Below, piece by piece: positions 1 through 64,000 of a stretch of 64,000 bases of DNA (its first letter is position 1; each line of letters begins with the position of its first letter). The stretch comes from Candidatus Kurthia intestinigallinarum (GTDB lineage Bacteria > Bacillota > Bacilli > Bacillales_A > Planococcaceae), in the NCBI RefSeq assembly GCF_003991225.1, contig NZ_JTFC01000026.1, positions 1 through 64,000 on the forward strand. Reading direction: 5' to 3'. Made by a program: the position numbers and the translations under genes. The notes under the pieces were generated by a model. The model ran no database searches. It was not told the origin of the DNA and saw nothing but the letters and a program-made list of their open reading frames with translations.

Positions 1-1100
1 ATCGCCCTTTTTTAAGCTTTAGTATTTGGTTTGTAGGATGTTTCATTCCATTTGCCTGGATTTTTCATAATTCAGAGGCGTCTACGTTAAGCATTACGAT
101 TGCCATCTTATTTACGTTTTTAATTTGTACATATTTTGCATCGGTATTAACGAATGGTCTCGTGTATATGTGGCTGTCCTTTATGATGATCATTAATGCT
201 GTAATGGCGGTATTATTTGGTTATTTTTATTTCGCCTTTTTCACAGCGATGTTTATTGGGCGTATTCGTAGCACAGTTGGCTTTTATATTATGTATGGCA
301 TCCATTTAGGGATTACCGTTGGATCAATTCTTGGTGGTTTCTTTATTGAAACAGAGCTGTATATTCAACAAATTCCTTATATGGTGCTTGTCGTATTTGG
401 GGCTATTTTGGGACCGTTTTATTTATACAGTCGTAAACAAAATACAGAGTTAGAAGGCCGGTTGCAAACAGCGAATGAACGTATTTCAGAGTTAAGTGTT
501 TATGAAGAACGTCAACGAATTGCCCGTGATTTACATGATACACTTGGGCAAAAATTATCGATGATCGGTTTGAAATTAGATTTAGCGTTACGTCTAGTCG
601 ATAAAAATCCAGATAAAGCTAAAGAAGAATTAAAAGATATTCGTCAAACGGCGAGTATGGCATTAAAAGAAGTGCGTGAAATGGTATCGGATATGAAGAA
701 AGTACAATTATCTGATGAACTGTATCAAGTTGAAAAATTATTACAAATGGCTGGTGTTAATTGTAAAATCGAAGGGGACCGTAAATTATACGATGTACCG
801 CTTATTTTAGAAAATACGCTGAGTATGTGTTTAAAAGAAGCAGTCAATAATGTTGTGCGCCATAGTGGAGCAAAGCATTGTACAATCACGGTTGAGCAAT
901 CAACGAAAGATATTGTCCTGATGGTGGAAGATGACGGCGTAGGTTTAAAAACGTCGATTAATGAATCCGCAGGCAATGGCTTAAAGGGTATGAATGAGCG
1001 CATTGAGTTTGTGAATGGTAAATTGATGGTTGAGCAACGACATAAGGGGACTGCTTTGATCTTTACAGTACCACTTGTTATCGTATACCAAGAAGGATGA
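1..1100 (+). CDS. Sensor histidine kinase, DesK-like (5' truncated by window edge)
   Basis: The reading frame is open from base 3, with no stop, so the gene starts before the window; the Met at 162 is internal. The visible 365 codons begin with hydrophobic membrane segments, followed by a linker helix. Then comes a HisKA_3-type dimerisation box with the phospho-acceptor in RIARDLHDTLGQ (His codon 534-536), and a HATPase_c domain with the N-box EAVNNVVRHS and the G-box DDGVGL. This order and the box are typical of the NarL/DesK class of kinases, which sense membrane state or other envelope signals and phosphorylate a LuxR/NarL-type regulator. DesK itself controls a lipid desaturase. No response regulator follows on this side, so any partner must lie upstream or elsewhere. 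Family call is firm; the sensed signal is unknown. Confidence 0.85.
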   Translation, partial: RPFLSFSIWFVGCFIPFAWIFHNSEASTLSITIAILFTFLICTYFASVLTNGLVYMWLSFMMIINAVMAVLFGYFYFAFFTAMFIGRIRSTVGFYIMYGIHLGITVGSILGGFFIETELYIQQIPYMVLVVFGAILGPFYLYSRKQNTELEGRLQTANERISELSVYEERQRIARDLHDTLGQKLSMIGLKLDLALRLVDKNPDKAKEELKDIRQTASMALKEVREMVSDMKKVQLSDELYQVEKLLQMAGVNCKIEGDRKLYDVPLILENTLSMCLKEAVNNVVRHSGAKHCTITVEQSTKDIVLMVEDDGVGLKTSINESAGNGLKGMNERIEFVNGKLMVEQRHKGTALIFTVPLVIVYQEG

Positions 1101-1104
1101 TTGG

Positions 1105-1587
1105 ATGAGAAGAAAAGGAATTTTTATGGCGGTATTGATGATTGTACTAGGGATTAGTGCGTTTATGACAATCCAACAAAATCGTAATGAAGACAAAGAT
1201 ATCGCCGTAATTTTAGATCACCAGGCACAAATTAATAAAATTGTCGTCATGCAGGATGATAAAACAGTAGCGACTTTTACTGGCAAAGAGGCCGTGCTTT
1301 ATGCAGAGCCAACGCCATTAGTCAATATTGCAGAAGTCGAACGAAAAACAATGAAGAAATTTGAAAAAGATGCTACTTATAGCATGCAATATTTTTATGA
1401 CGATACATTCTTGTATGCAGTAGATGTTTTTGCACTGAAAAATGACGAGCCTCTAACGGCGGATGAAAAATCATTTGTATTTACAATAAATGAAAAAAAC
1501 TATTTAGCCGTGTGGCAGCCCTATGGTAAGCAGTTATCACAGCATGAACATACAGTAAAATTATTAAAGAAACTTCAAGCAAATTAA
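1105..1587 (+). CDS. Small membrane-anchored protein of unknown function
   Basis: This 160-residue protein starts at ATG 1105, 5 bases after the kinase stop, with AAGAAGG about 8 bases upstream. A frame-compatible earlier start at 1075 would overlap the kinase and lacks a ribosome site. A basic N-terminus and one hydrophobic helix (about residues 4-21) look like a signal anchor, so the rest is probably outside the membrane. The remainder is soluble, Lys/Asp rich and contains one YxYDDTFLYAVDV-like beta segment. It has no motif I recognise. The tight spacing suggests co-transcription with the kinase and perhaps an accessory role in sensing, which is inference. Confidence 0.6.
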   Translation: MRRKGIFMAVLMIVLGISAFMTIQQNRNEDKDIAVILDHQAQINKIVVMQDDKTVATFTGKEAVLYAEPTPLVNIAEVERKTMKKFEKDATYSMQYFYDDTFLYAVDVFALKNDEPLTADEKSFVFTINEKNYLAVWQPYGKQLSQHEHTVKLLKKLQAN

Positions 1588-1660
1588 AAGGGTACTGACC
1601 TACTTTTTAAATTGAATCTCACTGACATTTTTCTAGAAGTCGATATCAAATTCTTTCTGA

Positions 1661-1705
1661 ACCATCTTTTTCTGGTATACAACCGGAGAAAGGTGGTTTT
1701 ATTTT
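1661..1705 (+). terminator. Rho-independent terminator of the kinase unit
   Basis: A 15-bp stem (1661-1675 with 1683-1697, three G-U pairs) closes a 7-base loop and is followed by a T-rich tract. It lies 74 bases after the small protein gene. Confidence 0.65.
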
Positions 1706-1819
1706 ATATTCATTTTTAGATTAGCCAAGTGGAGATAGGTGTTTTTTAAAACTGAAAAAATATTTCTCCTTAAAAAGGATTATAAAATAAAATGAATGGG
1801 AATAGAGTATGGAAATAGC

Positions 1820-1834
1820 TTGTAAGCGGTTTCT
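1820..1834 (+). promoter_or_regulatory. Catabolite-responsive element (cre) upstream of the alpha-glucoside operon
   Basis: TTGTAAGCGGTTTCT fits the CcpA consensus WTGNAANCGNWWNCW at every defined position. It lies about 113 bases before the first glucosidase start, in the only long gap before the operon, so carbon catabolite control of the sugar operon is likely. The local LacI-family regulator could also recognise this kind of site. Nothing else in 1706-1946 is recognisable. Confidence 0.75.
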
Positions 1835-1946
1835 TTTTTAATGTTCACAAACTATAATTTGTAAAATGTGAAATATTTTTTCTTCAAAATGCTTGTTTTT
1901 TCTATTTCAAGCATTTATTATATGGTTTAAGAAGGAAGGTGCATTC

Positions 1947-3590
1947 ATGACAGCTTGGTGGAAAAAAAGCTCCGTTTATCAAATTTATCCAAGAAGTTTT
2001 CAAGATTCGAATGGCGATGGGATAGGAGATTTACAAGGAATTATGCAACGCCTTCCGTATTTAGAAAAACTCGGCATTGATATTATTTGGTTGGGGCCTA
2101 TCTATGACTCACCGAATGATGATAATGGTTATGATATTCGAGATTATCAGAAAATTCAAAAAGAATTTGGCTCGTTAGATGATTTTAAGCAATTAGTGAC
2201 AGCAGCAAAAGCACATGGTATTGGCATTATGATGGATTTAGTAGTTAATCATACTTCAGATGAGCATCAATGGTTTGAAGAGGCAAGAAGTTCACGCACT
2301 TCAAAGTACCGTGACTATTATATCTTCAAAGAACAACCGAATAACTGGGGTTCTTTTTTCTCAGGATCGGCTTGGACGTATAATGAACCAACGGATGATT
2401 ATTATTTACATTTGTTTTCAACAAAACAACCTGATTTAAACTGGGAAAATAGTGAAATGCGTCAAGTCATTTATGATATGATGAAGAGCTGGTTGAAACT
2501 CGGTATTGTTGGGTTTCGCATGGATGTGATTAATTTAATTGCGAAGGATGAGCGTTTCCCGGATGGGGAAAAACAAGACGGCGAATTATATGGTGATGGT
2601 AGCCCGTACTATATGAATTTACTAAAGGTTCACGATTACTTGAAAGAAATGTATAAAGAGGTGTTAGCAGATGGCGATTATGTGACGGTAGGTGAAACGC
2701 CTGGAACTACGCCTGAAAGTGCAAGCGTTTTCACAAATCCACATGACAAGGAATTGTCGATGATTTTTACGTTCGAACATATGGACGTAGATAGTGAGGG
2801 GCCTAAATGGCACCATAAGCCACTGGATTTGGTAGCGTTAAAACAAATTTTTGAGCGCTGGCAACGAGAGCTTCATGGCACAGGCTGGAATAGTTTGTAT
2901 TGGAATAATCATGATCAGCCGCGTGTTGTTTCTCGTTTCGGGCAGGATGGGAAGTACCGCGTGCAATCTGCAAAAATGCTCGCGATAGCACTGCATTTGA
3001 TGCAAGGAACACCGTATATTTATCAGGGAGAGGAAATCGGTATGACAAATGTTGATTTTCAGTCGATTGATGAGTATCGCGATATTGAAACATTAAATTA
3101 TTATGAGGAACAGCTAGCGAATGGTAAAACAGCAGAGCTTACGTTGCAAGACATTGCACGAAAAAGTCGCGACCATGCGAGAACACCAATGCAATGGGAT
3201 GAAACGGGTGGCTTTACAACGGGGACGCCATGGATTCGTATGAATGATAATGTCACACAAATTAATGTCAAAGCGGCGCTTGCAGATCCAAATTCAATCT
3301 TTTATACGTATCAACAATTGATTCAGCTAAGAAAAAATGAACATATTGTACAGCATGGAACGTTTGAATTATTGCTAAAAGAGCATCCGCAATTATTTGT
3401 TTATAAACGACAAGATGAACAACGCACATGGCTTGTCATTGCGAACTTTTCTGAGCAAACGTTTGCACAAAATTTTGCTACCGTAGACGTCACGCAGCTG
3501 ACGAAGGCAATTATTACAAATGGTGGTGTGCGCATTGACGGAGAAATTATACACATCGAGCCATATGGAGCTGCGGTATTTGAGGTTTAA
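1947..3590 (+). CDS. GH13 alpha-glucosidase, probably oligo-1,6-glucosidase
   Basis: Cytoplasmic 547-residue GH13 (alpha-amylase family) exo-glucosidase. The start at 1947 has GAAGGAAGGTG upstream; the longer frame from 1893 has no ribosome site. The GH13 regions are visible: DLVVNHTSDEHQWF (region I), QPDLNWEN, nucleophile Asp193 in GFRMDVINL (region II), acid/base Glu250 in VGETPG, and Asp323 in NNHDQPR. The residue after the nucleophile is Val194. In this subfamily Val at that place goes with alpha-1,6 activity (oligo-1,6-glucosidase, isomaltase) and Ala with alpha-1,4 activity. It probably hydrolyses isomaltose-type oligosaccharides brought in by the adjacent ABC transporter. The sucrose or trehalose relatives of the family cannot be fully excluded. 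The gene is first in the operon and follows a cre site. Confidence 0.88.
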   Translation: MTAWWKKSSVYQIYPRSFQDSNGDGIGDLQGIMQRLPYLEKLGIDIIWLGPIYDSPNDDNGYDIRDYQKIQKEFGSLDDFKQLVTAAKAHGIGIMMDLVVNHTSDEHQWFEEARSSRTSKYRDYYIFKEQPNNWGSFFSGSAWTYNEPTDDYYLHLFSTKQPDLNWENSEMRQVIYDMMKSWLKLGIVGFRMDVINLIAKDERFPDGEKQDGELYGDGSPYYMNLLKVHDYLKEMYKEVLADGDYVTVGETPGTTPESASVFTNPHDKELSMIFTFEHMDVDSEGPKWHHKPLDLVALKQIFERWQRELHGTGWNSLYWNNHDQPRVVSRFGQDGKYRVQSAKMLAIALHLMQGTPYIYQGEEIGMTNVDFQSIDEYRDIETLNYYEEQLANGKTAELTLQDIARKSRDHARTPMQWDETGGFTTGTPWIRMNDNVTQINVKAALADPNSIFYTYQQLIQLRKNEHIVQHGTFELLLKEHPQLFVYKRQDEQRTWLVIANFSEQTFAQNFATVDVTQLTKAIITNGGVRIDGEIIHIEPYGAAVFEV

Positions 3591-3608
3591 AATGTGAGGA
3601 GTGATGAA

Positions 3609-4694
3609 ATGGCTACATTGGATTTACAACATGTCGGGAAATTATATGATAAAGAAGTACGAGCCATTACAGATTTTAATTTATCTGTTGAAGATGAAGA
3701 ATTTATCGTCTTTGTCGGCCCATCTGGATGCGGAAAAAGTACAACACTACGTATGATTGCTGGGTTGGAAGAAATTTCAGAGGGTGACTTTTTAATCGAT
3801 GGAAAGCGTATGAATGATATGCCGCCGAAGGACCGTGATATTGCGATGGTATTCCAAAACTACGCGCTTTATCCACATATGACGGTATTTGATAATATGG
3901 CATTTGGGCTGAAAATGCGTAAATTCCCGAAAAAGGAAATTAAAGAGCGCGTTGAGGAAGCGGCGAAAATTTTAGACTTGTCACATTTATTAAAACGAAA
4001 GCCCAAAGCATTATCGGGAGGGCAACGGCAGCGTGTAGCGCTTGGACGTGCAATCGTCCGAGATGCAAAAATTTTCTTAATGGATGAGCCGCTATCGAAT
4101 TTAGATTCTAAGCTCCGCGTACAAATGCGTACTGAAATTATTAAATTACATCGTCGTCTAAAAACGACAACCATTTATGTGACGCATGATCAGACGGAAG
4201 CAATGACGATGGCAAGCCGTATTGTCATTATGAAAGATGGTTTTATTCAACAAATCGGTACACCAAAAGAAGTGTATGAATTACCGAATAATGTTTTTGT
4301 TGGCGGTTTTATTGGCAGTCCAGCGATGAATTTCTTTAAAGGGATCATCCAAGATGGCAAATTTATTATTACAAACCATGCCTTTGATATTTCGCCGATG
4401 TATGTAGAGGCAATCAAGGCATATGAAGGTAAAGAAGTCATTATGGGCATTCGCTCGGAACATATTACAAGTCAGGCACCGACCGGAGAGATGGCGCTAG
4501 AAATTCCGGTGCATGTGGATACGGTGGAGCTCACAGGTGCTGAGCAAATGGTGTATGGCGATTTAGAGGGGCAACCACTAATTGGTCGTGCAGATGCAAA
4601 ACGGGAAATTATGATGGGCGCTTCATTACCGCTTTATTTCCATACGGAACATGTACACTTCTTTGATGCAAAAACAGAAAATCGTATTTTTTAA
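3609..4694 (+). CDS. Sugar ABC transporter ATPase, MalK/MsmX type
   Basis: 361-residue ATPase of the CUT1 carbohydrate importer group, bound to the membrane through the two permeases. The start at 3609 follows AGGAG with 7-base spacing; an upstream GTG at 3594 lies inside that ribosome site. Motifs are Walker A GPSGCGKST, signature LSGGQRQR, Walker B IFLMDEPLSNLD and H-loop THDQTEA. A C-terminal TOBE/OB region of about 120 residues is present, as in MalK and UgpC. Many Firmicutes sugar importers lack their own ATPase and borrow MsmX. Here a dedicated copy sits in the operon, between a glucosidase and the binding protein. Confidence 0.92.
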   Translation: MATLDLQHVGKLYDKEVRAITDFNLSVEDEEFIVFVGPSGCGKSTTLRMIAGLEEISEGDFLIDGKRMNDMPPKDRDIAMVFQNYALYPHMTVFDNMAFGLKMRKFPKKEIKERVEEAAKILDLSHLLKRKPKALSGGQRQRVALGRAIVRDAKIFLMDEPLSNLDSKLRVQMRTEIIKLHRRLKTTTIYVTHDQTEAMTMASRIVIMKDGFIQQIGTPKEVYELPNNVFVGGFIGSPAMNFFKGIIQDGKFIITNHAFDISPMYVEAIKAYEGKEVIMGIRSEHITSQAPTGEMALEIPVHVDTVELTGAEQMVYGDLEGQPLIGRADAKREIMMGASLPLYFHTEHVHFFDAKTENRIF

Positions 4695-4701
4695 TGTAGT
4701 T

Positions 4702-4716
4702 GTGCAAACGTTTTCG
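4702..4716 (+). promoter_or_regulatory. LacI/CcpA-type operator between ATPase and binding-protein genes
   Basis: The 12-base core GCAAACGTTTTC (4704-4715) is one mismatch from a perfect LacI-family palindrome. Read as a cre, it misses only the outer two positions. It lies in the 70-base gap before the binding-protein gene, where an extra internal promoter or roadblock is plausible. The LacI-family regulator encoded at 7838 is the natural candidate to bind it; CcpA is the alternative. Confidence 0.45.
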
Positions 4717-4764
4717 CAAACTGTGAGAACGTCTTAATAAACAAACAAATGGGAGGCGAAGTAA

Positions 4765-6072
4765 ATGAAACAACGTAAATGGAAGTCGGGATTATTAGCT
4801 TTATCAATTGTAGGTGCAATGTCGCTAGCAGCATGTGGTAACGCCGGAGATTCGAGCTCTGGCGGTGGGAAAGACGGTGACAAAACGGTCGTGGATGTAT
4901 TCCAATTTAAAGTAGAGTTTAAAGACCAGTTCGAAAAAGTTGCTGAGCAATATGAAAAAGAAAATAAAGATGTAGATATTAACATCACAACAGTTGGTGG
5001 CGGTGAAGATTACGGTGCAGCGCTACGTTCAAAATTTGCATCTGGCAATGAACCAGCAATTTATAATATTGGTGGACCGCAGGATGTTGAAGACTGGAAT
5101 GATAAGTTAGCAGATTTATCGGATACAAAAGCAGCTGGTGCGGCGCTTGAGGGAACATTAGCAGGCGCAACAAAAGACAGTAAAGTATTAGGTTTACCTT
5201 ACAACCAAGAAGGCTATGGTTTCATTTACAATAAGGCAATCTTTGAAAAAGCAGGCATTGATCCGGCATCAATTAAAGATTATGCTTCTCTTGAAAAAGC
5301 AGCGAAAGACTTAGATGCGAAAAAAGATGAGTTAGGTATCGAAGCTGTATTCGCGTTACCCGGTAAAGAAACATGGGTAACAGGCTTACATTTATCGAAT
5401 ACATTCCTAGCGCCCGAATTTGATAATGATGTCATGAAAGCTTATGACGCAAAAGATGTAACGTTTAAATACGGAGATGCATTTAAACAAATTTTAGATT
5501 TACAAAATAAATACTCTGTAGCACCGACGGTTAGTTTAGATTACTCGAAACAAATGGAAGAATTGTTCTCAAATAGTAAGGTAGCTATCGTACAACAAGG
5601 GAACTGGGTATACTCAACAATCGCGGGTATTGATGAGGAGTTAGCGAATAATAATATCGGCTTAATGCCAATTCCAGTAGAAGGCTATGCTGATGCGAAA
5701 TTACCTGTTGGCGTACCGATGTACTGGGGCGTGAATAGTAATAAAGATGAAAAAGTAGTAGAAGCTTCAAAAGAATTTATCGATTGGTTATACACATCAG
5801 ATGCAGGAAAAACAGCGGTTATCGAAGACTTTAAATTTGTACCAGCATATGAAGGGTATGATTCATCAAAAATCTCAGATCCATTATCAAAAGCGGTATA
5901 TGATTACTCAGAAAAAGGCGAAACAATTGGCTGGGTGTTCATGGGTTATCCAACAGATTGGGGTCAAAATAAGCTAGGTGTTGAGATTCAAAAATATTTA
6001 AGTGGTAAAACAACATGGGATAAACTTGAAAAATCAGTTGAGAAATCATGGAATGCAGATCGTAATAAATAA
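4765..6072 (+). CDS. Extracellular sugar-binding lipoprotein, MalE-like
   Basis: 435-residue solute-binding protein (SBP family 1) that captures sugar outside the membrane for the MalFG-type permeases encoded downstream. The N-terminus is a lipoprotein signal with lipobox SLAAC (about residues 18-22), followed by a Gly/Ser/Asp linker typical of tethered binding proteins. A good ribosome site, GGGAGGCG, precedes the ATG. The late segments with EFIDWLYTSDAGKTAV are typical of maltose and maltodextrin binders. Given the two flanking alpha-glucosidases, the ligand is probably malto- or isomalto-oligosaccharide. The exact sugar cannot be read from sequence. Confidence 0.9.
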   Translation: MKQRKWKSGLLALSIVGAMSLAACGNAGDSSSGGGKDGDKTVVDVFQFKVEFKDQFEKVAEQYEKENKDVDINITTVGGGEDYGAALRSKFASGNEPAIYNIGGPQDVEDWNDKLADLSDTKAAGAALEGTLAGATKDSKVLGLPYNQEGYGFIYNKAIFEKAGIDPASIKDYASLEKAAKDLDAKKDELGIEAVFALPGKETWVTGLHLSNTFLAPEFDNDVMKAYDAKDVTFKYGDAFKQILDLQNKYSVAPTVSLDYSKQMEELFSNSKVAIVQQGNWVYSTIAGIDEELANNNIGLMPIPVEGYADAKLPVGVPMYWGVNSNKDEKVVEASKEFIDWLYTSDAGKTAVIEDFKFVPAYEGYDSSKISDPLSKAVYDYSEKGETIGWVFMGYPTDWGQNKLGVEIQKYLSGKTTWDKLEKSVEKSWNADRNK

Positions 6073-6083
6073 TGAATGATGGG

Positions 6084-6135
6084 AATAGGACTGTTCCGTA
6101 CGAGCCGTATTGCTCCAAACGGCGGTCCTATTTTT
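6084..6135 (+). terminator. Intra-operon attenuator hairpin after the binding-protein gene
   Basis: AATAGGAC (6084-6091) pairs with GTCCTATT (6125-6132), followed by a T-rich tract. CCGT/ACGG can pair inside the loop. Partial terminators or RNA-stabilising hairpins at this place commonly let binding protein be made in excess over permease. Confidence 0.5.
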
Positions 6136-6151
6136 ATTAGGAGGTAGAGCG

Positions 6152-7009
6152 ATGAAAAAAGGCTTATGGTATTGGGCGTTTATTGCGCCAGCGTTATTTG
6201 CATTAGTAGCAGTCGTTGTTGCGCCGTTATTATTAGGTGTCTATTACTCATTTACGAACTGGAATGGTATCGAGGTAAAAGAATTTGTGGGCTTCGATAA
6301 CTATTTGAAGTTATTCGACGATGAAGAATTTATTCAATCACTAAAATTCACGGTATTATTTGCGGTCGTATCGATTTTTTTAATTAATTTCTTTGGGCTA
6401 GGTTTAGCAATGCTTGTGACAGCTAAATTAAAAACAAATAAATTATTACGTACGATTTTCTTCATGCCAAATTTAATTGGGGGCTTAATTTTAGGCTTTA
6501 TTTGGCAGTTTATTTTCACGAAAGCCTTTGATGGTATTGGACAGGCATTTGGCATTGAAAGCTTGCAGGGCTGGTTATCGACGACAACAACTGGCTTCTG
6601 GGGCATGGTCATCTTAATGAGTTGGCAAATGTCTGGGTATATTATGGTCATTTATATTGCGTACTTAGAGGGCATTTCACCAGAGTTAATTGAAGCGGCG
6701 GATATGGACGGGGCGAATGGCTGGCAGAAATTCCACAGTATTATTTTCCCACTTGTGGCACCGGCCTTTACGGTCAGTATGTTCCTAACTTTATCGAATA
6801 CGTTTAAATTGTACGATCAAAACCTGTCATTAACTGGTGGTGGGCCGTACAATTCAACGCAGATGGTGGCGATGAATATTTTCAATACGGCGTATAAGCA
6901 ACTTGATATGAGCTATGCGCAGGCAAAAGCGGTTATTTTCTTCTTAATTGTAGCCGTTATTTCACTGCTACAAGTGTATTGGAATAAAAAACGAGAGGTG
7001 GAGATGTAA
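6152..7009 (+). CDS. Sugar ABC transporter permease, MalF type
   Basis: 285-residue inner-membrane permease with about six hydrophobic segments. It carries the cytoplasmic EAA loop that docks to the ATPase: SPELIEAADMDGANGWQ (around residue 190). The start at 6152 has AGGAGGTAG upstream; the longer frame from 6110 has none. It lies after an attenuator hairpin and abuts the MalG-type gene. Together with the ATPase and lipoprotein it forms a complete CUT1 importer for alpha-glucosides. Confidence 0.92.
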   Translation: MKKGLWYWAFIAPALFALVAVVVAPLLLGVYYSFTNWNGIEVKEFVGFDNYLKLFDDEEFIQSLKFTVLFAVVSIFLINFFGLGLAMLVTAKLKTNKLLRTIFFMPNLIGGLILGFIWQFIFTKAFDGIGQAFGIESLQGWLSTTTTGFWGMVILMSWQMSGYIMVIYIAYLEGISPELIEAADMDGANGWQKFHSIIFPLVAPAFTVSMFLTLSNTFKLYDQNLSLTGGGPYNSTQMVAMNIFNTAYKQLDMSYAQAKAVIFFLIVAVISLLQVYWNKKREVEM

Positions 7010-7825
7010 ATGAAAAAAGCGTATTTATTACCGCTTGAAATATTCGGCATTATTTTGGCGCTCATTTGGTTATCTCCATTTTACTTAATGCTCGTCAATT
7101 CATTTAAAACGAAGAAAGAAATTTTTAGCGATACATTAAAGCCGCCTGCAGATTTTACGTGGGCCAACTATGTGCAAGCGTTTAAGGAACTTGATTTTGC
7201 GCAGACATTTTTTAACTCATTGATTATTACGGTTGGTAGTGTAGTTGTCATTATTATTTTCTCTGCACTTGCAGCCTATGCATTATCCCGTGTGAAAAGC
7301 AAAGTATCGACAGTTATTTTTTTCTTATTCGTTGCGGCGATGCTCATTCCATTCCAGTCAGTGATGATTCCCTTAGTGACGATTTTTGGTCAGCTTGAAA
7401 TGCTAAATCGTGGCGGTTTAATCTTCATGTATTTAGGCTTTGGCGCTAGCTTATCAATCTTCCTTTATCATGGGGCGCTGACATCAATTCCAAAGTCGCT
7501 TGACGAGGCAGCAACAATTGACGGCGCCAATCGCTGGCAGGTTTTCTGGCATGTTATTTTCCCGATGCTGAAGCCAATTACTGTGACAGTGGCGATTTTA
7601 AATACCATCTGGATTTGGAATGATTACTTATTACCATCACTTGTGATTAATGCAGATGGTATGCAGACGATTCCACTAAAAATGTTCTTCTTCTTCGGGG
7701 AATATACGAAGCAGTGGCATTTAGCATTAGCAGGCTTAACGATTGCGATTGTACCGGTTATTATCGCGTACTTCTTCGCACAAAAACAAATCATCAAAGG
7801 GGTATCCGATGGTGCTGTAAAGTAA
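7010..7825 (+). CDS. Sugar ABC transporter permease, MalG type
   Basis: 271-residue permease, second half of the CUT1 channel, directly adjacent to the MalF-type gene. The EAA loop reads SIPKSLDEAATIDGANRWQ (about residues 160-178). Six hydrophobic helices and a short cytoplasmic C-terminus are visible. GAGGTGG within the end of the preceding gene serves as ribosome site. Nothing unusual was seen. Confidence 0.92.
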   Translation: MKKAYLLPLEIFGIILALIWLSPFYLMLVNSFKTKKEIFSDTLKPPADFTWANYVQAFKELDFAQTFFNSLIITVGSVVVIIIFSALAAYALSRVKSKVSTVIFFLFVAAMLIPFQSVMIPLVTIFGQLEMLNRGGLIFMYLGFGASLSIFLYHGALTSIPKSLDEAATIDGANRWQVFWHVIFPMLKPITVTVAILNTIWIWNDYLLPSLVINADGMQTIPLKMFFFFGEYTKQWHLALAGLTIAIVPVIIAYFFAQKQIIKGVSDGAVK

Positions 7826-7837
7826 AGGAGTTTATGT

Positions 7838-8848
7838 ATGGCGACAATTATAGACGTAGCAAAGGCAGCCAATGTGTCGCCGTCAACGGTGTCACGTGTT
7901 ATTGCGGATCATCCGCGAATTAGTTTGAAAACGAAGCGGAAAGTTCGTGAGGTCATGAAGGACTTGGCGTATTATCCGAATATCCAGGCGCGTAATTTAG
8001 CGGCTAAAAAGACGATGATGCTTGGCGTTGTGATGGGGCATTCGGCGATGCTCGCATTCCAAAATCCATTCTTCCCCGAAGTCATTCGCGGTATTAGTGC
8101 TACAGCACATGCAAGGAAATATGGCTTATCACTATCTACAGGGGGAACAGAACGTGAAATTTTAGATGAAGTGCGCGCGATGGTACAAAGTAAAAAGGTA
8201 GATGGTATTATTCTCCTTTATGCGAAAGACCAGGATCCGATTTTTGAATATTTACGAGCTGAAAATTTTCCATTTGTTGTCGTTGGCACACCACCGGAGC
8301 ATCGGTTAGAAACGGACTATATTGATAATAATAATGTCGCGTTAGCAGAGGAGCTTGTCGATTATTTAATTGCTTTGGGCCATGAAGACATTGCTTTTGT
8401 TGGGGGTGACATTCATTATGGCGTGACGCGCGACCGTGTAAAAGGCTTTGAGCAAAGTTACGCGAAACATGGCTTAGAGGTAGATGCGGCGTATTATCAG
8501 CATAATACCGATCATGTTGAAGAAACCTTACTTAAATTAATGCAGCTTAAAAATCGACCAACAGCGATTTTGACACAGGATGATTTGATGGCCTATGAAA
8601 TAATTACGCATTTAGAACGTCTAGCGATTCGTGTACCAGATGATGTATCGATTATTAGTATTAATAACCATGCCTTATCGAATTATGTGCGACCCGCATT
8701 AACGACGGTGGAAATTCATATTTTTGAATTGGGTTATAAAGCAGCGGAATTTTTATGCCAACGCATTGAAAATCCGACAAAAAAGGCGCAACATGCTTTC
8801 GTTGAAACGAAGCTCATTGTGCGTGAATCTTGTGCGAAGAGGTGTTGA
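7838..8848 (+). CDS. LacI-family transcriptional regulator of the alpha-glucoside operon
   Basis: 336-residue regulator. The N-terminal HTH reads TIIDVAKAANVSPSTVSRVI and is followed by the hinge-helix region NIQARNLAAKKT, which inserts in the operator minor groove. The rest is a periplasmic-binding-protein-like effector domain. The gene lies inside the operon, between the permease and the second glucosidase, so it probably regulates its own operon. The effector is presumably a sugar taken up by the importer. Candidate operators are the palindromes at 4702-4716 and 1820-1834. Family certain, effector unknown. Confidence 0.9.
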   Translation: MATIIDVAKAANVSPSTVSRVIADHPRISLKTKRKVREVMKDLAYYPNIQARNLAAKKTMMLGVVMGHSAMLAFQNPFFPEVIRGISATAHARKYGLSLSTGGTEREILDEVRAMVQSKKVDGIILLYAKDQDPIFEYLRAENFPFVVVGTPPEHRLETDYIDNNNVALAEELVDYLIALGHEDIAFVGGDIHYGVTRDRVKGFEQSYAKHGLEVDAAYYQHNTDHVEETLLKLMQLKNRPTAILTQDDLMAYEIITHLERLAIRVPDDVSIISINNHALSNYVRPALTTVEIHIFELGYKAAEFLCQRIENPTKKAQHAFVETKLIVRESCAKRC

Positions 8849-8849
8849 A

Positions 8850-10529
8850 ATGCAAAAAACATGGTGGAAAGAAGCGGTATGCTATCAAGTGTATCCACGT
8901 AGTTTTCAAGATAGCAATCAGGACGGCATTGGTGATCTAAATGGGGTCACAAGACGTTTAGATTATTTGAAGGATTTAGGGATTGATGTCATTTGGTTGT
9001 CACCAATGTTCAAATCACCGAATGATGATAATGGTTATGATATTAGTGATTATCAGGCGATTATGGATGAATTTGGCACGATGGCGGATTTTGATGCCTT
9101 GCTTGAAGGGGTACATGCACGTGGCATGAAACTGATTTTGGATTTAGTTATTAATCATACGTCAGATGAGCATGAATGGTTTATTGAGTCACGCGCAAGT
9201 AAGGATAATCCAAAGCGGGATTGGTATGTGTGGCGTGATGGCAAAGACGGTGCGGAGCCAAATAACTGGGAAGGGATTTTTGATACACCTGCCTGGGAAT
9301 ATAATGAGGCAACGGATGATTATTATTTGCATATTTTTTCGAAAAAACAGCCCGATTTGAACTGGGAAAATGAAGAAGTGCGTCAGGCTCTTTTTGATAT
9401 GGTTAATTGGTGGCTCGATAAAGGCATCGATGGCTTTCGTGTTGATGCTATTAGTCATATTAAAAAAGATCAAACATTTAAAAATGCACCAGCACTAAAT
9501 GATGAACCATACGTCAAAGCATGGTCGCAGTATATGAATGTTGATGGCATTGCACCGTTTTTGATAGAACTTAATCAAAAAACTTTCCGAAAACATGATG
9601 TCATGACCGTTGGCGAGGCCAATGGGGTTGGTATCAAGGATATTGATGCGTGGGTGAATGAGGATAATGGCTACTTTAATATGATTTTTCAGTTTGAAAC
9701 ACTTGGTTTATGGAGTGTTGAAGAGCAGCACCTTGATGTCCTAGCATTAAAAGAAGGCCTAACAAAGTGGCAACATGCACTGGCAGACAGTGGATGGAAT
9801 GCATTGTTTATTGAAAATCATGACCAGCCACGTGCCGTATCGACCTGGGGTAATGATACGACGTACTGGCGCGAGAGTGCAAAGGCGCTTGCAACGATGT
9901 ACTTCTTTATGAAGGGCACACCATTTATTTATCAAGGGCAGGAAATTGGCATGACGAATGCAGCTTTTGATAATATTTCCGATTACCATGATATTCAAAC
10001 GACGAATCAATATGAGCGCTTAATAGAAGCGGGAATGGATGAGCAGCAGGCGAAAGCCCGCGTATGGAAAACGAATCGTGGGAATTCACGTACGCCAATG
10101 CAGTGGGATGCGGAAATATATGGCGGTTTTTCAAAGCAACAACCATGGATTCCGATGAATGAAAACTATCGTGATATTAATGTCGCTACGCAAGAAAACG
10201 ATTCGCAGTCGATATTACATTACTATAAAGACATCATTCGACTGCGAAAACGTGAGGAGGCACTTGTGTATGGACGCTATGATTTAGTATTAGCAGAGCA
10301 TCCGCAAGTTTATGCTTATACGCGTACGTGGCAACAGGAACGCTGGTTAGTGTTAAGCAATTTGTCACCGCAAGCAGCTACGATAGAAGCGGTTGAAGGG
10401 ATTGTCTATGATGCCGATCAGTTACAACTAGCAACCCATAAGGTAGCACATGACGTAACAGCAAAATTAACATTACAGCCATATGAGGCACGTATTTATA
10501 AAATTTTGAAGACAAATAGGATAAGATGA
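8850..10529 (+). CDS. GH13 alpha-glucosidase, probably alpha-1,4-specific
   Basis: 559-residue cytoplasmic GH13 exo-glucosidase, a paralogue of the enzyme at 1947. The start at 8850 follows GAAGAGGTG and lies one base after the LacI stop; the longer frame from 8724 runs inside the regulator gene. Catalytic residues are Asp199 (GFRVDAISH), Glu256 (VGEANG) and Asp325 (ENHDQPR). The residue after the nucleophile is Ala200, which in this subfamily marks preference for alpha-1,4 bonds, in contrast to Val194 in the first enzyme. The pair therefore should cover both linkages of starch-derived or isomalto-mixed oligosaccharides. The stop codon overlaps the start of a short flavoprotein remnant. Confidence 0.88.
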   Translation: MQKTWWKEAVCYQVYPRSFQDSNQDGIGDLNGVTRRLDYLKDLGIDVIWLSPMFKSPNDDNGYDISDYQAIMDEFGTMADFDALLEGVHARGMKLILDLVINHTSDEHEWFIESRASKDNPKRDWYVWRDGKDGAEPNNWEGIFDTPAWEYNEATDDYYLHIFSKKQPDLNWENEEVRQALFDMVNWWLDKGIDGFRVDAISHIKKDQTFKNAPALNDEPYVKAWSQYMNVDGIAPFLIELNQKTFRKHDVMTVGEANGVGIKDIDAWVNEDNGYFNMIFQFETLGLWSVEEQHLDVLALKEGLTKWQHALADSGWNALFIENHDQPRAVSTWGNDTTYWRESAKALATMYFFMKGTPFIYQGQEIGMTNAAFDNISDYHDIQTTNQYERLIEAGMDEQQAKARVWKTNRGNSRTPMQWDAEIYGGFSKQQPWIPMNENYRDINVATQENDSQSILHYYKDIIRLRKREEALVYGRYDLVLAEHPQVYAYTRTWQQERWLVLSNLSPQAATIEAVEGIVYDADQLQLATHKVAHDVTAKLTLQPYEARIYKILKTNRIR

Positions 10530-10654
10530 TTGGCAAAATTTTTTACGAGAACTATCCTGGTGGCTCAGGGTTAATGTCAGGTGCAGTTTATGGTAAGATT
10601 GCGGGGGAAAATGCGGCAAAATATGTAGCGGCAGCCATGAAATTAAATTCTTAA
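10526..10654 (+). pseudogene. C-terminal remnant of an FAD flavoprotein (fumarate-reductase/TcuA-like)
   Basis: A 42-codon frame begins ATGA on top of the glucosidase stop. It encodes YENYPGGSGLMSGAVYGKIA (from residue 7) followed by GENAAKYVAAAM. The PGGSGL...GxVYGRIAG pattern is the C-terminal FAD-contact segment of fumarate reductase/flavocytochrome c and tricarballylate dehydrogenase-like flavoproteins, where it ends the protein. Only this last piece is present, so I read it as the 3' scar of a deleted gene. It could still be translated by coupling through ATGA. Motif recognition is from memory. Confidence 0.6.
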
Positions 10655-10668
10655 AGTCATTCGGAGAA

Positions 10669-10700
10669 AGAGACTAGGTTCCCGCCTAGTCTCTTTTTTT
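10669..10700 (+). terminator. Terminator of the alpha-glucoside operon
   Basis: A perfect 10-bp stem AGAGACTAGG/CCTAGTCTCT with a 6-base loop is followed by a T tract. It lies 14 bases after the flavoprotein remnant. Confidence 0.85.
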
Positions 10701-10773
10701 GGTAGATATGGTTAATACATGCGTTTTATCGTCTATTTCGGTATAGTGAAACTAATAGGAATGGAGGGCGATT

Positions 10774-12597
10774 ATGTCAGAATTCAAACGCTTTATAAGC
10801 CGTACATGGAAAAATGCTAAAAAAGATATTAAAGCAGAGGCAAACCAGCAATTTAAAATTGACTTTGAAGGGCATCAAATAGTCGTCCAATCGACATTTG
10901 ATTGCACCACATTAGTCATTGATGATGAAGTCATTGATGAAAAATATCGACCAACAAAGTTAGGAAAATTACGTCTAAGTGAAACGGTTAAGGGGCAAAA
11001 AGATGGTCTGGATGTGAAGGCGAAGGTCGGTGGTACGACAACACTTGATTGTACATTTTATATAAATGGTAAAAAGATAATAAAACAAAAGCGTGAGATA
11101 CAAATTTATGTGTGGAAGCATCGCACGAAAATTATTCCATTTTTAATAGAAACGTACGAAAAAAACGGGTCATTTGAAAATATTGTATTGCCCGATGATG
11201 ACTATTATTTTTTAGAGGATGATGAACGCTTAGCGCCTGGTGAATATTGTGATCGCTTATTTTCATTAGAGGAGCAAGGCTATGAGGACACATTTGCGAA
11301 GCGCTTAGTAAAAAAAGTTGATTGGCTACTTGAAAAGCCAGCTGATAAAACGCGAAATGATATTTACGAAGTGGTTATGGATGATGATTTTCCAGAATAT
11401 GCCTTTGCTTTTAAAGAACAGCTCGCACAATTAGAAGTAGACGAGGACGCACTTTATAAAGAGGCAAAATGGTTTATGGAGCATGCAGCGCATCGCTATG
11501 TCGTTGATTTTGCGCTGTTACTATTAGGGCGTACAACGGTTAAAAAAGATTTAGAAATGCTACGTGTAATTGGACGTCATGAGGAGTTTACCGCATTTGT
11601 GGCGGCAGCGATAATGGGGCATGGTGCTGATGCGAATGAAATACTGTTTGATAATATGAAACATACAAAGAACTATGGACAGCGTGCGGCGCTTATTTTA
11701 CTAAATGAACCAATTACAGAAGAGATGCAGCAATGGCTATTATATGACATCCCACTTACAAGTGATCTAGATGTTGTTACAGTGGCGATGATTGCACAAA
11801 AAAGTTCACTTGCAACGGCACTAAAGGCGGATGTCGTAAGTGAAGCTTTATTTGAACGTGCAACGGCTATACTTGTGCCATTAGTCGTTATAGAAGAACT
11901 TGCCGAGCTATATGATGAGTTACCAGATGCCTTACTTGATTATGTGCGCCATGCTAAAACGCATATTACGAGCTATGAACAAGTTCATCCACTTGCGAAA
12001 ATCGCGCTATCATTTGCGGAGTATGACTGGGAGGAAGTCTTTGAATCGTCAACTTGGCAGCCTGTGGAGAAAAACCTAGTGACATCAGGTATTCAATCTA
12101 TTTTAATGAGTTCGAATTGGCAACCGAAAATTGATAAGGCCTTTGCGGAGGGGCGTAACATGGCACAGGCTATCGATATTGCGCATGCAAGTGGCTATGA
12201 CTATATCCCACTCGTTTATAAAAAGATTGTGAATGGCAATTTCGAACCGTATTTATATGAAGCGCTAATTGTACAAGGGGATTATCGTCAATTTATTGCG
12301 GTTGTAGACTATGTAGAGCAGTTTGAACTGTCTCTGCTTAATCCGGTGGAGCGTGAATGCATTGAATTAGTGATTGATGCATTAGCATCACATGATGGTG
12401 TCGGTAAAACGTTAATGCATCATGCGCTACAGTTAGACGATGAGATGCTAGAATGGCGTGTACTGACGACTTTTGATGTATGGAAGGTATCGAGCTATTT
12501 ACCTGATTTTGAAGAGGATTTGAAAAAAATCGTGAAAAAATCGCCGGACCGTGAGCATCGTCGGTTCGCTAAACGCCTTTTAAAAGGGCATGATTAA
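10774..12597 (+). CDS. Unknown 607-residue protein, helical C-terminal part possibly HEAT-like
   Basis: Single-gene unit between two terminators; ATG 10774 with GGAGGGCG upstream. No signal peptide or membrane segment, so probably cytoplasmic. The first 140 residues are rich in beta-type alternation and Lys (VVQSTFDCTTLVIDDEVIDE; KVGGTTTLDCTFYINGKKII). From about residue 150 on it is almost entirely alpha-helical, with repeated 30-40-residue amphipathic pairs reminiscent of HEAT or armadillo-type solenoids. No catalytic motif was seen. I do not recognise the family; the solenoid reading is inference from pattern. Confidence 0.75.
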   Translation: MSEFKRFISRTWKNAKKDIKAEANQQFKIDFEGHQIVVQSTFDCTTLVIDDEVIDEKYRPTKLGKLRLSETVKGQKDGLDVKAKVGGTTTLDCTFYINGKKIIKQKREIQIYVWKHRTKIIPFLIETYEKNGSFENIVLPDDDYYFLEDDERLAPGEYCDRLFSLEEQGYEDTFAKRLVKKVDWLLEKPADKTRNDIYEVVMDDDFPEYAFAFKEQLAQLEVDEDALYKEAKWFMEHAAHRYVVDFALLLLGRTTVKKDLEMLRVIGRHEEFTAFVAAAIMGHGADANEILFDNMKHTKNYGQRAALILLNEPITEEMQQWLLYDIPLTSDLDVVTVAMIAQKSSLATALKADVVSEALFERATAILVPLVVIEELAELYDELPDALLDYVRHAKTHITSYEQVHPLAKIALSFAEYDWEEVFESSTWQPVEKNLVTSGIQSILMSSNWQPKIDKAFAEGRNMAQAIDIAHASGYDYIPLVYKKIVNGNFEPYLYEALIVQGDYRQFIAVVDYVEQFELSLLNPVERECIELVIDALASHDGVGKTLMHHALQLDDEMLEWRVLTTFDVWKVSSYLPDFEEDLKKIVKKSPDREHRRFAKRLLKGHD

Positions 12598-12615
12598 TTA
12601 TATAGAGATAACAAA

Positions 12616-12650
12616 AGAGGGCATACACGATTGTGTATGTCCTCTTTTTT
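12616..12650 (+). terminator. Terminator after the 607-residue protein gene
   Basis: 13-bp stem AGAGGGCATACAC with GTGTATGTCCTCT (one G-U), 4-base loop, T6 tail. It also lies just beyond the 3' end of the oppositely oriented tRNA gene. Confidence 0.85.
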
Positions 12651-12653
12651 AGA

Positions 12654-12727
12654 TGGACCTGGTGGGGATCGAACCCACAACCCCCTGATTAAGAGTCAGG
12701 TGCGCTAGCCAGTTGCGCCACAGATCC
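12654..12727 (-). tRNA. tRNA-Lys (anticodon CTT)
   Basis: A full cloverleaf is found on the minus strand: acceptor GGATCTG/CAGGTCC (one G-U), D stem GCGC/GCGC with AACTGGCTA loop, anticodon stem CCTGA/TCAGG with loop CTCTTAA (anticodon CTT), and T arm GTGGG-TTCGATC-CCCAC. The total is 74 nt with discriminator A. The CCA end is not encoded. It reads AAG lysine codons. It stands alone rather than in a tRNA cluster. Confidence 0.95.
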
Positions 12728-13001
12728 GAGAAATAGGAAGAACAATTAGTGAATGTTCCCTCGAACAATTAATAGTATAGCACGATGATTTTTGAATGCA
12801 AGGGTTTCAATCATAAAAATGGTGATTTAGTCAAGCTATTTTCCTTTATTTTATCGATAATATCTGTTAAAAATGCGTATTTTCTGTTTCCTACGTTGTG
12901 ACGCTCATTTTTGTTAAATTGAAAAGAATAAATGTTTTTCGTTTGGTCATTACTGTGCTACGATAATATTAACGTTTGTATGTTGAAAGGAAGATTTTAA
13001 A

Positions 13002-13649
13002 ATGAAATCACCATTTACTTTTGAGCACAGCGCTCCAAATAATGTGGAAAAAGGCAAATTATATCCGGCTGTATTTTTAATGCACGGTATGGGAAGTAAT
13101 GAACAAGATTTACCGCAATTATTACATGAGTTAAAAGATAATTGTCATATTTTTAGCTTACGTGGACCGGTTGTACAACCACCAGGTTATGCGTTTTTTA
13201 CAGTAGAAGAGTTCGGTAAACCACATAAAGCAATTTTCGATAAAATTGTGGTGCATATTCGTGATTTTATTGAAGAAGTTGTACAAGAATACCCAGTCGA
13301 TGCGACAAAATTATTCGTTATGGGCTTTAGCCAAGGTGGTATTTTAGCACAAACATTAGCACTTGTATTAGGTACAGAAAAATTAGCGGGTGCTGTGGCG
13401 TTAAGCGCGTATTTACCAGCGCATGTACGTGATGAATATTTCAAAAATGATGTAACGAATTTACCGATGTTAATTACACATGGCACGATGGATTATGTCT
13501 TACCATATCAATGGGGAGAAGCATCACGTGACTTCTTTAAAGGCCAAGGAGCGGATGTAACGTTCGTTTCATTTGAAGATGGTCATGGTGTGACACCAGC
13601 GATTCAACAAGAAATTACACGTTTCTTTACAAAGCAATTTAACGCATAA
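13002..13649 (+). CDS. Alpha/beta-hydrolase, carboxylesterase/phospholipase family
   Basis: 215-residue cytoplasmic serine hydrolase of the Abhydrolase_2 (carboxylesterase) type. The oxyanion segment is LMHGMGSNEQDL, the nucleophile elbow GFSQGG (Ser about residue 110), the acid Asp in HGTMDYVLP, and the catalytic His in DGHGVTP. The arrangement resembles MhqD and related small esterases that respond to quinone-type stress in Bacillus, but the substrate cannot be told. The gene is monocistronic, with GAAAGGAAG upstream of ATG and its own terminator. The preceding 274-base gap holds only the tRNA upstream region and a probable promoter. Confidence 0.85.
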   Translation: MKSPFTFEHSAPNNVEKGKLYPAVFLMHGMGSNEQDLPQLLHELKDNCHIFSLRGPVVQPPGYAFFTVEEFGKPHKAIFDKIVVHIRDFIEEVVQEYPVDATKLFVMGFSQGGILAQTLALVLGTEKLAGAVALSAYLPAHVRDEYFKNDVTNLPMLITHGTMDYVLPYQWGEASRDFFKGQGADVTFVSFEDGHGVTPAIQQEITRFFTKQFNA

Positions 13650-13659
13650 CATTACCGGG

Positions 13660-13692
13660 AAGATGGAAGCAAAAGCTTGCATCTTTCTTTTT
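13660..13692 (+). terminator. Terminator after the esterase gene
   Basis: AAGATG-G-AAGC pairs with GCTT-G-CATCTT around an AAAA loop (one internal G-G mismatch), followed by a long T tract. Confidence 0.75.
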
Positions 13693-13703
13693 TTTACAAA
13701 TAC

Positions 13704-13731
13704 TTGACAGCAACGGAAATATTGGTATAAG
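13704..13731 (+). promoter_or_regulatory. SigA promoter of trpDCFBA
   Basis: -35 TTGACA (13704-13709) and -10 TATAAG (13726-13731) with a 16-base spacer. They place the start of the T-box leader at about 13738. Confidence 0.75.
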
Positions 13732-13737
13732 CTAAGA

Positions 13738-14073
13738 ACAACTTATTCGAGCGGAAGGGTAGAAAGCCTTGAGAGCAAGGCTTCCCTTTAGCAGAGCATA
13801 GAATAGCAGAGCATAGTTGAGAGAAATTGAAGAGTAAGAGTAGTAGCAATTGGTCGTATGGATAGAGAGTCAGTGGCTGGTGGAAACTGATCATGCAAAA
13901 TTGTGAATGGACTTATGAGAGCATTTGTGAACGATAGTAGCAAATGACGCATCATCCCCGTTAACGGATGCTGAGCAATCAGGCAAAGTGGAAGCGATAT
14001 GCTTCAACTTGAGGTGGCAACGCGGTAGCAATCGTCCTCATGAAAGAGTTATTCTTTCGTGAGGGCTTTTTTT
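13738..14073 (+). promoter_or_regulatory. T-box leader (Trp specifier) of trpDCFBA
   Basis: The leader contains the conserved T-box sequence GAGGTGGCAACGCGG (14011-14024 region) and ends in a strong terminator: CCTCATGAAAG/CTTTCGTGAGG, 14036-14064, then T7. In the stem I region the specifier loop reads GAATGGAC, giving TGG (Trp) at 13908-13910. The antiterminator bulge TGGC pairs exactly with GCCA, the end of tRNA-Trp with its usual G discriminator. Uncharged tRNA-Trp should therefore open expression of the trp genes. B. subtilis uses TRAP instead for this operon. Confidence 0.92.
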
Positions 14074-14168
14074 ATTGCTTTTAGCCAATCAAATTTCTCA
14101 CACTATCTCGAATATATTTTCGAATTTAATGTTTGAATATTTCGTTAATTATGAGAGGAGCCAAGTGT

Positions 14169-15194
14169 ATGAAACAACTTATTACAAATGTACAGCAAGG
14201 ACAGGATTTAACAGCAGAGGAAATGACGTTAGCGGCAACACAATTATTTGATGAGAGGACGCCACTAGAAGACATTGAAGCCTTTTTAATCGCCTTGTCA
14301 CAAAAAGGAGAAACAGCAACCGAACTTGCCGCACTGGCACAGGTCATGCAAGGACAGGCATTATCATTAAATGAAACGACGCAAAACTATTTAGATAATT
14401 GCGGAACAGGTGGCGACGGTATTGGGAGTTTTAATATTAGCACGACAGCGGCATTCGTTTTAGCAGCGGGTGATGTGTATGTTGCGAAACATGGTAATCG
14501 TAAAATTTCGAGTTTAGCAGGCAGTGCGGATACATTAGAGGAGCTTGGTATTCATGCAGACTTCACGACAGCAGAATTAAAGGAATTACTTGAAAATGAG
14601 CGTCTTGCGTTTATTTTCGCTCCAAAAGTTCATCCGAAATTAAAGCGAATCGGTCAAGTTCGCCAAAAGATTGGCAAGCCAACAATTTTCAATTTAGTTG
14701 GACCGCTCGCAAATCCAGTCGTATTAACAACGCAGTTTACAGGCATTAATCGACCAGATTTCGTAACAGACTATGCGCAGGTGATGCATTTATTAGGACG
14801 AGAACGCGGTGTTGTCGTTTGCGGTGCAGGTGGCTTAGATGAAGCCTCTCTTGCAGGAGAAAATCGCCTCGCTATTTTAGAGCACGGTCAAGTTCGTGAG
14901 GTGACGATTACACCGGAGGCACTTGGCTTAGAGGAACAGCCATTGTCTGCGATTAAGGGTGGCAATGGTAAGGAGAATGCACAAATCGTTTGTGATGTTT
15001 TACAAAATAAACAAGGTGCTTACTTAGATACCGTACTATTAAATGCCGGCATTGCCTTTTTCGCCTATGGCAGTGTCTCAACAATTGAAGAGGGCATTCA
15101 TAAGGCGCGTAAAATTATCGCTTCAGGTGCAGCGTTTGAAAAATTGCAAGCCGTTGTAGCCTATAGCAAAGAACATGTGAAGGAGCCAGCCTAA
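14169..15194 (+). CDS. trpD: Anthranilate phosphoribosyltransferase
   Basis: 341 residues. Transfers phosphoribose from PRPP to anthranilate, step two of tryptophan synthesis. The PRPP-binding signature CGTGGDGIGSFNIST and the following VAKHGNRKISS are intact. GAGAGGAG lies 8 bases before ATG 14169, and the longer frame from 14133 lacks a site. The stop overlaps the trpC start in TAATG. trpD is the first gene of this transcript because trpE and trpG lie elsewhere, at 61-63 kb. Confidence 0.96.
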   Translation: MKQLITNVQQGQDLTAEEMTLAATQLFDERTPLEDIEAFLIALSQKGETATELAALAQVMQGQALSLNETTQNYLDNCGTGGDGIGSFNISTTAAFVLAAGDVYVAKHGNRKISSLAGSADTLEELGIHADFTTAELKELLENERLAFIFAPKVHPKLKRIGQVRQKIGKPTIFNLVGPLANPVVLTTQFTGINRPDFVTDYAQVMHLLGRERGVVVCGAGGLDEASLAGENRLAILEHGQVREVTITPEALGLEEQPLSAIKGGNGKENAQIVCDVLQNKQGAYLDTVLLNAGIAFFAYGSVSTIEEGIHKARKIIASGAAFEKLQAVVAYSKEHVKEPA

Positions 15195-15976
15195 TGACAA
15201 TTTTAACGAAAATTTTAGCTCAAAAAGAACGTGAGGTAGCCGCACTGAAGGAGCAGCCAAAGCCAGTAGTAACAGCGCGAAAACAGCGCCCCTCACTTTT
15301 AGAGGTATTTAAAAGCTCGACCGTACAAGTTATTTCAGAAGTAAAACGTGCATCACCATCAAAGGGTATTATTAACGATGGTATTGATCCGGTAGCGCAA
15401 GCATTGACGTATGAGGCAGCGGGCGCGGCATGTATTTCAGTATTAACAGATGAAACGTTTTTCAAAGGCTCTTTTGCAGATTTACAACAGGTTACAGAAG
15501 CGGTGGCTATTCCCGTGCTGTGTAAGGAATTTGTTATTGATGAAATCCAACTTGATTATGCCTATGCCAGTGGCGCTTCGGTTGTGTTGTTAATTGTGGC
15601 AGCACTTGAACAAGAAACATTAGCTCGCTTGTTCGCGTATGCAACAGAGCTTGGACTAGATGTACTTGTTGAAGTACATAATGAAGAGGAATTAATACGT
15701 GCTTTAGCGATTGATGCGCGTATTATTGGGGTCAACAATCGTAATTTAAAAACGTTTGAGGTCTCACTTGAGCATACAAAGGAGCTAGCGGCGAAGTTCC
15801 CATTTGATGAGGGACGTGTATTAGTAAGTGAAAGTGGTATGAAAACACCAGACGATGCGGCGTTTGTGGCGGCAGTCGGTGCGAGTGCTATTTTAGTCGG
15901 AGAAACGCTTATGCGTAGTGGAGATGTTACAGCGACGTTGCAATCACTTCAAGTAACAAAGCCGGTGAATGTATGA
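15194..15976 (+). CDS. trpC: Indole-3-glycerol phosphate synthase
   Basis: 260-residue TIM-barrel enzyme that closes the indole ring from carboxyphenylamino-deoxyribulose phosphate. The signature EVKRASPSKG (about residues 51-60), the catalytic Glu/Lys segment CKEFVIDEIQ, and VNNRNLKTFEV are all present. It starts in TAATG overlap with trpD and overlaps trpF by 4 bases, so translation is coupled. Confidence 0.96.
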   Translation: MTILTKILAQKEREVAALKEQPKPVVTARKQRPSLLEVFKSSTVQVISEVKRASPSKGIINDGIDPVAQALTYEAAGAACISVLTDETFFKGSFADLQQVTEAVAIPVLCKEFVIDEIQLDYAYASGASVVLLIVAALEQETLARLFAYATELGLDVLVEVHNEEELIRALAIDARIIGVNNRNLKTFEVSLEHTKELAAKFPFDEGRVLVSESGMKTPDDAAFVAAVGASAILVGETLMRSGDVTATLQSLQVTKPVNV

Positions 15977-16569
15977 CAAAGGTGAAAATTTGCGGTCTAC
16001 AGGAGCCTGAACATGTACGAGCAGCTGTAGAGGCAGGTGCCGATGCGATTGGCTTTGTATTTGCAAAAAGTAAACGGCAAGTAACTGTTGCACAAGCACA
16101 GCAATTAGCGCAACATATCCCGCGTAATGTATTAATAGTAGGGGTTTTCGTTGATGAAACGGTTGAGGTGATGCAGCAAATTGCCAAAACCGTACCATTA
16201 GACGTTATTCAGCTACATGGCCAGGAAACGAATGCCGTCATTCAGCAGCTTAGCTATCCAACGATTAAAGCTGTTGGCGTGCGCACAGCCGCTGACGTCG
16301 AGGCACTACAAGCATTTGAGTCAGACTATGTATTAGTGGATGCGCCGGTAGCGGGCAGCGGTGAAACATTCGATTGGAATCTTCTAACGACGCGCTATCC
16401 ACAGCTGATTTTAGCAGGTGGTTTATCAATCGATAATATTGCAGAGGCTCTGACGTGTGTCGCCCCTTATATGGTTGATGTGTCGAGCGGTGTTGAAACA
16501 AATGGTGTGAAAGATACGGCGAAAATAAGCGCCTTTATAACAGCAGTAAAGAATGGAGAGAATGCATAA
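15973..16569 (+). CDS. trpF: Phosphoribosylanthranilate isomerase
   Basis: 198-residue TIM barrel performing the Amadori rearrangement between TrpD and TrpC. The catalytic Cys is in [11 protein letters not shown], and the catalytic Asp and phosphate-binding segments are in [11 protein letters not shown] and LAGGLSIDN. It starts ATGA within the trpC stop and ends TAATG on trpB. Normal length. Confidence 0.95.
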
Positions 16570-17756
16570 TGACAACAACAGAGAAAAAAGGACGCTACGG
16601 TAAATTCGGTGGCCAGTTTGTACCAGAAACATTGATGACCGCTTTAGAGGAACTAGAGCAAGCGTTTGAAACAGCGAAGCAAGATCCTGCTTTTTATGAG
16701 GAGCTTAATTATTACTTAAAAGACTATGTTGGACGCGATAATCCTCTATACTTTGCGAAGCGCTTAACTGAAAAAGTAGGTGGCGCAAAAATTTACTTAA
16801 AACGAGAAGATTTAAATCATACAGGGGCGCATAAAATTAATAATGCGTTGGCACAGGCTTTACTAGCGATGCGTATGGGCAAAAAGAAAATCGTGGCAGA
16901 AACGGGTGCTGGCCAGCATGGTGTAGCGACAGCGACGGTGTGTGCGCTGTTTGACTTAGAATGCATCGTCTTTATGGGGAAAGAGGATGTACGTCGCCAA
17001 GCGCTAAATGTGTTCCGTATGGAATTACTTGGTGCGACGGTCGTATCAGTTGACCAGGGCTCAGGTACGCTAAAGGATGCGTGTAATGAAGCGCTTCGTT
17101 ACTGGGTTTCAAATGTTGAGGACACGCATTATATTTTAGGTTCGGCACTTGGACCGCATCCATTCCCAGCGATTGTCCGTGATTTCCAACGTGTCATTGG
17201 CGATGAAACACGTGCACAAATTTTAGAAAAAGAACAGCGTCTACCCGATGCGGTTGTAGCATGTGTAGGTGGTGGGAGTAATGCGATTGGCATGTTTACG
17301 CCATTTGTAGATGATGCGGATGTGAAGCTATACGGCGTTGAAGCGGCAGGCAAGGGCATTCAATCGGGTGAGCATGCAGCGGCCTTTGCAGATTTAAAAG
17401 AGGGCGTTTTACACGGTGCCTATATGTATCTCTTACAAGATGATGAAGGTTTTATCCAAGAGGCATATTCGATTTCTGCAGGACTTGATTATCCAGCGGT
17501 TGGGCCTGAGCACTGCTTCTTACATGATTCTGGTCGCGTAACATATGATTCAGTTGATGATGACCAAGCGCTAGAAGGATTACAGTTATTATCACGCACA
17601 GAAGGTATCATTCCAGCGCTTGAAAGTAGTCACGCTATTTATTACGCAGCAAATTTAGCGAAAACAATGGCAAAAGATGAGATTTTAGTTATTTGTTTAT
17701 CAGGCCGTGGCGATAAAGATGTCCAAACGGTGCAACAAGCATTGGAGGGGAAATAA
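16569..17756 (+). CDS. trpB: Tryptophan synthase beta chain
   Basis: 395 residues. PLP-dependent condensation of indole with serine. The PLP Lys89 is in HTGAHKINN, the phosphate-binding loop is GGGSNAIG (about residue 235), and the N-terminal [13 protein letters not shown] is typical of the classical TrpB1 type that works in the alpha2-beta2 complex. It overlaps both neighbours in TAATG junctions. Confidence 0.97.
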
Positions 17757-18529
17757 TGACAACATTACAGCAAGCAATTGAAGCGACAACAAGAGCGCAT
17801 GATAAAGCATTTATCCCGTACATTATGGCTGGGGATGGCGGTTTAGACACGATTAAACAGCAAATTTTATTTTTACAGCAGCACGGGGCAACGGCGATTG
17901 AAGTGGGCATTCCATTTAGTGATCCTGTAGCGGATGGTCCGACGATTCAAGCAGCCGGCTTACGTGCACTAGAAGAGGGCGCTAATTTACGTACTATTTT
18001 AGCAGAGATTGCGTCGTTTAAAGACGAAGTGCATATTCCACTTGTTGTCATGACATATTTAAATCCAATTATTCGCTATGGCATTGAAGCATTTGTTGAC
18101 GCTGCAGAAGCCGCAAATATTAAAGGCTTAATTATTCCAGATATGCCACTTGAAGAAGCGGATTTAGTAACAGATGCATTAGCAGGAAAAGACATTGCGC
18201 TTGTGCAGTTAATTTCGTTAACAAGTCCGGCAGCGCGTATTGAAAAATTAGCCGCTGCAGCACAGGGCTTTATTTATGCGGTGACCGTAAATGGCATTAC
18301 AGGAACGAGAGATGGCTTTGATGAGGCATTACATGACCATTTACGTGCGCTAAAACGTATAGCAACGATTCCGGTGCTTGCAGGCTTTGGTATTTCAACG
18401 CGTGAGCATGTAGAGGCGATGAATCGCTCGGTGGATGGCGTCATTGTTGGTAGTGCCATCGTAAAAGCATTTCATGAACAGCGCTTAGACGATATTGAAG
18501 TGCTACTAAAAGCACCTGCTAATCAATAA
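17756..18529 (+). CDS. trpA: Tryptophan synthase alpha chain
   Basis: 257-residue TIM barrel that cleaves indole-glycerol phosphate and passes indole to TrpB. The catalytic Glu and Asp are in AIEVGIPFSDPVADGPTIQ; the phosphate loop is at the C-terminal GFGIST/GVIVGSAIV. Last gene of the transcript. No strong terminator hairpin was seen directly after it, only an AT-rich stretch that also holds the next promoter. Confidence 0.96.
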   Translation: MTTLQQAIEATTRAHDKAFIPYIMAGDGGLDTIKQQILFLQQHGATAIEVGIPFSDPVADGPTIQAAGLRALEEGANLRTILAEIASFKDEVHIPLVVMTYLNPIIRYGIEAFVDAAEAANIKGLIIPDMPLEEADLVTDALAGKDIALVQLISLTSPAARIEKLAAAAQGFIYAVTVNGITGTRDGFDEALHDHLRALKRIATIPVLAGFGISTREHVEAMNRSVDGVIVGSAIVKAFHEQRLDDIEVLLKAPANQ

Positions 18530-18576
18530 TGAATAAATCTTTTAGACTATTTTTTGGATAAAAAAACGCTTTTTTG

Positions 18577-18585
18577 TGATATAAT
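18577..18585 (+). promoter_or_regulatory. Extended -10 promoter for the small secreted protein
   Basis: TGATATAAT gives a TGn extension plus a perfect TATAAT (18580-18585). The -35 candidate TTGGAT (18554-18559) is 20 bases away, longer than usual, which the extended -10 may offset. Confidence 0.5.
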
Positions 18586-18642
18586 ACTTTTAAATTAAAA
18601 ACTACTTTATAAATGAGTGTAAAAGATTTGGAGGTAAACCGC

Positions 18643-18933
18643 TTGATAAAACGATTCCTTTGGCAGTCTACAACATTGGCTTTTTTAATCGCTATGAGCT
18701 GTTTTTCGATAGCAGTACAGGCGGAGGAAGTACAGTATGAATCGAAGCAAGAAAGTGTACTATTTAAGAAAGAAAAAAAGACCTTCCAAGGAACAATTAA
18801 TCAACAAGGCTATCAGCAACAAACAATTACACCCGTTGGTCCATATAAGGTAGACCCTATAAAAAAAGAAAAATGGATTTTTCAGCATAAGGGGCAAAAT
18901 AAAGGGTATCTAGCGGCCAAAATCGCAAAATAA
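18643..18933 (+). CDS. Small secreted protein, TTG start
   Basis: The best start is TTG 18643, exactly 7 bases after a perfect GGAGGT (18630-18635). The ATG at 18613 has no ribosome site. The resulting 96-residue protein has a classical signal peptide (KR, a hydrophobic core, then cleavage near AVQA-EE at about residue 25). A short, Lys/Gln-rich mature part of about 70 residues follows, with QGYQQQTITPVGPYKVDP. I do not recognise a family. It is probably released or wall-associated, and monocistronic with its own promoter and terminator. Confidence 0.65.
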   Translation: MIKRFLWQSTTLAFLIAMSCFSIAVQAEEVQYESKQESVLFKKEKKTFQGTINQQGYQQQTITPVGPYKVDPIKKEKWIFQHKGQNKGYLAAKIAK

Positions 18934-18956
18934 GATTTGCAGTCGGAAAAATGCGT

Positions 18957-19001
18957 ATAAAAAAGAAGAAATCGTGCGTTGGCGCGATTTCTTCTTTTTT
19001 T
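18957..19001. terminator. Bidirectional terminator
   Basis: AAAAGAAGAAATCG (18961-18974) pairs with CGATTTCTTCTTTT, with A and T tracts on either side. It lies between two convergent genes and can serve both. Confidence 0.8.
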
Positions 19002-19010
19002 GTGAATCGT

Positions 19011-20078
19011 TTATTTTGCACGATAGCGTTTGACGGCATACGTAATCATCGGTGGCACACAAAGGTAGATGATGAGCATACGGAATACTTGATACATCGT
19101 AATCATCGATACATCAGCATGTACCTCATGGCCGACAATACCCATTTGATCAATTCCGCCAGGCGCTAAACTTAAAAAACCTGTAACAATCGAAGTGTTT
19201 TCGACTACTGGCATAAAAAAGACCGCCATTAAAAATGCAACGGCAATTAACGCTAGGGCGCTCGCTACACTGAGTGGGAGCATGACTTTTTTATGTGTTA
19301 AATGTTCCGGGTGCAGCATTAAGCCAATATGCGTGCCGACAATTAATTGACAGAGCATCATAAACCATTCAGGAATATCAAATGCAGGAATGCCTACGAA
19401 GACATTTAAAATAATGGTGACAACAATTGGCCCAAGCATGGTTGCTGCCGGGATACGCCAGCGTTTGAATAAACGGTAGGCAACAATGCAGGCGAAGATG
19501 TAAAGGACAACGAGTAGCCATATAGGAAGTGTCGTGCTCGTTCCCATTGCTAGGCTTGGTAGTGTGCTAGTAGTTCCTTGTAGTGCAGGGATATGCACAA
19601 TAAATGGTACTAAAACGACGATTAAAATAACGCGAATCGTATGAAAGAAAGCGACAACCGTTAGATTAATACCTTTTAAATCTTCTGCGAGTGCTAAAAT
19701 TTGTGTTAAACCACCTGGTACACTACTTGTTAGGGCGGTAGGATAATCTACTTTAGCGAATTTTGTAAGTAGCCATGAAAACAATAAACTAACGCTAAAA
19801 GTAAGTAATGTCACAAATGTCATCATCGGAATATGTGTATACATATTTTTTAAAATATCACCAGTAAAGGCCGCACCAAGCGAGTAACCAATCGCAATTA
19901 AGCTATAATTACGCAGGGCTTTGGGCCAATAAAAGCGCCATTTTGTTACATGAGACAAGATTAAAACGGCGACCATCGGACCTAATAGGAAAGGCACCGG
20001 AATGTGTAAAAATTGAAATAGAAATGCGCCGACTAAACCGATGCATGCTGTGACAAGGAATGACACGGTATTATTCAT
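19011..20078 (-). CDS. AbrB-family (DUF-type 'ammonia monooxygenase'-annotated) membrane protein
   Basis: 355 residues with about ten hydrophobic helices in two similar halves. Each half contains the LGP motif (FLLGPMVAVL near residue 30; ATMLGPIVVTI near residue 215) and a PGG motif (SSVPGGLTQ; LAPGGIDQM). This is the AbrB duplication family of integral membrane proteins, often mislabelled ammonia monooxygenase and unrelated to the DNA-binding AbrB. It is thought to be a transporter or a regulator of transport, with unknown substrate. AAGGAG precedes the ATG. The gene is monocistronic and convergent with the small secreted protein. Confidence 0.8.
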   Translation of the reverse strand: MNNTVSFLVTACIGLVGAFLFQFLHIPVPFLLGPMVAVLILSHVTKWRFYWPKALRNYSLIAIGYSLGAAFTGDILKNMYTHIPMMTFVTLLTFSVSLLFSWLLTKFAKVDYPTALTSSVPGGLTQILALAEDLKGINLTVVAFFHTIRVILIVVLVPFIVHIPALQGTTSTLPSLAMGTSTTLPIWLLVVLYIFACIVAYRLFKRWRIPAATMLGPIVVTIILNVFVGIPAFDIPEWFMMLCQLIVGTHIGLMLHPEHLTHKKVMLPLSVASALALIAVAFLMAVFFMPVVENTSIVTGFLSLAPGGIDQMGIVGHEVHADVSMITMYQVFRMLIIYLCVPPMITYAVKRYRAK

Positions 20079-20201
20079 AAAAAAACTCCTTTTTGCATCG
20101 TTACGTTCAGTATAGCAAAAAATGCGTATCGTACCGTGAATGATGTCCTAAAATTTAATGTGTTCGTGATACAATATGAATAATGATTTGGGAGGCGGGG
20201 G

Positions 20202-21161
20202 ATGAACATGGTACAAATACCGATTATTTTTGAGGAGTCAAAAAGCGGGTTACAATCGTTTAACTGCTTTGTAACAGAAAATAATGGACAATTAATTTTA
20301 ATAGATGGTGGTATTCCACATGATGCTTTTTTTCAGTATGCAGAGCAAATGCTCATGCAGCGTGGCTATGACTTTAGTGACTTAGATGCGATTTATTTAA
20401 CGCATCATCACGAGGACCATGTCGGATTATTGCCGCTTATTTTAGCGAAGAAGCAGCTACCGGTTTATGTGCATGAAGAAGCCATTCCGCGCTTATTGTT
20501 TGATACGAATTTTTTATCGATGCGCATCGCTTTTTATGAGCAGTTTTATACACGTATGGATTGTCTTGCGGATGCTCGTCCACGTTTAGAAAAACAACGT
20601 GCGACGCTACAAAAAGCTTCTGAAAAACGCATCGAAGCGGATTATCGCGTGATTGCTGCCGGGGATAAATTAGGGCGCTTTGACATTATTGGCTTACCCG
20701 GTCATTCAACTGATTCAATCGGCTATTATGATGCACAGACACAGGAGTTGTATGCAGGGGATACGATTTTAAAAAATACATCGACCAATGCAATCATTGA
20801 TCCACTTGTGACAGGGGAGTATATGCCCGCGAACTTATTACAACGACAGTCGCTAGAAACGATTAAGGATATGCCAATTCGTCACTTATATGCAGGGCAT
20901 CAGCCGAGCTTTTCGAACGTCTCAGAAATCGCGACACAGAAAATAAGCCGTTTAAATGATAAAGCCCAGCACCTACTAACACTTTTAGAGCAACCGATGA
21001 CCGGAAGACAGGCGACACAGGCATTTTATAATCGTTTGTATGAGCGCCAATTTTCACTCGTATTATCTGAAATTGCAGGGCAGTTGGATTATTTACAGCA
21101 ACAGCAAAAGATTACGGCGACATTTGAAAATGGACTGTATGTATTTGAACGAAATGGTTAA
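20202..21161 (+). CDS. MBL-fold metallo-hydrolase
   Basis: 319-residue metallo-beta-lactamase-fold hydrolase. The metal site is visible as THHHEDHVG (about residues 67-75), the next His in GLPGHSTDSIGYY, the bridging Asp in YAGDTIL, and the last His in YAGHQPS. The C-terminal 80 residues look helical, as in many MBL esterases and lactonases. GGGAGG precedes ATG 20202; a second ATG at 20208 is possible. Substrate unknown. Monocistronic. Confidence 0.85.
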   Translation: MNMVQIPIIFEESKSGLQSFNCFVTENNGQLILIDGGIPHDAFFQYAEQMLMQRGYDFSDLDAIYLTHHHEDHVGLLPLILAKKQLPVYVHEEAIPRLLFDTNFLSMRIAFYEQFYTRMDCLADARPRLEKQRATLQKASEKRIEADYRVIAAGDKLGRFDIIGLPGHSTDSIGYYDAQTQELYAGDTILKNTSTNAIIDPLVTGEYMPANLLQRQSLETIKDMPIRHLYAGHQPSFSNVSEIATQKISRLNDKAQHLLTLLEQPMTGRQATQAFYNRLYERQFSLVLSEIAGQLDYLQQQQKITATFENGLYVFERNG

Positions 21162-21168
21162 AAGATGA

Positions 21169-21209
21169 AAAAAGCAGGAATTACGCATTGACGTGATTCC
21201 TGCTTTTTA
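21169..21209 (+). terminator. Terminator after the MBL hydrolase gene
   Basis: 17-bp stem (21169-21185 with 21192-21208, one G-U pair) around a 6-base loop, ending in T5. Confidence 0.85.
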
Positions 21210-21821
21210 TTGTGGATACCGGGTTTACACTATTTACAGCATACTTAATTTAATAAACAAAAGCTCGCTAGTCTATATAAAAAATCAAAAAAAAGTAATA
21301 AATTATAATAAGCTCCTTCCTCTTTTGCAACAGAGAATATCATGAATTAACGTTAGTTAACCATTGTTTTTATTTGATATTTAATGGTTATTAAAAGTTA
21401 TCTATTTTTGTATAAAATAATTAATGCTGTAAAAGAATACGCTGATTATGCGCTTTAATTTACATGAATTTGGGAAACATTAAAGCACGTAACTAGAAGG
21501 AAGGGATATACAAATGATTCAATGATTAAATTAACTGGACTTTTTGAATAGCAATAGCGTAGTTTCTATATACAGTATAAGCTGTGAAGCAATACCATGA
21601 TTTCAAACGTTGTATCGTTTATAAAATATGTAACTTAATGATTGATGTTGCCATAATAAACCACTTGTAGCTCGTCAATATAATAAATGACAATTGAAAT
21701 AACCATTAAATTAGCATCTTAATAGTCGATAAAAAATGGGACATACATATTCGAGACTTGCTGGTGTCATCGTATGTGTCAAACAAATAAGCTGGTTTTA
21801 AAATAATAATATTATGTAAAC
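21210..21821. other. Gene-free AT-rich stretch
   Basis: About 610 bases with no credible reading frame on either strand. There is one start-like site, AAGGAAGG then ATG near 21513, but it is followed by a stop after three codons. A 13-base inverted pair TTTAATGGTTATT lies at 21380-21392 and, inverted, at 21698-21710; in such AT-rich sequence it may be chance. It looks like decayed coding sequence, but nothing can be identified. Confidence 0.5.
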
Positions 21822-21858
21822 AAAAAGCATTGCTATAATAACTAGCAATGCTTTTTTT
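21822..21858 (-). terminator. Terminator of the SDR/chimera unit
   Basis: Perfect 14-bp stem AAAAAGCATTGCTA/TAGCAATGCTTTTT with a 7-base loop and A/T tracts on both sides. It lies 6 bases past the SDR stop on the minus strand. Confidence 0.85.
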
Positions 21859-21863
21859 TATAT

Positions 21864-22598
21864 TTAAAACATCGTTTGACCGCCGTTAATTGAAATTGTT
21901 TGGCCTAATACCCAAGACGACTCTTCACTAAGTAAAAAGGCAATGGCACTTGTCACATCAGTGGGGGAGCCGAGGCGATTTGCTGCATAGCTCTTTTTAA
22001 CGGCTTGCAAAATGTCATCAGAAAACGCTAAATCCTGCTGGTCAATTAAGCCAAGAGACACCACATTACACTGCACTTGGTCTCGTCCAACTTCCTTCGC
22101 GAGTGATTTAATAAAGCTAATAACGCCACCACGTGCAGTTGCTGATACGATTAGTTTACGGTCGCCGGTACGTGCTGAATCGCCAACGATTGAAATAAAT
22201 TTACCATATTTTCGCTTACGCATGGCAGGGATAAAGACATGTGCCAAATTTAAAACTGCTATTAAATCAATGTCAATTTCACGCTGCCATTCATTTGGTG
22301 CATAATCAAAAAAGGATTTCATCTGCGCATAGCCTGCATTATTAACAATCGCTGAAACATGGCCGAGCTCACTCAAAATTTCCTCATGCAATCGCACAAC
22401 ATCCTCATAGCTCGCTAAATCAGCTTGGAACATACTACAACGTACATTTTGTGCTGTTAATTGCTCGAAAAGTTGCTGTGCTTTTTCAGCAGAGCGATGA
22501 TAATGAATGGCCACAATATGACCCGATGCGGCTATTTTTTCAACAATGGCTTTGCCAATACGATCCGCTCCTCCTGTTACTAAGATAACTTCATGCAT
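21864..22598 (-). CDS. SDR-family protein with replaced catalytic residues
   Basis: 244-residue short-chain dehydrogenase/reductase fold. The N-terminal cofactor motif is VTGGADRIG and NNAG (86-89) is intact. However, the segment that should be YxxxK reads VSATARGG: Ser152 stands where the catalytic Tyr belongs and Arg156 where the Lys belongs. Ser141 of the triad is kept. Either the protein no longer reduces carbonyls and has another role, or it is an early pseudogene product. AGGAGGTG precedes the ATG. It is 11 bases downstream of the chimeric gene and closest in style to the FabG/BadH-type SDR fused there. Confidence 0.8.
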   Translation of the reverse strand: MHEVILVTGGADRIGKAIVEKIAASGHIVAIHYHRSAEKAQQLFEQLTAQNVRCSMFQADLASYEDVVRLHEEILSELGHVSAIVNNAGYAQMKSFFDYAPNEWQREIDIDLIAVLNLAHVFIPAMRKRKYGKFISIVGDSARTGDRKLIVSATARGGVISFIKSLAKEVGRDQVQCNVVSLGLIDQQDLAFSDDILQAVKKSYAANRLGSPTDVTSAIAFLLSEESSWVLGQTISINGGQTMF

Positions 22599-22609
22599 CT
22601 AAGCACCTC

Positions 22610-24595
22610 CTATACCATCGCAAGGCCACCATTAACGGATAATATTTGCCCTGTAATGTATTCTGCCTCATCCGACGCTAAAAACGCGACCGCATTTGCA
22701 ATATCTTGCGGCTGTGCTAGGCGTCTAAAGGGAATCGCCTTAATCAACGCTTCCGTAATGCCTTGGTTATACTCAACGATTTCTTTAAATAACGGCGTAT
22801 CCGCGGGTCCCGGTGCAATGACATTGATATTAATTTTATGACGAGCCATTTCACGTGCCAACGTTTTTGTTAACGCTATGACACCACCCTTTGCTGCCGA
22901 GTAGACCGCTTCGCCGCTTGAACCAACACGACCAGAATCGGACGCGATATTTACAACCTTGCCATAACCCTGCTCAATCATTAACGGCAAAATTGTCTTA
23001 CATGTATGAATCTGATCCATTAGATTGATATTCATAATCGTTTCCCACGTAGCAGGCTCGCTTTTTAAAAATGGCTCAATTTTATCCCAGCCCGCGTTAT
23101 TAACAAGCACATCTACCTGTCCAAACTGTTCCTTCGCTACATTGACCGCTGCTTCTCGTTCCGATTGATGGATAATGAGCTGTGCCAAACGCTTTTGCAT
23201 ATCAAGTGGCAGATAATCGGTGTTTTTAAAAAATAATGTGCCATTTTTCACGACTTGAATGAAATAATACGAGAAACGCTTTTTAGCAAAAATTAAATGC
23301 TCGAGGCGCTCCCGTGATTCCTTCATACAATCAATTTCGATAAATAACTCATCATTTCGGTCGCTTCTACGAACAATTTCAGCGGCGATAATTGAACGAC
23401 CACTCCCATGCTCACCTAAAATCATGACCGGTGCACTTCCTTTAGCGGCACTGTCGATTTTTTCTATAACTCGCTGCATGTCAGGTGTTGTAGCAACCAA
23501 ACGTTCGTTATAAGGTACCGAGAAATAATGATGCACCGAATTGCGTAGACGTTCGGCCTTTACATTGAAATTGTATTCCGTCGTTTCGTCACGAATACGA
23601 ATGATGATACGTTTTTGGGCATCATCTGGAATGCGTGCGAAACGTAGGTTTAATGTGCGTCCGTCATCTAAATGAAAATTTGTCGTATAACTTGGCTTTT
23701 GCATATGACTGACTTGCTGTAGGAGTGTAAATAATTTTGTGCGAAGTTGCTCATTATATAAAATTGCCACATAGAAATGATGAAACTGCTCATTTTCTCT
23801 TAGCACCGTGCCTTTACTATCTAATATGCCAACCCCGTGCTCGCTATTGGCCATCAGTGCATCATTTTCCTGTACAAGCTCCTTATACAGCTGAAGCTCT
23901 GACGTTAATGACTCTATTTTCGAAATATCATCAAATACGCTAACCGCCCCAATTAGCTGTTTACCGTTATAAATCGGTTCGCGGTAGGTGATAAACCACC
24001 GATCTTGCAGCGCATATTTTTCAACATGTCCTTTACCGGTTTTAAGCACGCGCAGTAATCCATCCGATTCACTAACATCCAGTAAAAATTTCCCCATCGC
24101 CTCGCCGTGCTTTAGCGAATAAAGAGCTTCGGCTGCGTGATTAAACATCGTGATAATGCCTTCATTGTTAACAGCAACGAGACCACTCGACATCGCATCG
24201 AAAATTGTATCGTAATGGTGCGTGCGAATTTGTTGCTGCTGTGCAACAGCTTGATAAAAATGCCGTTCATCAATATAGCCAAATGTTTTCGCTGGCTGCT
24301 CAATGATTAACAGTGTCGTATGAAGTGGAAAGGCTGTTGGAATCGATTCATGGTGAATAATCATAAAATCTTTTGCGACAAAGCGTGAAAAAGATTGGAG
24401 GTTATTCGGATTATCATCGAGGTCATCATATTGCTGCTCAATGTATTGTAGTAAATGGCGGTGCGTAAAATAGCCTTCTATTTTATTACTGCGATTTGTA
24501 AGCGCACCATAAACGAAATGCGGATGTCTACTCCGTGTTAGTAATTCTTTTATGGTCGTTTTATGAATAGGGAATGTAGGGAGTGCTTGAATCAT
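22610..24595 (-). CDS. Chimeric PAS / degenerate AAA+ regulator fused to an SDR C-terminal part
   Basis: 661 residues from ATG 24595, which has AAAGGAGG upstream; the ATG at 24613 overlaps that site. Residues 1-130 resemble a CBS-like sensor region. One or two PAS-type domains follow (AMSSGLVAVNNEGIITMFNHAA; NSEHGVGILDSKGTVL, each under 22 residues). Around residues 365-475 is a sigma-54-activator-like AAA+ part with Walker A GEHGSGRS and LFFKNTDYLPLDMQ where LFLDEIGELPLDLQ is usual; the GAFTGA loop is missing. From about residue 478 the sequence becomes an SDR lacking its TGxxxGIG start but with NNAG, the Ser and YSAAK intact. The best explanation is a deletion that joined a regulator gene to an SDR gene (junction near 23164). 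Confidence 0.8.
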   Translation of the reverse strand: MIQALPTFPIHKTTIKELLTRSRHPHFVYGALTNRSNKIEGYFTHRHLLQYIEQQYDDLDDNPNNLQSFSRFVAKDFMIIHHESIPTAFPLHTTLLIIEQPAKTFGYIDERHFYQAVAQQQQIRTHHYDTIFDAMSSGLVAVNNEGIITMFNHAAEALYSLKHGEAMGKFLLDVSESDGLLRVLKTGKGHVEKYALQDRWFITYREPIYNGKQLIGAVSVFDDISKIESLTSELQLYKELVQENDALMANSEHGVGILDSKGTVLRENEQFHHFYVAILYNEQLRTKLFTLLQQVSHMQKPSYTTNFHLDDGRTLNLRFARIPDDAQKRIIIRIRDETTEYNFNVKAERLRNSVHHYFSVPYNERLVATTPDMQRVIEKIDSAAKGSAPVMILGEHGSGRSIIAAEIVRRSDRNDELFIEIDCMKESRERLEHLIFAKKRFSYYFIQVVKNGTLFFKNTDYLPLDMQKRLAQLIIHQSEREAAVNVAKEQFGQVDVLVNNAGWDKIEPFLKSEPATWETIMNINLMDQIHTCKTILPLMIEQGYGKVVNIASDSGRVGSSGEAVYSAAKGGVIALTKTLAREMARHKININVIAPGPADTPLFKEIVEYNQGITEALIKAIPFRRLAQPQDIANAVAFLASDEAEYITGQILSVNGGLAMV

Positions 24596-24613
24596 TGAAG
24601 AACCTCCTTTCAC

Positions 24614-25245
24614 TGTTGCGTATATGCCATTGTTTTAACAATTTAACTGTATCATTTTTTATAAATAACACTCAATTGGAAAAAGAGGCCTTATTTTTGC
24701 ATACAAAATCGATAAAAAATAGGAAATGTTTTTACGAAAGTGATATCTGTTGCAACTGCGCAACAGAATCAGACTACAAGGCTTAAATAGGACTAGGCTA
24801 GAAAATGGGATATTTTTGCAAAAAAACTAATGGGGTGGAAAATGATGAGAAAATAATGAAGTGATTTCAAAACTAAATAATCTGAATTTTCAAACGAAGT
24901 TGCGTATAGTTTAAATATATAGGTAGTTGTTCGTTAAATAACGCTGGTGATATAGCTAATTTTTAGAAAAAATCAAGCGAAGTACGAAATGCAAAAATCA
25001 CAATGGTGTGGTGAAGTAGTTTTCATATCAGCATCAAAACAAAATGGTGCATCATTTAATTATTGCTACGAGTCATTTTGGTTATCCAATAGTATGTATT
25101 TGCAAATGAATGATTGGAAATATGATATGTGGATGTGGCAAAAAATGTCTGTGTGAATGCTTGAAATCCTATGTATCGATAAGTTGCAGAATGATGGATT
25201 TTAGGCTATTTAGTGAGAAATCGGACGGAAAAGTGTGGTTTTTCT
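24614..25245. other. Gene-free AT-rich stretch upstream of the chimeric gene
   Basis: About 630 bases without a supportable frame on either strand. It must contain the promoter of the minus-strand chimeric gene near 24620-24700, but no clear -35/-10 pair stands out. The far end is closed by a strong hairpin terminator at 25246-25283 for which no gene is visible. Confidence 0.45.
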
Positions 25246-25283
25246 AAAAAAGGTTCCCAAATTTATATTTGGGAACCTTTTTT
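25246..25283. terminator. Orphan perfect hairpin terminator
   Basis: A perfect 16-bp stem AAAAAAGGTTCCCAAA/TTTGGGAACCTTTTTT around a 6-base loop, symmetrical so usable in both directions. No gene ends here in either direction; it may end an unseen small RNA or insulate the recombinase gene. Confidence 0.8.
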
Positions 25284-25314
25284 GTGGTAAAATAAGTGTT
25301 AATGAGGTGACAAA

Positions 25315-26289
25315 ATGAAGAAACAACCGAAGTGGCTACGTGATTTTTTAATTTATTTAACAGCGATTAAAGGGAAATCAAAACGTACACGTGATGAATA
25401 CGAGTATGATTTAACATTATTTTTCCGATTCCTTTATGCTGTGCAAGAGGATTTACCAACAACAGATCTTGAAGCGATTTCAATTGCAGAGCTCGATATT
25501 GATTTTGTGCGCGGTATTAGTTTAGAGGATATGTATTTATTTTTAGCTTACTGTGAGGAAGTGCGACAAAATAGTGCTGCCACACGTGCGAGAAAAGTAG
25601 CGACTTTAAAATCTTTTTTTAAATACTTAAAAACAAAAAAACACTTAATCGATGAAAACCCTGCAGAAGATTTGGAAACGCCGAAAATCAATCGTAAGCA
25701 GCCCGTCTACTTAAAGGTACCTGAAGCGAAACAATTTTTATCACATATTCCATCGAAAACCCATTATTACCGCGATCATTGTATGATGACATTTTTATTA
25801 AACTTAGGACTACGTGCAACAGAGTTATGTCGTCTTTCTCTAGGAGATGTAGAAGACCGCTATGTGACGATTGTCGGCAAAGGTGGTAAAGAGCGTCGTG
25901 TCTATATGAATGACAGCTGTGTGGAAGCTTTAGCTCTTTATATCGAGCATGAGCGAAAAAAAATCGCAGAAAAAACAACAGATGACGCATTATTTTTATC
26001 ACAAAAGGGTAATAGGCTTACGAGACAACGCCTTGCAAAAATCGTCAAACAAATTAATGACTCATCGGCGCTACATAAGGCGAATTTAACGCCCCATAAA
26101 TTGCGTCATACATCCGCGACAATTATGTATCAGAATGGTGCAGACATTCGGAGCTTACAACAAATATTAGGGCATTCTAATATTTCTACTACACAAATTT
26201 ATACGCATGTAGAAGATGAAATGATTAAGCAAGTATTTGAGAATAATCCGTTGAATATCGAGCATAATCCGAATAACATAGAGAAATAA
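25315..26289 (+). CDS. Tyrosine recombinase, XerC/XerD-like
   Basis: 324-residue integrase-family recombinase. The N-terminal SAM-like core-binding domain (residues 1-115) is followed by a catalytic domain with the full set: Arg in NLGLRATELCRL, Lys in GKGGKERRV, HKLRH, His in LGHSNISTT and the nucleophile Tyr in TQIYTHV. Length and layout match chromosomal Xer-type enzymes rather than large phage integrases. No phage genes or att repeats lie nearby. GAGGTGA precedes ATG 25315, and TGGTAAAAT forms a likely extended -10. It may be the housekeeping dimer-resolving enzyme or an orphan paralogue. Confidence 0.88.
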   Translation: MKKQPKWLRDFLIYLTAIKGKSKRTRDEYEYDLTLFFRFLYAVQEDLPTTDLEAISIAELDIDFVRGISLEDMYLFLAYCEEVRQNSAATRARKVATLKSFFKYLKTKKHLIDENPAEDLETPKINRKQPVYLKVPEAKQFLSHIPSKTHYYRDHCMMTFLLNLGLRATELCRLSLGDVEDRYVTIVGKGGKERRVYMNDSCVEALALYIEHERKKIAEKTTDDALFLSQKGNRLTRQRLAKIVKQINDSSALHKANLTPHKLRHTSATIMYQNGADIRSLQQILGHSNISTTQIYTHVEDEMIKQVFENNPLNIEHNPNNIEK

Positions 26290-26308
26290 ACTTACAATTG
26301 AAACGATC

Positions 26309-26346
26309 AAAAATGATGAATGAACTATTTTTATTCATCATTTTTT
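26309..26346 (+). terminator. Terminator after the recombinase gene
   Basis: 13-bp stem AAAAATGATGAAT/ATTCATCATTTTT with T tail. Confidence 0.8.
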
Positions 26347-26436
26347 GTAGCCTTTCAATTATGAATAAATCCCTATGGCTTTTGTGGTAAAATAGTTTTA
26401 TGATACTTCGTTTTTTTTGAGTTGGAGGGACACTAA

Positions 26437-28143
26437 ATGAACGACTTTTCTAATACACCATCATCCATTTTAAATTTTGTAAAATCCGATCAACTAACAC
26501 TCAACAATTTATTAACCGCCTTTAACGAATCATCTGTTGTCGCGATTACAGACAACGTAGGGAAAATTCTATCTGTAAACCAAAACTTTTCTTTAGTTTC
26601 TAAATATTCAGAAAAAGAATTGATTAATCAAGACCATCGTCTATTAAATTCCGGATATCATTCACCCGCCTTTTTTAAAAATCTATGGACGACCATTCAT
26701 AGCGGGGATATTTGGCATGGTGAAATATGTAATCGTGCGAAGGATGGTCACCTTTACTGGGTAAAAACAGTTATTGTTCCGTTTATGGATAATACAAATA
26801 CACCATATCAATACATTGCCATTGCTACAGATATTACCGAACAAAAAAATACAGCACGTTTAAAACAATTTGCTTATCATGATGAATTAACCGGCTTACG
26901 TAATGCACGCTCATTAAAAATTCACTTTAAAGAATGTATTCGTCATGGTACAGTGCAAGAAAAAGCGTCTGTTTTCATTTTATTAAATATTACACGTCTC
27001 AAACAGGTAAATGATGGGTACGGGCATTTTATTGGCGATTTATTTTTATTAGAACTAACGAAGCGCTTTCAAGAAATTATCGCAAAAAATGGCGACTTAT
27101 TCCGTTATGACGGCAAGCAATTTGTTATTTTAACAACTAAACAACATTATGAAGTCATGATTGATGCTATTTTAGAGTTATTTGAACAAGCTTTTATAAT
27201 TGAACATTTTCAATTTTATTCAACGATTAATATTGGTGTTTCTTTTTACGAGGAGCACGCAGATACACTCGATATTTTAATTAAATATGCCGATTTAGCC
27301 ATGCTTGAGACGAAAAAAGAAAAAGGCAATCGTTGCTTAGTGTTCCACTACGATATGAATTTAATGATTGAGGAGCAGCTAGACTTAGAGAAACGTCTAC
27401 GTGATGCCTTATTTACTGATAAGATGATGTTATTTTATCAGCCAAAATTCGAAGCGAAAACACATCGTCTTGTCGGAATGGAGGCATTAATGCGATGGTA
27501 TGATGAGGAATATGGTTTTATCCCACCGATTCAATTTATTCCATTTGCTGAAGAAGTCGGGTTAATGCCGATGCTTGGTGAATGGGTGCTTGTCACAGCT
27601 TGTTCGCAAATGAAACGCTGGATTGATGCGTATCCTAATAGCGAATTACGTGTAGCCGTCAATATTTCTCCGCTCCATTTACAAGAAAAGAACTTTGTTT
27701 GTATCGTGAAGCAAGTACTGCGTGATACGGGGCTTTCGGCGAAACATTTAGAAATTGAAATTACGGAATTATCATTTATGAACGGCTCTGACGTTGTCGC
27801 CGAAACGATACAGGATTTAAAAAACCTTGGCGTTTCGATTGCGATAGATGATTTCGGTACAGGGTACTCTGCGCTAAGTTATTTAAAAAAATTCCCGATT
27901 GATACATTAAAGATTGATAAATCATTTGTACGCGGCATTAAGAAAGGAACAAATGATGAATCGATGGTAACAGCTATTATTAATCTAGCTCATATTATGA
28001 ATATGGCTGTTGTTGTAGAGGGTGTGGAAACCATCGAGGAGCTAAACATTATTGAAAAAGCAAAAGGTGATATGATTCAAGGTTATTACTTCCATCCAGC
28101 ATTGCCAACAGAGCAATTTGAAAAATTATTAATGGACGTTTAA
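26437..28143 (+). CDS. PAS-GGDEF-EAL protein, probable c-di-GMP phosphodiesterase
   Basis: 568 residues, no membrane segments. A PAS domain (about 30-140) ends in the PAC signature IAIATDITEQK. A GGDEF-fold domain (about 150-300) starts HDELTGLRN, but its signature is YDGKQF instead of GGDEF, so it cannot be a cyclase and may sense GTP or act structurally. The EAL domain (about 310-560) keeps EALMRW, the metal-binding Asp pair in IDDFGTGYS, the Lys in LKIDKSF and VVEGVET, so phosphodiesterase activity is expected. Monocistronic with its own terminator. A second c-di-GMP gene, with an intact GGDEF, lies at 57.7 kb. Confidence 0.9.
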   Translation: MNDFSNTPSSILNFVKSDQLTLNNLLTAFNESSVVAITDNVGKILSVNQNFSLVSKYSEKELINQDHRLLNSGYHSPAFFKNLWTTIHSGDIWHGEICNRAKDGHLYWVKTVIVPFMDNTNTPYQYIAIATDITEQKNTARLKQFAYHDELTGLRNARSLKIHFKECIRHGTVQEKASVFILLNITRLKQVNDGYGHFIGDLFLLELTKRFQEIIAKNGDLFRYDGKQFVILTTKQHYEVMIDAILELFEQAFIIEHFQFYSTINIGVSFYEEHADTLDILIKYADLAMLETKKEKGNRCLVFHYDMNLMIEEQLDLEKRLRDALFTDKMMLFYQPKFEAKTHRLVGMEALMRWYDEEYGFIPPIQFIPFAEEVGLMPMLGEWVLVTACSQMKRWIDAYPNSELRVAVNISPLHLQEKNFVCIVKQVLRDTGLSAKHLEIEITELSFMNGSDVVAETIQDLKNLGVSIAIDDFGTGYSALSYLKKFPIDTLKIDKSFVRGIKKGTNDESMVTAIINLAHIMNMAVVVEGVETIEELNIIEKAKGDMIQGYYFHPALPTEQFEKLLMDV

Positions 28144-28157
28144 TTTTATACATATAG

Positions 28158-28195
28158 AAAACGCAAGCATCACTCAATGGATGCTTGCGTTTTTT
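28158..28195. terminator. Bidirectional terminator
   Basis: 14-bp stem AAAACGCAAGCATC/GATGCTTGCGTTTT with an 8-base loop, between convergent genes. Confidence 0.85.
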
Positions 28196-28694
28196 ATAGT
28201 TTATATAATGAATGAATTTTTTCGTGTGTTATGTCGTGCATATCAACAAAATAAGGAAGCTGCCAATTTTGTGTGTTGATTGCCTGCTTACTCGTTGGCT
28301 GATCCCAGCTAGGATAAACGCGCATCGCCATTTTCCCTGGATGTGAATCCGTTCGTAGTATGTTTTGTTTAAGAAGCACTGCTTTTGGAAAGATGAATTG
28401 GCCATAATGGTGCTCATTTTTAAACGTTGTTATAACAAGTAAATCAGGTGCTTCTCCATAGGCGAAGGCTTGATTTTCATTGTGGCAATCTTTTTCCCAA
28501 AACGCGACAAATTGCCCCCGTTTTTTCGGTGTCTGCTTTGCCACTCTAAAACGAATAGTCTTTGAAGCGATTTGAAATGTACCCGCGCCATATGCAGCAT
28601 TTTGCGGCTCCTCTTGAAGGGCGATTACAATTAAATCATTCGGTGTATAAATTTGCTCATTTAATTGCGTAATAATTGTTTGAAAATCTTTCAT
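28194..28694 (-). CDS. MepB-family protein
   Basis: 166 residues. The spacing of YGAGTFQI, RFRVAKQTPKKRGQFVAFWEKD, LLVITTFKNEHHYGQFIFPK and MRVYPSWDQPTSKQA matches the MepB family, named after a gene next to the S. aureus MepA efflux pump whose role is not established. No membrane segment. GAGGTGA lies before the ATG. It stands alone here with no MepR or MepA neighbour. Confidence 0.8.
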   Translation of the reverse strand: MKDFQTIITQLNEQIYTPNDLIVIALQEEPQNAAYGAGTFQIASKTIRFRVAKQTPKKRGQFVAFWEKDCHNENQAFAYGEAPDLLVITTFKNEHHYGQFIFPKAVLLKQNILRTDSHPGKMAMRVYPSWDQPTSKQAINTQNWQLPYFVDMHDITHEKIHSLYKL

Positions 28695-28726
28695 TAGGTC
28701 ACCTCATCTCTCGTTCTATTGTAACA

Positions 28727-28757
28727 AAAAAGCTAGCGCATGTTGCGCTAGCTTTTT
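28727..28757 (-). terminator. Terminator of the PTS IIC gene
   Basis: Perfect 14-bp stem AAAAAGCTAGCGCA/TGCGCTAGCTTTTT with a TGT loop; on the minus strand it ends in a T tract just after the IIC stop. Confidence 0.85.
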
Positions 28758-28758
28758 A

Positions 28759-29793
28759 TTATTCAAAATCAACTTTATAGTCTTCTGATTTAATCCAATT
28801 TAGCTTTTTGTCAAAGATTTTTAGGAATGTTAAATTTAATACGACTGGTAAAACGATGAATAGCATAACGGTCACAATGACATTATAGCTTGTCCAGCCT
28901 TCAAGCGATAAATACTTTAATGGACCAACGAAGCCCGCAAGGCCAAAGCCTGCTGAGTATGGGTCACCGACGATGCGGAAGACGCCAGCAAGTGCACCTA
29001 AAATACCTGCTGTTAGAATGGCTGGAAAGGCAATTTTTGGTTTCATAAAGAAGTTACGCATTTGAATTTTTGCGGAAGCGATATGAGCAAGTGCTGTACC
29101 GAAGTTATTCGCACGGTACGATGCAATCGCCATCCCAACGCCTGATGCACAGACACCAAGATTTGCGGCACCAGCACCGATGCCTGACAGCATAATCACC
29201 GTTGCGACACCAATTGTTGAAATCGGCGATAAGATTAAAATAGAGAAAATCATTGCAAGCAAAGCACCCATTAAGATCGGTTGTAGCTCTGTTACATATT
29301 CAATACCGACACCGACATAGTCAGCACCATTTTTAACATATGGCAAGATGATCATACCGATAAACCCTGGAATAAACATTGATAGTGCAGGCATCGCCAG
29401 TAGCGTCCATTCTTTTAGTTTTGTACCTAGGAATTGAACGAATACCGTAGCAAGTGCAGCGGTAATCCCGATATTGATTACAACGCCGATACCGGCCATT
29501 TTCATACCGTCATCTGTAAAGCTTACAACACCAGAACCAACCATTGTAGCAAGGCCGATTGAACACATTTGAATCGGTGTTAGTTTAAATTGGATACCGA
29601 CCATCACGCCGATAACAAGTGGTAAGCAGCTCATTGCGAGCACTGATATATTTAAAATCGTTGGAAGGATAGGAACGTTTGGATAATGTGCGATAATCAG
29701 TTTTAAAATTTCTCCGACAAGGGCGTTAGGGATTAAACAAACAACAATCCCAAGGCTCATGCCTGTAAGAAGTTTACTAAAAAAATCTTTCAT
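28759..29793 (-). CDS. PTS IIC-type membrane protein (PTS_EIIC_2 family)
   Basis: 344-residue integral membrane protein with about eight to ten helices and Gly-rich loops (GIGAGAANLGVCASGVGMAI). It fits the stand-alone PTS_EIIC_2 group rather than the classical sugar IIC groups. No IIA or IIB gene is adjacent, so it may be a transporter working without, or with distant, PTS partners. A perfect cre site lies 137 bases upstream, so CcpA repression is likely. The substrate is unknown. Confidence 0.75.
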   Translation of the reverse strand: MKDFFSKLLTGMSLGIVVCLIPNALVGEILKLIIAHYPNVPILPTILNISVLAMSCLPLVIGVMVGIQFKLTPIQMCSIGLATMVGSGVVSFTDDGMKMAGIGVVINIGITAALATVFVQFLGTKLKEWTLLAMPALSMFIPGFIGMIILPYVKNGADYVGVGIEYVTELQPILMGALLAMIFSILILSPISTIGVATVIMLSGIGAGAANLGVCASGVGMAIASYRANNFGTALAHIASAKIQMRNFFMKPKIAFPAILTAGILGALAGVFRIVGDPYSAGFGLAGFVGPLKYLSLEGWTSYNVIVTVMLFIVLPVVLNLTFLKIFDKKLNWIKSEDYKVDFE

Positions 29794-29929
29794 AAAATCA
29801 TTTCCCTTCGACTACGTTTCTTTTAAGAAGTAAGTAGCGCTTGTTTTAAGTGTTTTTAGTATAGAAAGAATTTAATTGTCCGTCAATATTGAATTTTCTA
29901 TAATTTTCTGACAATTTACCTCAGTTAGC

Positions 29930-29944
29930 TTGTAAGCGTTTTCT
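29930..29944 (-). promoter_or_regulatory. cre site, divergent region PTS IIC / bioY
   Basis: TTGTAAGCGTTTTCT matches the CcpA consensus at all defined positions. It is closer to the PTS IIC start than to bioY, and catabolite control of the former is more natural. Confidence 0.7.
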
Positions 29945-30028
29945 ATTAGCATATTAACGTTAAAATGACGGGTATTTTTTATTGGTTTATGCAATATATC
30001 GCATATAAAAATAGCTAAATTTTTCAAT

Positions 30029-30059
30029 TTAGTTAACTTTGTATTATTTTATGTTGACT
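30029..30059 (+). promoter_or_regulatory. BirA-like operator, upstream copy
   Basis: TTAGTTAACT and the half-site GTTGAC lie 21 bases apart centre to centre, resembling the two GTTAAC-cored halves of BirA operators. TTGACT (30054-30059) inside it could be the -35. Both halves are imperfect. The following gene set includes BioY and YhfT/YhfS-like proteins, whose B. subtilis counterparts are in the BirA regulon. Confidence 0.4.
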
Positions 30060-30101
30060 TATCTAGTCTATTTTCGCTATTTCGCTACTTTTTGCATTTA
30101 T

Positions 30102-30135
30102 TTGAGTTAACCATTTAAAATTTTATGTTTACTAA
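30102..30135 (+). promoter_or_regulatory. BirA-like operator, downstream copy
   Basis: TTGAGTTAACC (GTTAAC at 30106-30111) and GTTTACTAAA (GTTTAC at 30127-30132) show the same 21-base half-site distance as the copy at 30029. GTTAACC and GTTTAC halves are typical of biotin-repressor sites in Bacillales. It ends 53 bases before the bioY start. Confidence 0.45.
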
Positions 30136-30187
30136 AAACGCAATACCTTGTATGATTACTTTAGATTCTTGCAAAGGGGATAGGAAA

Positions 30188-30757
30188 ATGACAACAAAAG
30201 AAATGGTTTACGCGGCGTTATTCGCGGCATTACTAGGGGTATTAGGAATGATTCCACCAATTCCGCTTGGTTTTATTCCAGTACCGATTACACTTCAAAC
30301 ATTTGGCGTAATTTTAGCAGGGTGTTTCCTTGGTAAAAAAATAGGGACAATTAGTATGGTGCTATTTATTGTACTCGTTGCACTTGGCCTACCATTACTA
30401 TCGGGCGGACGTGGCGGAATTGGCGCGTTAATGGGCCCATCCATCGGTTATATTTTGAGTTGGCCATTCGCCGCCTTTTTCATCGGATATTTCACTGAAA
30501 AGGCATGGTCGACATTAAATCTTTGGAAAGTTATTGGAGTTACGCTTGTATTCGGGGTGCTTTTCATTAATATTGTTGGCGCACCTATTATGGCAATGAT
30601 TACACATACATCAATTGTTGGGGCATTAATGGGTGGCTTAGCATTTTTACCAGGTGACTGTATAAAAGCCGTACTTGCTGCGGTTGTCGCTGTACAACTA
30701 AAAGCTGTTAGTCCAATTAATACCGTTGCTTTACGACACGTCGTACGAACGCATTAA
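30188..30757 (+). CDS. bioY: Biotin transporter substrate-binding subunit BioY
   Basis: 189-residue S component of an ECF importer with six helices. The BioY landmarks are visible: PIPLGFIPVPITLQTFGVILAG near residue 25 (here split by length), GLPLLSGGRGGIGALMGPS and GYILSWPFAAF. The start at 30188 follows AAAGGGGATAGG; the longer frame from 30125 is unsupported and overlaps the operator. First gene of the operon. Energy-coupling partners (two ATPases and EcfT) are encoded 4-6 kb downstream in the same operon, which is unusual because BioY mostly borrows a shared ECF module. It resembles B. subtilis YhfU. Confidence 0.92.
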   Translation: MTTKEMVYAALFAALLGVLGMIPPIPLGFIPVPITLQTFGVILAGCFLGKKIGTISMVLFIVLVALGLPLLSGGRGGIGALMGPSIGYILSWPFAAFFIGYFTEKAWSTLNLWKVIGVTLVFGVLFINIVGAPIMAMITHTSIVGALMGGLAFLPGDCIKAVLAAVVAVQLKAVSPINTVALRHVVRTH

Positions 30758-30778
30758 TCATTAAAAAGGAGGGATGAT

Positions 30779-32131
30779 ATGCATTGTATAACACCTATTT
30801 TGGGACAACCTAAAGAAAACATCGCTATCGTAATGGGGGATAAAAAAATTGATTATCAGACATTACAGCGAGATATCGCACAAATAGCACATACATTTCA
30901 GTGTTCACAGCAGAAAAAGGTTGCGCTTGATATGCCCAATGGTTATGACTTTCTTAAAACATTTTTAGGTGCAGTTGCTGCAGGGGTAGTACCTTATCTA
31001 CTCGATCCGAAATGGAGTGCGCATGAGAAACAAGAAATTCTCAAAAATCATTTGTTAGACTGTATTATTACCGCGCCATTAAATGAACAACCAAATGATA
31101 CATATGAATTACGGGAAGCATCATCCCTTTTTGTTGGGTTTACTTCGGGTACAACAGGCATGCCGAAAGCCTATAAACGGTCGCATCTCTCTTGGATGGA
31201 AAGCTTTCGTGTAACAGCGAAAGCTTTTTCTCTTGAAAATACGAAGCATTACTGTGCCCCTGGTCCTCTTGTACACTCGATGACACTATTTGCGGCGATG
31301 CAAGCATTGGTTGAAGGAAAGACCATTCATTTACAAACTAAATTTAATGCCAAACAGGTTCTTACGACGTGTCAAAAATATCCGAATACCGCGCTATTTG
31401 TCGTACCCACAATGCTTGAAGCAATGGTACAGACCGGTCTTCAAGCTACGATTGATGCCATTATTAGTTCTGGTGCAAAATGGCAAGATGATTCCAAAAA
31501 ACGACTGGCGAAGATTTTTCCACATACTGCGCAATATGAATTTTTTGGTTCCTCTGAAGCAAGTTATATTAGCTATTCTGACGGAACAAAGCCTGATACG
31601 GTTGGCCGCTTCTTTCCTACGGTTGATTATACAATTCGTGATGAAGCCTTTCGTGAAGTTGAGGAAGGGCTTCTCTATATTAAAAGCCCTATGATTTTTA
31701 GTGGTTATGTAGACAATCCAAAGGCTACTGCTGAAATTTTTCATAATGGCTGGCTAAAGGTAGGAGATATTGTAACGGTGGATGAAACAGGCTATCTTAC
31801 CATTAAAGGTAGGGCAAAAAATCGTATTATTTCTGGTGGTTTAAATATTTTTCCAGAAGAGATTGAACAGTTATTATCTAACCATCTGGCGATTGAGGAA
31901 GTGATGGTTTGTGGGCTGGAGGATCGCTATTGGGGAGAGAAAGTGGTGGCCTTGATTCAGTGGAGCCACCAGCCACTGACATATGATGCGTTAAAACATT
32001 ATTGTACGCGCTATTTAGCAGTCTATAAATTCCCTCGAGAAATCGTGACCGTCCCTCGATTTTATTATACGACGAGTGGAAAAATCGCACGTCAAAAAAT
32101 GAAGGAGGCATTTCTATGTCAGAAGTTGTGA
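30779..32131 (+). CDS. Acyl-CoA ligase (AMP-forming), YhfT-like
   Basis: 450-residue adenylate-forming enzyme that activates a carboxylic acid to acyl-CoA. Motifs are FTSGTTGMPKAYKRSH (A3), FFGSSEASY (A5), LKVGDIVTVDETGYLTIKGRAKNRI (A7-A8, about residues 322-346) and the catalytic Lys in YYTTSGKIARQKM. It is shorter than typical FadD (about 510), with a reduced N-terminus. The start lies 6 bases after AAGGAGGG and the end overlaps the thiolase gene by 16 bases. The order BioY-ligase-thiolase matches B. subtilis yhfU-yhfT-yhfS. Substrate unknown. Confidence 0.88.
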   Translation: MHCITPILGQPKENIAIVMGDKKIDYQTLQRDIAQIAHTFQCSQQKKVALDMPNGYDFLKTFLGAVAAGVVPYLLDPKWSAHEKQEILKNHLLDCIITAPLNEQPNDTYELREASSLFVGFTSGTTGMPKAYKRSHLSWMESFRVTAKAFSLENTKHYCAPGPLVHSMTLFAAMQALVEGKTIHLQTKFNAKQVLTTCQKYPNTALFVVPTMLEAMVQTGLQATIDAIISSGAKWQDDSKKRLAKIFPHTAQYEFFGSSEASYISYSDGTKPDTVGRFFPTVDYTIRDEAFREVEEGLLYIKSPMIFSGYVDNPKATAEIFHNGWLKVGDIVTVDETGYLTIKGRAKNRIISGGLNIFPEEIEQLLSNHLAIEEVMVCGLEDRYWGEKVVALIQWSHQPLTYDALKHYCTRYLAVYKFPREIVTVPRFYYTTSGKIARQKMKEAFLCQKL

Positions 32132-33243
32132 TTGTTTGGGCAAAACGTACACCAATTGGGCGGGCCGGGGGGCAATTTCATACCCTTGAGCCAAGTGATT
32201 TAGTTGCTCCGTTATTAAAGCAGGCAATCAAAGATACGGTAGGCGATGCTTCATTAGTTGACGATGTAATGATAGGGAATGTAGTAGGACCTGGCGGTAA
32301 CGTAGCACGTGTGAGCCTATTACAAGCAGGGTTTCCTGTAACCGTTCCCGGTGTCACAATTGACAGGCAATGTGGTTCTGGACTAGAAGCCATTATGCGT
32401 GGCTTTGAAGCAATAAAAAGTGGACAAGCACAAATAATTTTAGCAGGTGGTGTAGAAAGTGTTAGTCGCGCTCCTTGGAAAATGGCTCAACCGACAAGAC
32501 CTGGGGCAGTGCCTACGCTCTATACGCGGGCTCCTTTTACCCCTGCTGCTTACGGAGACCCTGATATGGGCATAGCTGCCGAAGAAGTTGCAGCACGTTA
32601 TCAAATTACGCGAGAAGCACAGGACTATTACGCCTTTTCAAGTCATCAAAAAGCAGTGACGAGTCAACGAACGGGTCGCTTTAACAAAGAGATTTTACCA
32701 CTCCAAGGCGTTATGACTGATGAATGTCCACGTGCGGATACCTCAGTTGAAAAATTAGCACATTTACATCCTGTTTTTCTTCCAGAAGGCACCGTAACTG
32801 CTGGGAATGCTTGTCCCCTAAATGATGGAGCGGCAATTGTTATGTTAATGTCACGCGAGGCATGCCTACATTATAAATTGACTGCCTATGCGACTATTGT
32901 AGATGCTACGGCAGCTGGTGTCATGCCGGACATTTTAGGAATGGGTCCAGTACCAGCAACACAAAAACTACTCGCCCGTCAGCAGTTACAAGTGACAGAT
33001 ATTGATATTGTCGAGTTTAATGAAGCGTTTGCTTCACAAGTACTTGCTTGTCTCCAACAATTAAAGATTCCACAACATCTTGTCAATATTGGGGGAGGCG
33101 CATTGGCACTTGGTCACCCATACGGGGCATCGGGCGCTATTTTAATTACGCGTCTCGTTCATGAATTAAAAAAAGGACAACGTGGGCTTGCTACTCTTGG
33201 AATCGGCGGTGGGATGGGGCTCTCGATGTTGGTGAAGCGATGA
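32116..33243 (+). CDS. Thiolase-family protein, YhfS-like, second catalytic Cys replaced
   Basis: 375-residue thiolase fold. The nucleophile Cys86 is in DRQCGSGLEA, VEFNEAFASQV is present, and the catalytic His334 is in GGALALGHPYGASG. The C-terminal CxGGGxG loop, which supplies the acid/base Cys in working thiolases, reads LGIGGGMGLSM, with Gly362 in place of Cys. Ordinary acetyl-CoA condensation or thiolysis should be badly impaired, so the protein may catalyse another acyl transfer or be a degraded copy. It overlaps the ligase upstream by 16 bases and the next gene by 4, so it is under the same translation coupling. Confidence 0.85.
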   Translation: MSEVVIVWAKRTPIGRAGGQFHTLEPSDLVAPLLKQAIKDTVGDASLVDDVMIGNVVGPGGNVARVSLLQAGFPVTVPGVTIDRQCGSGLEAIMRGFEAIKSGQAQIILAGGVESVSRAPWKMAQPTRPGAVPTLYTRAPFTPAAYGDPDMGIAAEEVAARYQITREAQDYYAFSSHQKAVTSQRTGRFNKEILPLQGVMTDECPRADTSVEKLAHLHPVFLPEGTVTAGNACPLNDGAAIVMLMSREACLHYKLTAYATIVDATAAGVMPDILGMGPVPATQKLLARQQLQVTDIDIVEFNEAFASQVLACLQQLKIPQHLVNIGGGALALGHPYGASGAILITRLVHELKKGQRGLATLGIGGGMGLSMLVKR

Positions 33244-33554
33244 ATGAATGGCATGCCTCCCTCTCACAAGTGCAAGGATATCAACGTTTAATGGGGATGC
33301 CTTTATCTAAAGAAATTCCGTTAAGTATATTACCAACCATACTAGGAGAAGCATTTCCGACAGGGTGGATCCATTTATCGCAGCAATGTGAAAAAATGAC
33401 TTCATTATACGCAGATACATTTTATAACTGGGCGATTACAGATAAGCATTTAAGCATTACGTCAAAAGGAAAAACTGTCTGTCAATTAACGGTTGCGCTC
33501 TCACGTAATAAACAGGTTGTAGCAACCGTTGTCATGACATTGATGAAAGGATAA
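33240..33554 (+). CDS. Half-size hot-dog-like protein, possible dehydratase partner
   Basis: 104 residues starting ATGA on the thiolase stop. Pattern: RLMGMPLSKEIPLSILPTILGEAF, then a beta-rich second half (KHLSITSKGKTVCQLTVALS). I do not recognise it firmly. Its size, its place directly before a MaoC-like half protein and its strand-helix-strand pattern suggest a non-catalytic hot-dog half, comparable in idea to the paired subunits of mycobacterial HadAB. Function is inference. Confidence 0.6.
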   Translation: MNEWHASLSQVQGYQRLMGMPLSKEIPLSILPTILGEAFPTGWIHLSQQCEKMTSLYADTFYNWAITDKHLSITSKGKTVCQLTVALSRNKQVVATVVMTLMKG

Positions 33555-33560
33555 TTAAAT

Positions 33561-33875
33561 ATGGAATGGCTAATTACACGTCAAAAAGTTCAAGCATTTT
33601 CGGCGTTAAGTGGTGATGATAATGCCTTACATCATGATGCAACCTTCGCTCAACAACTAGGATTTGAGCAGCCAATTGCACATGGTATGTTATTAATGGC
33701 ACTTGCAGAAGGCGCATGGCAACAGCATTATAAGGTTTGTCCAACAACAATGCGATGTCAATTTGTCTATCCTGTGCCTATTCCATCAGTGATTACTGTA
33801 CGATTAACAAAAAAAGAAATACACGCTTATAATGCAGAACAACTCGTTTTGCATGTAGTATTTGAGGAGGAATGA
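33561..33875 (+). CDS. MaoC-like hot-dog enoyl-CoA/ACP hydratase (short)
   Basis: 104 residues with the (R)-specific hydratase signature: FSALSGDDNALHHDATFA (Asp and His of the hydratase 2 motif) followed by FEQPIAHGMLLMAL. This is the catalytic MaoC/PhaJ pattern. The protein is 30-50 residues shorter than usual MaoC enzymes, so it probably works as a dimer or with the preceding half-size protein. In the operon it would interconvert 3-hydroxyacyl and enoyl thioesters made by the SDR and thiolase-like proteins. Confidence 0.85.
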   Translation: MEWLITRQKVQAFSALSGDDNALHHDATFAQQLGFEQPIAHGMLLMALAEGAWQQHYKVCPTTMRCQFVYPVPIPSVITVRLTKKEIHAYNAEQLVLHVVFEEE

Positions 33876-33879
33876 CAGA

Positions 33880-34620
33880 ATGATTTTTATTACAGGTGCT
33901 ACGCGTGGCATCGGCTTCGCTCTTGCAAAACAGTTTTCGCAGGAGCCTTTAATTTTACATGGATCATCTGAACAATCGATTGCTCCCCTTCGTGATTTAT
34001 TTCCACAAGCGCTCTGTCTGGCTGCAGATTTTTCAAATGAACTGGAAATTCAAGAGATGCTACGACAAATTAATCACTATACAGATACATTAACGGCAAT
34101 TATTCATTGTGCAGGAAATACTAAAGATAAACGTGCGACTAATATGACATTAAAAGACTTTAATCATGTTTTTCATGTGCATGTGACGAGTTTTTTCCTT
34201 ATAACAACCGCCTTACAACCGTTATTAAAGCCAATGAGTGACGTGCTTGTTATGACTTCAACAGCTGGTTTATTCGGTTCGCGGGGACAATTAAACTATA
34301 GCGCAGCAAAGGGCGCTCTAACAATGATGACCTATACGTTAGCAGCAGAGTGGAAATCAGAAAAAATTCGTGTCAATGCGATTGCCCCTGCTGCTTTAAC
34401 TGATATGACGCGTCCTGTAATTGCCTACTATAAACAGAAAAGTGAACAGCAAAAAATTCCGTTCCCTGATTTTTGGCGTGTGGGATCAGCAGACGATGTA
34501 GCCTACTTTGTTAAAAAATTAGTTGCACGGACAGATTTTTTTACGGGTCAAGTTTTTGGCGTGAATGGTGAGAAGTATACACGCTATGCTGCAGACATGG
34601 TGAGGTGGTCCCCGTGTTAA
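33880..34620 (+). CDS. SDR-family 3-ketoacyl reductase (FabG/PhaB-like)
   Basis: 246-residue SDR. ATG 33880 lies 9 bases after GAGGAGG; the TTG frame start at 33862 sits before that site. Cofactor motif TGATRGIG (5-12); HCAG replaces NNAG at 76-79; the catalytic triad is complete with Ser127, Tyr140 and Lys144 (NYSAAKG). It should reduce a 3-ketoacyl-CoA or -ACP with NADPH. It overlaps the first ECF ATPase gene by 7 bases. Because phaB is absent from the PHA locus at 42 kb, this gene is one candidate to supply (R)-3-hydroxyacyl-CoA. Confidence 0.88.
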   Translation: MIFITGATRGIGFALAKQFSQEPLILHGSSEQSIAPLRDLFPQALCLAADFSNELEIQEMLRQINHYTDTLTAIIHCAGNTKDKRATNMTLKDFNHVFHVHVTSFFLITTALQPLLKPMSDVLVMTSTAGLFGSRGQLNYSAAKGALTMMTYTLAAEWKSEKIRVNAIAPAALTDMTRPVIAYYKQKSEQQKIPFPDFWRVGSADDVAYFVKKLVARTDFFTGQVFGVNGEKYTRYAADMVRWSPC

Positions 34621-35369
34621 CCGTTGAAAACACTACATACTATCATACGCCAGGTCATGGTATCGAGAATCTCTGCTTCACCGTTTACGAGCAAGATTGT
34701 CTCGTCCTACTCGGAGCGAACGGGAGCGGGAAGTCAACGGTCCTATCGTTACTTGCAGGCCTTTTAACGCCACAATCTGGGAAAATACTGTATGAAGGTA
34801 ATCCAGTTAAGCCAGGGGAAATCGGGATTGTCTTTCAGCATCCTGATGATCAGTTTATTACGACGTCAGTCATGGATGAAGTTATTTTTGGATTAGAAAA
34901 TTTACAAGTGCCACGCGAGGAAATGACCGCCCGCGCTTATCAGGCATTAGATGAGGTTGGTATGCGCTGGGCTATAGAACGCCATCCAATGACGCTTTCT
35001 GGTGGCGAAAAACAACGTGTTGCATTAGCAGCTGTGCTAGCGATGCGCCCGAAAATTTTACTATTAGATGAAGTGACCGCTATGTTAGATTCCCATGCAC
35101 GTAGTGATTTTTACACGCTACTAAAAACATTAAAAAAACGCTATACAATTGTTATGACGACGCATATTGTTGAAGAATATTTATTTGCAAATCGCGTTTG
35201 TTACTTGCAAAATCATCGTATCGTATTTGATGGAGACTTACCTACATTTGCAGCACATTATCCGACATACGCAATGCCTTTTATCATTGAATTTCAAAGA
35301 ACGTGTCATTTACCGATTTGCATCCAAACGTATGAGGAGTGTGTTGAACAAATATGGCCATCACTTTAA
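34614..35369 (+). CDS. ECF transporter ATPase (EcfA/CbiO-like), first copy
   Basis: 251 residues from GTG 34614, 5 bases after GAGGTGG inside the SDR gene end. Walker A GANGSGKST, Q-loop VFQHPDDQF (characteristic of ECF ATPases), signature LSGGEKQR, Walker B LLLDEVTAMLD and switch His in MTTHIVEE. The Walker B tail has EVTAMLD as in EcfA1-type proteins. Couples ATP hydrolysis to the EcfT-S-component complex. It overlaps the second ATPase gene by 16 bases. Confidence 0.92.
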   Translation: MLTVENTTYYHTPGHGIENLCFTVYEQDCLVLLGANGSGKSTVLSLLAGLLTPQSGKILYEGNPVKPGEIGIVFQHPDDQFITTSVMDEVIFGLENLQVPREEMTARAYQALDEVGMRWAIERHPMTLSGGEKQRVALAAVLAMRPKILLLDEVTAMLDSHARSDFYTLLKTLKKRYTIVMTTHIVEEYLFANRVCYLQNHRIVFDGDLPTFAAHYPTYAMPFIIEFQRTCHLPICIQTYEECVEQIWPSL

Positions 35370-36181
35370 AGAATGTTACACTAGAGCGTTCATCACATGT
35401 TATTTTACGCGATGCTTCATTTCAATTTTCTGACAATAAATGGACGGCGATAGTAGGAGAAAACGGAGCAGGGAAATCAACGCTATTGCAAGCCATTCAA
35501 CAATTTATACCGATACAGCAAGGACATATTCATCTAGACGGGAAAATAGGTTTTTTATTCCAACATGCAGATCAACAATTTTTCGAGTCAACGGTTGAGA
35601 AAGAATTACGTTTCGCTCCACGTCATTTTGGATGGTCTCGTGAAAAAACAGATGCAAAGATAGCGGAAGTGTTAAATCTTGTACAGCTAGATGCATCTAT
35701 TTTACCGATGTTACCTTATCAACTTAGTGGGGGACAAAAAAAGCGGTTAGCACTTGCTCTTGTATTTATGATGGAGCCAACTATTTTGCTAGCAGATGAA
35801 CCAACAGCTGGACTTGATCCAGTGCAACGCGCACTAGTGCTGTCGATTTTGAAAAAATGGCAACAGCAAGGACATACGATTATTGCGATTACTCATGAAT
35901 TAACGGATGTGTTAACTTTTGCAGATGATGTCTTGTTGATGGCTAAAGATAAGGCCCCTCAACTGTTTGAAACGGAGCAATTTTTCTTTGAGGTTCCAAA
36001 ACGAAAAGGAGTTTATTTTCCACCACCTATTGCGATGTTTCACTTAATAGAACAACGCTTACAATCTCCGCTGCCACGCGCACGTTCAATGCCCGCACTC
36101 ATACAAATTATGAAAGAGGCGATACCTAATGGAACAAGTTATTCAATATGTAGCACGCACGTCCATTCTACATCGTCTTGA
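35354..36181 (+). CDS. ECF transporter ATPase (EcfA/CbiO-like), second copy
   Basis: 275 residues. Walker A GENGAGKST, Q-loop FLFQHADQQF, signature LSGGQKKR, Walker B LLADEPTAGLD and switch His in ITHELTDV. It is the second member of the ATPase heterodimer. The C-terminus runs 53 bases into the EcfT gene in a different frame, an overlap longer than usual, so the last residues may be little constrained. ECF modules with two ATPases plus EcfT are normally shared by several S components. Confidence 0.9.
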   Translation: MAITLKNVTLERSSHVILRDASFQFSDNKWTAIVGENGAGKSTLLQAIQQFIPIQQGHIHLDGKIGFLFQHADQQFFESTVEKELRFAPRHFGWSREKTDAKIAEVLNLVQLDASILPMLPYQLSGGQKKRLALALVFMMEPTILLADEPTAGLDPVQRALVLSILKKWQQQGHTIIAITHELTDVLTFADDVLLMAKDKAPQLFETEQFFFEVPKRKGVYFPPPIAMFHLIEQRLQSPLPRARSMPALIQIMKEAIPNGTSYSICSTHVHSTSS

Positions 36182-36872
36182 TCCACGAACTAAAATAATA
36201 GGGTTAAGCTTTCTATTAATCGGTTTCACCCAAATTCACGAGTGGATACAACTTGTTTTTTCGGCATTCGTAGTCGGCTTGTTATATCATTTTGCACAAA
36301 TCCCTTTTAGCTATGCGCTACATTCAATACGCCCATTACTCCTAATTTTATTGCTGACGTTGCTTTATCATAGTATGTTTTCAGGTATAACCTATTTAGC
36401 AGGATTTTTAATGGGCCTACATTATGTCCTTAAGCTTTTAATGATGATTTTAAGTGGTGTTTTATTAACAGCGACTACCAAACCACTTGAGCTTGCACTT
36501 GGACTTGAAACAATGTTGCGCCCTCTTGAAAAATGGCGTATTCCTGTTGGCCAATGGGCATTAATGATTGTTCTGGCATTACGCTTTTTCCCATTAATTA
36601 TCGAAGAATGGGAACGGATTCGTCTAAGTCAACAGGCGAGAGGCATCACAATAAAACGGTTTAGACAACGGTTGTATAGCCCAGTGCAACAAGTGATTCC
36701 GCTACTCTTAGCACTCATTACACGAGCAGAACGTTTAAGCATTGCGATTGAAGCACGCGGATTTCGACAGGGGTTTAATCGAACACATTTTCGTCTTCTT
36801 GCTTTTCAAAAAAAGGATGGTTACTGCATTTTATTTCCAATATTTGTATCAATCATTGTATTATTATTATAG
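36129..36872 (+). CDS. ECF transporter transmembrane subunit EcfT
   Basis: 247 residues with about five to six helices and the two Ala-Arg-Gly coupling motifs (SQQARGI and AIEARGF) that dock into the ATPases. This is the T component linking the ATPase pair to BioY. Its presence completes a full, apparently dedicated importer in the bioY operon. Confidence 0.92.
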   Translation: MEQVIQYVARTSILHRLDPRTKIIGLSFLLIGFTQIHEWIQLVFSAFVVGLLYHFAQIPFSYALHSIRPLLLILLLTLLYHSMFSGITYLAGFLMGLHYVLKLLMMILSGVLLTATTKPLELALGLETMLRPLEKWRIPVGQWALMIVLALRFFPLIIEEWERIRLSQQARGITIKRFRQRLYSPVQQVIPLLLALITRAERLSIAIEARGFRQGFNRTHFRLLAFQKKDGYCILFPIFVSIIVLLL

Positions 36873-36884
36873 GGAGTGACAATT

Positions 36885-37202
36885 ATGAATCTTCGTGGTC
36901 AACTTGTAGATGAGCAAACACGCTGCGTCCACTATCATACATCAAAGGATATTATCGCTATCAAAATGAAATGCTGTCATACATATTATCCATGCTATCA
37001 ATGTCATGAGGAGGAAGCAGATCACCCGATTACGCGATGGACAAAAGTGGAGTGGGATGAAAAAGCAATTCTTTGTGGGCGTTGTCATGAAGAATTGTCG
37101 ATTGCGACCTATTTAGCACATGATACATGTCCACATTGTCACGCTGCATGGAACCCTCGTTGTGAGGGGCATTACCACTTGTATTTTGAAATGGAGGAAT
37201 GA
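36885..37202 (+). CDS. CHY zinc-finger protein
   Basis: 105 residues from ATG 36885, 8 bases after AGGGAG. The metal ligands are dense: CVHYHTSKD, CCHTYYPCYQCHEEEADH, CGRCHEEL, CPHCHAAWNPRCEGHYHLYF. This is the stand-alone CHY-type zinc finger, related to the Hot13/CHY domain, thought to bind two or three zinc ions. Bacterial role unknown. Its stop overlaps the possible ATG 37199 of the next gene. Confidence 0.85.
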   Translation: MNLRGQLVDEQTRCVHYHTSKDIIAIKMKCCHTYYPCYQCHEEEADHPITRWTKVEWDEKAILCGRCHEELSIATYLAHDTCPHCHAAWNPRCEGHYHLYFEMEE

Positions 37203-37204
37203 CG

Positions 37205-38164
37205 ATGAACACACGGATTACAGAGCTTTTTGGAATTCAACTACCGATTATTCAAGGCGGCCTAGCCTATCTGGCCTATGCTGATTTAGCGGCTGCGGTT
37301 TCAAATGCGGGCGGATTAGGTCAGGTTACGGCGTTAAGTTTACCTGATCCGGAAGCACTGCGACATGAAATTAAGCGTACGCGTTCACTGACGGATAAGC
37401 CTTTTGGTGTCAATTTTGCGATGGGGATGCACGGAACAGGTTATGAGGCGTTTATACAAGTAGCGATTGACGAGAAAGTGCCGGTTGTATCCATTACAGG
37501 TGGAAATCCCGCTACGGTTTTAGCGATGCTAGAAGGAACGGGTATTAAAAAGCTTGTACTTGTGGCGGGTGTGCGCCAAGCACAAAAGGCAGAGGAGCTT
37601 GGCGCCGATGCCGTCATCGTCGTAGGTCAAGAAGGCGGCGGCCATTTAGGACGTGATGACTTAGGCACAACGGTCCTTACACCACGCGTCGTTGATTCGG
37701 TTTCGATTCCTGTTATTGCTTCAGGTGGTTTAGCGGATGGTCGTGGTCTTGCGGCAGGACTTGCGCTCGGTGCGGAGGGTATTGAAATGGGTACGCGTTT
37801 TATTGCTACAAAGGAATGCGTCGATGCTTCGGACTATTACAAGCAACTTTTACTCGATAGCACAGAGCAAAATACTGTCGTCGTTAAACGTTCGATTGGT
37901 GGTCCTGCACGTGTTATTCATAATGCTTTTGCGGATGAAATTTTAGCCATTGAGCAACAGACACCGACCTATGAGGCATTAAAGGAACATATTAGCGGGC
38001 AAGCGAATCGCCGGTTAATCCATGATGGTGAGGAGAATGGTATGGCCTTTGCTGGACAGGTCATTGGCTTGATCGATGATGTGCCTACTGTGGCGGAATT
38101 ATTTGCACGCATCGAAGCGGAATATAAAGCAGTAGTAACGCGTTTTTCAGAAATTTCAAAATAA
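37205..38164 (+). CDS. NPD/FabK-family flavoprotein (nitronate monooxygenase or enoyl reductase-like)
   Basis: 319-residue FMN TIM barrel of the nitronate monooxygenase/FabK group. PIIQGGLAYLAYADLAAAVSN near the N-terminus, VVGQEGGGHLG, PVIASGGLADGRGLAAGLALG (21 residues, about 170-190) and EMGTRFIATKEC carry the FMN phosphate and flavin contacts. ATG 37205 is 7 bases after GGAGG; ATG 37199 would be only 1 base away. FabK relatives reduce enoyl thioesters, which would supply the step the rest of the operon lacks, but nitronate oxidation is equally typical of the family. Last gene of the operon. Confidence 0.82.
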   Translation: MNTRITELFGIQLPIIQGGLAYLAYADLAAAVSNAGGLGQVTALSLPDPEALRHEIKRTRSLTDKPFGVNFAMGMHGTGYEAFIQVAIDEKVPVVSITGGNPATVLAMLEGTGIKKLVLVAGVRQAQKAEELGADAVIVVGQEGGGHLGRDDLGTTVLTPRVVDSVSIPVIASGGLADGRGLAAGLALGAEGIEMGTRFIATKECVDASDYYKQLLLDSTEQNTVVVKRSIGGPARVIHNAFADEILAIEQQTPTYEALKEHISGQANRRLIHDGEENGMAFAGQVIGLIDDVPTVAELFARIEAEYKAVVTRFSEISK

Positions 38165-38167
38165 CAC

Positions 38168-38196
38168 TTGCAATTCCTAGTGGATTACTTTAATAT
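38168..38196 (+). promoter_or_regulatory. Promoter of the SAM-I leader
   Basis: -35 TTGCAA (38168-38173) and -10 TAATAT (38191-38196), 17-base spacer, about 25 bases upstream of the aptamer. Confidence 0.6.
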
Positions 38197-38217
38197 AAGT
38201 ATCAACAACTAAATCAC

Positions 38218-38373
38218 TTTCTTATCAAGAGCGTTGGAGGGACTGGCCCATTGAAGACGCAGCAACAGACATTTTGTACTGTGCTAATTCCTGTAGCATC
38301 ATTTGCTAAAAGATGAGAAGAGAACGGCATCCCATTCGACACCAACCTCTTCTTATCGAGAAGAGGTTTTTTT
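38218..38373 (+). promoter_or_regulatory. SAM-I (S-box) riboswitch
   Basis: The aptamer opens with CTTATCAAGAG and GGAGGGACTGGCCC, then GAAGACGCAGCAAC, all S-box landmarks, and P1 closes with GATGAGAAG (38219-38226 with 38312-38319). The expression platform is the terminator AACCTCTTCT/AGAAGAGGTT (38344-38368) plus T7. High S-adenosylmethionine should stop transcription of the downstream cyclase-family gene. Confidence 0.95.
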
Positions 38374-38401
38374 GTTATTTAAATCGAAAGGGAGATGAGG
38401 T

Positions 38402-39148
38402 ATGACAACCACACAGCAATCGATTCAACAGGCACTATCACTTTTAAAGGAGCGTACATGGGTGGATTTAACGCATAACTTTAGTGCCGATACCCCCCGC
38501 TTCAATGCCTTCTCGCCGCTTGAGAAGAAAACGTTATTCGATTATTCAGCAGGCTTTTTCGCACAACAATTTACCTTTGCAGGACAATATGGCACGCATA
38601 TTGATGCGCCAGTTCATTTTGTTGAAGGCGGCCGCTATTTAAATGATATTACGTTAAAAGAGCTTGTATTACCGCTCGTTGTCATCGACGTTTCAACAGA
38701 CGTCGCAAAAAATCCTGATTTTACGATTACCGTACGAGAAATCCTTTCATTTGAGGAACAGTACGGGGAAATCGATAGCGGCTCATTTGTCGCACTACGT
38801 ACCGATTGGTCAAAGCGCATTGATGATAGCGAGGCATTTAATAATAAGGATGCAGACGATGTGGCTCATACGCCAGGCTGGTCTGTTGAAGCACTCCGTT
38901 TCTTATTTGAAGAGCGACACATTCGCGCAGTCGGTCATGAAACCTTTGATACGGATTCAAGTGAGGAATTTTATAAAAATAAAGCGCTCAAGGCAGAGCT
39001 TTATGTGTTACAGCAAGATGCTTATCAGATTGAATTGTTGACGAATTTAGATCAATTACCCGCAAAAGGCGCGGTCATATTCAATATCGTCGCAAAACCT
39101 GATAAAGCAACAGGATTTCCGGTACGCTCATTTGCGATACTACCGTAG
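38402..39148 (+). CDS. Cyclase-family metal hydrolase (KynB-like fold) under SAM control
   Basis: 248 residues. The cyclase-family signature is YGTHIDAPVHF (about residues 61-71), whose His and Asp bind zinc, with VGHETFDTDSS downstream. Relatives include kynurenine formamidase KynB and isatin hydrolase. No kynurenine genes are near. It is the only gene between the SAM-I riboswitch and its terminator, so expression should follow sulfur/methionine status, pointing to a role in sulfur or methyl metabolism that I cannot name. GGGAGATGAGG precedes the ATG. Confidence 0.85.
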   Translation: MTTTQQSIQQALSLLKERTWVDLTHNFSADTPRFNAFSPLEKKTLFDYSAGFFAQQFTFAGQYGTHIDAPVHFVEGGRYLNDITLKELVLPLVVIDVSTDVAKNPDFTITVREILSFEEQYGEIDSGSFVALRTDWSKRIDDSEAFNNKDADDVAHTPGWSVEALRFLFEERHIRAVGHETFDTDSSEEFYKNKALKAELYVLQQDAYQIELLTNLDQLPAKGAVIFNIVAKPDKATGFPVRSFAILP

Positions 39149-39178
39149 CACTCATTCGTGCAAGACTCATTTGTCGCT

Positions 39179-39211
39179 AAAAAGAGGATGGATTTTTTCA
39201 TCCTCTTTTTT
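39179..39211 (+). terminator. Terminator after the cyclase-family gene
   Basis: 12-bp stem AAAAAGAGGATG/CATCCTCTTTTT with an 8-base loop and T tail. Confidence 0.85.
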
Positions 39212-39242
39212 ATTTGCTTCATTTGAAATGAACGAAATCTTC

Positions 39243-39268
39243 AGGAAGCGGGTTTTGGCTACGACATA
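39243..39268 (+). repeat. Inverted repeat, left copy
   Basis: 26 bases ending GGCTACGACATA. It matches the reverse complement of 39766-39791 at 23 of 26 positions, with the inner 12 bases identical. Confidence 0.75.
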
Positions 39269-39765
39269 CTTAAAAATATGTGCCAATTCAGGACAATGGT
39301 CCGGTAAAATTTAAAACGTTTACTAACGATACCGCGTAATCTGTCAACAAAAACTGTTATTCCACGCCATCGTCAAAAATCATTATTATTTTCAACGCCC
39401 GAAAAAGGGCATTTTACGCTAGAAAGGGGTCTCTAAGGGTTCATTTTGCATAAAAAAGTACCGTTTTAGAGCGCTTGAAATACTATACGAACGAGCATCT
39501 CACATTATTTATTCAAAAAACGACAATCCGTACTGTGTAGCTCATTTATGCAGCTTGCTATGTGTGGAAATGTCCCTTTTATGCCTTAAAATACATAAAA
39601 ACCCCCGCTAGAGGACCGAAATATGCCTGTTTTTACAAATGACTTGTACAAACTAATAGTAGTTATCTGCTTAGCTTTAGTAATTCTATATGTTTTTTCG
39701 TCATTCAATCAAATGCTTATTACATTTATAGGTGCATACACATATGAATGACACTTATTAAAAAA

Positions 39766-39791
39766 TATGTCGTAGCCAAAAACCGCTCCTT
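39766..39791 (-). repeat. Inverted repeat, right copy
   Basis: On the minus strand it ends in the same GGCTACGACATA as the left copy. The two copies enclose about 500 bases. I could not see a clear target-site duplication outside them. Confidence 0.75.
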
Positions 39792-39821
39792 GGGCATCTG
39801 ACGATTTTTTTGCGAACAAAA

Positions 39822-39852
39822 AAATGGTCCTGCAATGTTTGCAAGACCATTT
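39822..39852 (-). terminator. Terminator of dctA
   Basis: 14-base arms AAATGGTCCTGCAA and TTGCAAGACCATTT with one mismatch and a TGT loop; an A run at lower coordinates gives the T tract on the minus strand. Confidence 0.8.
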
Positions 39853-39857
39853 ATAAC

Positions 39858-41153
39858 TTAAGCATGTTCGTGACGCAAGCGCTTTTCTTCTTTTAATTCA
39901 GCGACGAGGACATCATGCTGTTTCGGATCGTATTCGTTTTCCCATTTCGCAACAACAACGGTTGCTACCGAGTTACCGATAATATTTGTAATGGCACGTG
40001 CTTCTGACATGAAGCGGTCAACACCAATTAAAAGGGCAATTCCTGCGACTGGAATCATTGGGAATGCGGCAAGTGTTGCAGCAAGGGTAATAAAGCCAGA
40101 GCCGGTTACACCAGCAGCCCCTTTAGAAGTCACCATTAAAATCAGTAGTAAATAAAGTTGTTGCCAAATGGATAGATGTACATCATATACTTGTGCGATA
40201 AACATTGCGGCCATTGATAAATAAATGGCGGTACCATCTAAGTTAAACGAATAACCTGTTGGTACAACAAGACCGACAACTTGTTTTGAACAGCCGAAGC
40301 GTTCTAATTTTTTCATAATGAGTGGTAGGGCAGATTCAGATGAAGAAGTCCCTAAAACAATTAATAATTCATTTTTAATATAGCTCAGGAATTTGAAAAT
40401 ATTGACGTTTGCGGCATATCGTAATACGAGACCTAAAATGACGATAACGAATAATGCCATTGTAATGTATACGCCAAGCATTAATTTTCCTAAGTTCCAT
40501 AATGAACCCATACCGAAGTTGCCGATTGTATAGGCCATTGCACCAAATGCAGCAAGTGGTGAGAATTTCATTACCATCCCAACAATTTTGAAGAAAATTT
40601 GAGAGGCTTGCTCGCATAATGTAATAACTTGTTTCACTGGATCACCGATAGAAGCGGCTGCAAGGCCGAAGAATACCGCACAGACAAGCACTGGTAGTAA
40701 CTCACCGTTCGCAATTGCTCCAAAGAAGTTTTCTGGTAACACACTCATAACGAATGCTTGAATACCATGATCTTGATTTGCAGCAGCCTTTGTATATTCA
40801 CTAATATCTGCACCACTTGATTTAAGTGCATCTGTATTAACACCAACACCTGGTTTAATAATATGGACTACGATAAAGCCAATCGCAAGTGAAATCGTAG
40901 ACATCACTTCGAAATAAATAAGTGCCTTTAAGCCGATACTGCCGACTTTTTTCATATCACCCATGCTACCAATACCCGTCACTACCGTTAGGAAGATAAT
41001 TGGTGCAATAAGCATTTTAATCAATTTAATGAAGATATCTGCTAAAATTTTCAGCTGTGCGCCAAAACTTGGAAAAATCGCCCCTACGATAATCCCTAGG
41101 ATAATGGCCAGCACCACTTGAACCGTTAAGTTACGTAAGTTGACTCTTTTCAT
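39858..41153 (-). CDS. dctA: C4-dicarboxylate:cation symporter DctA
   Basis: 431 residues from ATG 41153, which has AAAGGGGTG upstream; the frame continuing to 41282 is unsupported. DAACS-family fold with eight helices and two re-entrant loops: the serine-rich TSSSESALPLIMKKLERFG, the PTGYSFNLDGTAIYLSMAA metal/substrate loop, and GVDRFMSEARAITNIIGNSVA. These agree closely with DctA of E. coli and the DctA/DctP type of Bacillus rather than with GltP. It imports succinate, fumarate and malate with H+ or Na+. A near-perfect cre lies 26 bases upstream, and the probable regulators DctB/S/R are encoded 3 kb away. Confidence 0.9.
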   Translation of the reverse strand: MKRVNLRNLTVQVVLAIILGIIVGAIFPSFGAQLKILADIFIKLIKMLIAPIIFLTVVTGIGSMGDMKKVGSIGLKALIYFEVMSTISLAIGFIVVHIIKPGVGVNTDALKSSGADISEYTKAAANQDHGIQAFVMSVLPENFFGAIANGELLPVLVCAVFFGLAAASIGDPVKQVITLCEQASQIFFKIVGMVMKFSPLAAFGAMAYTIGNFGMGSLWNLGKLMLGVYITMALFVIVILGLVLRYAANVNIFKFLSYIKNELLIVLGTSSSESALPLIMKKLERFGCSKQVVGLVVPTGYSFNLDGTAIYLSMAAMFIAQVYDVHLSIWQQLYLLLILMVTSKGAAGVTGSGFITLAATLAAFPMIPVAGIALLIGVDRFMSEARAITNIIGNSVATVVVAKWENEYDPKQHDVLVAELKEEKRLRHEHA

Positions 41154-41178
41154 ACGTACACCCCTTTGTATGTAGTTA

Positions 41179-41193
41179 ATAAAACGCTTACAA
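41179..41193 (-). promoter_or_regulatory. cre-like site upstream of dctA
   Basis: TTGTAAGCGTTTTAT on the minus strand matches the CcpA consensus except for A in place of the conserved C near the end. It ends 26 bases before the dctA start, a position suited to repression. Confidence 0.6.
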
Positions 41194-41303
41194 GACCTAA
41201 TGTAGTACGAATTTCTGTGCTTGTGAATATTGTGGTCATAATGGTTTTTTTGGTCTTTTTGGTCTTTTGACTTTTCTGACAATGAAATATCTTCTCAAAC
41301 GAC

Positions 41304-41346
41304 AAAAAACCGCGATAAAGAATAGAATCTACTCTTTATCGCGGTT
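41304..41346 (-). terminator. Second terminator downstream of phaP
   Basis: Perfect 14-bp stem AACCGCGATAAAGA/TCTTTATCGCGGTT with an 11-base loop. The A run at 41304-41309 gives the T tract on the minus strand. It acts as backup to the hairpin at 41364-41392. Confidence 0.75.
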
Positions 41347-41363
41347 ATATAATAGATGGAAAT

Positions 41364-41392
41364 AAAAAGAGCCTGTACCATAACAGACTCTT
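41364..41392 (-). terminator. Terminator of phaQ-phaP
   Basis: Arms AAGAGCCTGT and ACAGACTCTT with one mismatch around ACCATA, T5 on the minus strand, 8 bases after the phaP stop. Confidence 0.7.
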
Positions 41393-41399
41393 ACATTCA

Positions 41400-41912
41400 T
41401 TATTTTACAACTGGAACGGCAGGAATTGAATCAAGTAAAGACTTGTGATTTTCTTTTAGTTTCGCTGTTAAATCTTCAATGTTTGCTAATGCTTTTTGGC
41501 GCTCTGATTTTTGCTCAGAAAGCGTTGTGTTGATTGCTTTTTCCCATTCTGTTTGCGCATTACGGATGTAATCCACGACAGCGTGGTTCGGTTTCCAAGA
41601 TAATTCTTGCGCTTGCTCTGTTGCTTCTTTTAACGTGTCGATCCACGTAGACAATTGTGCAGACTGTGCAGGTGTTGTGAATGCTTCAAATGAAGAAGTC
41701 ACTTGTTTTTGCCAATCTTTAATCGCTTGGTTTGATTTTTCTTCGACATTCTTATAAGAAGTAAGTGCTTGATCGAATGCTGATTTTTGTGCAGCGAATG
41801 CTTCTACTGCGCGTTTTTCTGCATCTTCTTGCACCGTATTGATTGCCTTTACACTGTTTAACCAGTTGTCCCAAATAAGATCTACGCTTTTTGTTAATAG
41901 TTCGTTTGCCAT
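41400..41912 (-). CDS. phaP: PHA granule phasin PhaP
   Basis: 170 residues, entirely amphipathic helix, Ala/Lys/Glu/Gln rich, with no signal peptide and a Pro-Val tail (IPAVPVVK). This matches the Bacillus-type phasin that coats polyhydroxyalkanoate granules and limits their size. It lies downstream of phaQ and divergent from phaRC, which is the gene order known from B. megaterium and B. cereus. GGGAGGAAATT precedes ATG. Confidence 0.88.
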   Translation of the reverse strand: MANELLTKSVDLIWDNWLNSVKAINTVQEDAEKRAVEAFAAQKSAFDQALTSYKNVEEKSNQAIKDWQKQVTSSFEAFTTPAQSAQLSTWIDTLKEATEQAQELSWKPNHAVVDYIRNAQTEWEKAINTTLSEQKSERQKALANIEDLTAKLKENHKSLLDSIPAVPVVK

Positions 41913-41974
41913 GTTAAATTTCCTCCCTAATAGTGGTCATGTTTTTTTAAAGCATGAGCGGGGAGTCTTGGCTG

Positions 41975-42373
41975 CTAGTCGTTGGTGTCATCCGCTTCAT
42001 CCGTCTTTTTACTAGCTGGCGTGCTAGGGAAAAGGAACGGATTGTACAATTTGAAGAAGTTCGTTAAGAGTTTTTGGTATTCGCCAAATGAACCGGCCCA
42101 CAAGTCTAAGTAGCTCAGACCTTCTTCAGTAATGGCGTAAATACGCTTCGCTGGACCATTTTCCTCCGTATTCCACTCGGAAGTGACAAGCTCATCTTTT
42201 TCAAGCTGTCGTAAAATACGATAAAAATTTCCTCGGTCGACAGAATCAACACCGAATGTTGTCAGCTTTTCCATTAGCTCATATCCATAGGCGTTAATAT
42301 CACGCAAATGGAGCAAGATGATGGGCACTAAAATGTTTTTTGGTGCGCCCATTTGTGGTTTTTTCGAATTCAT
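41975..42373 (-). CDS. phaQ: PadR-family PHA regulator PhaQ
   Basis: 132 residues from ATG 42373 after AGGTGAT. N-terminal winged-helix PadR domain: PKNILVPIILLHLRDINAYGYELM, then DRGNFYRILRQLEKDELVTSEW with the wing strand AKRIYAITEEG (each cited in parts). PhaQ in B. megaterium represses phaQP and is released by PHB granules. A perfect 13-base palindrome over the -10 of this gene (42404-42416) is the likely operator. 62 bases separate it from phaP. Confidence 0.9.
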   Translation of the reverse strand: MNSKKPQMGAPKNILVPIILLHLRDINAYGYELMEKLTTFGVDSVDRGNFYRILRQLEKDELVTSEWNTEENGPAKRIYAITEEGLSYLDLWAGSFGEYQKLLTNFFKLYNPFLFPSTPASKKTDEADDTND

Positions 42374-42403
42374 TGCTATCACCTATCTTCAAATTACTTA
42401 TAA

Positions 42404-42416
42404 GTGTAATTTACAC
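42404..42416. promoter_or_regulatory. Candidate PhaQ operator
   Basis: GTGTAA-T-TTACAC is a perfect palindrome, and one more pair holds outside it. It covers the -10 of the minus-strand phaQP promoter, exactly where a repressor would block RNA polymerase. Confidence 0.6.
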
Positions 42417-42436
42417 CTATGTGCATTTTGTGTCAA
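42408..42436 (-). promoter_or_regulatory. phaQP promoter
   Basis: On the minus strand a perfect -35 TTGACA (42431-42436) is followed after 17 bases by -10 TAAATT (42408-42413), about 35 bases upstream of the phaQ start. Confidence 0.65.
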
Positions 42437-42472
42437 GCATTTCAAAAAACTTTTTCCAAACAGTAAAATTAA

Positions 42473-42500
42473 TTGAAATAATTGAAGATTATGGTAAAGT
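42473..42500 (+). promoter_or_regulatory. phaRC promoter
   Basis: -35 TTGAAA (42473-42478) and extended -10 TGGTAAAGT (TAAAGT 42495-42500), 16-base spacer, 42 bases before the phaR start. Confidence 0.55.
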
Positions 42501-42541
42501 GAAAAATGTAAAACGATTTTATTGATAGAGGAGGAATTTAC

Positions 42542-43075
42542 GTGACGAATCAAACATTTGATGCGTTCGGTATCTGGAAAGAGATGTACGACCGTACAGA
42601 GAGCGCATTCCGCGACTCGATTCAATCAACACTTGAACAACCCGCATTCGCAGAAGGGTTAGGGCAAGTACAAAAGCAATATTTACAATATCAAGGGCTT
42701 GTGAATGGCATGACAGAATCTTATTTAAAACAAGTAAACGTCCCATCACGCGACGAAATTGCGAGCATTGCTTCACTTGTTATTAATGTAGAGTCGAAGT
42801 TAATTGATTTAGAAGATCAATTAGACGTACAAGAGGATGCACATGATAGCCACGCAAAAGAAATTAAGCAGTTAAAAACAACGGTGAACCGTCTAGATAA
42901 GAAATTAGATACGGTCATTGAGTTATTAACGAAGCAAGTAGAGGCAAAAGCAGCTGCTACGCCAACACCAACACCAAAGGCGGTGCCGCAAAAGCCTCTG
43001 ACACCAGCACCGAATGCACAAGTGAAAACAGCGGCAACACCTGCTGCAAAAAACACATCACAGACGAAAAAATAA
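42542..43075 (+). CDS. phaR: PHA synthase subunit PhaR (class IV)
   Basis: 177 residues from GTG 42542 after GAGGAGG. N-terminal FGIWKEMYDRTESAFRDSI is the PhaR signature. A coiled-coil stretch lies at about residues 85-135 (VESKLIDLEDQLDV; LKTTVNRLDKKLDTVIELL), and the tail is rich in Ala, Pro, Thr and Lys, with low complexity. PhaR forms the active class IV synthase with PhaC. In the Bacillus paradigm phaB lies between phaR and phaC; here it does not. Confidence 0.92.
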   Translation: MTNQTFDAFGIWKEMYDRTESAFRDSIQSTLEQPAFAEGLGQVQKQYLQYQGLVNGMTESYLKQVNVPSRDEIASIASLVINVESKLIDLEDQLDVQEDAHDSHAKEIKQLKTTVNRLDKKLDTVIELLTKQVEAKAAATPTPTPKAVPQKPLTPAPNAQVKTAATPAAKNTSQTKK

Positions 43076-43146
43076 TATTCCTAAACGAATGTGTTACATT
43101 TTCATCAACATAGAGCCACTCCTAGAATAAATGAAGCCATTTGGAT

Positions 43147-43172
43147 ATCCTTTACTTTTCCGCTAAAGGATA
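43147..43172 (+). other. Hairpin in the phaR-phaC gap
   Basis: ATCCTTTA and TAAAGGAT can pair around a short C-rich loop, without a T tract. It sits in the 136-base gap where phaB would stand in other Bacillales, and may set RNA stability. The rest of the gap is unremarkable. Confidence 0.4.
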
Positions 43173-43211
43173 CTGAAACATACTACTTATTTTGATATTG
43201 GAGGTTTTGTT

Positions 43212-44318
43212 GTGAGTAATGGAGTACCAACAGCGTCGTTCGAACAATGGATCGAAGCGATGAAATTACCAGAAGAAGCCGTGTTGCCACAGGATTTAGA
43301 GAAGATTAAACGTTTTACAGAGGTTGTAACAACGGAATCAGACCCGCAAGTAGGTCAAACGCCGAAAGAAGTTATTTGGACAAAAAATAAGTCAAAATTA
43401 TACCATTATGCACCACATGCGAAAAAGACGAATAAAGTGCCAATTTTATTCATCTACGCATTAATTAATCGCTCATATATTTTAGATTTATACCCAGGAA
43501 ATAGCTTAATTGAGTACTTAGTAAACGATGGCCATGATGTGTACTTACTTGATTGGGGTACAGCCGGTCACGAGGATCGTCATATGAAAATTGACGATTA
43601 TATCGTAGACTACATCCCACGCGCAGCGAAAAAAGTATTAAAAGATTCAGGCGCAAAGGAACTAACAATTTATGGGTACTGCATGGGCGGTACGATGTCG
43701 ACGATTTTCACATCGCTTTATAATGACATTTTACCGATTAAAAATCTTGTTTTAATGACGTCACCAACAGACTTTGAAGACGCTGGTCTTTATACGAACT
43801 GGTTAAACAAAGACACATTCCAATTAGATAAAATGGTTGATACACTTGGGAATATTCCATTTGAAATGATTGACTATGGAAATCGCTTATTAAGCCCAAT
43901 CTCTAACTCGCTTGGCACATATGTTGGTCTTGCAAGTCGTATCGAAAACGACAATGCCGTGTTAACGTGGAAGCTTATGCAAAAATGGTTAAACGATGGC
44001 GTACCATTCCCAGGGGAAGCTTATCGTCAGTGGATTCGCGACTTCTATCAAGAAAATAAACTCGTTAAAGGTGAACTAGCCGTTCGCGGTCAAGAAGTGA
44101 AGCTTTCAAATATTAAGGCGAACTTATTAAACATCTGCGCAACACGCGATAATATCGTACAGCCAGAGCAAATTAAGGCGCTAAACAAACAAGTTTCAAG
44201 TAAAGTAAACACACTTCACGAAGTACCAACAGGTCACGTGTCGGTATGTACAGGCCGCTATGCGCAGAAAGAGATTTATCCTTTCGTTAGCAAATGGCTA
44301 AAAGATCACTCGAAATAA
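43212..44318 (+). CDS. phaC: Class IV polyhydroxyalkanoate synthase PhaC
   Basis: 368 residues from GTG 43212 after GGAGG. Alpha/beta-hydrolase fold polymerising (R)-3-hydroxyacyl-CoA. The lipase-like box GYCMGG has the nucleophile Cys157, with Asp313 in ATRDNIVQP and His342 in PTGHVSVCTG. The length and the companion phaR place it in class IV. It acts at the granule surface with PhaR and PhaP. No phaA or phaB is in the cluster, so monomer supply must come from elsewhere. Confidence 0.95.
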   Translation: MSNGVPTASFEQWIEAMKLPEEAVLPQDLEKIKRFTEVVTTESDPQVGQTPKEVIWTKNKSKLYHYAPHAKKTNKVPILFIYALINRSYILDLYPGNSLIEYLVNDGHDVYLLDWGTAGHEDRHMKIDDYIVDYIPRAAKKVLKDSGAKELTIYGYCMGGTMSTIFTSLYNDILPIKNLVLMTSPTDFEDAGLYTNWLNKDTFQLDKMVDTLGNIPFEMIDYGNRLLSPISNSLGTYVGLASRIENDNAVLTWKLMQKWLNDGVPFPGEAYRQWIRDFYQENKLVKGELAVRGQEVKLSNIKANLLNICATRDNIVQPEQIKALNKQVSSKVNTLHEVPTGHVSVCTGRYAQKEIYPFVSKWLKDHSK

Positions 44319-44320
44319 TC

Positions 44321-44360
44321 AAAAAACGCCTCCATCACTGCGATGATGTAGGCGTTTTTT
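44321..44360. terminator. Bidirectional terminator phaC / dctB
   Basis: 17-base arms AAAAAACGCCTCCATCA and TGATGTAGGCGTTTTTT with one mismatch. It overlaps the end of the convergent dctB gene. Confidence 0.85.
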
Positions 44361-45393
44361 GATGCAATTGTCGCTCGATTGCATCAAGGATGTCTCGATA
44401 GTCCTTTTGCTGAAATTCATGATAGAGTGGCTGTAATGTACGCTTCCAGCGAGCTTTTTCATGCGTGCTCAATGTGTAAAAATGCGTCCCATATGCTTTC
44501 ATACGCTGTTCATCATCCATATTCATTTTGCGCGCTATTTTTTCATTCCAGGCGCTCGCTTCCTGCATTGATAGCGTAATAATGCCTTTTGATTCAGTTG
44601 ACAGGCTATCCCAAAAGCGTTGATTCATCAATACACCGTAGCCTAAAATGCCATGGTTAGAGCGGGTAATATACGGCTCTTCCTTATAAAAGCTTTTGGA
44701 GTAAATATTCGATAATGTATTTTCCTGGACATCAATGGCCTCCTTAGAGATCACGCTATTGACCTCATCAAATGATACCGCCTGTGGTGTAGCACCAAGT
44801 AGCTTTGCCTGCATTGCAAGCACGTTGCTCGCCATGGTCCGCATTCGTTTGCTTTTAAAATCCGCTAATGTCTGAACAGGTGCGTCTTTTGCGATCATTT
44901 GCTTAAAGCCATTTTGCCAAAAGCCTAGTCCATGAATGCCTTGTTTCTCTAGCGCTTGACGCAATGTATCACCGACCTCGCTGCTTAAAACACGTGTAAC
45001 ATCTGTTTCATTCTCAAATAAAAACGGCAAATCAAGCACGCCCCATTCAGGCACATCGTTCGAAATTTTTGAATAGGTCGGCGCAATCATTTGCACATCA
45101 TTATGCTGTAGGGCCGTCATTTCATTTTCGTCATTATATAGCATGCCATTTGGATAAAGCTCGACATGTATTTGTCCGCCAGATTTTTCCTCGACAAGTT
45201 CTTTAAAATAAAGTGCAGTGCGTCCCTTTGGTGTATTTTCAGCAACGACATGACTAAAATGAATCGTGATTTGCTCATCAAGTCCTTGCTGCTCGCTATC
45301 TCTATAGGTCGTTTGTTTTGAGAGATTCGGAATCGTAAAAATGCTGATAACGAGTAATAAAATAAGTACTGCTGATAAAATATATGTGCGCAT
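44335..45393 (-). CDS. dctB: C4-dicarboxylate-binding protein DctB (TRAP DctP-like fold)
   Basis: 352 residues. An uncleaved-looking hydrophobic N-terminal anchor (residues 5-25) is followed by a DctP-type binding domain: FSHVVAENTPKGRTALYFKE, ELYPNGMLYNDENEM, GFWQNGFKQ and the TRAP signature Arg region KRMRTM. In B. subtilis DctB (YdbE) is such a protein that works with the DctS/DctR sensor pair rather than with a TRAP transporter. Here too the neighbours are dctS and dctR (divergent), with no TRAP membrane genes. CAGGAGGC precedes the ATG. Confidence 0.85.
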   Translation of the reverse strand: MRTYILSAVLILLLVISIFTIPNLSKQTTYRDSEQQGLDEQITIHFSHVVAENTPKGRTALYFKELVEEKSGGQIHVELYPNGMLYNDENEMTALQHNDVQMIAPTYSKISNDVPEWGVLDLPFLFENETDVTRVLSSEVGDTLRQALEKQGIHGLGFWQNGFKQMIAKDAPVQTLADFKSKRMRTMASNVLAMQAKLLGATPQAVSFDEVNSVISKEAIDVQENTLSNIYSKSFYKEEPYITRSNHGILGYGVLMNQRFWDSLSTESKGIITLSMQEASAWNEKIARKMNMDDEQRMKAYGTHFYTLSTHEKARWKRTLQPLYHEFQQKDYRDILDAIERQLHQKTPTSSQ

Positions 45394-45473
45394 CGCTTGC
45401 CTCCTGTTATACAGCCCTTATTTTACCATAGGAAACATGCTAAAATAGAGGCATTTAAGGGAGGCAATCACGA

Positions 45474-47072
45474 ATGACTGATAAACGTGTATCCATGACG
45501 GGGAAAATTACCGCCTTAACCTTTTTTATTATCGTTTTTTCTTTTTTAATTTCAGGCCTTTTTATTATTAGTAATATTTTGAACTCTGAAGAGGAACGGA
45601 TAACGGAGCAGGCGATGCTTGTGGCACAAACGGTTGGGAAACTACCTGAATTGCCAACGGTTTTAGAAAATGATGCCTTAACGAATCAGCAAAAGGCAAC
45701 GAAACTCAAAAAAACGATACGTGATGTACGGACGACCAATAAGGCCGACTATATTGTCGTATTGACGATGGACGGGGTGCGTTTAAGCCACCCAAAGGAA
45801 TCCCTTGTTGGTTTACGCTCGCAGTCCAATGACATAGAGGATGCCTTTACCGAGCATTATTACTCAACGACCGCAAAGGGAGACTTAGGGACCGTCGCAC
45901 GTGCCTTTGTGCCAGTGATGAATACTATGCATGAGCAAGTAGGGGTGGTACTTGTTGGTTATAAACTACCAACATTTTTGGATATCGTCCATAATTTACG
46001 CGATGAGATTTTAGTTGCGACATGCTTATCGCTCTTATTTGGCGCATGGGGAGCGTTTTTACTAAGCCGTAGCATGAAGCGGGATTTACTCGATTATGAG
46101 CCGCACGAAATTGCGAAGCTCTATATTGAGCGTTCGGAAACTTTTAATGCGATGCATGAAGGGGTCATTGCGATTGATAATCATTTTATCGTGACGATTT
46201 TTAATACGAAAGCGAAGCAAATTTTAGGTGTCGATGAAGGGGATTTGATTGGGCAAAACATTTATGATATTTTGCCGGATTCGCGCTTGCCGGAGATTTT
46301 AGATTTTAATCAACCGATTTACAATAAGGAATTACTCATTAATCAGCATACCATTTTATCGAATCGTGTACCGATTGAAGTAGAAGGGGAGACAGTAGGG
46401 GCGATTGCTATTTTCCAAGATCGTACAGAGGTGAAAAAGCTTGCGGAGGAGCTGACGGGCGTAAAGGAATTTGTGCAGGCGCTACGTATTCAAAATCATG
46501 AACATAAAAATAAAATGCATACCGTAGCGGGACTCATGCAACTCGGCAATTACCGAGCTGCGTTGCAGTATATTCAAGGTGCCAAAAAAGAGCAAGACCA
46601 GCTACAGGATTTTTTGCATGAGCGCATTCAAAATCAAAATTTAGCTGGCTTATTATTAAGTAAGGTCAATCACGGCAAGGAGCTCGGCATTCTAGTCGAG
46701 ATTGATGCACAGAGCTCGCTTGATTATTTACCGAAGGCGCTTGATTTTCATGATTTTGTCGTATTGCTCGGTAATTTAATCGAAAATAGCTTTGATGCAC
46801 TACAATTAGCGGCACATGACGATAAAAAGTTATTCATCAGCATTGACCAAAACGATCAAGTAATGACGATTTTGGTCGAGGATAATGGTATTGGTATGAG
46901 CGAGGAACAAATAGCGCGTATATTCGATAATGGCTTTACGACGAAACATTCCAAAAATCATGGGATTGGGTTATATTTAATTCAAGATATTATTCAAAAG
47001 GCACAGGGAACAATTGATGTGGAAAGTACACCAAACGCCGGTACAAGTATTGTCGTGACGTTTGAGATGTAG
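45474..47072 (+). CDS. dctS: C4-dicarboxylate sensor kinase DctS
   Basis: 532-residue CitA/DcuS-type kinase. A first membrane helix (about residues 12-32) is followed by an extracellular Cache/PDC sensor (about 35-170), a second helix (about 180-195), a PAS domain (about 220-320), and a phospho-acceptor in NHEHKNKMHTVAGLMQLG (His about residue 345). The HATPase domain has NLIENSFDAL and VEDNGIGMS. It probably senses dicarboxylates together with DctB and phosphorylates DctR. GGGAGG is 9 bases before ATG. Confidence 0.9.
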   Translation: MTDKRVSMTGKITALTFFIIVFSFLISGLFIISNILNSEEERITEQAMLVAQTVGKLPELPTVLENDALTNQQKATKLKKTIRDVRTTNKADYIVVLTMDGVRLSHPKESLVGLRSQSNDIEDAFTEHYYSTTAKGDLGTVARAFVPVMNTMHEQVGVVLVGYKLPTFLDIVHNLRDEILVATCLSLLFGAWGAFLLSRSMKRDLLDYEPHEIAKLYIERSETFNAMHEGVIAIDNHFIVTIFNTKAKQILGVDEGDLIGQNIYDILPDSRLPEILDFNQPIYNKELLINQHTILSNRVPIEVEGETVGAIAIFQDRTEVKKLAEELTGVKEFVQALRIQNHEHKNKMHTVAGLMQLGNYRAALQYIQGAKKEQDQLQDFLHERIQNQNLAGLLLSKVNHGKELGILVEIDAQSSLDYLPKALDFHDFVVLLGNLIENSFDALQLAAHDDKKLFISIDQNDQVMTILVEDNGIGMSEEQIARIFDNGFTTKHSKNHGIGLYLIQDIIQKAQGTIDVESTPNAGTSIVVTFEM

Positions 47073-47081
47073 GGGGTAGCA

Positions 47082-47753
47082 ATGTTACGCGTATTATTAG
47101 TAGAAGATGATCCAATGGTTCGTCAAGTAAATCAACAATTTATTGAGAATGTGAAGGGCTTTCAAGTAATTGATACCGCACATGATGGGATCGAAGGGGT
47201 AGAGAAGGCAGCAATGTTAAAGCCAGACCTTGTTTTTATGGATGTGTATATGCCTAGACAAGACGGGGTAGAGAGCTTACGACAAATTCGGGCACGTGAA
47301 CTTCCGGTTGATGTGATAACCGTGACGGCTGCTAATGACCGCGAAACCATCGAAAAGCTTGTGCATCTAGGCGTCTTTGATTATATTATGAAGCCTTTTT
47401 CATTTGAACGGATGAAGGAAGCGCTTGAAAATTATGCGCGCTATAAGCAAAAGTTTACTGCGAAGGATGCCTTATCCCAGCAGGAGCTTGATGCATTATT
47501 ACATAAAACACAAGATGCAGCGCTATCTAAGGAACTTCCAAAAGGCTTGAATAAGGCAACACTTGATAAGATTGTTACTTATATCGGCACGCAGCAAGCA
47601 GCCATTTCAGCAGAGGAAGTGGCGCATGGTGTTGGGCTCGCACGGGTAACCGCACGTCGTTATTTAGATTTTTTAGAAAAGCAAAAGCGTGTAGTCATTG
47701 AGATTCAGTATGGCGGGATTGGACGGCCAGTGAATCAATATCGTTTATTATAG
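47082..47753 (+). CDS. dctR: Response regulator DctR
   Basis: 223 residues. The receiver domain has acidic pair EDD (8-10), phospho-Asp in VFMDVYMP, the Thr/Ala switch in VTAAND, and Lys in IMKPF. It is followed by a linker and a C-terminal HTH typical of the CitB/DcuR group (ISAEEVAHGVGLARVTARRY). It is expected to activate the dicarboxylate transporter gene, most likely dctA at 39.9 kb. It lies 9 bases after dctS. Confidence 0.9.
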   Translation: MLRVLLVEDDPMVRQVNQQFIENVKGFQVIDTAHDGIEGVEKAAMLKPDLVFMDVYMPRQDGVESLRQIRARELPVDVITVTAANDRETIEKLVHLGVFDYIMKPFSFERMKEALENYARYKQKFTAKDALSQQELDALLHKTQDAALSKELPKGLNKATLDKIVTYIGTQQAAISAEEVAHGVGLARVTARRYLDFLEKQKRVVIEIQYGGIGRPVNQYRLL

Positions 47754-47763
47754 GAGGGTATGC

Positions 47764-48105
47764 ATGCATGATACGATTTTAGCGTTAGAGCTTGCCTTAT
47801 TGAAGCCGGAAGTACGCCGTTCAAGCAAGGCTTTACGTTTGTTTTTGGCAGATGATTTTTTTGAAATTGGTAGCTCAGGGAAGGTATTGTATCAGCAGGA
47901 ACAAATAGAAGAAATAGTGCTTGGTGATGTCTGTATGACAATCGATAATTTTCACATAAAGCTGCTATCGGAGGACATTATACTTGCGACGTATCGCGTG
48001 TATAATGCGGTAAATGCACAGCATTCTTTACGAAGTTCGATTTGGAAGCGGGTAGATGGCCAGTGGAAAATGCATTTTCATCAAGGAACTCTTACGAATG
48101 CCTAG
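47764..48105 (+). CDS. DUF4440/NTF2-like protein
   Basis: 113 residues with the cystatin-like half-barrel pattern: LELALLKPEVRRSSKALRLFLADDFFEIGSSG, and LATYRVYN...RSSIWKRVDGQWKMHFHQGT. This is the SnoaL/DUF4440 type, common in Bacillus as small proteins of unknown role. TAGGAGGG lies 4-5 bases before ATG 47764. It is 10 bases after dctR, probably co-transcribed. Confidence 0.8.
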   Translation: MHDTILALELALLKPEVRRSSKALRLFLADDFFEIGSSGKVLYQQEQIEEIVLGDVCMTIDNFHIKLLSEDIILATYRVYNAVNAQHSLRSSIWKRVDGQWKMHFHQGTLTNA

Positions 48106-48213
48106 TCACTTTAAAATAGTATTTTTTTGATGTACTTTACGCAAAAGTACGGGTTTTTAATTTACTTAACGCAAAAAAATATCATTTTGACGAAAGGAGA
48201 TGTCTTTGTCGTT

Positions 48214-48725
48214 ATGCGCATCCGTCGGAAGGAACATTTGGAGCCAAGTGTGTATACGTTTCATATAGAAGCTGATAATGGGAAACTTTTATATACGGCG
48301 AAAAAGAGAACGGTCCTTTGGAAACGCCTCATTAATCATACATTTCAGTCGTTATTAAATGAGACGTATATGCTGTTTAAAGGAAAAACCTCGCCTTTTC
48401 CTTTAAACAGGAGAAGCAGCAGGTATGGATTAATGATAAGAAAATTGTGTATACAAAGAAAAACGGCGATAAGCATTTTTCTTGGCGATCAGGAGAGGAC
48501 ACGTATGAGTTTTTTTCAGGGTATCAGACGCTTGTTTATGTGAAGCATCAAGATGTCGTGCAGGAGCTACCATTTAGACGGATAGGTGAGTGGATTTCTA
48601 TTGCGGATATTGTGATTGACGGAGCGGAGTATGATGACCTCGTGTGCATTTGCCTGCTATATATCAATGCCTTTTTTCAGCAAAATATTGGTGGGGAACT
48701 GTATACGAAGCCGTGGTACGAATAA
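48214..48725 (+). pseudogene. Frameshifted gene, possibly tubby-C-terminal-like
   Basis: Two frames together make one protein. Frame A from ATG 48214 reads EPSVYTFHIEADNGKLLYTA up to LNETYMLFKGKTS. Frame B then continues with SFKQEKQQVWINDKKIVYTK, on to GDKHFSW and the C-terminus ELYTKPWYE. The switch falls at 48373-48407, in a perfect 13-base-arm palindrome (GTTTAAAGGAAAA and its complement). One or two bases lost or gained there would restore a protein of about 170 residues. The beta-rich style suggests a tubby-like/LURP-one-like fold, but I am not sure. Confidence 0.65.
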
Positions 48726-48761
48726 AAAAAGCGTCTCGAATTAATTCGAGACGCTTTTTTT
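48724..48761. terminator. Bidirectional terminator
   Basis: Perfect palindromic arms AAAAAAAGCGTCTCGAATT / AATTCGAGACGCTTTTTTT between the broken gene and the convergent MBL gene. Confidence 0.85.
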
Positions 48762-48762
48762 A

Positions 48763-49497
48763 TTAAACATGAATCCACTGGTGCTGGCGTGCAAGGCGAA
48801 TTGGTGATTTTTTAATCAGTTCATAAAAATCTTCTATATTATCATCATAATGCATCGCGACGATATAATGCTGCACTTCGCGTGGATAATAAGCAATTAC
48901 TTCCTCAAATGTACTATGAGCACCATTTTTTGTGAAACTGATATCTTGTAAAATTAGACGTGTATTACGTGTAACAACCGATTTAAATGGACTATGCATC
49001 AAATTTTTAATATCAGAGCTATATAAAATTTGTGTACCGTCTGGCTGTGTAATGCGTGCGCCTGTGCTCAGCATATTTTTAATATGTAGGCCAGTCGTCG
49101 GTAATAATTCAATCGTAAATCCATTTACTTGATATGGTGTACGACCATCCAATAAAATAAATTCACAAAATTCCTCGATTTGTTGAAGCCCTAAACCAGG
49201 TGCTAGTACGGATAACACATCTTCATACATATCGCGAAGTATGTAGACTTTCGTCGTCAAATTTTCTTTGAGACGATGTGTAATGAGCTCCTCAAGACCA
49301 CCAATATGGTCAAAATGACAATGTGAGATAAAAACATTGTGTAAATCAGCATATGGGATGCCAGCTTCCTTTAACGAAAAACGTAGGGATGTACCACAAT
49401 CAACAAGAAAGGCTTCACCATCAAAATCAAATAAGAAATTGTTGTGGTAAAAACGTTTCGTAAAGGCGTTCCCAACACCAAGGGGGAAAATCTTCAT
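48763..49497 (-). CDS. MBL-fold metal hydrolase (ribonuclease Z-like group)
   Basis: 244 residues. GVGNAFTKRFYHNNFLFD and LVDCGTS open the fold; metal ligands lie in FISHCHFDHIGG (about residues 57-68), LPTTGLH, YSSDIKN and VAMHYDD. The compact arrangement fits the cyclic-nucleotide phosphodiesterase/RNase Z-like branch. Substrate unknown. Monocistronic; the ribosome site is weak (AAGATGA-type, close to the ATG), so the start is less certain. Confidence 0.82.
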   Translation of the reverse strand: MKIFPLGVGNAFTKRFYHNNFLFDFDGEAFLVDCGTSLRFSLKEAGIPYADLHNVFISHCHFDHIGGLEELITHRLKENLTTKVYILRDMYEDVLSVLAPGLGLQQIEEFCEFILLDGRTPYQVNGFTIELLPTTGLHIKNMLSTGARITQPDGTQILYSSDIKNLMHSPFKSVVTRNTRLILQDISFTKNGAHSTFEEVIAYYPREVQHYIVAMHYDDNIEDFYELIKKSPIRLARQHQWIHV

Positions 49498-50032
<535 letters not shown>

Positions 50033-50061
50033 TTGACGTTATAAATAATCATTGTTATTAT
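50033..50061 (+). promoter_or_regulatory. Promoter of the guanine riboswitch leader
   Basis: -35 TTGACG (50033-50038) and -10 TATTAT (50056-50061), 17-base spacer; transcription should begin just ahead of the aptamer. Confidence 0.65.
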
Positions 50062-50089
50062 TTCTCTATTGTTTTTAAAAGAGAATAAC

Positions 50090-50228
50090 CCTTGTATAAT
50101 TTCAAGAATATGGCTTGAAAGTTTCTACCAGCTACCAATAATAGCTTGTCTACAAGGAATGGGATACTGTAATACGTTTATTTCATTTTGTAGAGAAACT
50201 TTGACTATGCCATAGTCAAAGTTTTTTT
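50090..50228 (+). promoter_or_regulatory. Guanine/hypoxanthine riboswitch
   Basis: P1 CCTTGTA/TACAAGG (50090-50096 with 50151-50157), J1/2 TAAT, P2 TTCAAG/CTTGAA with AATATGG loop, J2/3 GTTTCTACC, P3 AGCTA/TAGCT. J3/1 reads GTCTA, with C at the purine-pairing position, so it should bind guanine or hypoxanthine rather than adenine; the base before it is T, where A is usual. The expression platform is a terminator AAACTTTGACTATG/CATAGTCAAAGTTT (50196-50224) with T7. Ligand shuts off pbuG. Confidence 0.9.
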
Positions 50229-50298
50229 GTTTTTCCAAGAAAATAAATCGTTTATCGCATCCTATTCATCTTTAATCTGGCAAACAGGAGCTTAACAC

Positions 50299-51594
50299 AT
50301 GAAAAACTTTTTTAAATTTGCTGAACGCGGGACTTCTTACAAGCAGGAATCACTTGCCGGGATTACGACTTTCTTATCGATTGCGTACATTCTTGTCGTG
50401 AACCCGATTATCCTTAGCCAATCAGGCATGGACCAAGGTGCGGTATTCACAGCTACAGCATTAACCGCAATTATTGGTACCCTTTTAATGGGGATTTTAG
50501 CCAACTTCCCTATCGCCATTGCCCCAAGTATGGGCTTAAATTCATTCTTTACATTCTCGGTTTGTATCGGGATGGGCATTGACTGGCAAGTGACGTTAAC
50601 AGGCGTCTTTATCGCCGGTATTATCTTTATGATCTTAAGCTTATTAAAAATCCGTGAAAAAATTATTAACATTATTCCATTGAATTTAAAATATGCGATT
50701 GCATCTGGTATTGGTTTCTTCATTACATTTATCGGTTTGAAAAATGGTGGTATTATTGTCGGAAATGAAGCAACTTTCGTTTCAATCGGTGACTTAACAT
50801 CACCTATGACGATTTTAGCGATTGTTGGCCTAGTATTAACGGTTATTATGTTAGTACGCGGCATCAACGGTGGTATTTTCTATAGTATGGTCATCACAAC
50901 TGTTCTTGGTATGATCTTTGGTTTAATCGACGTACCAAAATCAGTCATTGGCAGCATTCCTAGCTTAGAGCCAACATTTGGTGTTGTCTTTAACCACATG
51001 GACGAAATCTTTACTGTGAAAGTATTAGTTGTTATCTTCACTTTCTTAATTGTCGCATTCTTCGATACAGCGGGCGCGTTAATCGGTTTAACAAGCCAAG
51101 CAGGTATGATGAAGGACAATAAAATCCCGAACATCGGGAAAGGCTTAATCGCCGACTCTGCAGCGGGTGCGATTGGTGCAGTTCTTGGTACATCAACCCC
51201 TGCAACAAGCGTTGAATCATCTGCAGGGATTGCTGTTGGTGGACGAACAGGATTTACGGCTGTTGTCATTGCGATTTGTTTTGGTATCGCGCTATTCTTC
51301 TCACCAGTCATCAGTGTGATTTCTGTAGAAGTAACATCTGCTGCATTAATTATTGTCGGTGCCTTAATGGCCATGGAAATTCGTAAAATCGAATGGACAA
51401 AACTTGAAATTGTAATTCCAGCCTTCCTAACAATCATTATGATGCCACTTACATCAAGTGTTGCAATCGGTATTGGTATGGGCTTTGTGTTATACCCAAT
51501 TTGTTTAATGGCCCAAAAACGCTTTAAAGAAATTCACCCAATTATGTATGTACTTTGTGTTCTATTCTTAGGATACTTTGCCTTTATTGTATAA
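50299..51594 (+). CDS. pbuG: Guanine/hypoxanthine permease (NCS2 family)
   Basis: 431-residue membrane protein with about 12-14 helices of the AzgA-like NCS2 branch. N-terminal FFKFAERGTSYKQESLAGIT, the NCS2 half-helix motifs APSMGLNSFF and ATSVESSAGIAVGGRTG, and FFDTAGALIGL are present. The riboswitch class directly upstream fits purine uptake. CAGGAG lies 10 bases before ATG. Monocistronic, ending in an unusual nested hairpin. Confidence 0.93.
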   Translation: MKNFFKFAERGTSYKQESLAGITTFLSIAYILVVNPIILSQSGMDQGAVFTATALTAIIGTLLMGILANFPIAIAPSMGLNSFFTFSVCIGMGIDWQVTLTGVFIAGIIFMILSLLKIREKIINIIPLNLKYAIASGIGFFITFIGLKNGGIIVGNEATFVSIGDLTSPMTILAIVGLVLTVIMLVRGINGGIFYSMVITTVLGMIFGLIDVPKSVIGSIPSLEPTFGVVFNHMDEIFTVKVLVVIFTFLIVAFFDTAGALIGLTSQAGMMKDNKIPNIGKGLIADSAAGAIGAVLGTSTPATSVESSAGIAVGGRTGFTAVVIAICFGIALFFSPVISVISVEVTSAALIIVGALMAMEIRKIEWTKLEIVIPAFLTIIMMPLTSSVAIGIGMGFVLYPICLMAQKRFKEIHPIMYVLCVLFLGYFAFIV

Positions 51595-51606
51595 TTGGTT
51601 ATGCAA

Positions 51607-51741
51607 GAGGCTGGGACATACGTATAAAAACAACCGTTCATATGAGCATAAGAAAAACCGGAACTGCGCTGTAGCGCGGTTCCGGTTTTTCGTTGCGAAC
51701 GCTAAAAAAGGAAAATGCGTGTTTTGTCCCAGCCACTTTTT
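51607..51741 (+). terminator. Nested double-hairpin terminator element
   Basis: Outer arms GGCTGGGACA (51609-51618) and TGTCCCAGCC (51725-51734) pair perfectly and are followed by T7. Inside them a 17-bp stem (51653-51669 with 51674-51690, one mismatch or G-U) ends in its own T5. GAGGCTGGGACATA-type arms are a recurring intergenic element in Bacilli as I recall. Confidence 0.75.
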
Positions 51742-51857
51742 TTATTGCCACATCTAGTATTTGGATATTTGCGCACGAAAAGAGCTATTTATAGGTGAAA
51801 TAATGGATATTTGCGTATTTTTGTCGAAAAATAGAGAAAAAAGTAATGTGACGCGCA

Positions 51858-51886
51858 TTGACATTTCGCTCATTCCCCTTTATATT
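51858..51886 (+). promoter_or_regulatory. Promoter of the siderophore uptake operon
   Basis: Perfect -35 TTGACA (51858-51863), 17-base spacer, -10 TATATT (51881-51886). The Fur box begins 9 bases further on, over the expected start site. Confidence 0.8.
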
Positions 51887-51894
51887 TCATTAAG

Positions 51895-51909
51895 TGAGAA
51901 TAATTCTCA
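51895..51909 (+). promoter_or_regulatory. Fur box
   Basis: TGAGAAT-A-ATTCTCA is a perfect 7-1-7 palindrome, 13 of 15 to the Fur consensus TGATAATNATTATCA. It overlaps the transcription start of the iron-uptake operon, so iron should repress it. Confidence 0.88.
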
Positions 51910-51943
51910 ACAAATTACATAGTAAAAGAAAGGTTGCGCTCAT

Positions 51944-52993
51944 ATGAAAACAACAACAAAATCGTTGCTTATGCTCGTTATGGCTGCTTTATTCGCGCTT
52001 ATTTTAGGTGCTTGTTCATCTAATAAAGATGCAGATGACAAAACAGCTGATAAAGAGTCAGGAGCTTCAAATGATACACAGTACCCAATCGAAATTAAAC
52101 ATGCATTAGGTACAACAACAATTGAGAAAAAACCGGAACGCGTTGCAACAATCGCTTGGGGTAACCAAGATGTAGCACTTGCATTAGGAACCGTTCCAGT
52201 AGGCTTCTCTGCCGCAAACTACGGTATTAAAGATAATGACACAGGGATGCTTCCTTGGACACAAGAAAAAGCGGAAGAACTAGGCGAGAAAAACCCAACG
52301 ATTTACCAAGATACAGCGGGCTTAGATTTCGAAGCGATTGCGGATTCACAGCCAGATGTGATTTTAGCAGCTTACTCAGGTTTAACACAGGAAGATTACG
52401 ATAAATTAAAGAAAATCGCTCCGGTTGTCGCCTATCAAGATCAGCCTTGGGTAACGTCATGGCGCGACATGATTAAATATGACGCCATGGCAATGGGCAT
52501 GGAAAAAGAAGGCGAGCAATTAATCAAGGATACGGAAAAAACAATCCAAGATGCGGCTGCTAAATACCCTGATTTAAAAGACAAAAAAGCAGCATTCGTT
52601 GCATTTGATGCTACGGGCTTTTCTAAGTTCTACGTTTATACAACAGGCGACCCTCGCGGTGAAATGCTAGAAGAGCTAGGTATGAGCTATCCTGAAAGTG
52701 TAAAGGCGCAAATTAAAGATGATGCAAGTTTCTATGTTGAACTAAGCGCTGAAAATGCGGATGCGTTAAATGATGCAGACATCCTTGTCACATACGGTAC
52801 AGATAAAACATTAAAAGCACTTCAAAAAGACCCGATTCTTGGAAAAGTACCTGCGATTAAAGCTGGTAACGTTGTGGTTATAGAAGACAATACACCACTT
52901 GCGGCTGCAGGAACACCAAGTCCTTTATCAATTCCTTATACAATTGATGAATATGCATCAAAAATTTCAGATGTGGCGAAAAACGTTAAATAA
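51944..52993 (+). CDS. Iron-siderophore-binding lipoprotein (YfiY/FecB-like)
   Basis: 349 residues. Lipoprotein signal with lipobox ILGAC (Cys about residue 24) and an acidic tether. The FecB/FhuD-type two-lobed binding fold shows KPERVATIAWGNQDVALALG, DVILAAYSGLTQEDYDKL and DILVTYGTDKTL. In B. subtilis the nearest arrangement is YfiY with YfiZ-YfhA permeases, which handles hydroxamate/citrate-type siderophores; the ligand here is inferred only. Preceded by a Fur box. The stop overlaps the permease start (TAATG). Confidence 0.9.
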   Translation: MKTTTKSLLMLVMAALFALILGACSSNKDADDKTADKESGASNDTQYPIEIKHALGTTTIEKKPERVATIAWGNQDVALALGTVPVGFSAANYGIKDNDTGMLPWTQEKAEELGEKNPTIYQDTAGLDFEAIADSQPDVILAAYSGLTQEDYDKLKKIAPVVAYQDQPWVTSWRDMIKYDAMAMGMEKEGEQLIKDTEKTIQDAAAKYPDLKDKKAAFVAFDATGFSKFYVYTTGDPRGEMLEELGMSYPESVKAQIKDDASFYVELSAENADALNDADILVTYGTDKTLKALQKDPILGKVPAIKAGNVVVIEDNTPLAAAGTPSPLSIPYTIDEYASKISDVAKNVK

Positions 52994-54024
52994 TGACGAC
53001 GCTACAACTTAAAAATAAGCAAATGCTGCTGCCAAAACACATTCTTTTGGTAAGCATGCTTTTGCTTATTTTGTTTCTCATAAGTATTGTGCTGTCGCTT
53101 GGATTCGGCTCACGTACGGTTAGCTTCGCGGGGATACTCGATGGTTTATTCCATCCCGAGGTCACATCGCATGAGGCAACCATTGTACGCCAGCGAATTG
53201 CACGGACGGTTTTCAGTTTAATGTGTGGTGCCGCGCTTGGCGTATCGGGTGCGTTAATGCAGGCCGTCACACGAAATCCAATTGCAGACCCGAGTATTTT
53301 AGGTGTCAATACGGGTGCTTCTTTATTCGTTGTCAGTGGCATGGCTTTTTTAAGTATAAATAGCGCGAGTAGCTATATTTGGCTGGCTATCATCGGGGCC
53401 ATTTTAACAGCGATTTTCGTCTTTAGTATCGGCTCGATGGGTGCAAGTGGTGCAACGCCACTGAAGCTCGTATTAGCAGGTGCCGCGACAAGTGCGATTT
53501 TATCATCGCTCGTAACGGCGATTATGATTCCACGTACGAATGTTATGGATAAATTCCGCTTCTGGCAAGTCGGTAGTGTCGGCTCAGGTACATGGGATAC
53601 TGTGCAATTATTTATTCCATTTCTAGTTATTGGCCTGATTATCGCTCTGTGTACAGCGCCCGGCCTTAATGCCCTTGCACTTGGTGATGAAGTCGCAACA
53701 GGGCTTGGCGTCCGTACTGGCTCGTTACGACTAATCGCGTCCTTTGCGGGGGTTGTATTATGTGGTGCTGCCACAGCGCTTGCAGGACCAATTGGCTTTA
53801 TTGGCCTATTAGCGACCCATTTAGTACGCCTTGTTATTGGTGCAGATATCCGCTTCATTATGCCACTTGCAGCGTTGACCGGAGCGAGTGTCTTAACGAT
53901 TGCCGATGTATGTGGCCGCTTCCTCGGAAGTCCTGGTGAATTAGAGGTTGGGATTTTGACAGCCTTTATCGGTGCCCCTATTTTAATTTTAATTACAATG
54001 AAAGCGAAGATGCGTGCCTTATGA
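52993..54024 (+). CDS. Siderophore ABC transporter permease, FecCD type (first)
   Basis: 343 residues with about nine to ten helices. BtuC/FecCD motifs: RIARTVFSLMCGAALGVSGALMQ (residues 70-92 region), NPIADPSILGVNTGASLF, and ALAGPIGFIGLLATHLVRL near the C-terminus, which forms the ATPase-coupling loop. Pairs with the next gene to make the channel. Translation is coupled on both sides by overlapping stops and starts. Confidence 0.92.
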   Translation: MTTLQLKNKQMLLPKHILLVSMLLLILFLISIVLSLGFGSRTVSFAGILDGLFHPEVTSHEATIVRQRIARTVFSLMCGAALGVSGALMQAVTRNPIADPSILGVNTGASLFVVSGMAFLSINSASSYIWLAIIGAILTAIFVFSIGSMGASGATPLKLVLAGAATSAILSSLVTAIMIPRTNVMDKFRFWQVGSVGSGTWDTVQLFIPFLVIGLIIALCTAPGLNALALGDEVATGLGVRTGSLRLIASFAGVVLCGAATALAGPIGFIGLLATHLVRLVIGADIRFIMPLAALTGASVLTIADVCGRFLGSPGELEVGILTAFIGAPILILITMKAKMRAL

Positions 54025-55052
54025 TCAATCCAACGATTCAATCCATGATAACTGCTCGTAAAAAACGCCGTATGCGATTTATACTTATCACAGCAGTGCT
54101 CACCCTACTATCGCTTAGCCTTGCTTGTGCAATGATGATGCTTGGTCATACGATTTACCCTGTACAAGACATTATCCGTGTATTAATGGGTGAAACGGTA
54201 CCCGGTGCCTCTTTTGCGATTACGGAAATTCGTCTACCACGCACACTTGCGGGTCTGTTCGCAGGCTTTGCATTTGGTGTTGGGGGGTATATTTTTCAAA
54301 CGATGCTCCGCAATCCCCTCGCCAATCCAGATGTCATTGGCGTAACAGCCGGTTCTAGCGCATCGGCTGTATTTTGCATTATTGTACTGCATGCGAGTCA
54401 TTTTACGGTTTCGATAGCCTCAATTGTCGGGGGCCTTGTGACGGTGTGCATTATTTACGTATTATCGAAAAAAAATGCCTTTTCGATTGGGCGTTTAATT
54501 TTAATCGGTATCGGCATTCAAGCAATGCTTAACGCCGCCATTTCGTATATTATGTTGATCGGAAAAACGAATGATTTACCAACAGCACTTGTCTGGTTAA
54601 GCGGCAGTCTAAATAACGCCTCAATGCCAATGATTCTTACGTTACTGCTATGCATTATTTGTGTAATGCCCTTTATTTTGTATTGTTCAAAGCAATTAGA
54701 AATGCTAGAACTTGGAGAGCAAGCAGCCACAGCACTTGGTGTGAATACGAATAAAACGCGTATTATCCTTATCTTTTGTGCCGTATGCATGATTGCACTT
54801 GCGACCGCAACAACGGGGCCGATTGCCTTTGTAGCGTTTCTTGCTGGACCAATCGCACAGCGTCTTGTAGGTTTTGGGTTTTCTAATATTATACCTGCGG
54901 GGCTTATTGGCATTATACTCGTGCTTGGTGCAGACTTGATTGGTCAATTCGCCTTTGAAACACGGTATCCCGTTGGTGTTATTACAGGTATTGTTGGTGC
55001 ACCGTATTTGATTTATTTATTAATTCGCATCAATCGAAAGGGTGATATTTAG
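54021..55052 (+). CDS. Siderophore ABC transporter permease, FecCD type (second)
   Basis: 343 residues, paralogue of the preceding permease: RLPRTLAGLFAGFAFGVGGYIFQ, NPLANPDVIGVTAGSSAS, GPIAFVAFLAGPIAQRLVG. It starts ATGA inside the preceding stop and shares its last base with the ATPase GTG start. Nothing unusual. Confidence 0.92.
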   Translation: MINPTIQSMITARKKRRMRFILITAVLTLLSLSLACAMMMLGHTIYPVQDIIRVLMGETVPGASFAITEIRLPRTLAGLFAGFAFGVGGYIFQTMLRNPLANPDVIGVTAGSSASAVFCIIVLHASHFTVSIASIVGGLVTVCIIYVLSKKNAFSIGRLILIGIGIQAMLNAAISYIMLIGKTNDLPTALVWLSGSLNNASMPMILTLLLCIICVMPFILYCSKQLEMLELGEQAATALGVNTNKTRIILIFCAVCMIALATATTGPIAFVAFLAGPIAQRLVGFGFSNIIPAGLIGIILVLGADLIGQFAFETRYPVGVITGIVGAPYLIYLLIRINRKGDI

Positions 55053-55846
55053 TGACAACACATACATTTCAAACAGAAAATCTGCAAGCTGGATACGACA
55101 ATAAAACGATTTTAGAAAATATCACACTAGCCATTCCATCAAATCAAATAAGTATTATTATCGGTGCAAATGGCTGTGGGAAATCGACGTTATTAAAAAC
55201 AATGGCTCGACTAATTAAACCGTTTCAAGGACAGGTGCTACTAGATAGTCAATCCATTCATGATATCGCCCCAAAACAGTTAGCTAAAACAGTCGGACTA
55301 CTACCACAGTCCCCTATTGTTCCAGAAGGTATTACAGTAGCTGATTTAGTCGGACGAGGTCGCTTTCCACATCAAACACTTTTTAAAGGCTGGTCCACAA
55401 AAGACTACGAAGCGGTTGCTGAAGCACTGGAGATGATGAATATTACCGAATTTGCTGATCGTAATATCGATGAGCTCTCTGGTGGCCAGCGTCAGCGTGT
55501 ATGGATTGCGATGGCGCTCGCTCAACAAACCGACATTTTATTTTTAGACGAACCAACCACCTATTTAGACATTACGTATCAAGTAGAAATTCTCGATTTA
55601 TTAACGGACCTCAATCAAAAATACGGGACAACGATTGTTATGGTACTCCATGATATTAACCTATCCGCACGCTATGCTGATTATTTATTTGCGGTAAAAG
55701 AAGGTCAATTAATTGCAGAAGGAGCGCCTAAAGATATTGTGACGAGTGCCTTAATAAAGGACATCTTTTCACTCGATTGTCAGGTGATTGCAGATCCTGT
55801 GTCACAAACACCTCTCATCATTCCGATTGGTCGTCATCACATATAA
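55052..55846 (+). CDS. Siderophore ABC transporter ATPase (FecE/YusV-like)
   Basis: 264 residues from GTG 55052, with GGGTGAT upstream. Walker A GANGCGKST, signature LSGGQRQRVWIAMALAQ (the long form typical of siderophore/B12 ATPases), Walker B ILFLDEPTTYLD and switch His in VLHDINLSARYADY. It powers the FecCD-type pair. In B. subtilis the YfiYZ-YfhA system borrows the unlinked YusV; here the ATPase is in the operon. Confidence 0.93.
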   Translation: MTTHTFQTENLQAGYDNKTILENITLAIPSNQISIIIGANGCGKSTLLKTMARLIKPFQGQVLLDSQSIHDIAPKQLAKTVGLLPQSPIVPEGITVADLVGRGRFPHQTLFKGWSTKDYEAVAEALEMMNITEFADRNIDELSGGQRQRVWIAMALAQQTDILFLDEPTTYLDITYQVEILDLLTDLNQKYGTTIVMVLHDINLSARYADYLFAVKEGQLIAEGAPKDIVTSALIKDIFSLDCQVIADPVSQTPLIIPIGRHHI

Positions 55847-55887
55847 AAAAGAAGGGCTCACGCATTAACATGAGCCCTTCTTTTTTT
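55845..55887 (+). terminator. Terminator of the siderophore operon
   Basis: Perfect 16-bp stem AAAAAAGAAGGGCTCA/TGAGCCCTTCTTTTTT with a 10-base loop and T tail. Confidence 0.9.
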
Positions 55888-56001
55888 GTTTTTGACTACA
55901 TCATGCAGTACTTTTTTAATTATCGCTTAAGAAGCCCCGTATGATACACTAATCCTTGCAGCATCTTCGCTGACTCCTTCACCGAAGGGAGGTGCGTTGC
56001 T

Positions 56002-56148
56002 ATGACGAAACATTACCCATCACGTCTTGAAAAGGCTCAAGCGAAACGGCAAAAGGAACGTAGTGGAAAACTAGCCATTTTCCGCTATGCAGCTGACATT
56101 TTTCGTGCAGTTGATACAGTGTATCGCCTTTTCCGTATGATGCTGTAA
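56002..56148 (+). CDS. Very small basic protein (48 residues), unknown
   Basis: ATG 56002 follows an excellent AAGGGAGGTG ribosome site, and the frame ends 6 bases before a hairpin terminator, so this looks like a real monocistronic gene. The product is strongly basic in its first half (RLEKAQAKRQKERSGK), then aromatic/amphipathic (FRYAADIFRAVDTVYRLFRM), with two similar F-R segments. It might bind membrane or nucleic acid. No family recognised. Confidence 0.6.
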   Translation: MTKHYPSRLEKAQAKRQKERSGKLAIFRYAADIFRAVDTVYRLFRMML

Positions 56149-56154
56149 CAGTGT

Positions 56155-56186
56155 ACCATCTAGTCTAGCCAACTAGGTGGTTTTTT
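56155..56186 (+). terminator. Terminator of the 48-residue protein gene
   Basis: 10-bp stem ACCATCTAGT/ACTAGGTGGT (one G-U) with a 7-base loop and T6. Confidence 0.8.
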
Positions 56187-56496
56187 GCGCATAAAAAAAC
56201 GACCAGGAGCCACCTAGTCGTCTACGTCGCTATGATTACCCATCACGCGTACTTCTATTACTAGCATACGAGAATTAATACGAAAATGCAACTGTGACCT
56301 ACCTATTTGTATCCAGCTTACGGGGGAAGCGCATCTCGTAAATTCAAAATCGACAAAATAATGCATGAAAAGAGCATTTTTTAACAAATTCATAAAAATG
56401 CTGTTTTTCGCATGATGGAACATATGTTCTTTTTCGCTTTTTCGAGAGTGCTTCTGTATAATAAGGAAGACTACATAATTGAAAGGTTTTGAGAAC

Positions 56497-57678
56497 ATGT
56501 CAAACGTTGAAAAATTACTTTCTAGCGCGCGCGATCTAATGCATCAAGCTCGTTTGAATCAAGCGATTAATATGTGTACAGCAGCCATTAAAGAAGAGCC
56601 GGGTAATAGCCAAATTTACCGTCTGCTTGGCGAGATTTCTTACTTAATGGAAAATAAAAATTTAGCGATTGCGGCGTATTTATCAGCGCTTCATATCGAA
56701 ATTGCGAAAGTGGAGCATTACGGCTTAACGGAGCAAACGTTACCGATGTATGAACGCATTCCAGATGATTTAAAGGCACAACTCCCTGTCAAAGGCGCAT
56801 TCCTACTTTATTACGATACGAATACGTTACGTAATCTAGCACATGCGGTCGCTGATTTTGACGAAAATGCCCTACAAGAAGAGGCACAGCTGCGTTTATA
56901 CAAACAGCTATATCGTTATGGTCTAATGGAAAGCACTGAAAGCTATAATGCCTTACTCGCAGAAAACGACTTATCACATGCTGATTATCAGGAAGCGGAA
57001 GAGTCATTTTATATTCCAATCGGTAATGAGCTCGCACAGGCATGGTTACGCTTTGATGAAATTGGGAGCTTAGATGTCGGTCGCCTGTATTTCGGTACAG
57101 AACCTAGTCAAAAAGAGCAACAAGCACCGAAAACAGATGAAGATTTAGAAACGGTTAATAAATTATATGGCACACTCTTTAGCCAACTCATGCAATTCGT
57201 TGATCCAGATAGCGTCCAAAAGGAATATACAGCGCTACTTACGGGTGAAAAGATGACGATGACTGGTAATGAAGCGGTATATGAGCATTCATTACTACAA
57301 AAAATGGCGTCATTAACAGCGAAGCAAGGGATGCTATTAGAGCTTTTAAAAGAGCTTGTTCGTTCAAAAGAGGCGTATACAACAGAAGCACTTGATGAAA
57401 AAATGACTGCTGCTGAAAAACAAAGCATGTCATCATACAATCAAGTCATTCCAATGCTAAAACAAATGTATCAGGGCACTGAACAAGAACGTATTACGCA
57501 GTTAGAGCGCGATTATAAATTGTATTCATTCACAAACAGCTTACTGATGGACCTCGTGATGCTATTAAATGACAATAGCGCACTCTTAACACGTCTAGCG
57601 ATTGTTACACCAGAAGTAAATGCGAATATCGTCCAGCAATATTGCGGGTATTATTTAAGCGAAATGTTCCCTGCCTAA
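56497..57678 (+). CDS. TPR-repeat protein of unknown function
   Basis: 393 residues from ATG 56497 (AAAGG 10 bases upstream; a TTG at 56479 is less likely). The first 75 residues hold two TPR-like helix pairs (LMHQARLNQAINMCTAAIKE; IYRLLGEISYLMENKNLAIA). The rest is helical and acidic, with no signal peptide, so cytoplasmic. TPR proteins mediate protein contacts; no partner can be named. The gene is convergent with a TPR-GGDEF gene, which may or may not be meaningful. Confidence 0.75.
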   Translation: MSNVEKLLSSARDLMHQARLNQAINMCTAAIKEEPGNSQIYRLLGEISYLMENKNLAIAAYLSALHIEIAKVEHYGLTEQTLPMYERIPDDLKAQLPVKGAFLLYYDTNTLRNLAHAVADFDENALQEEAQLRLYKQLYRYGLMESTESYNALLAENDLSHADYQEAEESFYIPIGNELAQAWLRFDEIGSLDVGRLYFGTEPSQKEQQAPKTDEDLETVNKLYGTLFSQLMQFVDPDSVQKEYTALLTGEKMTMTGNEAVYEHSLLQKMASLTAKQGMLLELLKELVRSKEAYTTEALDEKMTAAEKQSMSSYNQVIPMLKQMYQGTEQERITQLERDYKLYSFTNSLLMDLVMLLNDNSALLTRLAIVTPEVNANIVQQYCGYYLSEMFPA

Positions 57679-57679
57679 T

Positions 57680-57718
57680 AAAAAAGAACGATTCCTTTAA
57701 AGGCGTCGTTCTTTTTTT
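57680..57718. terminator. Bidirectional terminator
   Basis: AAAAAGAACGA pairs with TCGTTCTTTTT between the two convergent genes. Confidence 0.8.
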
Positions 57719-59105
57719 ACACCGTTTTATAATGGAGCTCCCCTCGCTTTTGCCTCTTCACCTCATATAGTACACTATCTGCCGCTTCAAACCACTCTGT
57801 ATAGGTGTGTGTTTCAGCTGCATAGACACTGCCCATTGATACAGATAGCGGCAACGTCATATGCTCGTATGTAAATGACTCCGCAATTAAGGTCTCGTGG
57901 AAATAATGCGCAAACGCCACAACGTCCGCTTCTGAGGGCCCTTGATAATACACATAAAACTCATCGCCCCCGTAACGAACAAACATGGCCTTTTGTTGTT
58001 CAAAAAAATAATTGACGGCATCTGCCATTTGCTGTATTGCTTGATCACCAGAAATATGACCAAATGTATCATTAATCTCTTTGAAATGGTCGATATCAAA
58101 AACGAGCACGGTATGCTGGTGATAACGCAAACTAAACACTTCATAATGTTCCTCTAAATATTTACGGTTATGCACATTTGTCAATGGATCACACCATGCA
58201 ATTTTCTGAAGTTGCTCAATATCAACATATTTTTTAACAGATTGAAGCTGCGTTGTCACAAAGTCTGCATTCACCAAATCCATCGTTTGTTTCAATTGTT
58301 TTAAATCCTGAAAATAGTGTCTTTTTGATTGCGTTTTTTTTGATAAAGAACATAGTAATTCATATAATTCTTTATTCCAACTATGCTTGTTTGGGTGCTG
58401 TGCAATTTCTTGTTTCAAGACAGCATAAGCCTTGTCGAATTGCTGTTGTTTTCCAAGCCATTCGACATATGTTTTTACCCATGCTAGACGGCTTTCTCCA
58501 TCATCTTCTTGTAATTGGGCTTTCACGATTTCAAGTAGCTCATCTGCTTCCTCTAAACGTTCCATCGCAATTAAAATTTTGGCATAATTCATCAGGGCAC
58601 GATTGTTTTGTGTGCCCTCTTTGCGCGTTGCTGCAAAATAAGCCATACTTTTTTGGGCATACAATAAGCTTTCGTCAAACTGCTGCTGATTAAAATAATA
58701 GACACTCAAATTATGATAAATTTTCACTAAATGTGTCCGGTCGTATTGTTCCGCTAATTGCTTGGCGCGATCTAAATACATAAAGGCCTGCTCCAAATCA
58801 TCATTTCGTCCTTGAATCGCCGCTAGTGTATTTAAATAGCGGATTTTCTGTGCCACATCACCATACTTTTCAATATATGTTGCATTCTCTGCTAAAACTT
58901 GTGAAGCGAGTGTTAAGTGACTTACATTAAAATATAAACTAGCCTTACATAGCGTAAAATGAATGACTTGCTCGTGCGCCTCTTCTAGTAGTAATTGCTC
59001 TATGACTTGATCAACAAGTTGAAAAAAGTCATCAACTTGATTTGTATCGAAATAGTCATTTAATGAAATAACGGATTCTTTTAAAATGCTATTCATATTT
59101 TTCAT
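57717..59105 (-). CDS. TPR-GGDEF protein, probable diguanylate cyclase
   Basis: 462 residues, no membrane helices. About residues 15-290 form a TPR-type helical sensor (repeated AIQGRNDDLEQAFMYLDRA / YFNQQQFDESLLYAQKSMA patterns). The C-terminal GGDEF domain starts DPLTNVHNRKYLEEHY, has metal Asp in VFDIDHFKEINDTFGH and an intact RYGGDEF, so c-di-GMP synthesis is expected. No RxxD inhibitory site was apparent. The start at 59105 has AAAGGTGG close upstream; the Met at 59096 is an alternative. Confidence 0.88.
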   Translation of the reverse strand: MKNMNSILKESVISLNDYFDTNQVDDFFQLVDQVIEQLLLEEAHEQVIHFTLCKASLYFNVSHLTLASQVLAENATYIEKYGDVAQKIRYLNTLAAIQGRNDDLEQAFMYLDRAKQLAEQYDRTHLVKIYHNLSVYYFNQQQFDESLLYAQKSMAYFAATRKEGTQNNRALMNYAKILIAMERLEEADELLEIVKAQLQEDDGESRLAWVKTYVEWLGKQQQFDKAYAVLKQEIAQHPNKHSWNKELYELLCSLSKKTQSKRHYFQDLKQLKQTMDLVNADFVTTQLQSVKKYVDIEQLQKIAWCDPLTNVHNRKYLEEHYEVFSLRYHQHTVLVFDIDHFKEINDTFGHISGDQAIQQMADAVNYFFEQQKAMFVRYGGDEFYVYYQGPSEADVVAFAHYFHETLIAESFTYEHMTLPLSVSMGSVYAAETHTYTEWFEAADSVLYEVKRQKRGELHYKTV

Positions 59106-59184
59106 TCACCACCTTTTTTCCTATTTTATAAATTATTGTCTATGAAAAATTAAATACTTCGCTGTATATATGTACCCTAGAATA

Positions 59185-59219
59185 GAAAAAAGGAATCACG
59201 CAACTGCGTAATTCCTTTA
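59185..59219 (-). terminator. Terminator of the YqeY-like gene
   Basis: On the minus strand AAAGGAATTACGCA pairs with TGCGTGATTCCTTT (one G-U) and runs into T6. Confidence 0.8.
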
Positions 59220-59233
59220 CTGAATGACATAAT

Positions 59234-59662
59234 TTAAGAAATTAATGCCTTAACGACTTTCGCCATTGTTTTACCGTCAGTTTTTCCTGCGAGTGCAGGT
59301 TTCGCAATTTTCATTGCCTCGCCCATATTCATACCGGTTGTAACACCCGCTTCTGTTAATACTGCAACAACTTCCTCTTCAGACAATTGTTTTGGTAAGA
59401 ACGCTGTTAAGATTTCTAGCTTACGTTTTTCATCCGCAATTAAATCATCGCGACCCGCTTGCTCTGCACCTTCTAGCGCTTGTTCCGTTTGTTTCACTTC
59501 GCGTTGGATAATCGAAATTTCATCTTGCTCTGAAACCGGTGCACCTTGTTCTTTCGCTTGAAGGTCAATTGCTGCCTTCACAAGTTGTAGTACCCCTTTT
59601 TTCAATGAATCCTTGTCACGCATTGCTTGTTTTAATTGTTCAAATACAGCATCTTTTATCAT
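59234..59662 (-). CDS. yqeY: YqeY-like protein (GatB/YqeY domain)
   Basis: 142 residues. Typical YqeY pattern: LKQAMRDKDSLKKGVLQLVKAAI, SEQDEISIIQREVKQTEQAL, LSEEEVVAVLTEAGVTTGMNMG, and GKTMAKVVKALI at the C-terminus, each part of the helical GatB/YqeY tRNA-amidotransferase-tail-like domain. Function in bacteria is not firmly known. It is often linked to rpsU, which is not here. It lies 12 bases after the UMF1 transporter gene. Confidence 0.92.
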   Translation of the reverse strand: MIKDAVFEQLKQAMRDKDSLKKGVLQLVKAAIDLQAKEQGAPVSEQDEISIIQREVKQTEQALEGAEQAGRDDLIADEKRKLEILTAFLPKQLSEEEVVAVLTEAGVTTGMNMGEAMKIAKPALAGKTDGKTMAKVVKALIS

Positions 59663-59674
59663 GCTTATCAGCTC

Positions 59675-60991
59675 CTATGACTCTATTGTAGCACTTTTTG
59701 TTGATTTTGGTACGCGCACGAAAAGATGCACGATTAACCCGATAATCGTAAGCACTAATAAAGAACCGAGTGCCACACGACTAGCAAGTGTCCCGTAATC
59801 TTTTAGCATTAAGGTAATCGTCCCGTATAGCGCAGGACCTACAATGGACGATACTTTGCCAGAAAAGGCAAATAAGCCGAAAAACTGGCCGGTCTTCTCT
59901 GGTGGCGACAGCTGAATAATGAACGTACGTGAAGTCACCCATGTTGAGCCGAGTGATACACCGAATAAAGAGCCCGCAATCCAGAACATCCATTGCTCCT
60001 GTGCGAATACCGCAATTAATAAAGCGGCAATCATAATGAAACAAACAAAGGTTACAGCCCGTTTCGCACCTGCAGCTCGTGTAATATTACCAAAAACAAG
60101 CGAACCAATGATCATCGAAATTGTACTTACTAAATACAGTAAAATAAATTGTCCAGATGTAAAACCAACAACAATCGTCGCATACACCGCCATCATCGCA
60201 ATCGCGGTCTGCAGCGCATCATTAAGAAAGAAATAGGTAATCATAAACGTAAAAATCGCTTTATGCTTTTTCATATCCTTTAGTGTTACTACAATATCCT
60301 TATAGCCTGTGAAAAATGGAATGCGTTCAACTTTTGGTTTCGGCTTATCCTTTAAGATAAAAAATAAGGGCAATGAAAACAGTAAAAATAAGAGCGCGGT
60401 TGGAATAAACGTATCCACATTACTCCATTTAATGGAGATTGGATAGACGAGTAGCCCAATAAGGGTCCCGACACCGCCAAGTGCGACACCATAACCTGAA
60501 ATAAGCGGGATTTCTTTATCATTCCCAAGGTCCGGTAGCATCGAGTCATAAAATACGAGGCTCGAATTATAAAAGAATTTAGCGAAAACATACGCAATGA
60601 CAACGAGCGCAAGACTCATTGGCACACCAAAAAGGGCACTATCAAAGCTTATCTTACCAAAGACGCCCATTAAAATCGTAAAGCCAACCGAAAATAGTGT
60701 GAAATACATCGTATAGCGTTTTTTTAATCCTGTCCGGTCAACGAGTACCCCGTAAAGCGGCGAGCAAATCACGAGTAAAATACTCGCCACCGCATTGGCG
60801 TATGAAATAAAAGTACTTGCCACCTGCTGCTTTACTTCGTCTGTGCCGAGTGTGTCATTCATATAAAATGGGAAGAAAATCGTATTAATATTCGATGAAA
60901 AAATCGTATTGGCTAAATCAAAGAGCGCCCATGCTATAATGGGCATCGATAAATAAAGCTGCATCGCTTTGCGCGGTTCTTGCTGTTGCAT
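59675..60991 (-). CDS. UMF1/Atg22-family MFS transporter
   Basis: 438 residues with 12 hydrophobic helices. The UMF1 signature regions are seen as WALFDLANTIFSSNINTIFFPFY at residues 16-38, FFYNSSLVFYDSMLPDL and SGYGVALGG, and SRTFIIQLSPPEKTGQFFGLF. This matches the MFS UMF1 (Atg22-like) group, with B. subtilis YxiO as a relative. The substrate is unknown, with efflux of amino acids a guess. Followed closely by yqeY in the same direction. Confidence 0.85.
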   Translation of the reverse strand: MQQQEPRKAMQLYLSMPIIAWALFDLANTIFSSNINTIFFPFYMNDTLGTDEVKQQVASTFISYANAVASILLVICSPLYGVLVDRTGLKKRYTMYFTLFSVGFTILMGVFGKISFDSALFGVPMSLALVVIAYVFAKFFYNSSLVFYDSMLPDLGNDKEIPLISGYGVALGGVGTLIGLLVYPISIKWSNVDTFIPTALLFLLFSLPLFFILKDKPKPKVERIPFFTGYKDIVVTLKDMKKHKAIFTFMITYFFLNDALQTAIAMMAVYATIVVGFTSGQFILLYLVSTISMIIGSLVFGNITRAAGAKRAVTFVCFIMIAALLIAVFAQEQWMFWIAGSLFGVSLGSTWVTSRTFIIQLSPPEKTGQFFGLFAFSGKVSSIVGPALYGTITLMLKDYGTLASRVALGSLLVLTIIGLIVHLFVRVPKSTKSATIES

Positions 60992-61015
60992 ACTATGTCA
61001 CTCCTTTCTTGGCCT

Positions 61016-61047
61016 AAAAAGAGGTTGCCCAAGCGGACAACCTCTTT
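61016..61047 (-). terminator. Terminator of trpEG
   Basis: AAAGAGGTTG (61018-61027) pairs with CAACCTCTTT (61038-61047). On the minus strand the following bases are T-rich. It starts 3 bases after the trpG stop. Confidence 0.8.
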
Positions 61048-61050
61048 ACT

Positions 61051-61638
61051 TTAAACATGAACATGACGTAACTGATTTAAAAATGCTTGAATCATCGCAT
61101 TGCCTTCCTCTGTACCAATCGATTCAGGGTGATACTGCATACCATAAACCGGATAGTCGCGGTGGCGCAGTGCCATAATTTCATAATCGTCCGAAGCGGT
61201 TGCCGTTATGATGAGCTCTTCTGGCATCGTTTTCGGGTCGATGACTAATGAATGATAGCGCATTACTTGTGGCGTTTCGGATGCATTCGCAAATAAATCA
61301 TCGCGTGAATGAATCGTTAGCGTCGAAAACTTGCCGTGCATAATGCGCTCGGCACGGACAATTTTAGCCCCAAATGCTTGCCCGATTGACTGGTGACCGA
61401 GGCAAATGCCAAGAATCGGAAATTCCTTATACAATGAGCGAATGACTTCAAGTGTAATGCCCGCTTCGTCTGGTGTCCCTGGACCGGGTGATAAAATAAT
61501 GGCTTCTGGCTGCATTGCCCGAATCGCTTCGATGGTTACTTTATCGTTTCGTACAACGACTACCTCACGCCCAAGTGCCGCTACTTGCTGGTATAAGTTA
61601 TACGTAAATGAGTCGTAATTATCGATTAATAAAATCAT
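61051..61638 (-). CDS. trpG: Anthranilate/aminodeoxychorismate synthase glutamine amidotransferase
   Basis: 195-residue class I amidotransferase supplying ammonia from glutamine to TrpE (and, in Bacillales, often also to PabB). Nucleophile Cys79 in GICLGHQ; catalytic His and Glu in YHPES (about residue 169); N-terminal LLIDNYDSFTYNL is typical. It overlaps trpE by ATGA, so the pair is translationally coupled. In B. subtilis the equivalent gene (pabA) sits in the folate operon; here it belongs to a trpEG transcript. Confidence 0.95.
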   Translation of the reverse strand: MILLIDNYDSFTYNLYQQVAALGREVVVVRNDKVTIEAIRAMQPEAIILSPGPGTPDEAGITLEVIRSLYKEFPILGICLGHQSIGQAFGAKIVRAERIMHGKFSTLTIHSRDDLFANASETPQVMRYHSLVIDPKTMPEELIITATASDDYEIMALRHRDYPVYGMQYHPESIGTEEGNAMIQAFLNQLRHVHV

Positions 61639-63032
61639 ACGTCTTGCACCTCCAATAATGCTTTTGCTTTGTTGATGGTCTCTTCGTATTCATTTATGGG
61701 AATCGAATTATAAACAACCCCAGCCCCTGCTTGAACATGGGCTTTGCCCTTTGTCACAACCATTGTACGAATCGCGAGTGCCATATCTAAATCACCCGAT
61801 ACAGATAAATACCCAACCGCACCGGCATACACACCTCGTTTTACAGATTCTAAGCCATTAATTAATTGCATCGCACGAATTTTCGGTGCACCTGATACCG
61901 TACCTGCTGGTAATGTCGCCTGTAAGACATCAATCGGATGCACATCCTCGCGTAATTCACCCGTTACTTCTGAAACGATATGCATGACATATTTGTAGCG
62001 CTCAATTTTCATATATTTATTAACATGAACCGAGCCAACCTTCGCAAGTCGCCCTACATCATTACGTCCTAAATCAACAAGCATACGATGCTCTGCTAGT
62101 TCCTTTTCATCTGCTAACAGCTCTCGCTCAAGCGCCTCATCCTCCGCAGTCGTTTTACCACGGCGACGTGTACCGGCAATCGGGTTTGTTGTTACAAGAC
62201 GCTTGTTCACCTTCACAAGACTCTCTGGCGATGTTCCTAAAATCGTATAGCCATCAAAATCCAAATAATACATATATGGCGATGGATTACTTAGACGTAG
62301 CTTACGATACAAGCTCATTGGATTGCCATTAAACGGAGCGGAAAAACGCTGTGATAGCACAATTTGAAAAATGTCGCCGCGCTTAATATGTTCCTGTCCC
62401 TGTTTTACCATGTCACAAAAGTGTTCTTCGGTAATCGAGGAGGTAAAGGATACTTCGTCAAGTTCCTGCGGCGCAATCAGTGTTGGATGCTCGATTTGAT
62501 GAATCATGCTATCAACAATATGTTCAAGCTCTGTTTTCGTTTTTCCCTCATCAAATAAGTCAATTGCAACGACCGATAACTTTTGCAGTACATGGTCAAA
62601 AACGATGAAGCGGTCGAAAAATAATAAATGCATATCTGGCATGTCGAGTTCATCCTCTAGCATCTGCCCAATTTGCTCATGGTAAAAGGCTGTCTCATAC
62701 CCTACATAGCCAATGGCACCACCATAAAATGAAAAGGGTAGTTGCTGCACATTCCCCGGAATCAATTCACGAATAACATCAAATGCCGGCTTTTTTTGCA
62801 GGCTACGTGAGCCGTCCGCTTCAACAACGATGACTTCGTCTGCCGTTGAAATCAACTCTTTAATGGGATTCGCAGCAACAAATGAATAACGACCGCTTTC
62901 CTCATGCTTTGCACTTGATTCAAATAAAATCTTTTTCTTGCCGTATAACGAATGATACAGTGAAATCGGTGTCACCATATCTCCCGGAATATCCTTTTGA
63001 ATAAAAACTTTCTCTCTCTGCTCTACTGTCAT
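61635..63032 (-). CDS. trpE: Anthranilate synthase component I
   Basis: 465 residues from ATG 63032, 9 bases after AGAGAGGA; the TTG at 63041 touches that site. It converts chorismate to anthranilate with ammonia from TrpG. The tryptophan-feedback region is kept as LFESSAKHEESGRYSF (about residues 33-48). The chorismate-binding core includes GDIFQIVLSQRF, IAGTRRRGKT, ELLADEKELAEHRMLVDLGRNDVGR and GTVSGAPKIRAM. Behind its own Trp-type T-box and far from trpDCFBA. Confidence 0.96.
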   Translation of the reverse strand: MTVEQREKVFIQKDIPGDMVTPISLYHSLYGKKKILFESSAKHEESGRYSFVAANPIKELISTADEVIVVEADGSRSLQKKPAFDVIRELIPGNVQQLPFSFYGGAIGYVGYETAFYHEQIGQMLEDELDMPDMHLLFFDRFIVFDHVLQKLSVVAIDLFDEGKTKTELEHIVDSMIHQIEHPTLIAPQELDEVSFTSSITEEHFCDMVKQGQEHIKRGDIFQIVLSQRFSAPFNGNPMSLYRKLRLSNPSPYMYYLDFDGYTILGTSPESLVKVNKRLVTTNPIAGTRRRGKTTAEDEALERELLADEKELAEHRMLVDLGRNDVGRLAKVGSVHVNKYMKIERYKYVMHIVSEVTGELREDVHPIDVLQATLPAGTVSGAPKIRAMQLINGLESVKRGVYAGAVGYLSVSGDLDMALAIRTMVVTKGKAHVQAGAGVVYNSIPINEYEETINKAKALLEVQDV

Positions 63033-63091
63033 GTGTTTCAATCCTCTCTAAACTAGCTCTCTCTGCTCGGTCATAGAGAAATCCATCCATT

Positions 63092-63342
63092 AAAAAAGTC
63101 CTCTACCGCGCTCCTAAGAACGCGATAGAGGACGAATGGAATCCGCGGTACCACCTCGATTACAGCTACTCGCTGTCACTCATACATAACGGTGTACGAC
63201 CGGATTTCCCTACTGTCATTCAAGAAACCACTCTGAGGCCCATTCCTAGCAGACATGCTCCTAGGCTCACACCATTCCTAGGTCGCTCTTAGTCATGCGG
63301 TTGCTCGTACTCTCCCTCATCAACGTGTTTTATATCGTGATT
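63092..63342 (-). promoter_or_regulatory. T-box leader (Trp specifier) of trpEG
   Basis: On the minus strand: T-box sequence GAGGTGGTACCGCGG (about 63144-63158) and terminator GTCCTCTA-CGCG/CGCG-TAGAGGAC (63098-63133) with T6. In stem I the specifier loop reads GGAATGGGCC, giving TGG (Trp) at 63240-63242. The antiterminator bulge is TGGT, so its variable base would pair with a G discriminator only by wobble, unlike TGGC in the trpD leader. Uncharged tRNA-Trp should switch on trpEG. Confidence 0.88.
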
Positions 63343-63348
63343 GTAGTC

Positions 63349-63377
63349 ATTATACAAAACATTGTCAGATATTTCAA
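63349..63377 (-). promoter_or_regulatory. Promoter of trpEG
   Basis: On the minus strand -35 TTGAAA (63372-63377), 17-base spacer, -10 TATAAT (63349-63354). The -35 overlaps the last bases of the PadR-family gene. Confidence 0.7.
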
Positions 63378-64000
63378 TCTAATTTGGCATTTTCTGACTG
63401 GCGGCAAAATTTCAACATATAATGCACATAGCGCCGATTCGTCGTAATTTGATGTGTCAGCGATTCAGCAATGACCTCGAAAAATTCATTACCGCGGTCC
63501 GTACCGCGTAGTTCACGCTTTGTACGACGCTCATCTGGCCAACGTCCGATAATATAATCCTCTTCCTCAAGCTCCCATGAAACATTATATAAATAGCCGT
63601 TTGACGGCGCCCAGCCATATTGGTCGAGCATTTGCTTTTCGACTTCTGCCATTGAAAATGTCGTTCGTGTCTGCGCCATGCGGAAAATCATATAGCGCAC
63701 GATGTCTTTAATCGAAATCAATTTTGAAAAGTAGCTACGAAATTCCTCTGGTAATAAATGGTCCGGACGCGGCGGTTTATCGCCATTTTTCGTCAGCTCA
63801 TAATAGAAGCGGTCTAGTACAAGAACGATTTCGTAGAAGCGGTGATAATACAACTCTCGATATCTCGCAAGGCGTTGCTGCCCGATTTCTGTAATCGAGT
63901 AGCATACTTTTCTTCCTTCTAAATGTGAGGACATCGCGCCTTCCCCTTCTAAGTTTTTCGCAACGCGTGCGACATATTCGTACCCTACCGAGCGCCCAGG
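63374..64000 (-). CDS. PadR-family transcriptional regulator (5' truncated by window edge)
   Basis: The frame stays open to the end of the window, so the Met at 63934 is internal. Visible start: RSVGYEYVARVAKNLEGEGAM, then SSHLEGRKVCYSITEIGQQRL, the recognition helix and wing of a PadR winged helix. The second part (about 160 residues) is helical and contains another PadR/winged-helix-like stretch (MAEVEKQMLDQYGWAPSNGYLYNVSWELEEED). Effector and targets unknown. It is a separate unit from trpEG, which has its own promoter inside the end of this gene. Confidence 0.75.
   Translation of the reverse strand, partial: PGRSVGYEYVARVAKNLEGEGAMSSHLEGRKVCYSITEIGQQRLARYRELYYHRFYEIVLVLDRFYYELTKNGDKPPRPDHLLPEEFRSYFSKLISIKDIVRYMIFRMAQTRTTFSMAEVEKQMLDQYGWAPSNGYLYNVSWELEEEDYIIGRWPDERRTKRELRGTDRGNEFFEVIAESLTHQITTNRRYVHYMLKFCRQSENAKLD

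Follow-up and report, generated by a model that had tools for sequence, protein, structure and literature searches.

Why does the gene for the biotin importer BioY share an operon with enzymes of acyl-CoA chemistry? The question is raised by the window analysed here, a stretch of 64,000 nucleotides from Candidatus Kurthia intestinigallinarum, in which 11 tightly packed genes occupy positions 30188-38164 downstream of two tandem BirA-like boxes (Table 1). The bioY-yhfT-yhfS core of this operon is already known from Bacillus subtilis and Staphylococcus aureus, where BioY, an acyl-CoA ligase and a thiolase are under BirA control as they appear to be in Kurthia, and the available parts of the reports on these species gave no assigned function for yhfT-yhfS (PMC6391492, PMC7235819, PMC11089781). 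Our best explanation, which we offer tentatively, is a BirA-repressed operon for biotin scarcity that would both import and re-extend biotin with a shortened side chain.

Gene order and the biotin importer

The 11 genes listed in a sequence-only reading of this DNA, and their order, agreed with the gene coordinates and domain searches, and the genes do overlap or nearly touch, with gaps of 4-21 and overlaps of 4-53 by coordinates. The bioY start was set at 30188; a longer start at 30125 falls inside the second box. A SAM riboswitch is found at 38219-38319, downstream of the 11-gene block.

Table 1. Features of the operon in the window, with distances between neighbouring genes and the matches behind each assignment
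Feature	Position	Strand	Distance to next gene	Basis
BirA-like inverted repeat 1	30029-30061	+		TTAGTTAAC-N15-GTTGACTTA
BirA-like inverted repeat 2	30103-30135	+		TGAGTTAAC-N15-GTTTACTAA
bioY, biotin ECF importer S component	30188-30757	+	gap 21	PF02632 125 bits
Acyl-CoA ligase (YhfT-like)	30779-32131	+	overlap 16	PF00501 and PF13193 above cut-off; NF005797 386 bits, below cut-off 518
Thiolase-fold condensing enzyme (YhfS-like)	32116-33243	+	overlap 4	PF00108/PF02803; TIGR01930 426 bits, above cut-off 241
hd1, hot-dog half without Asp/His motif, predicted partner half of split dehydratase	33240-33554	+	gap 6	Positional orthologs, AF2, Foldseek
hd2, predicted catalytic MaoC half	33561-33875	+	gap 4	PF01575 66 bits; Asp19 and His24
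SDR reductase, FabG-like	33880-34620	+	overlap 7	PF13561/PF00106; TIGR01830 131 bits, below cut-off 298
EcfA1-type ATPase	34614-35369	+	overlap 16	PF00005; TIGR04520 best, 207 bits, below cut-off 315
EcfA2-type ATPase	35354-36181	+	overlap 53	PF00005; TIGR04521 best, 191 bits, below cut-off 330
EcfT transmembrane component	36129-36872	+	gap 12	PF02361 105 bits
CHY zinc-finger protein	36885-37202	+	overlap 4	PF05495 47 bits
NPD/FabK-like flavoprotein, putative enoyl reductase	37199-38164	+		TIGR03151 278 bits, below cut-off 453; PDB relatives PA1024, FabK

S, A and T components come together in this one operon (PF02632, PF00005 twice and PF02361), and the predicted EcfA1, EcfA2 and EcfT support the earlier proposal that BioY has its own energy-coupling module here. 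Dedicated biotin ECF transporters such as bioYMN of Corynebacterium glutamicum are alike, in the part of the source available, in coupling BioY to an ATPase and a T component of its own within a single operon, but the Kurthia operon has two ATPase genes and is shared with acyl-CoA enzymes. BioMNY of Rhodobacter is another dedicated biotin ECF transporter. A second EcfA1-A2-T set, adjoining ribosomal-protein genes when the gene neighbours are inspected by eye, is present elsewhere in the Kurthia genome.

BirA-like boxes and distribution among relatives

The palindrome noticed at 30029-30061 is real. The search pattern for this box came from the site itself, which makes its chance estimate circular; independent support is provided by the second box and by further boxes at both remaining bioY loci in the genome. 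Boxes were found at 48/59 related loci against 13/469 control genes, and a single box with this score occurs elsewhere in the window too, with nine matches of at least 16/17 in 64 kb, two of them at this operon. All four operons that encode the enzymes while lacking both bioY and ECF genes (L066, L069, L073 and L079) carry a box, so that the enzymes themselves look regulated. Seven of the 16 bioY-less loci (L085, L104 and five of the ten Staphylococcus loci) are without one, which counts against our best explanation.

The 32 carrier genomes searched all belong to the long-form and enzyme-only operon types. In 5/32 of them a BirA-type HTH match was located ~2.3 kb away from the operon thiolase; at L083 this match is BirA, divergent to bioY, with PF08279 and PF03099 above cut-off. 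TIGR00122, the model of the BirA DNA-binding domain, matched in 32/32 carriers and above its cut-off in 0/32. The boxes in the window and at related loci lend sequence-level support to BirA-type control, as had been suggested, and the locus is very probably a biotin-scarcity operon under BirA.

Conserved co-occurrence, named in the sequence-only reading as a check on the whole 11-gene order, was found for part of the set: bioY, hd2, SDR and EcfT genes are together at 27/59 related loci. The ligase is in the same gene run at 56/59, the NPD protein in the operon at 24/59 and the CHY protein at 13/59. Adjacent bioY, ligase and thiolase genes, with the boxes, uphold the kinship with the known BirA-regulated bioY-yhfT-yhfS group. 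At one locus of a Chloroflexi MAG, the bioY, thiolase and ligase genes adjoin a gene for a fused ATPase-ATPase-EcfT protein. At the ten Staphylococcus loci, ligase and thiolase precede two small proteins, of which the second contains a D..NP.H motif, and the gene run lacks an ECF module, an SDR and an NPD; the yhfS-yhfT homologs of S. aureus are known as VraA/VraB.

The acyl-chain enzymes

The window thiolase shares with Zoogloea ramigera-type enzymes the thiolase N and C domains, a match above cut-off to the general acetyl-CoA C-acyltransferase model TIGR01930, and the CGS, NEAF and GHP motifs. The CxS, NEAF and GHP fingerprints are also present in its aligned relatives, apart from a few that differ by a single residue, such as CGA in L063. 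Unlike Z. ramigera-type thiolases, it has Gly362 in place of the CxG base Cys, a position that is Gly in 60/60 operon-type thiolases and Cys in 20/20 others, the truncated L111 sequence being left out of the comparison. In Z. ramigera thiolase this Cys acts as the base, according to the available part of the report (PMC3406046), and its absence throughout the operon type therefore makes ordinary acetyl-CoA condensation doubtful. The change to Gly could even mean the absence of any C-C chemistry, which would count against salvage. The missing base Cys and, at 233, a fixed Ser to Cys substitution mark a distinct subfamily. By eye, the GIGGG stretch of the thiolase looks like the end of E. coli FabF and that of FabH, the profile alignment having stopped short of this end.

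The two half-size hot-dog proteins noted earlier were recovered, hd2 by its Pfam match and hd1 by its orthologs and model. Whereas hd1 itself has no Pfam match, its positional orthologs L099, L100 and L101 match PF13452 (FAS1_DH_region) above cut-off, and its AF2 model (pLDDT 89) resembles HTD2 and HadA chains in Foldseek. Asp19 and His24 of hd2 are invariant in 18/18 aligned sequences, the Asp/His motif is present in 36/36 recognised hd2 proteins, and Salibacterium has a natural fusion of the two halves. As modelled, the pair has the pattern of a HadAB-like split (3R)-hydroxyacyl dehydratase, a dyad half with a partner half; HadAB/HTD2-type enzymes are likewise built from a hot-dog pair in which one half bears the Asp/His dyad, while the Kurthia halves are 104 aa each. 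The NPD/FabK-like label stands as far as FabK and PA1024 are its PDB relatives and fails at the cut-off of the FabK enoyl-ACP reductase model.

Domain and subfamily models thus favour the chain-building enzyme types proposed for the operon, and the same kinds of search gave no acyl-CoA dehydrogenase among its 11 genes. Acyl-CoA elongation is somewhat more likely than not to be its activity. Reverse beta-oxidation modules likewise take acyl thioesters through condensation, ketoreduction, dehydration and enoyl reduction; the Kurthia operon differs from them in its R-type dehydratase, non-canonical thiolase and biotin control.

Biotin supply in the carriers and candidate substrates

When biotin falls, BirA would let go and BioY, the EcfA1-A2-T motor and the acyl-CoA elongation module would be made. 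BioY would import a biotin-like acid, for example a side-chain-shortened biotin such as bisnorbiotin, which the ligase would convert to its CoA thioester. The thiolase-fold enzyme would then add two carbons, the SDR would reduce the 3-keto group, the split hot-dog dehydratase would remove water and the flavoprotein would reduce the enoyl group, so that one round on bisnorbiotin, or two on tetranorbiotin, would give biotinyl-CoA, and hence biotin, in species that do not make it. Within this scheme we infer the reaction direction, malonyl rather than acetyl as donor, the release of free biotin and the substrate, for which a biotin vitamer is a candidate at less than even odds. A new salvage pathway, in which biotin shortened by beta-oxidation is re-extended by the Cys-less thiolase-fold enzyme, probably by decarboxylation, is a doubtful proposition.

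Salvage is supported by the absence of BioB, the enzyme for the final step of biotin synthesis, from 24/32 carrier genomes since, to our knowledge, biotin can then be obtained only from a molecule already carrying its ring system. It is also supported by 100 Paenibacillus genomes, in which the operon thiolase (33) and BioB (27) never occur together and 40 have neither (Fisher p 2.4e-6, a test that ignores shared descent); 15 of these 33 Paenibacillus carriers are also among the 32, so that the two tests overlap. Against salvage count the eight carriers with BioB, the window's genome among them, the presence of BioB in all three carriers found in its family (BioB is above cut-off in 96/151 family genomes) and the lack of a recognised thioesterase within the operon. 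The available parts of the sources add further points against it: bioY and yhfS-yhfT are BirA-controlled in B. subtilis and S. aureus too, S. aureus synthesises biotin (PMC12642757), and the breeding of a Kurthia strain for biotin production is described (PMC11089781).

The module may instead activate and modify another exogenous acid that is relevant only at low biotin, or the thiolase-fold protein may be an acyltransferase. We regard this as a minority possibility; it draws on the distinct subfamily of the thiolase and on the description of YhfS and YhfT, in the literature available, only as putative homologs, but a 3-keto product is suggested by the neighbouring genes, which encode a ketoreductase, a dehydratase and, in many cases, an enoyl-reductase-like protein.

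The strongest named rival to salvage is a lipid bypass, in which biotin-starved acetyl-CoA carboxylase lets malonyl-CoA fall and the thiolase extends acyl-CoAs with acetyl-CoA, sparing biotin. Regulation and enzyme set fit it equally, the thiolase passes TIGR01930, auxotrophs would need a bypass most, and a S. aureus bioA mutant under strict biotin limitation has higher membrane fluidity, in the part of that report available (PMC12642757). We nevertheless consider it rather unlikely: with the base Cys missing from all 60 operon-type thiolases, acetyl-CoA condensation is doubtful, a malonyl-using enzyme would leave the carboxylase un-bypassed, and de novo chains need no ligase, yet the ligase belongs to the core. 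The same source reports that loss of acc in S. aureus leads to fatty-acid auxotrophy, but under those conditions biotin is available and repression of the genes would be expected.

The sequence-only reading is supported as to BirA-type control, the ECF module, the yhf kinship and the enzyme types; its two metabolic roles fared worse. The first, in which the enzymes would make or shorten pimeloyl-CoA to feed BioF, is very improbable despite the BirA link, lesser below-cut-off matches to 3-oxoadipyl-CoA thiolase and BktB models and the related genes found in biotin makers. It fails for most carriers: besides the rarity of BioB and its exclusion in Paenibacillus, BioF is above cut-off in one of the 32, intact below cut-off in 12 and split in two, and 17 have no strong BioF/Kbl-family match. 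The Kurthia BioF-like protein narrowly misses the BioF cut-off (412 vs 426 bits) and passes the glycine C-acetyltransferase and BioF/Kbl subfamily models, and in L. odysseyi, where bioB is present and bioD-bioA were recognised by eye, there is no strong BioF match. Barring an unrelated pimeloyl-to-biotin route, the pimeloyl role is refuted for carriers without BioF and BioB. The second, supply of (R)-3-hydroxyacyl-CoA to a PHA synthase, would suit the R-type dehydratase/hydratase pair and the phaC gene at 43212-44318 in the window, but is scarcely credible as a conserved role, since phaC lies ~5 kb from the operon past oppositely directed genes, PhaC of the TIGR01836 class, to which the count refers, was matched in just 5/32 carriers (Kurthia among them), and BioY with biotin-type control is ill-suited to carbon storage.

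For yhfT-yhfS, members of the BirA regulon in two model organisms, the long form of the operon shows a likely full reaction set, and its distribution rules out pimelate, the obvious answer, in most of the carriers searched. That the operon thiolase and BioB do not coincide in Paenibacillus reduces the question to a growth test on a few biotin vitamers. If true, side-chain salvage would replace de novo synthesis in many Paenibacillus, would account for yhfT-yhfS in the biotin regulon of B. subtilis and S. aureus, and would be a new bacterial way to get an essential vitamin.

The operon and its spread among relatives

The eleven-gene block described in the sequence-only reading is real, as its genes are closely packed on one strand and their families were confirmed. 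Two BirA-type palindromes lie upstream of bioY, and similar boxes were found at both remaining bioY loci of this genome, one of which is a bioY-bioB pair; by eye, none of the three bioY loci has a bioD-bioA-bioY arrangement. A further EcfA1-A2-T set adjoins ribosomal-protein genes elsewhere in the genome (neighbours judged by eye), which makes the ECF module of the operon an additional one. The operon is also present in the same-genus genome G070, on an 818,569-base contig, and in the K. huakuii record L063. With hd1, the non-catalytic hot-dog half, as bait, 7 of 151 genomes of the family were matched, 3 of them by operons and 4 not; since hd1 evolves fast, the operon is present in at least 3 of the 151.

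Relatives were found with a profile built on three thiolases, and the 80 loci in named genomes retained from 150 confirmed were split into 59 with the operon-type thiolase (Gly362), 20 with the ordinary Cys type and 1 truncated. The ligase or bioY lay within three genes of the operon-type thiolase in all 59 loci; bioY lay that close to the ordinary Cys type in 0 of 20. Counted by locus, the run of genes around the operon-type thiolase held the ligase in 56 of the 59, bioY in 43 (not 42, as the bioY of L100 is hidden by a spurious antisense ORF), recognised hd2 and the SDR in 36 each, EcfT in 29, NPD in 24 and CHY in 13. Conserved co-occurrence, proposed as a check in the sequence-only reading, was found as bioY, hd2, SDR and EcfT together in 27 loci, from Kurthia huakuii, Lysinibacillus odysseyi, Rummeliibacillus, two Psychrobacillus, Fontibacillus and Paenibacillus species. 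Enzyme-only loci, with neither bioY nor ECF, numbered four (three Paenibacillus and one Cohnella). Halobacillus, Thalassobacillus, Pseudalkalibacillus and Alteribacillus carry shorter forms, and so does Staphylococcus, there lacking bioY. Searches of the open-licence PMC literature found no description of the operon in its long form, of a Gly-type thiolase or of bacterial bisnorbiotin salvage.

An upstream BirA-like box was detected at 48 of the 59 operon loci; of 469 control genes from the same loci, 13 had one. Loci without a box were L065, L085, L100, L104, L105, L108, L112, L114, L116, L134 and L135, where the miss at L100 is an unfair test, the box having been sought ahead of the ligase and not of its hidden bioY. 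Among the 16 bioY-less loci, nine had a box (the four enzyme-only loci and 5 of 10 Staphylococcus) and seven had none (L085, L104 and five Staphylococcus).

The regulator was sought in 32 carriers, namely this genome, G070, L. odysseyi (G019) and 29 chosen from the 59 loci (24 long-form, including the bioY-less L085, 4 enzyme-only and 1 bioY-ligase-thiolase-ECF), making 27 long-form, 4 enzyme-only and 1 without hot-dogs and SDR. The BirA HTH model had matches in all 32, none of them over cut-off. In five genomes (G152, G153, G155, G163 and G179) this match is some 2.3 kb away from the operon thiolase; in one of the five, at L083, birA is divergent to bioY at the operon head, with HTH and ligase domains both present. 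BirA binding and biotin repression are reported as measured at the bioY and yhfS-yhfT promoters of S. aureus (PMC6391492).

Features located in the window and in related loci
Feature	Sequence	Positions	Remarks
BirA-type palindromes	window	30029-30061, 30103-30135	
Eleven-gene block	window	30188-38164	+ strand
SAM riboswitch and downstream gene	window	38219-39148	product resembles cyclase/kynurenine-formamidase type hydrolase, by eye
PHA genes near the operon	window	41400-44318	phaC (TIGR01836, 415 bits); PhaP-like and PhaR-like, by eye only
Two T-box leaders, one purine riboswitch	window	13821-14042, 63125-63332, 50072-50172	
bioY-bioB pair	L054 (genome of the window)	9460-11078	
bioY-bioB pairs	L059, L060, L061		
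birA divergent to bioY	L083	6737-8504	
bioY, Gly-type thiolase, ligase and adjoining 833-aa fused ATPase-ATPase-EcfT protein	L105 (Chloroflexi MAG)	400-6549	two ABC ATPase stretches and EcfT domain
Naturally fused dehydratase halves	L109 (Salibacterium salarium)	11158-11985	
Split BioF/Kbl-family gene	G160 (Paenibacillus carrier)	C66:185936-187008	possibly decay or sequencing error
Split BioF/Kbl-family gene	G175 (Paenibacillus carrier)	C19:48380-49455	possibly decay or sequencing error

Enzymes encoded by the operon

The MaoC-type Asp and His of hd2, the catalytic half of the split dehydratase, are kept in all 18 rows of an alignment that covers the window and 17 of 35 hd1-hd2 pairs, and the motif is present in all 36 recognised hd2 proteins. 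Three positional orthologs of hd1 matched FAS1_DH_region, and the predicted structure of hd1 (pLDDT 89) resembles HTD2 and HadA. The SDR retains TGATRGIG and YSAAK. The nearest PDB relatives of the NPD protein are PA1024 and FabK, so that enoyl reduction, which had been proposed as a possible step, is a candidate reaction.

The operon thiolase scores over the general thiolase model cut-off and keeps CGS, NEAF and GHP. It differs from the Z. ramigera thiolase, in which the cysteine of CxG is the base (PMC3406046; see also PMC4595758), in that this cysteine is Gly in 60 of 60 operon-type thiolases; a change from Ser to Cys at position 233 is fixed as strictly. By eye, its C-terminus looks similar to the C-termini of FabF and FabH, but hhalign of the thiolase profile against FabH/FabF aligned the nucleophile region at best, and a KAS-like reading of the C-terminal Gly therefore rests on inspection. 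From these residues we infer that the protein is a decarboxylating condensing enzyme or one with a moved base; the sequence would also allow an enzyme without any C-C chemistry.

Biotin-synthesis genes in the carriers

Counts of bio genes in the 32 carriers refer to the long-form and enzyme-only types, as distinct from the short forms of Halobacillus, Staphylococcus and others. BioB was detected in 8 of the 32 (this genome, G070, G019, G157, G158, G162, G165 and G168) and BioF over cut-off in one. One intact BioF/Kbl-family protein below the BioF cut-off was found in 12 carriers and one in two pieces in 2; in 17, the best match was no better than E ~1e-6. The protein of this genome was over the glycine C-acetyltransferase and BioF/Kbl subfamily cut-offs and narrowly under the BioF model (412 vs 426 bits). 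Kurthia itself may be capable of converting dethiobiotin to biotin. L. odysseyi also has bioD-bioA-bioY, by eye, and no strong BioF match, a gene set that, together with bioY-bioB, suggests use of imported intermediates.

In the Paenibacillus group to which G151 belongs, 33 of 100 genomes had the operon thiolase (E no higher than 1e-125; one copy is partial and contains a stop), 27 had BioB, none had both and 40 had neither (Fisher p 2.4e-6, uncorrected for descent). Fifteen of these 33 are also within the 32 carriers, and the two tests overlap. The exclusion is not general, because carriers with BioB exist outside this group and in the family of the window, where 96 of 151 genomes, all 3 operon carriers among them, had a BioB over cut-off.

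Candidate roles of the operon

A route independent of BioB must begin with a molecule already holding the biotin rings. Given the low-biotin boxes, the lack of BioB in most of the carriers searched and the linkage to an importer, re-extension of bisnorbiotin to biotinyl-CoA is the leading mechanism, held at low confidence. Two explanations follow closely behind: a substrate that is some other acid, and a fatty-acid route bypassing biotin-starved acetyl-CoA carboxylase. Biotin catabolism for carbon is not favoured, since biotin should not repress a catabolic set and an acyl-CoA dehydrogenase is absent among the eleven genes. The options first put forward rank last: pimeloyl thioester supply is rejected for most carriers on the BioF and BioB distribution, and PHA supply is rejected as a conserved role on a PhaC (TIGR01836) search of the 32 carriers.

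For bisnorbiotin re-extension, the boxes indicate that the operon would be active at low biotin, when the ligase and one reductive two-carbon round could convert imported bisnorbiotin into biotinyl-CoA. The ligase and the condensing enzyme keep company with an importer of the biotin type even at the Chloroflexi locus L105, outside the phylum of the window.
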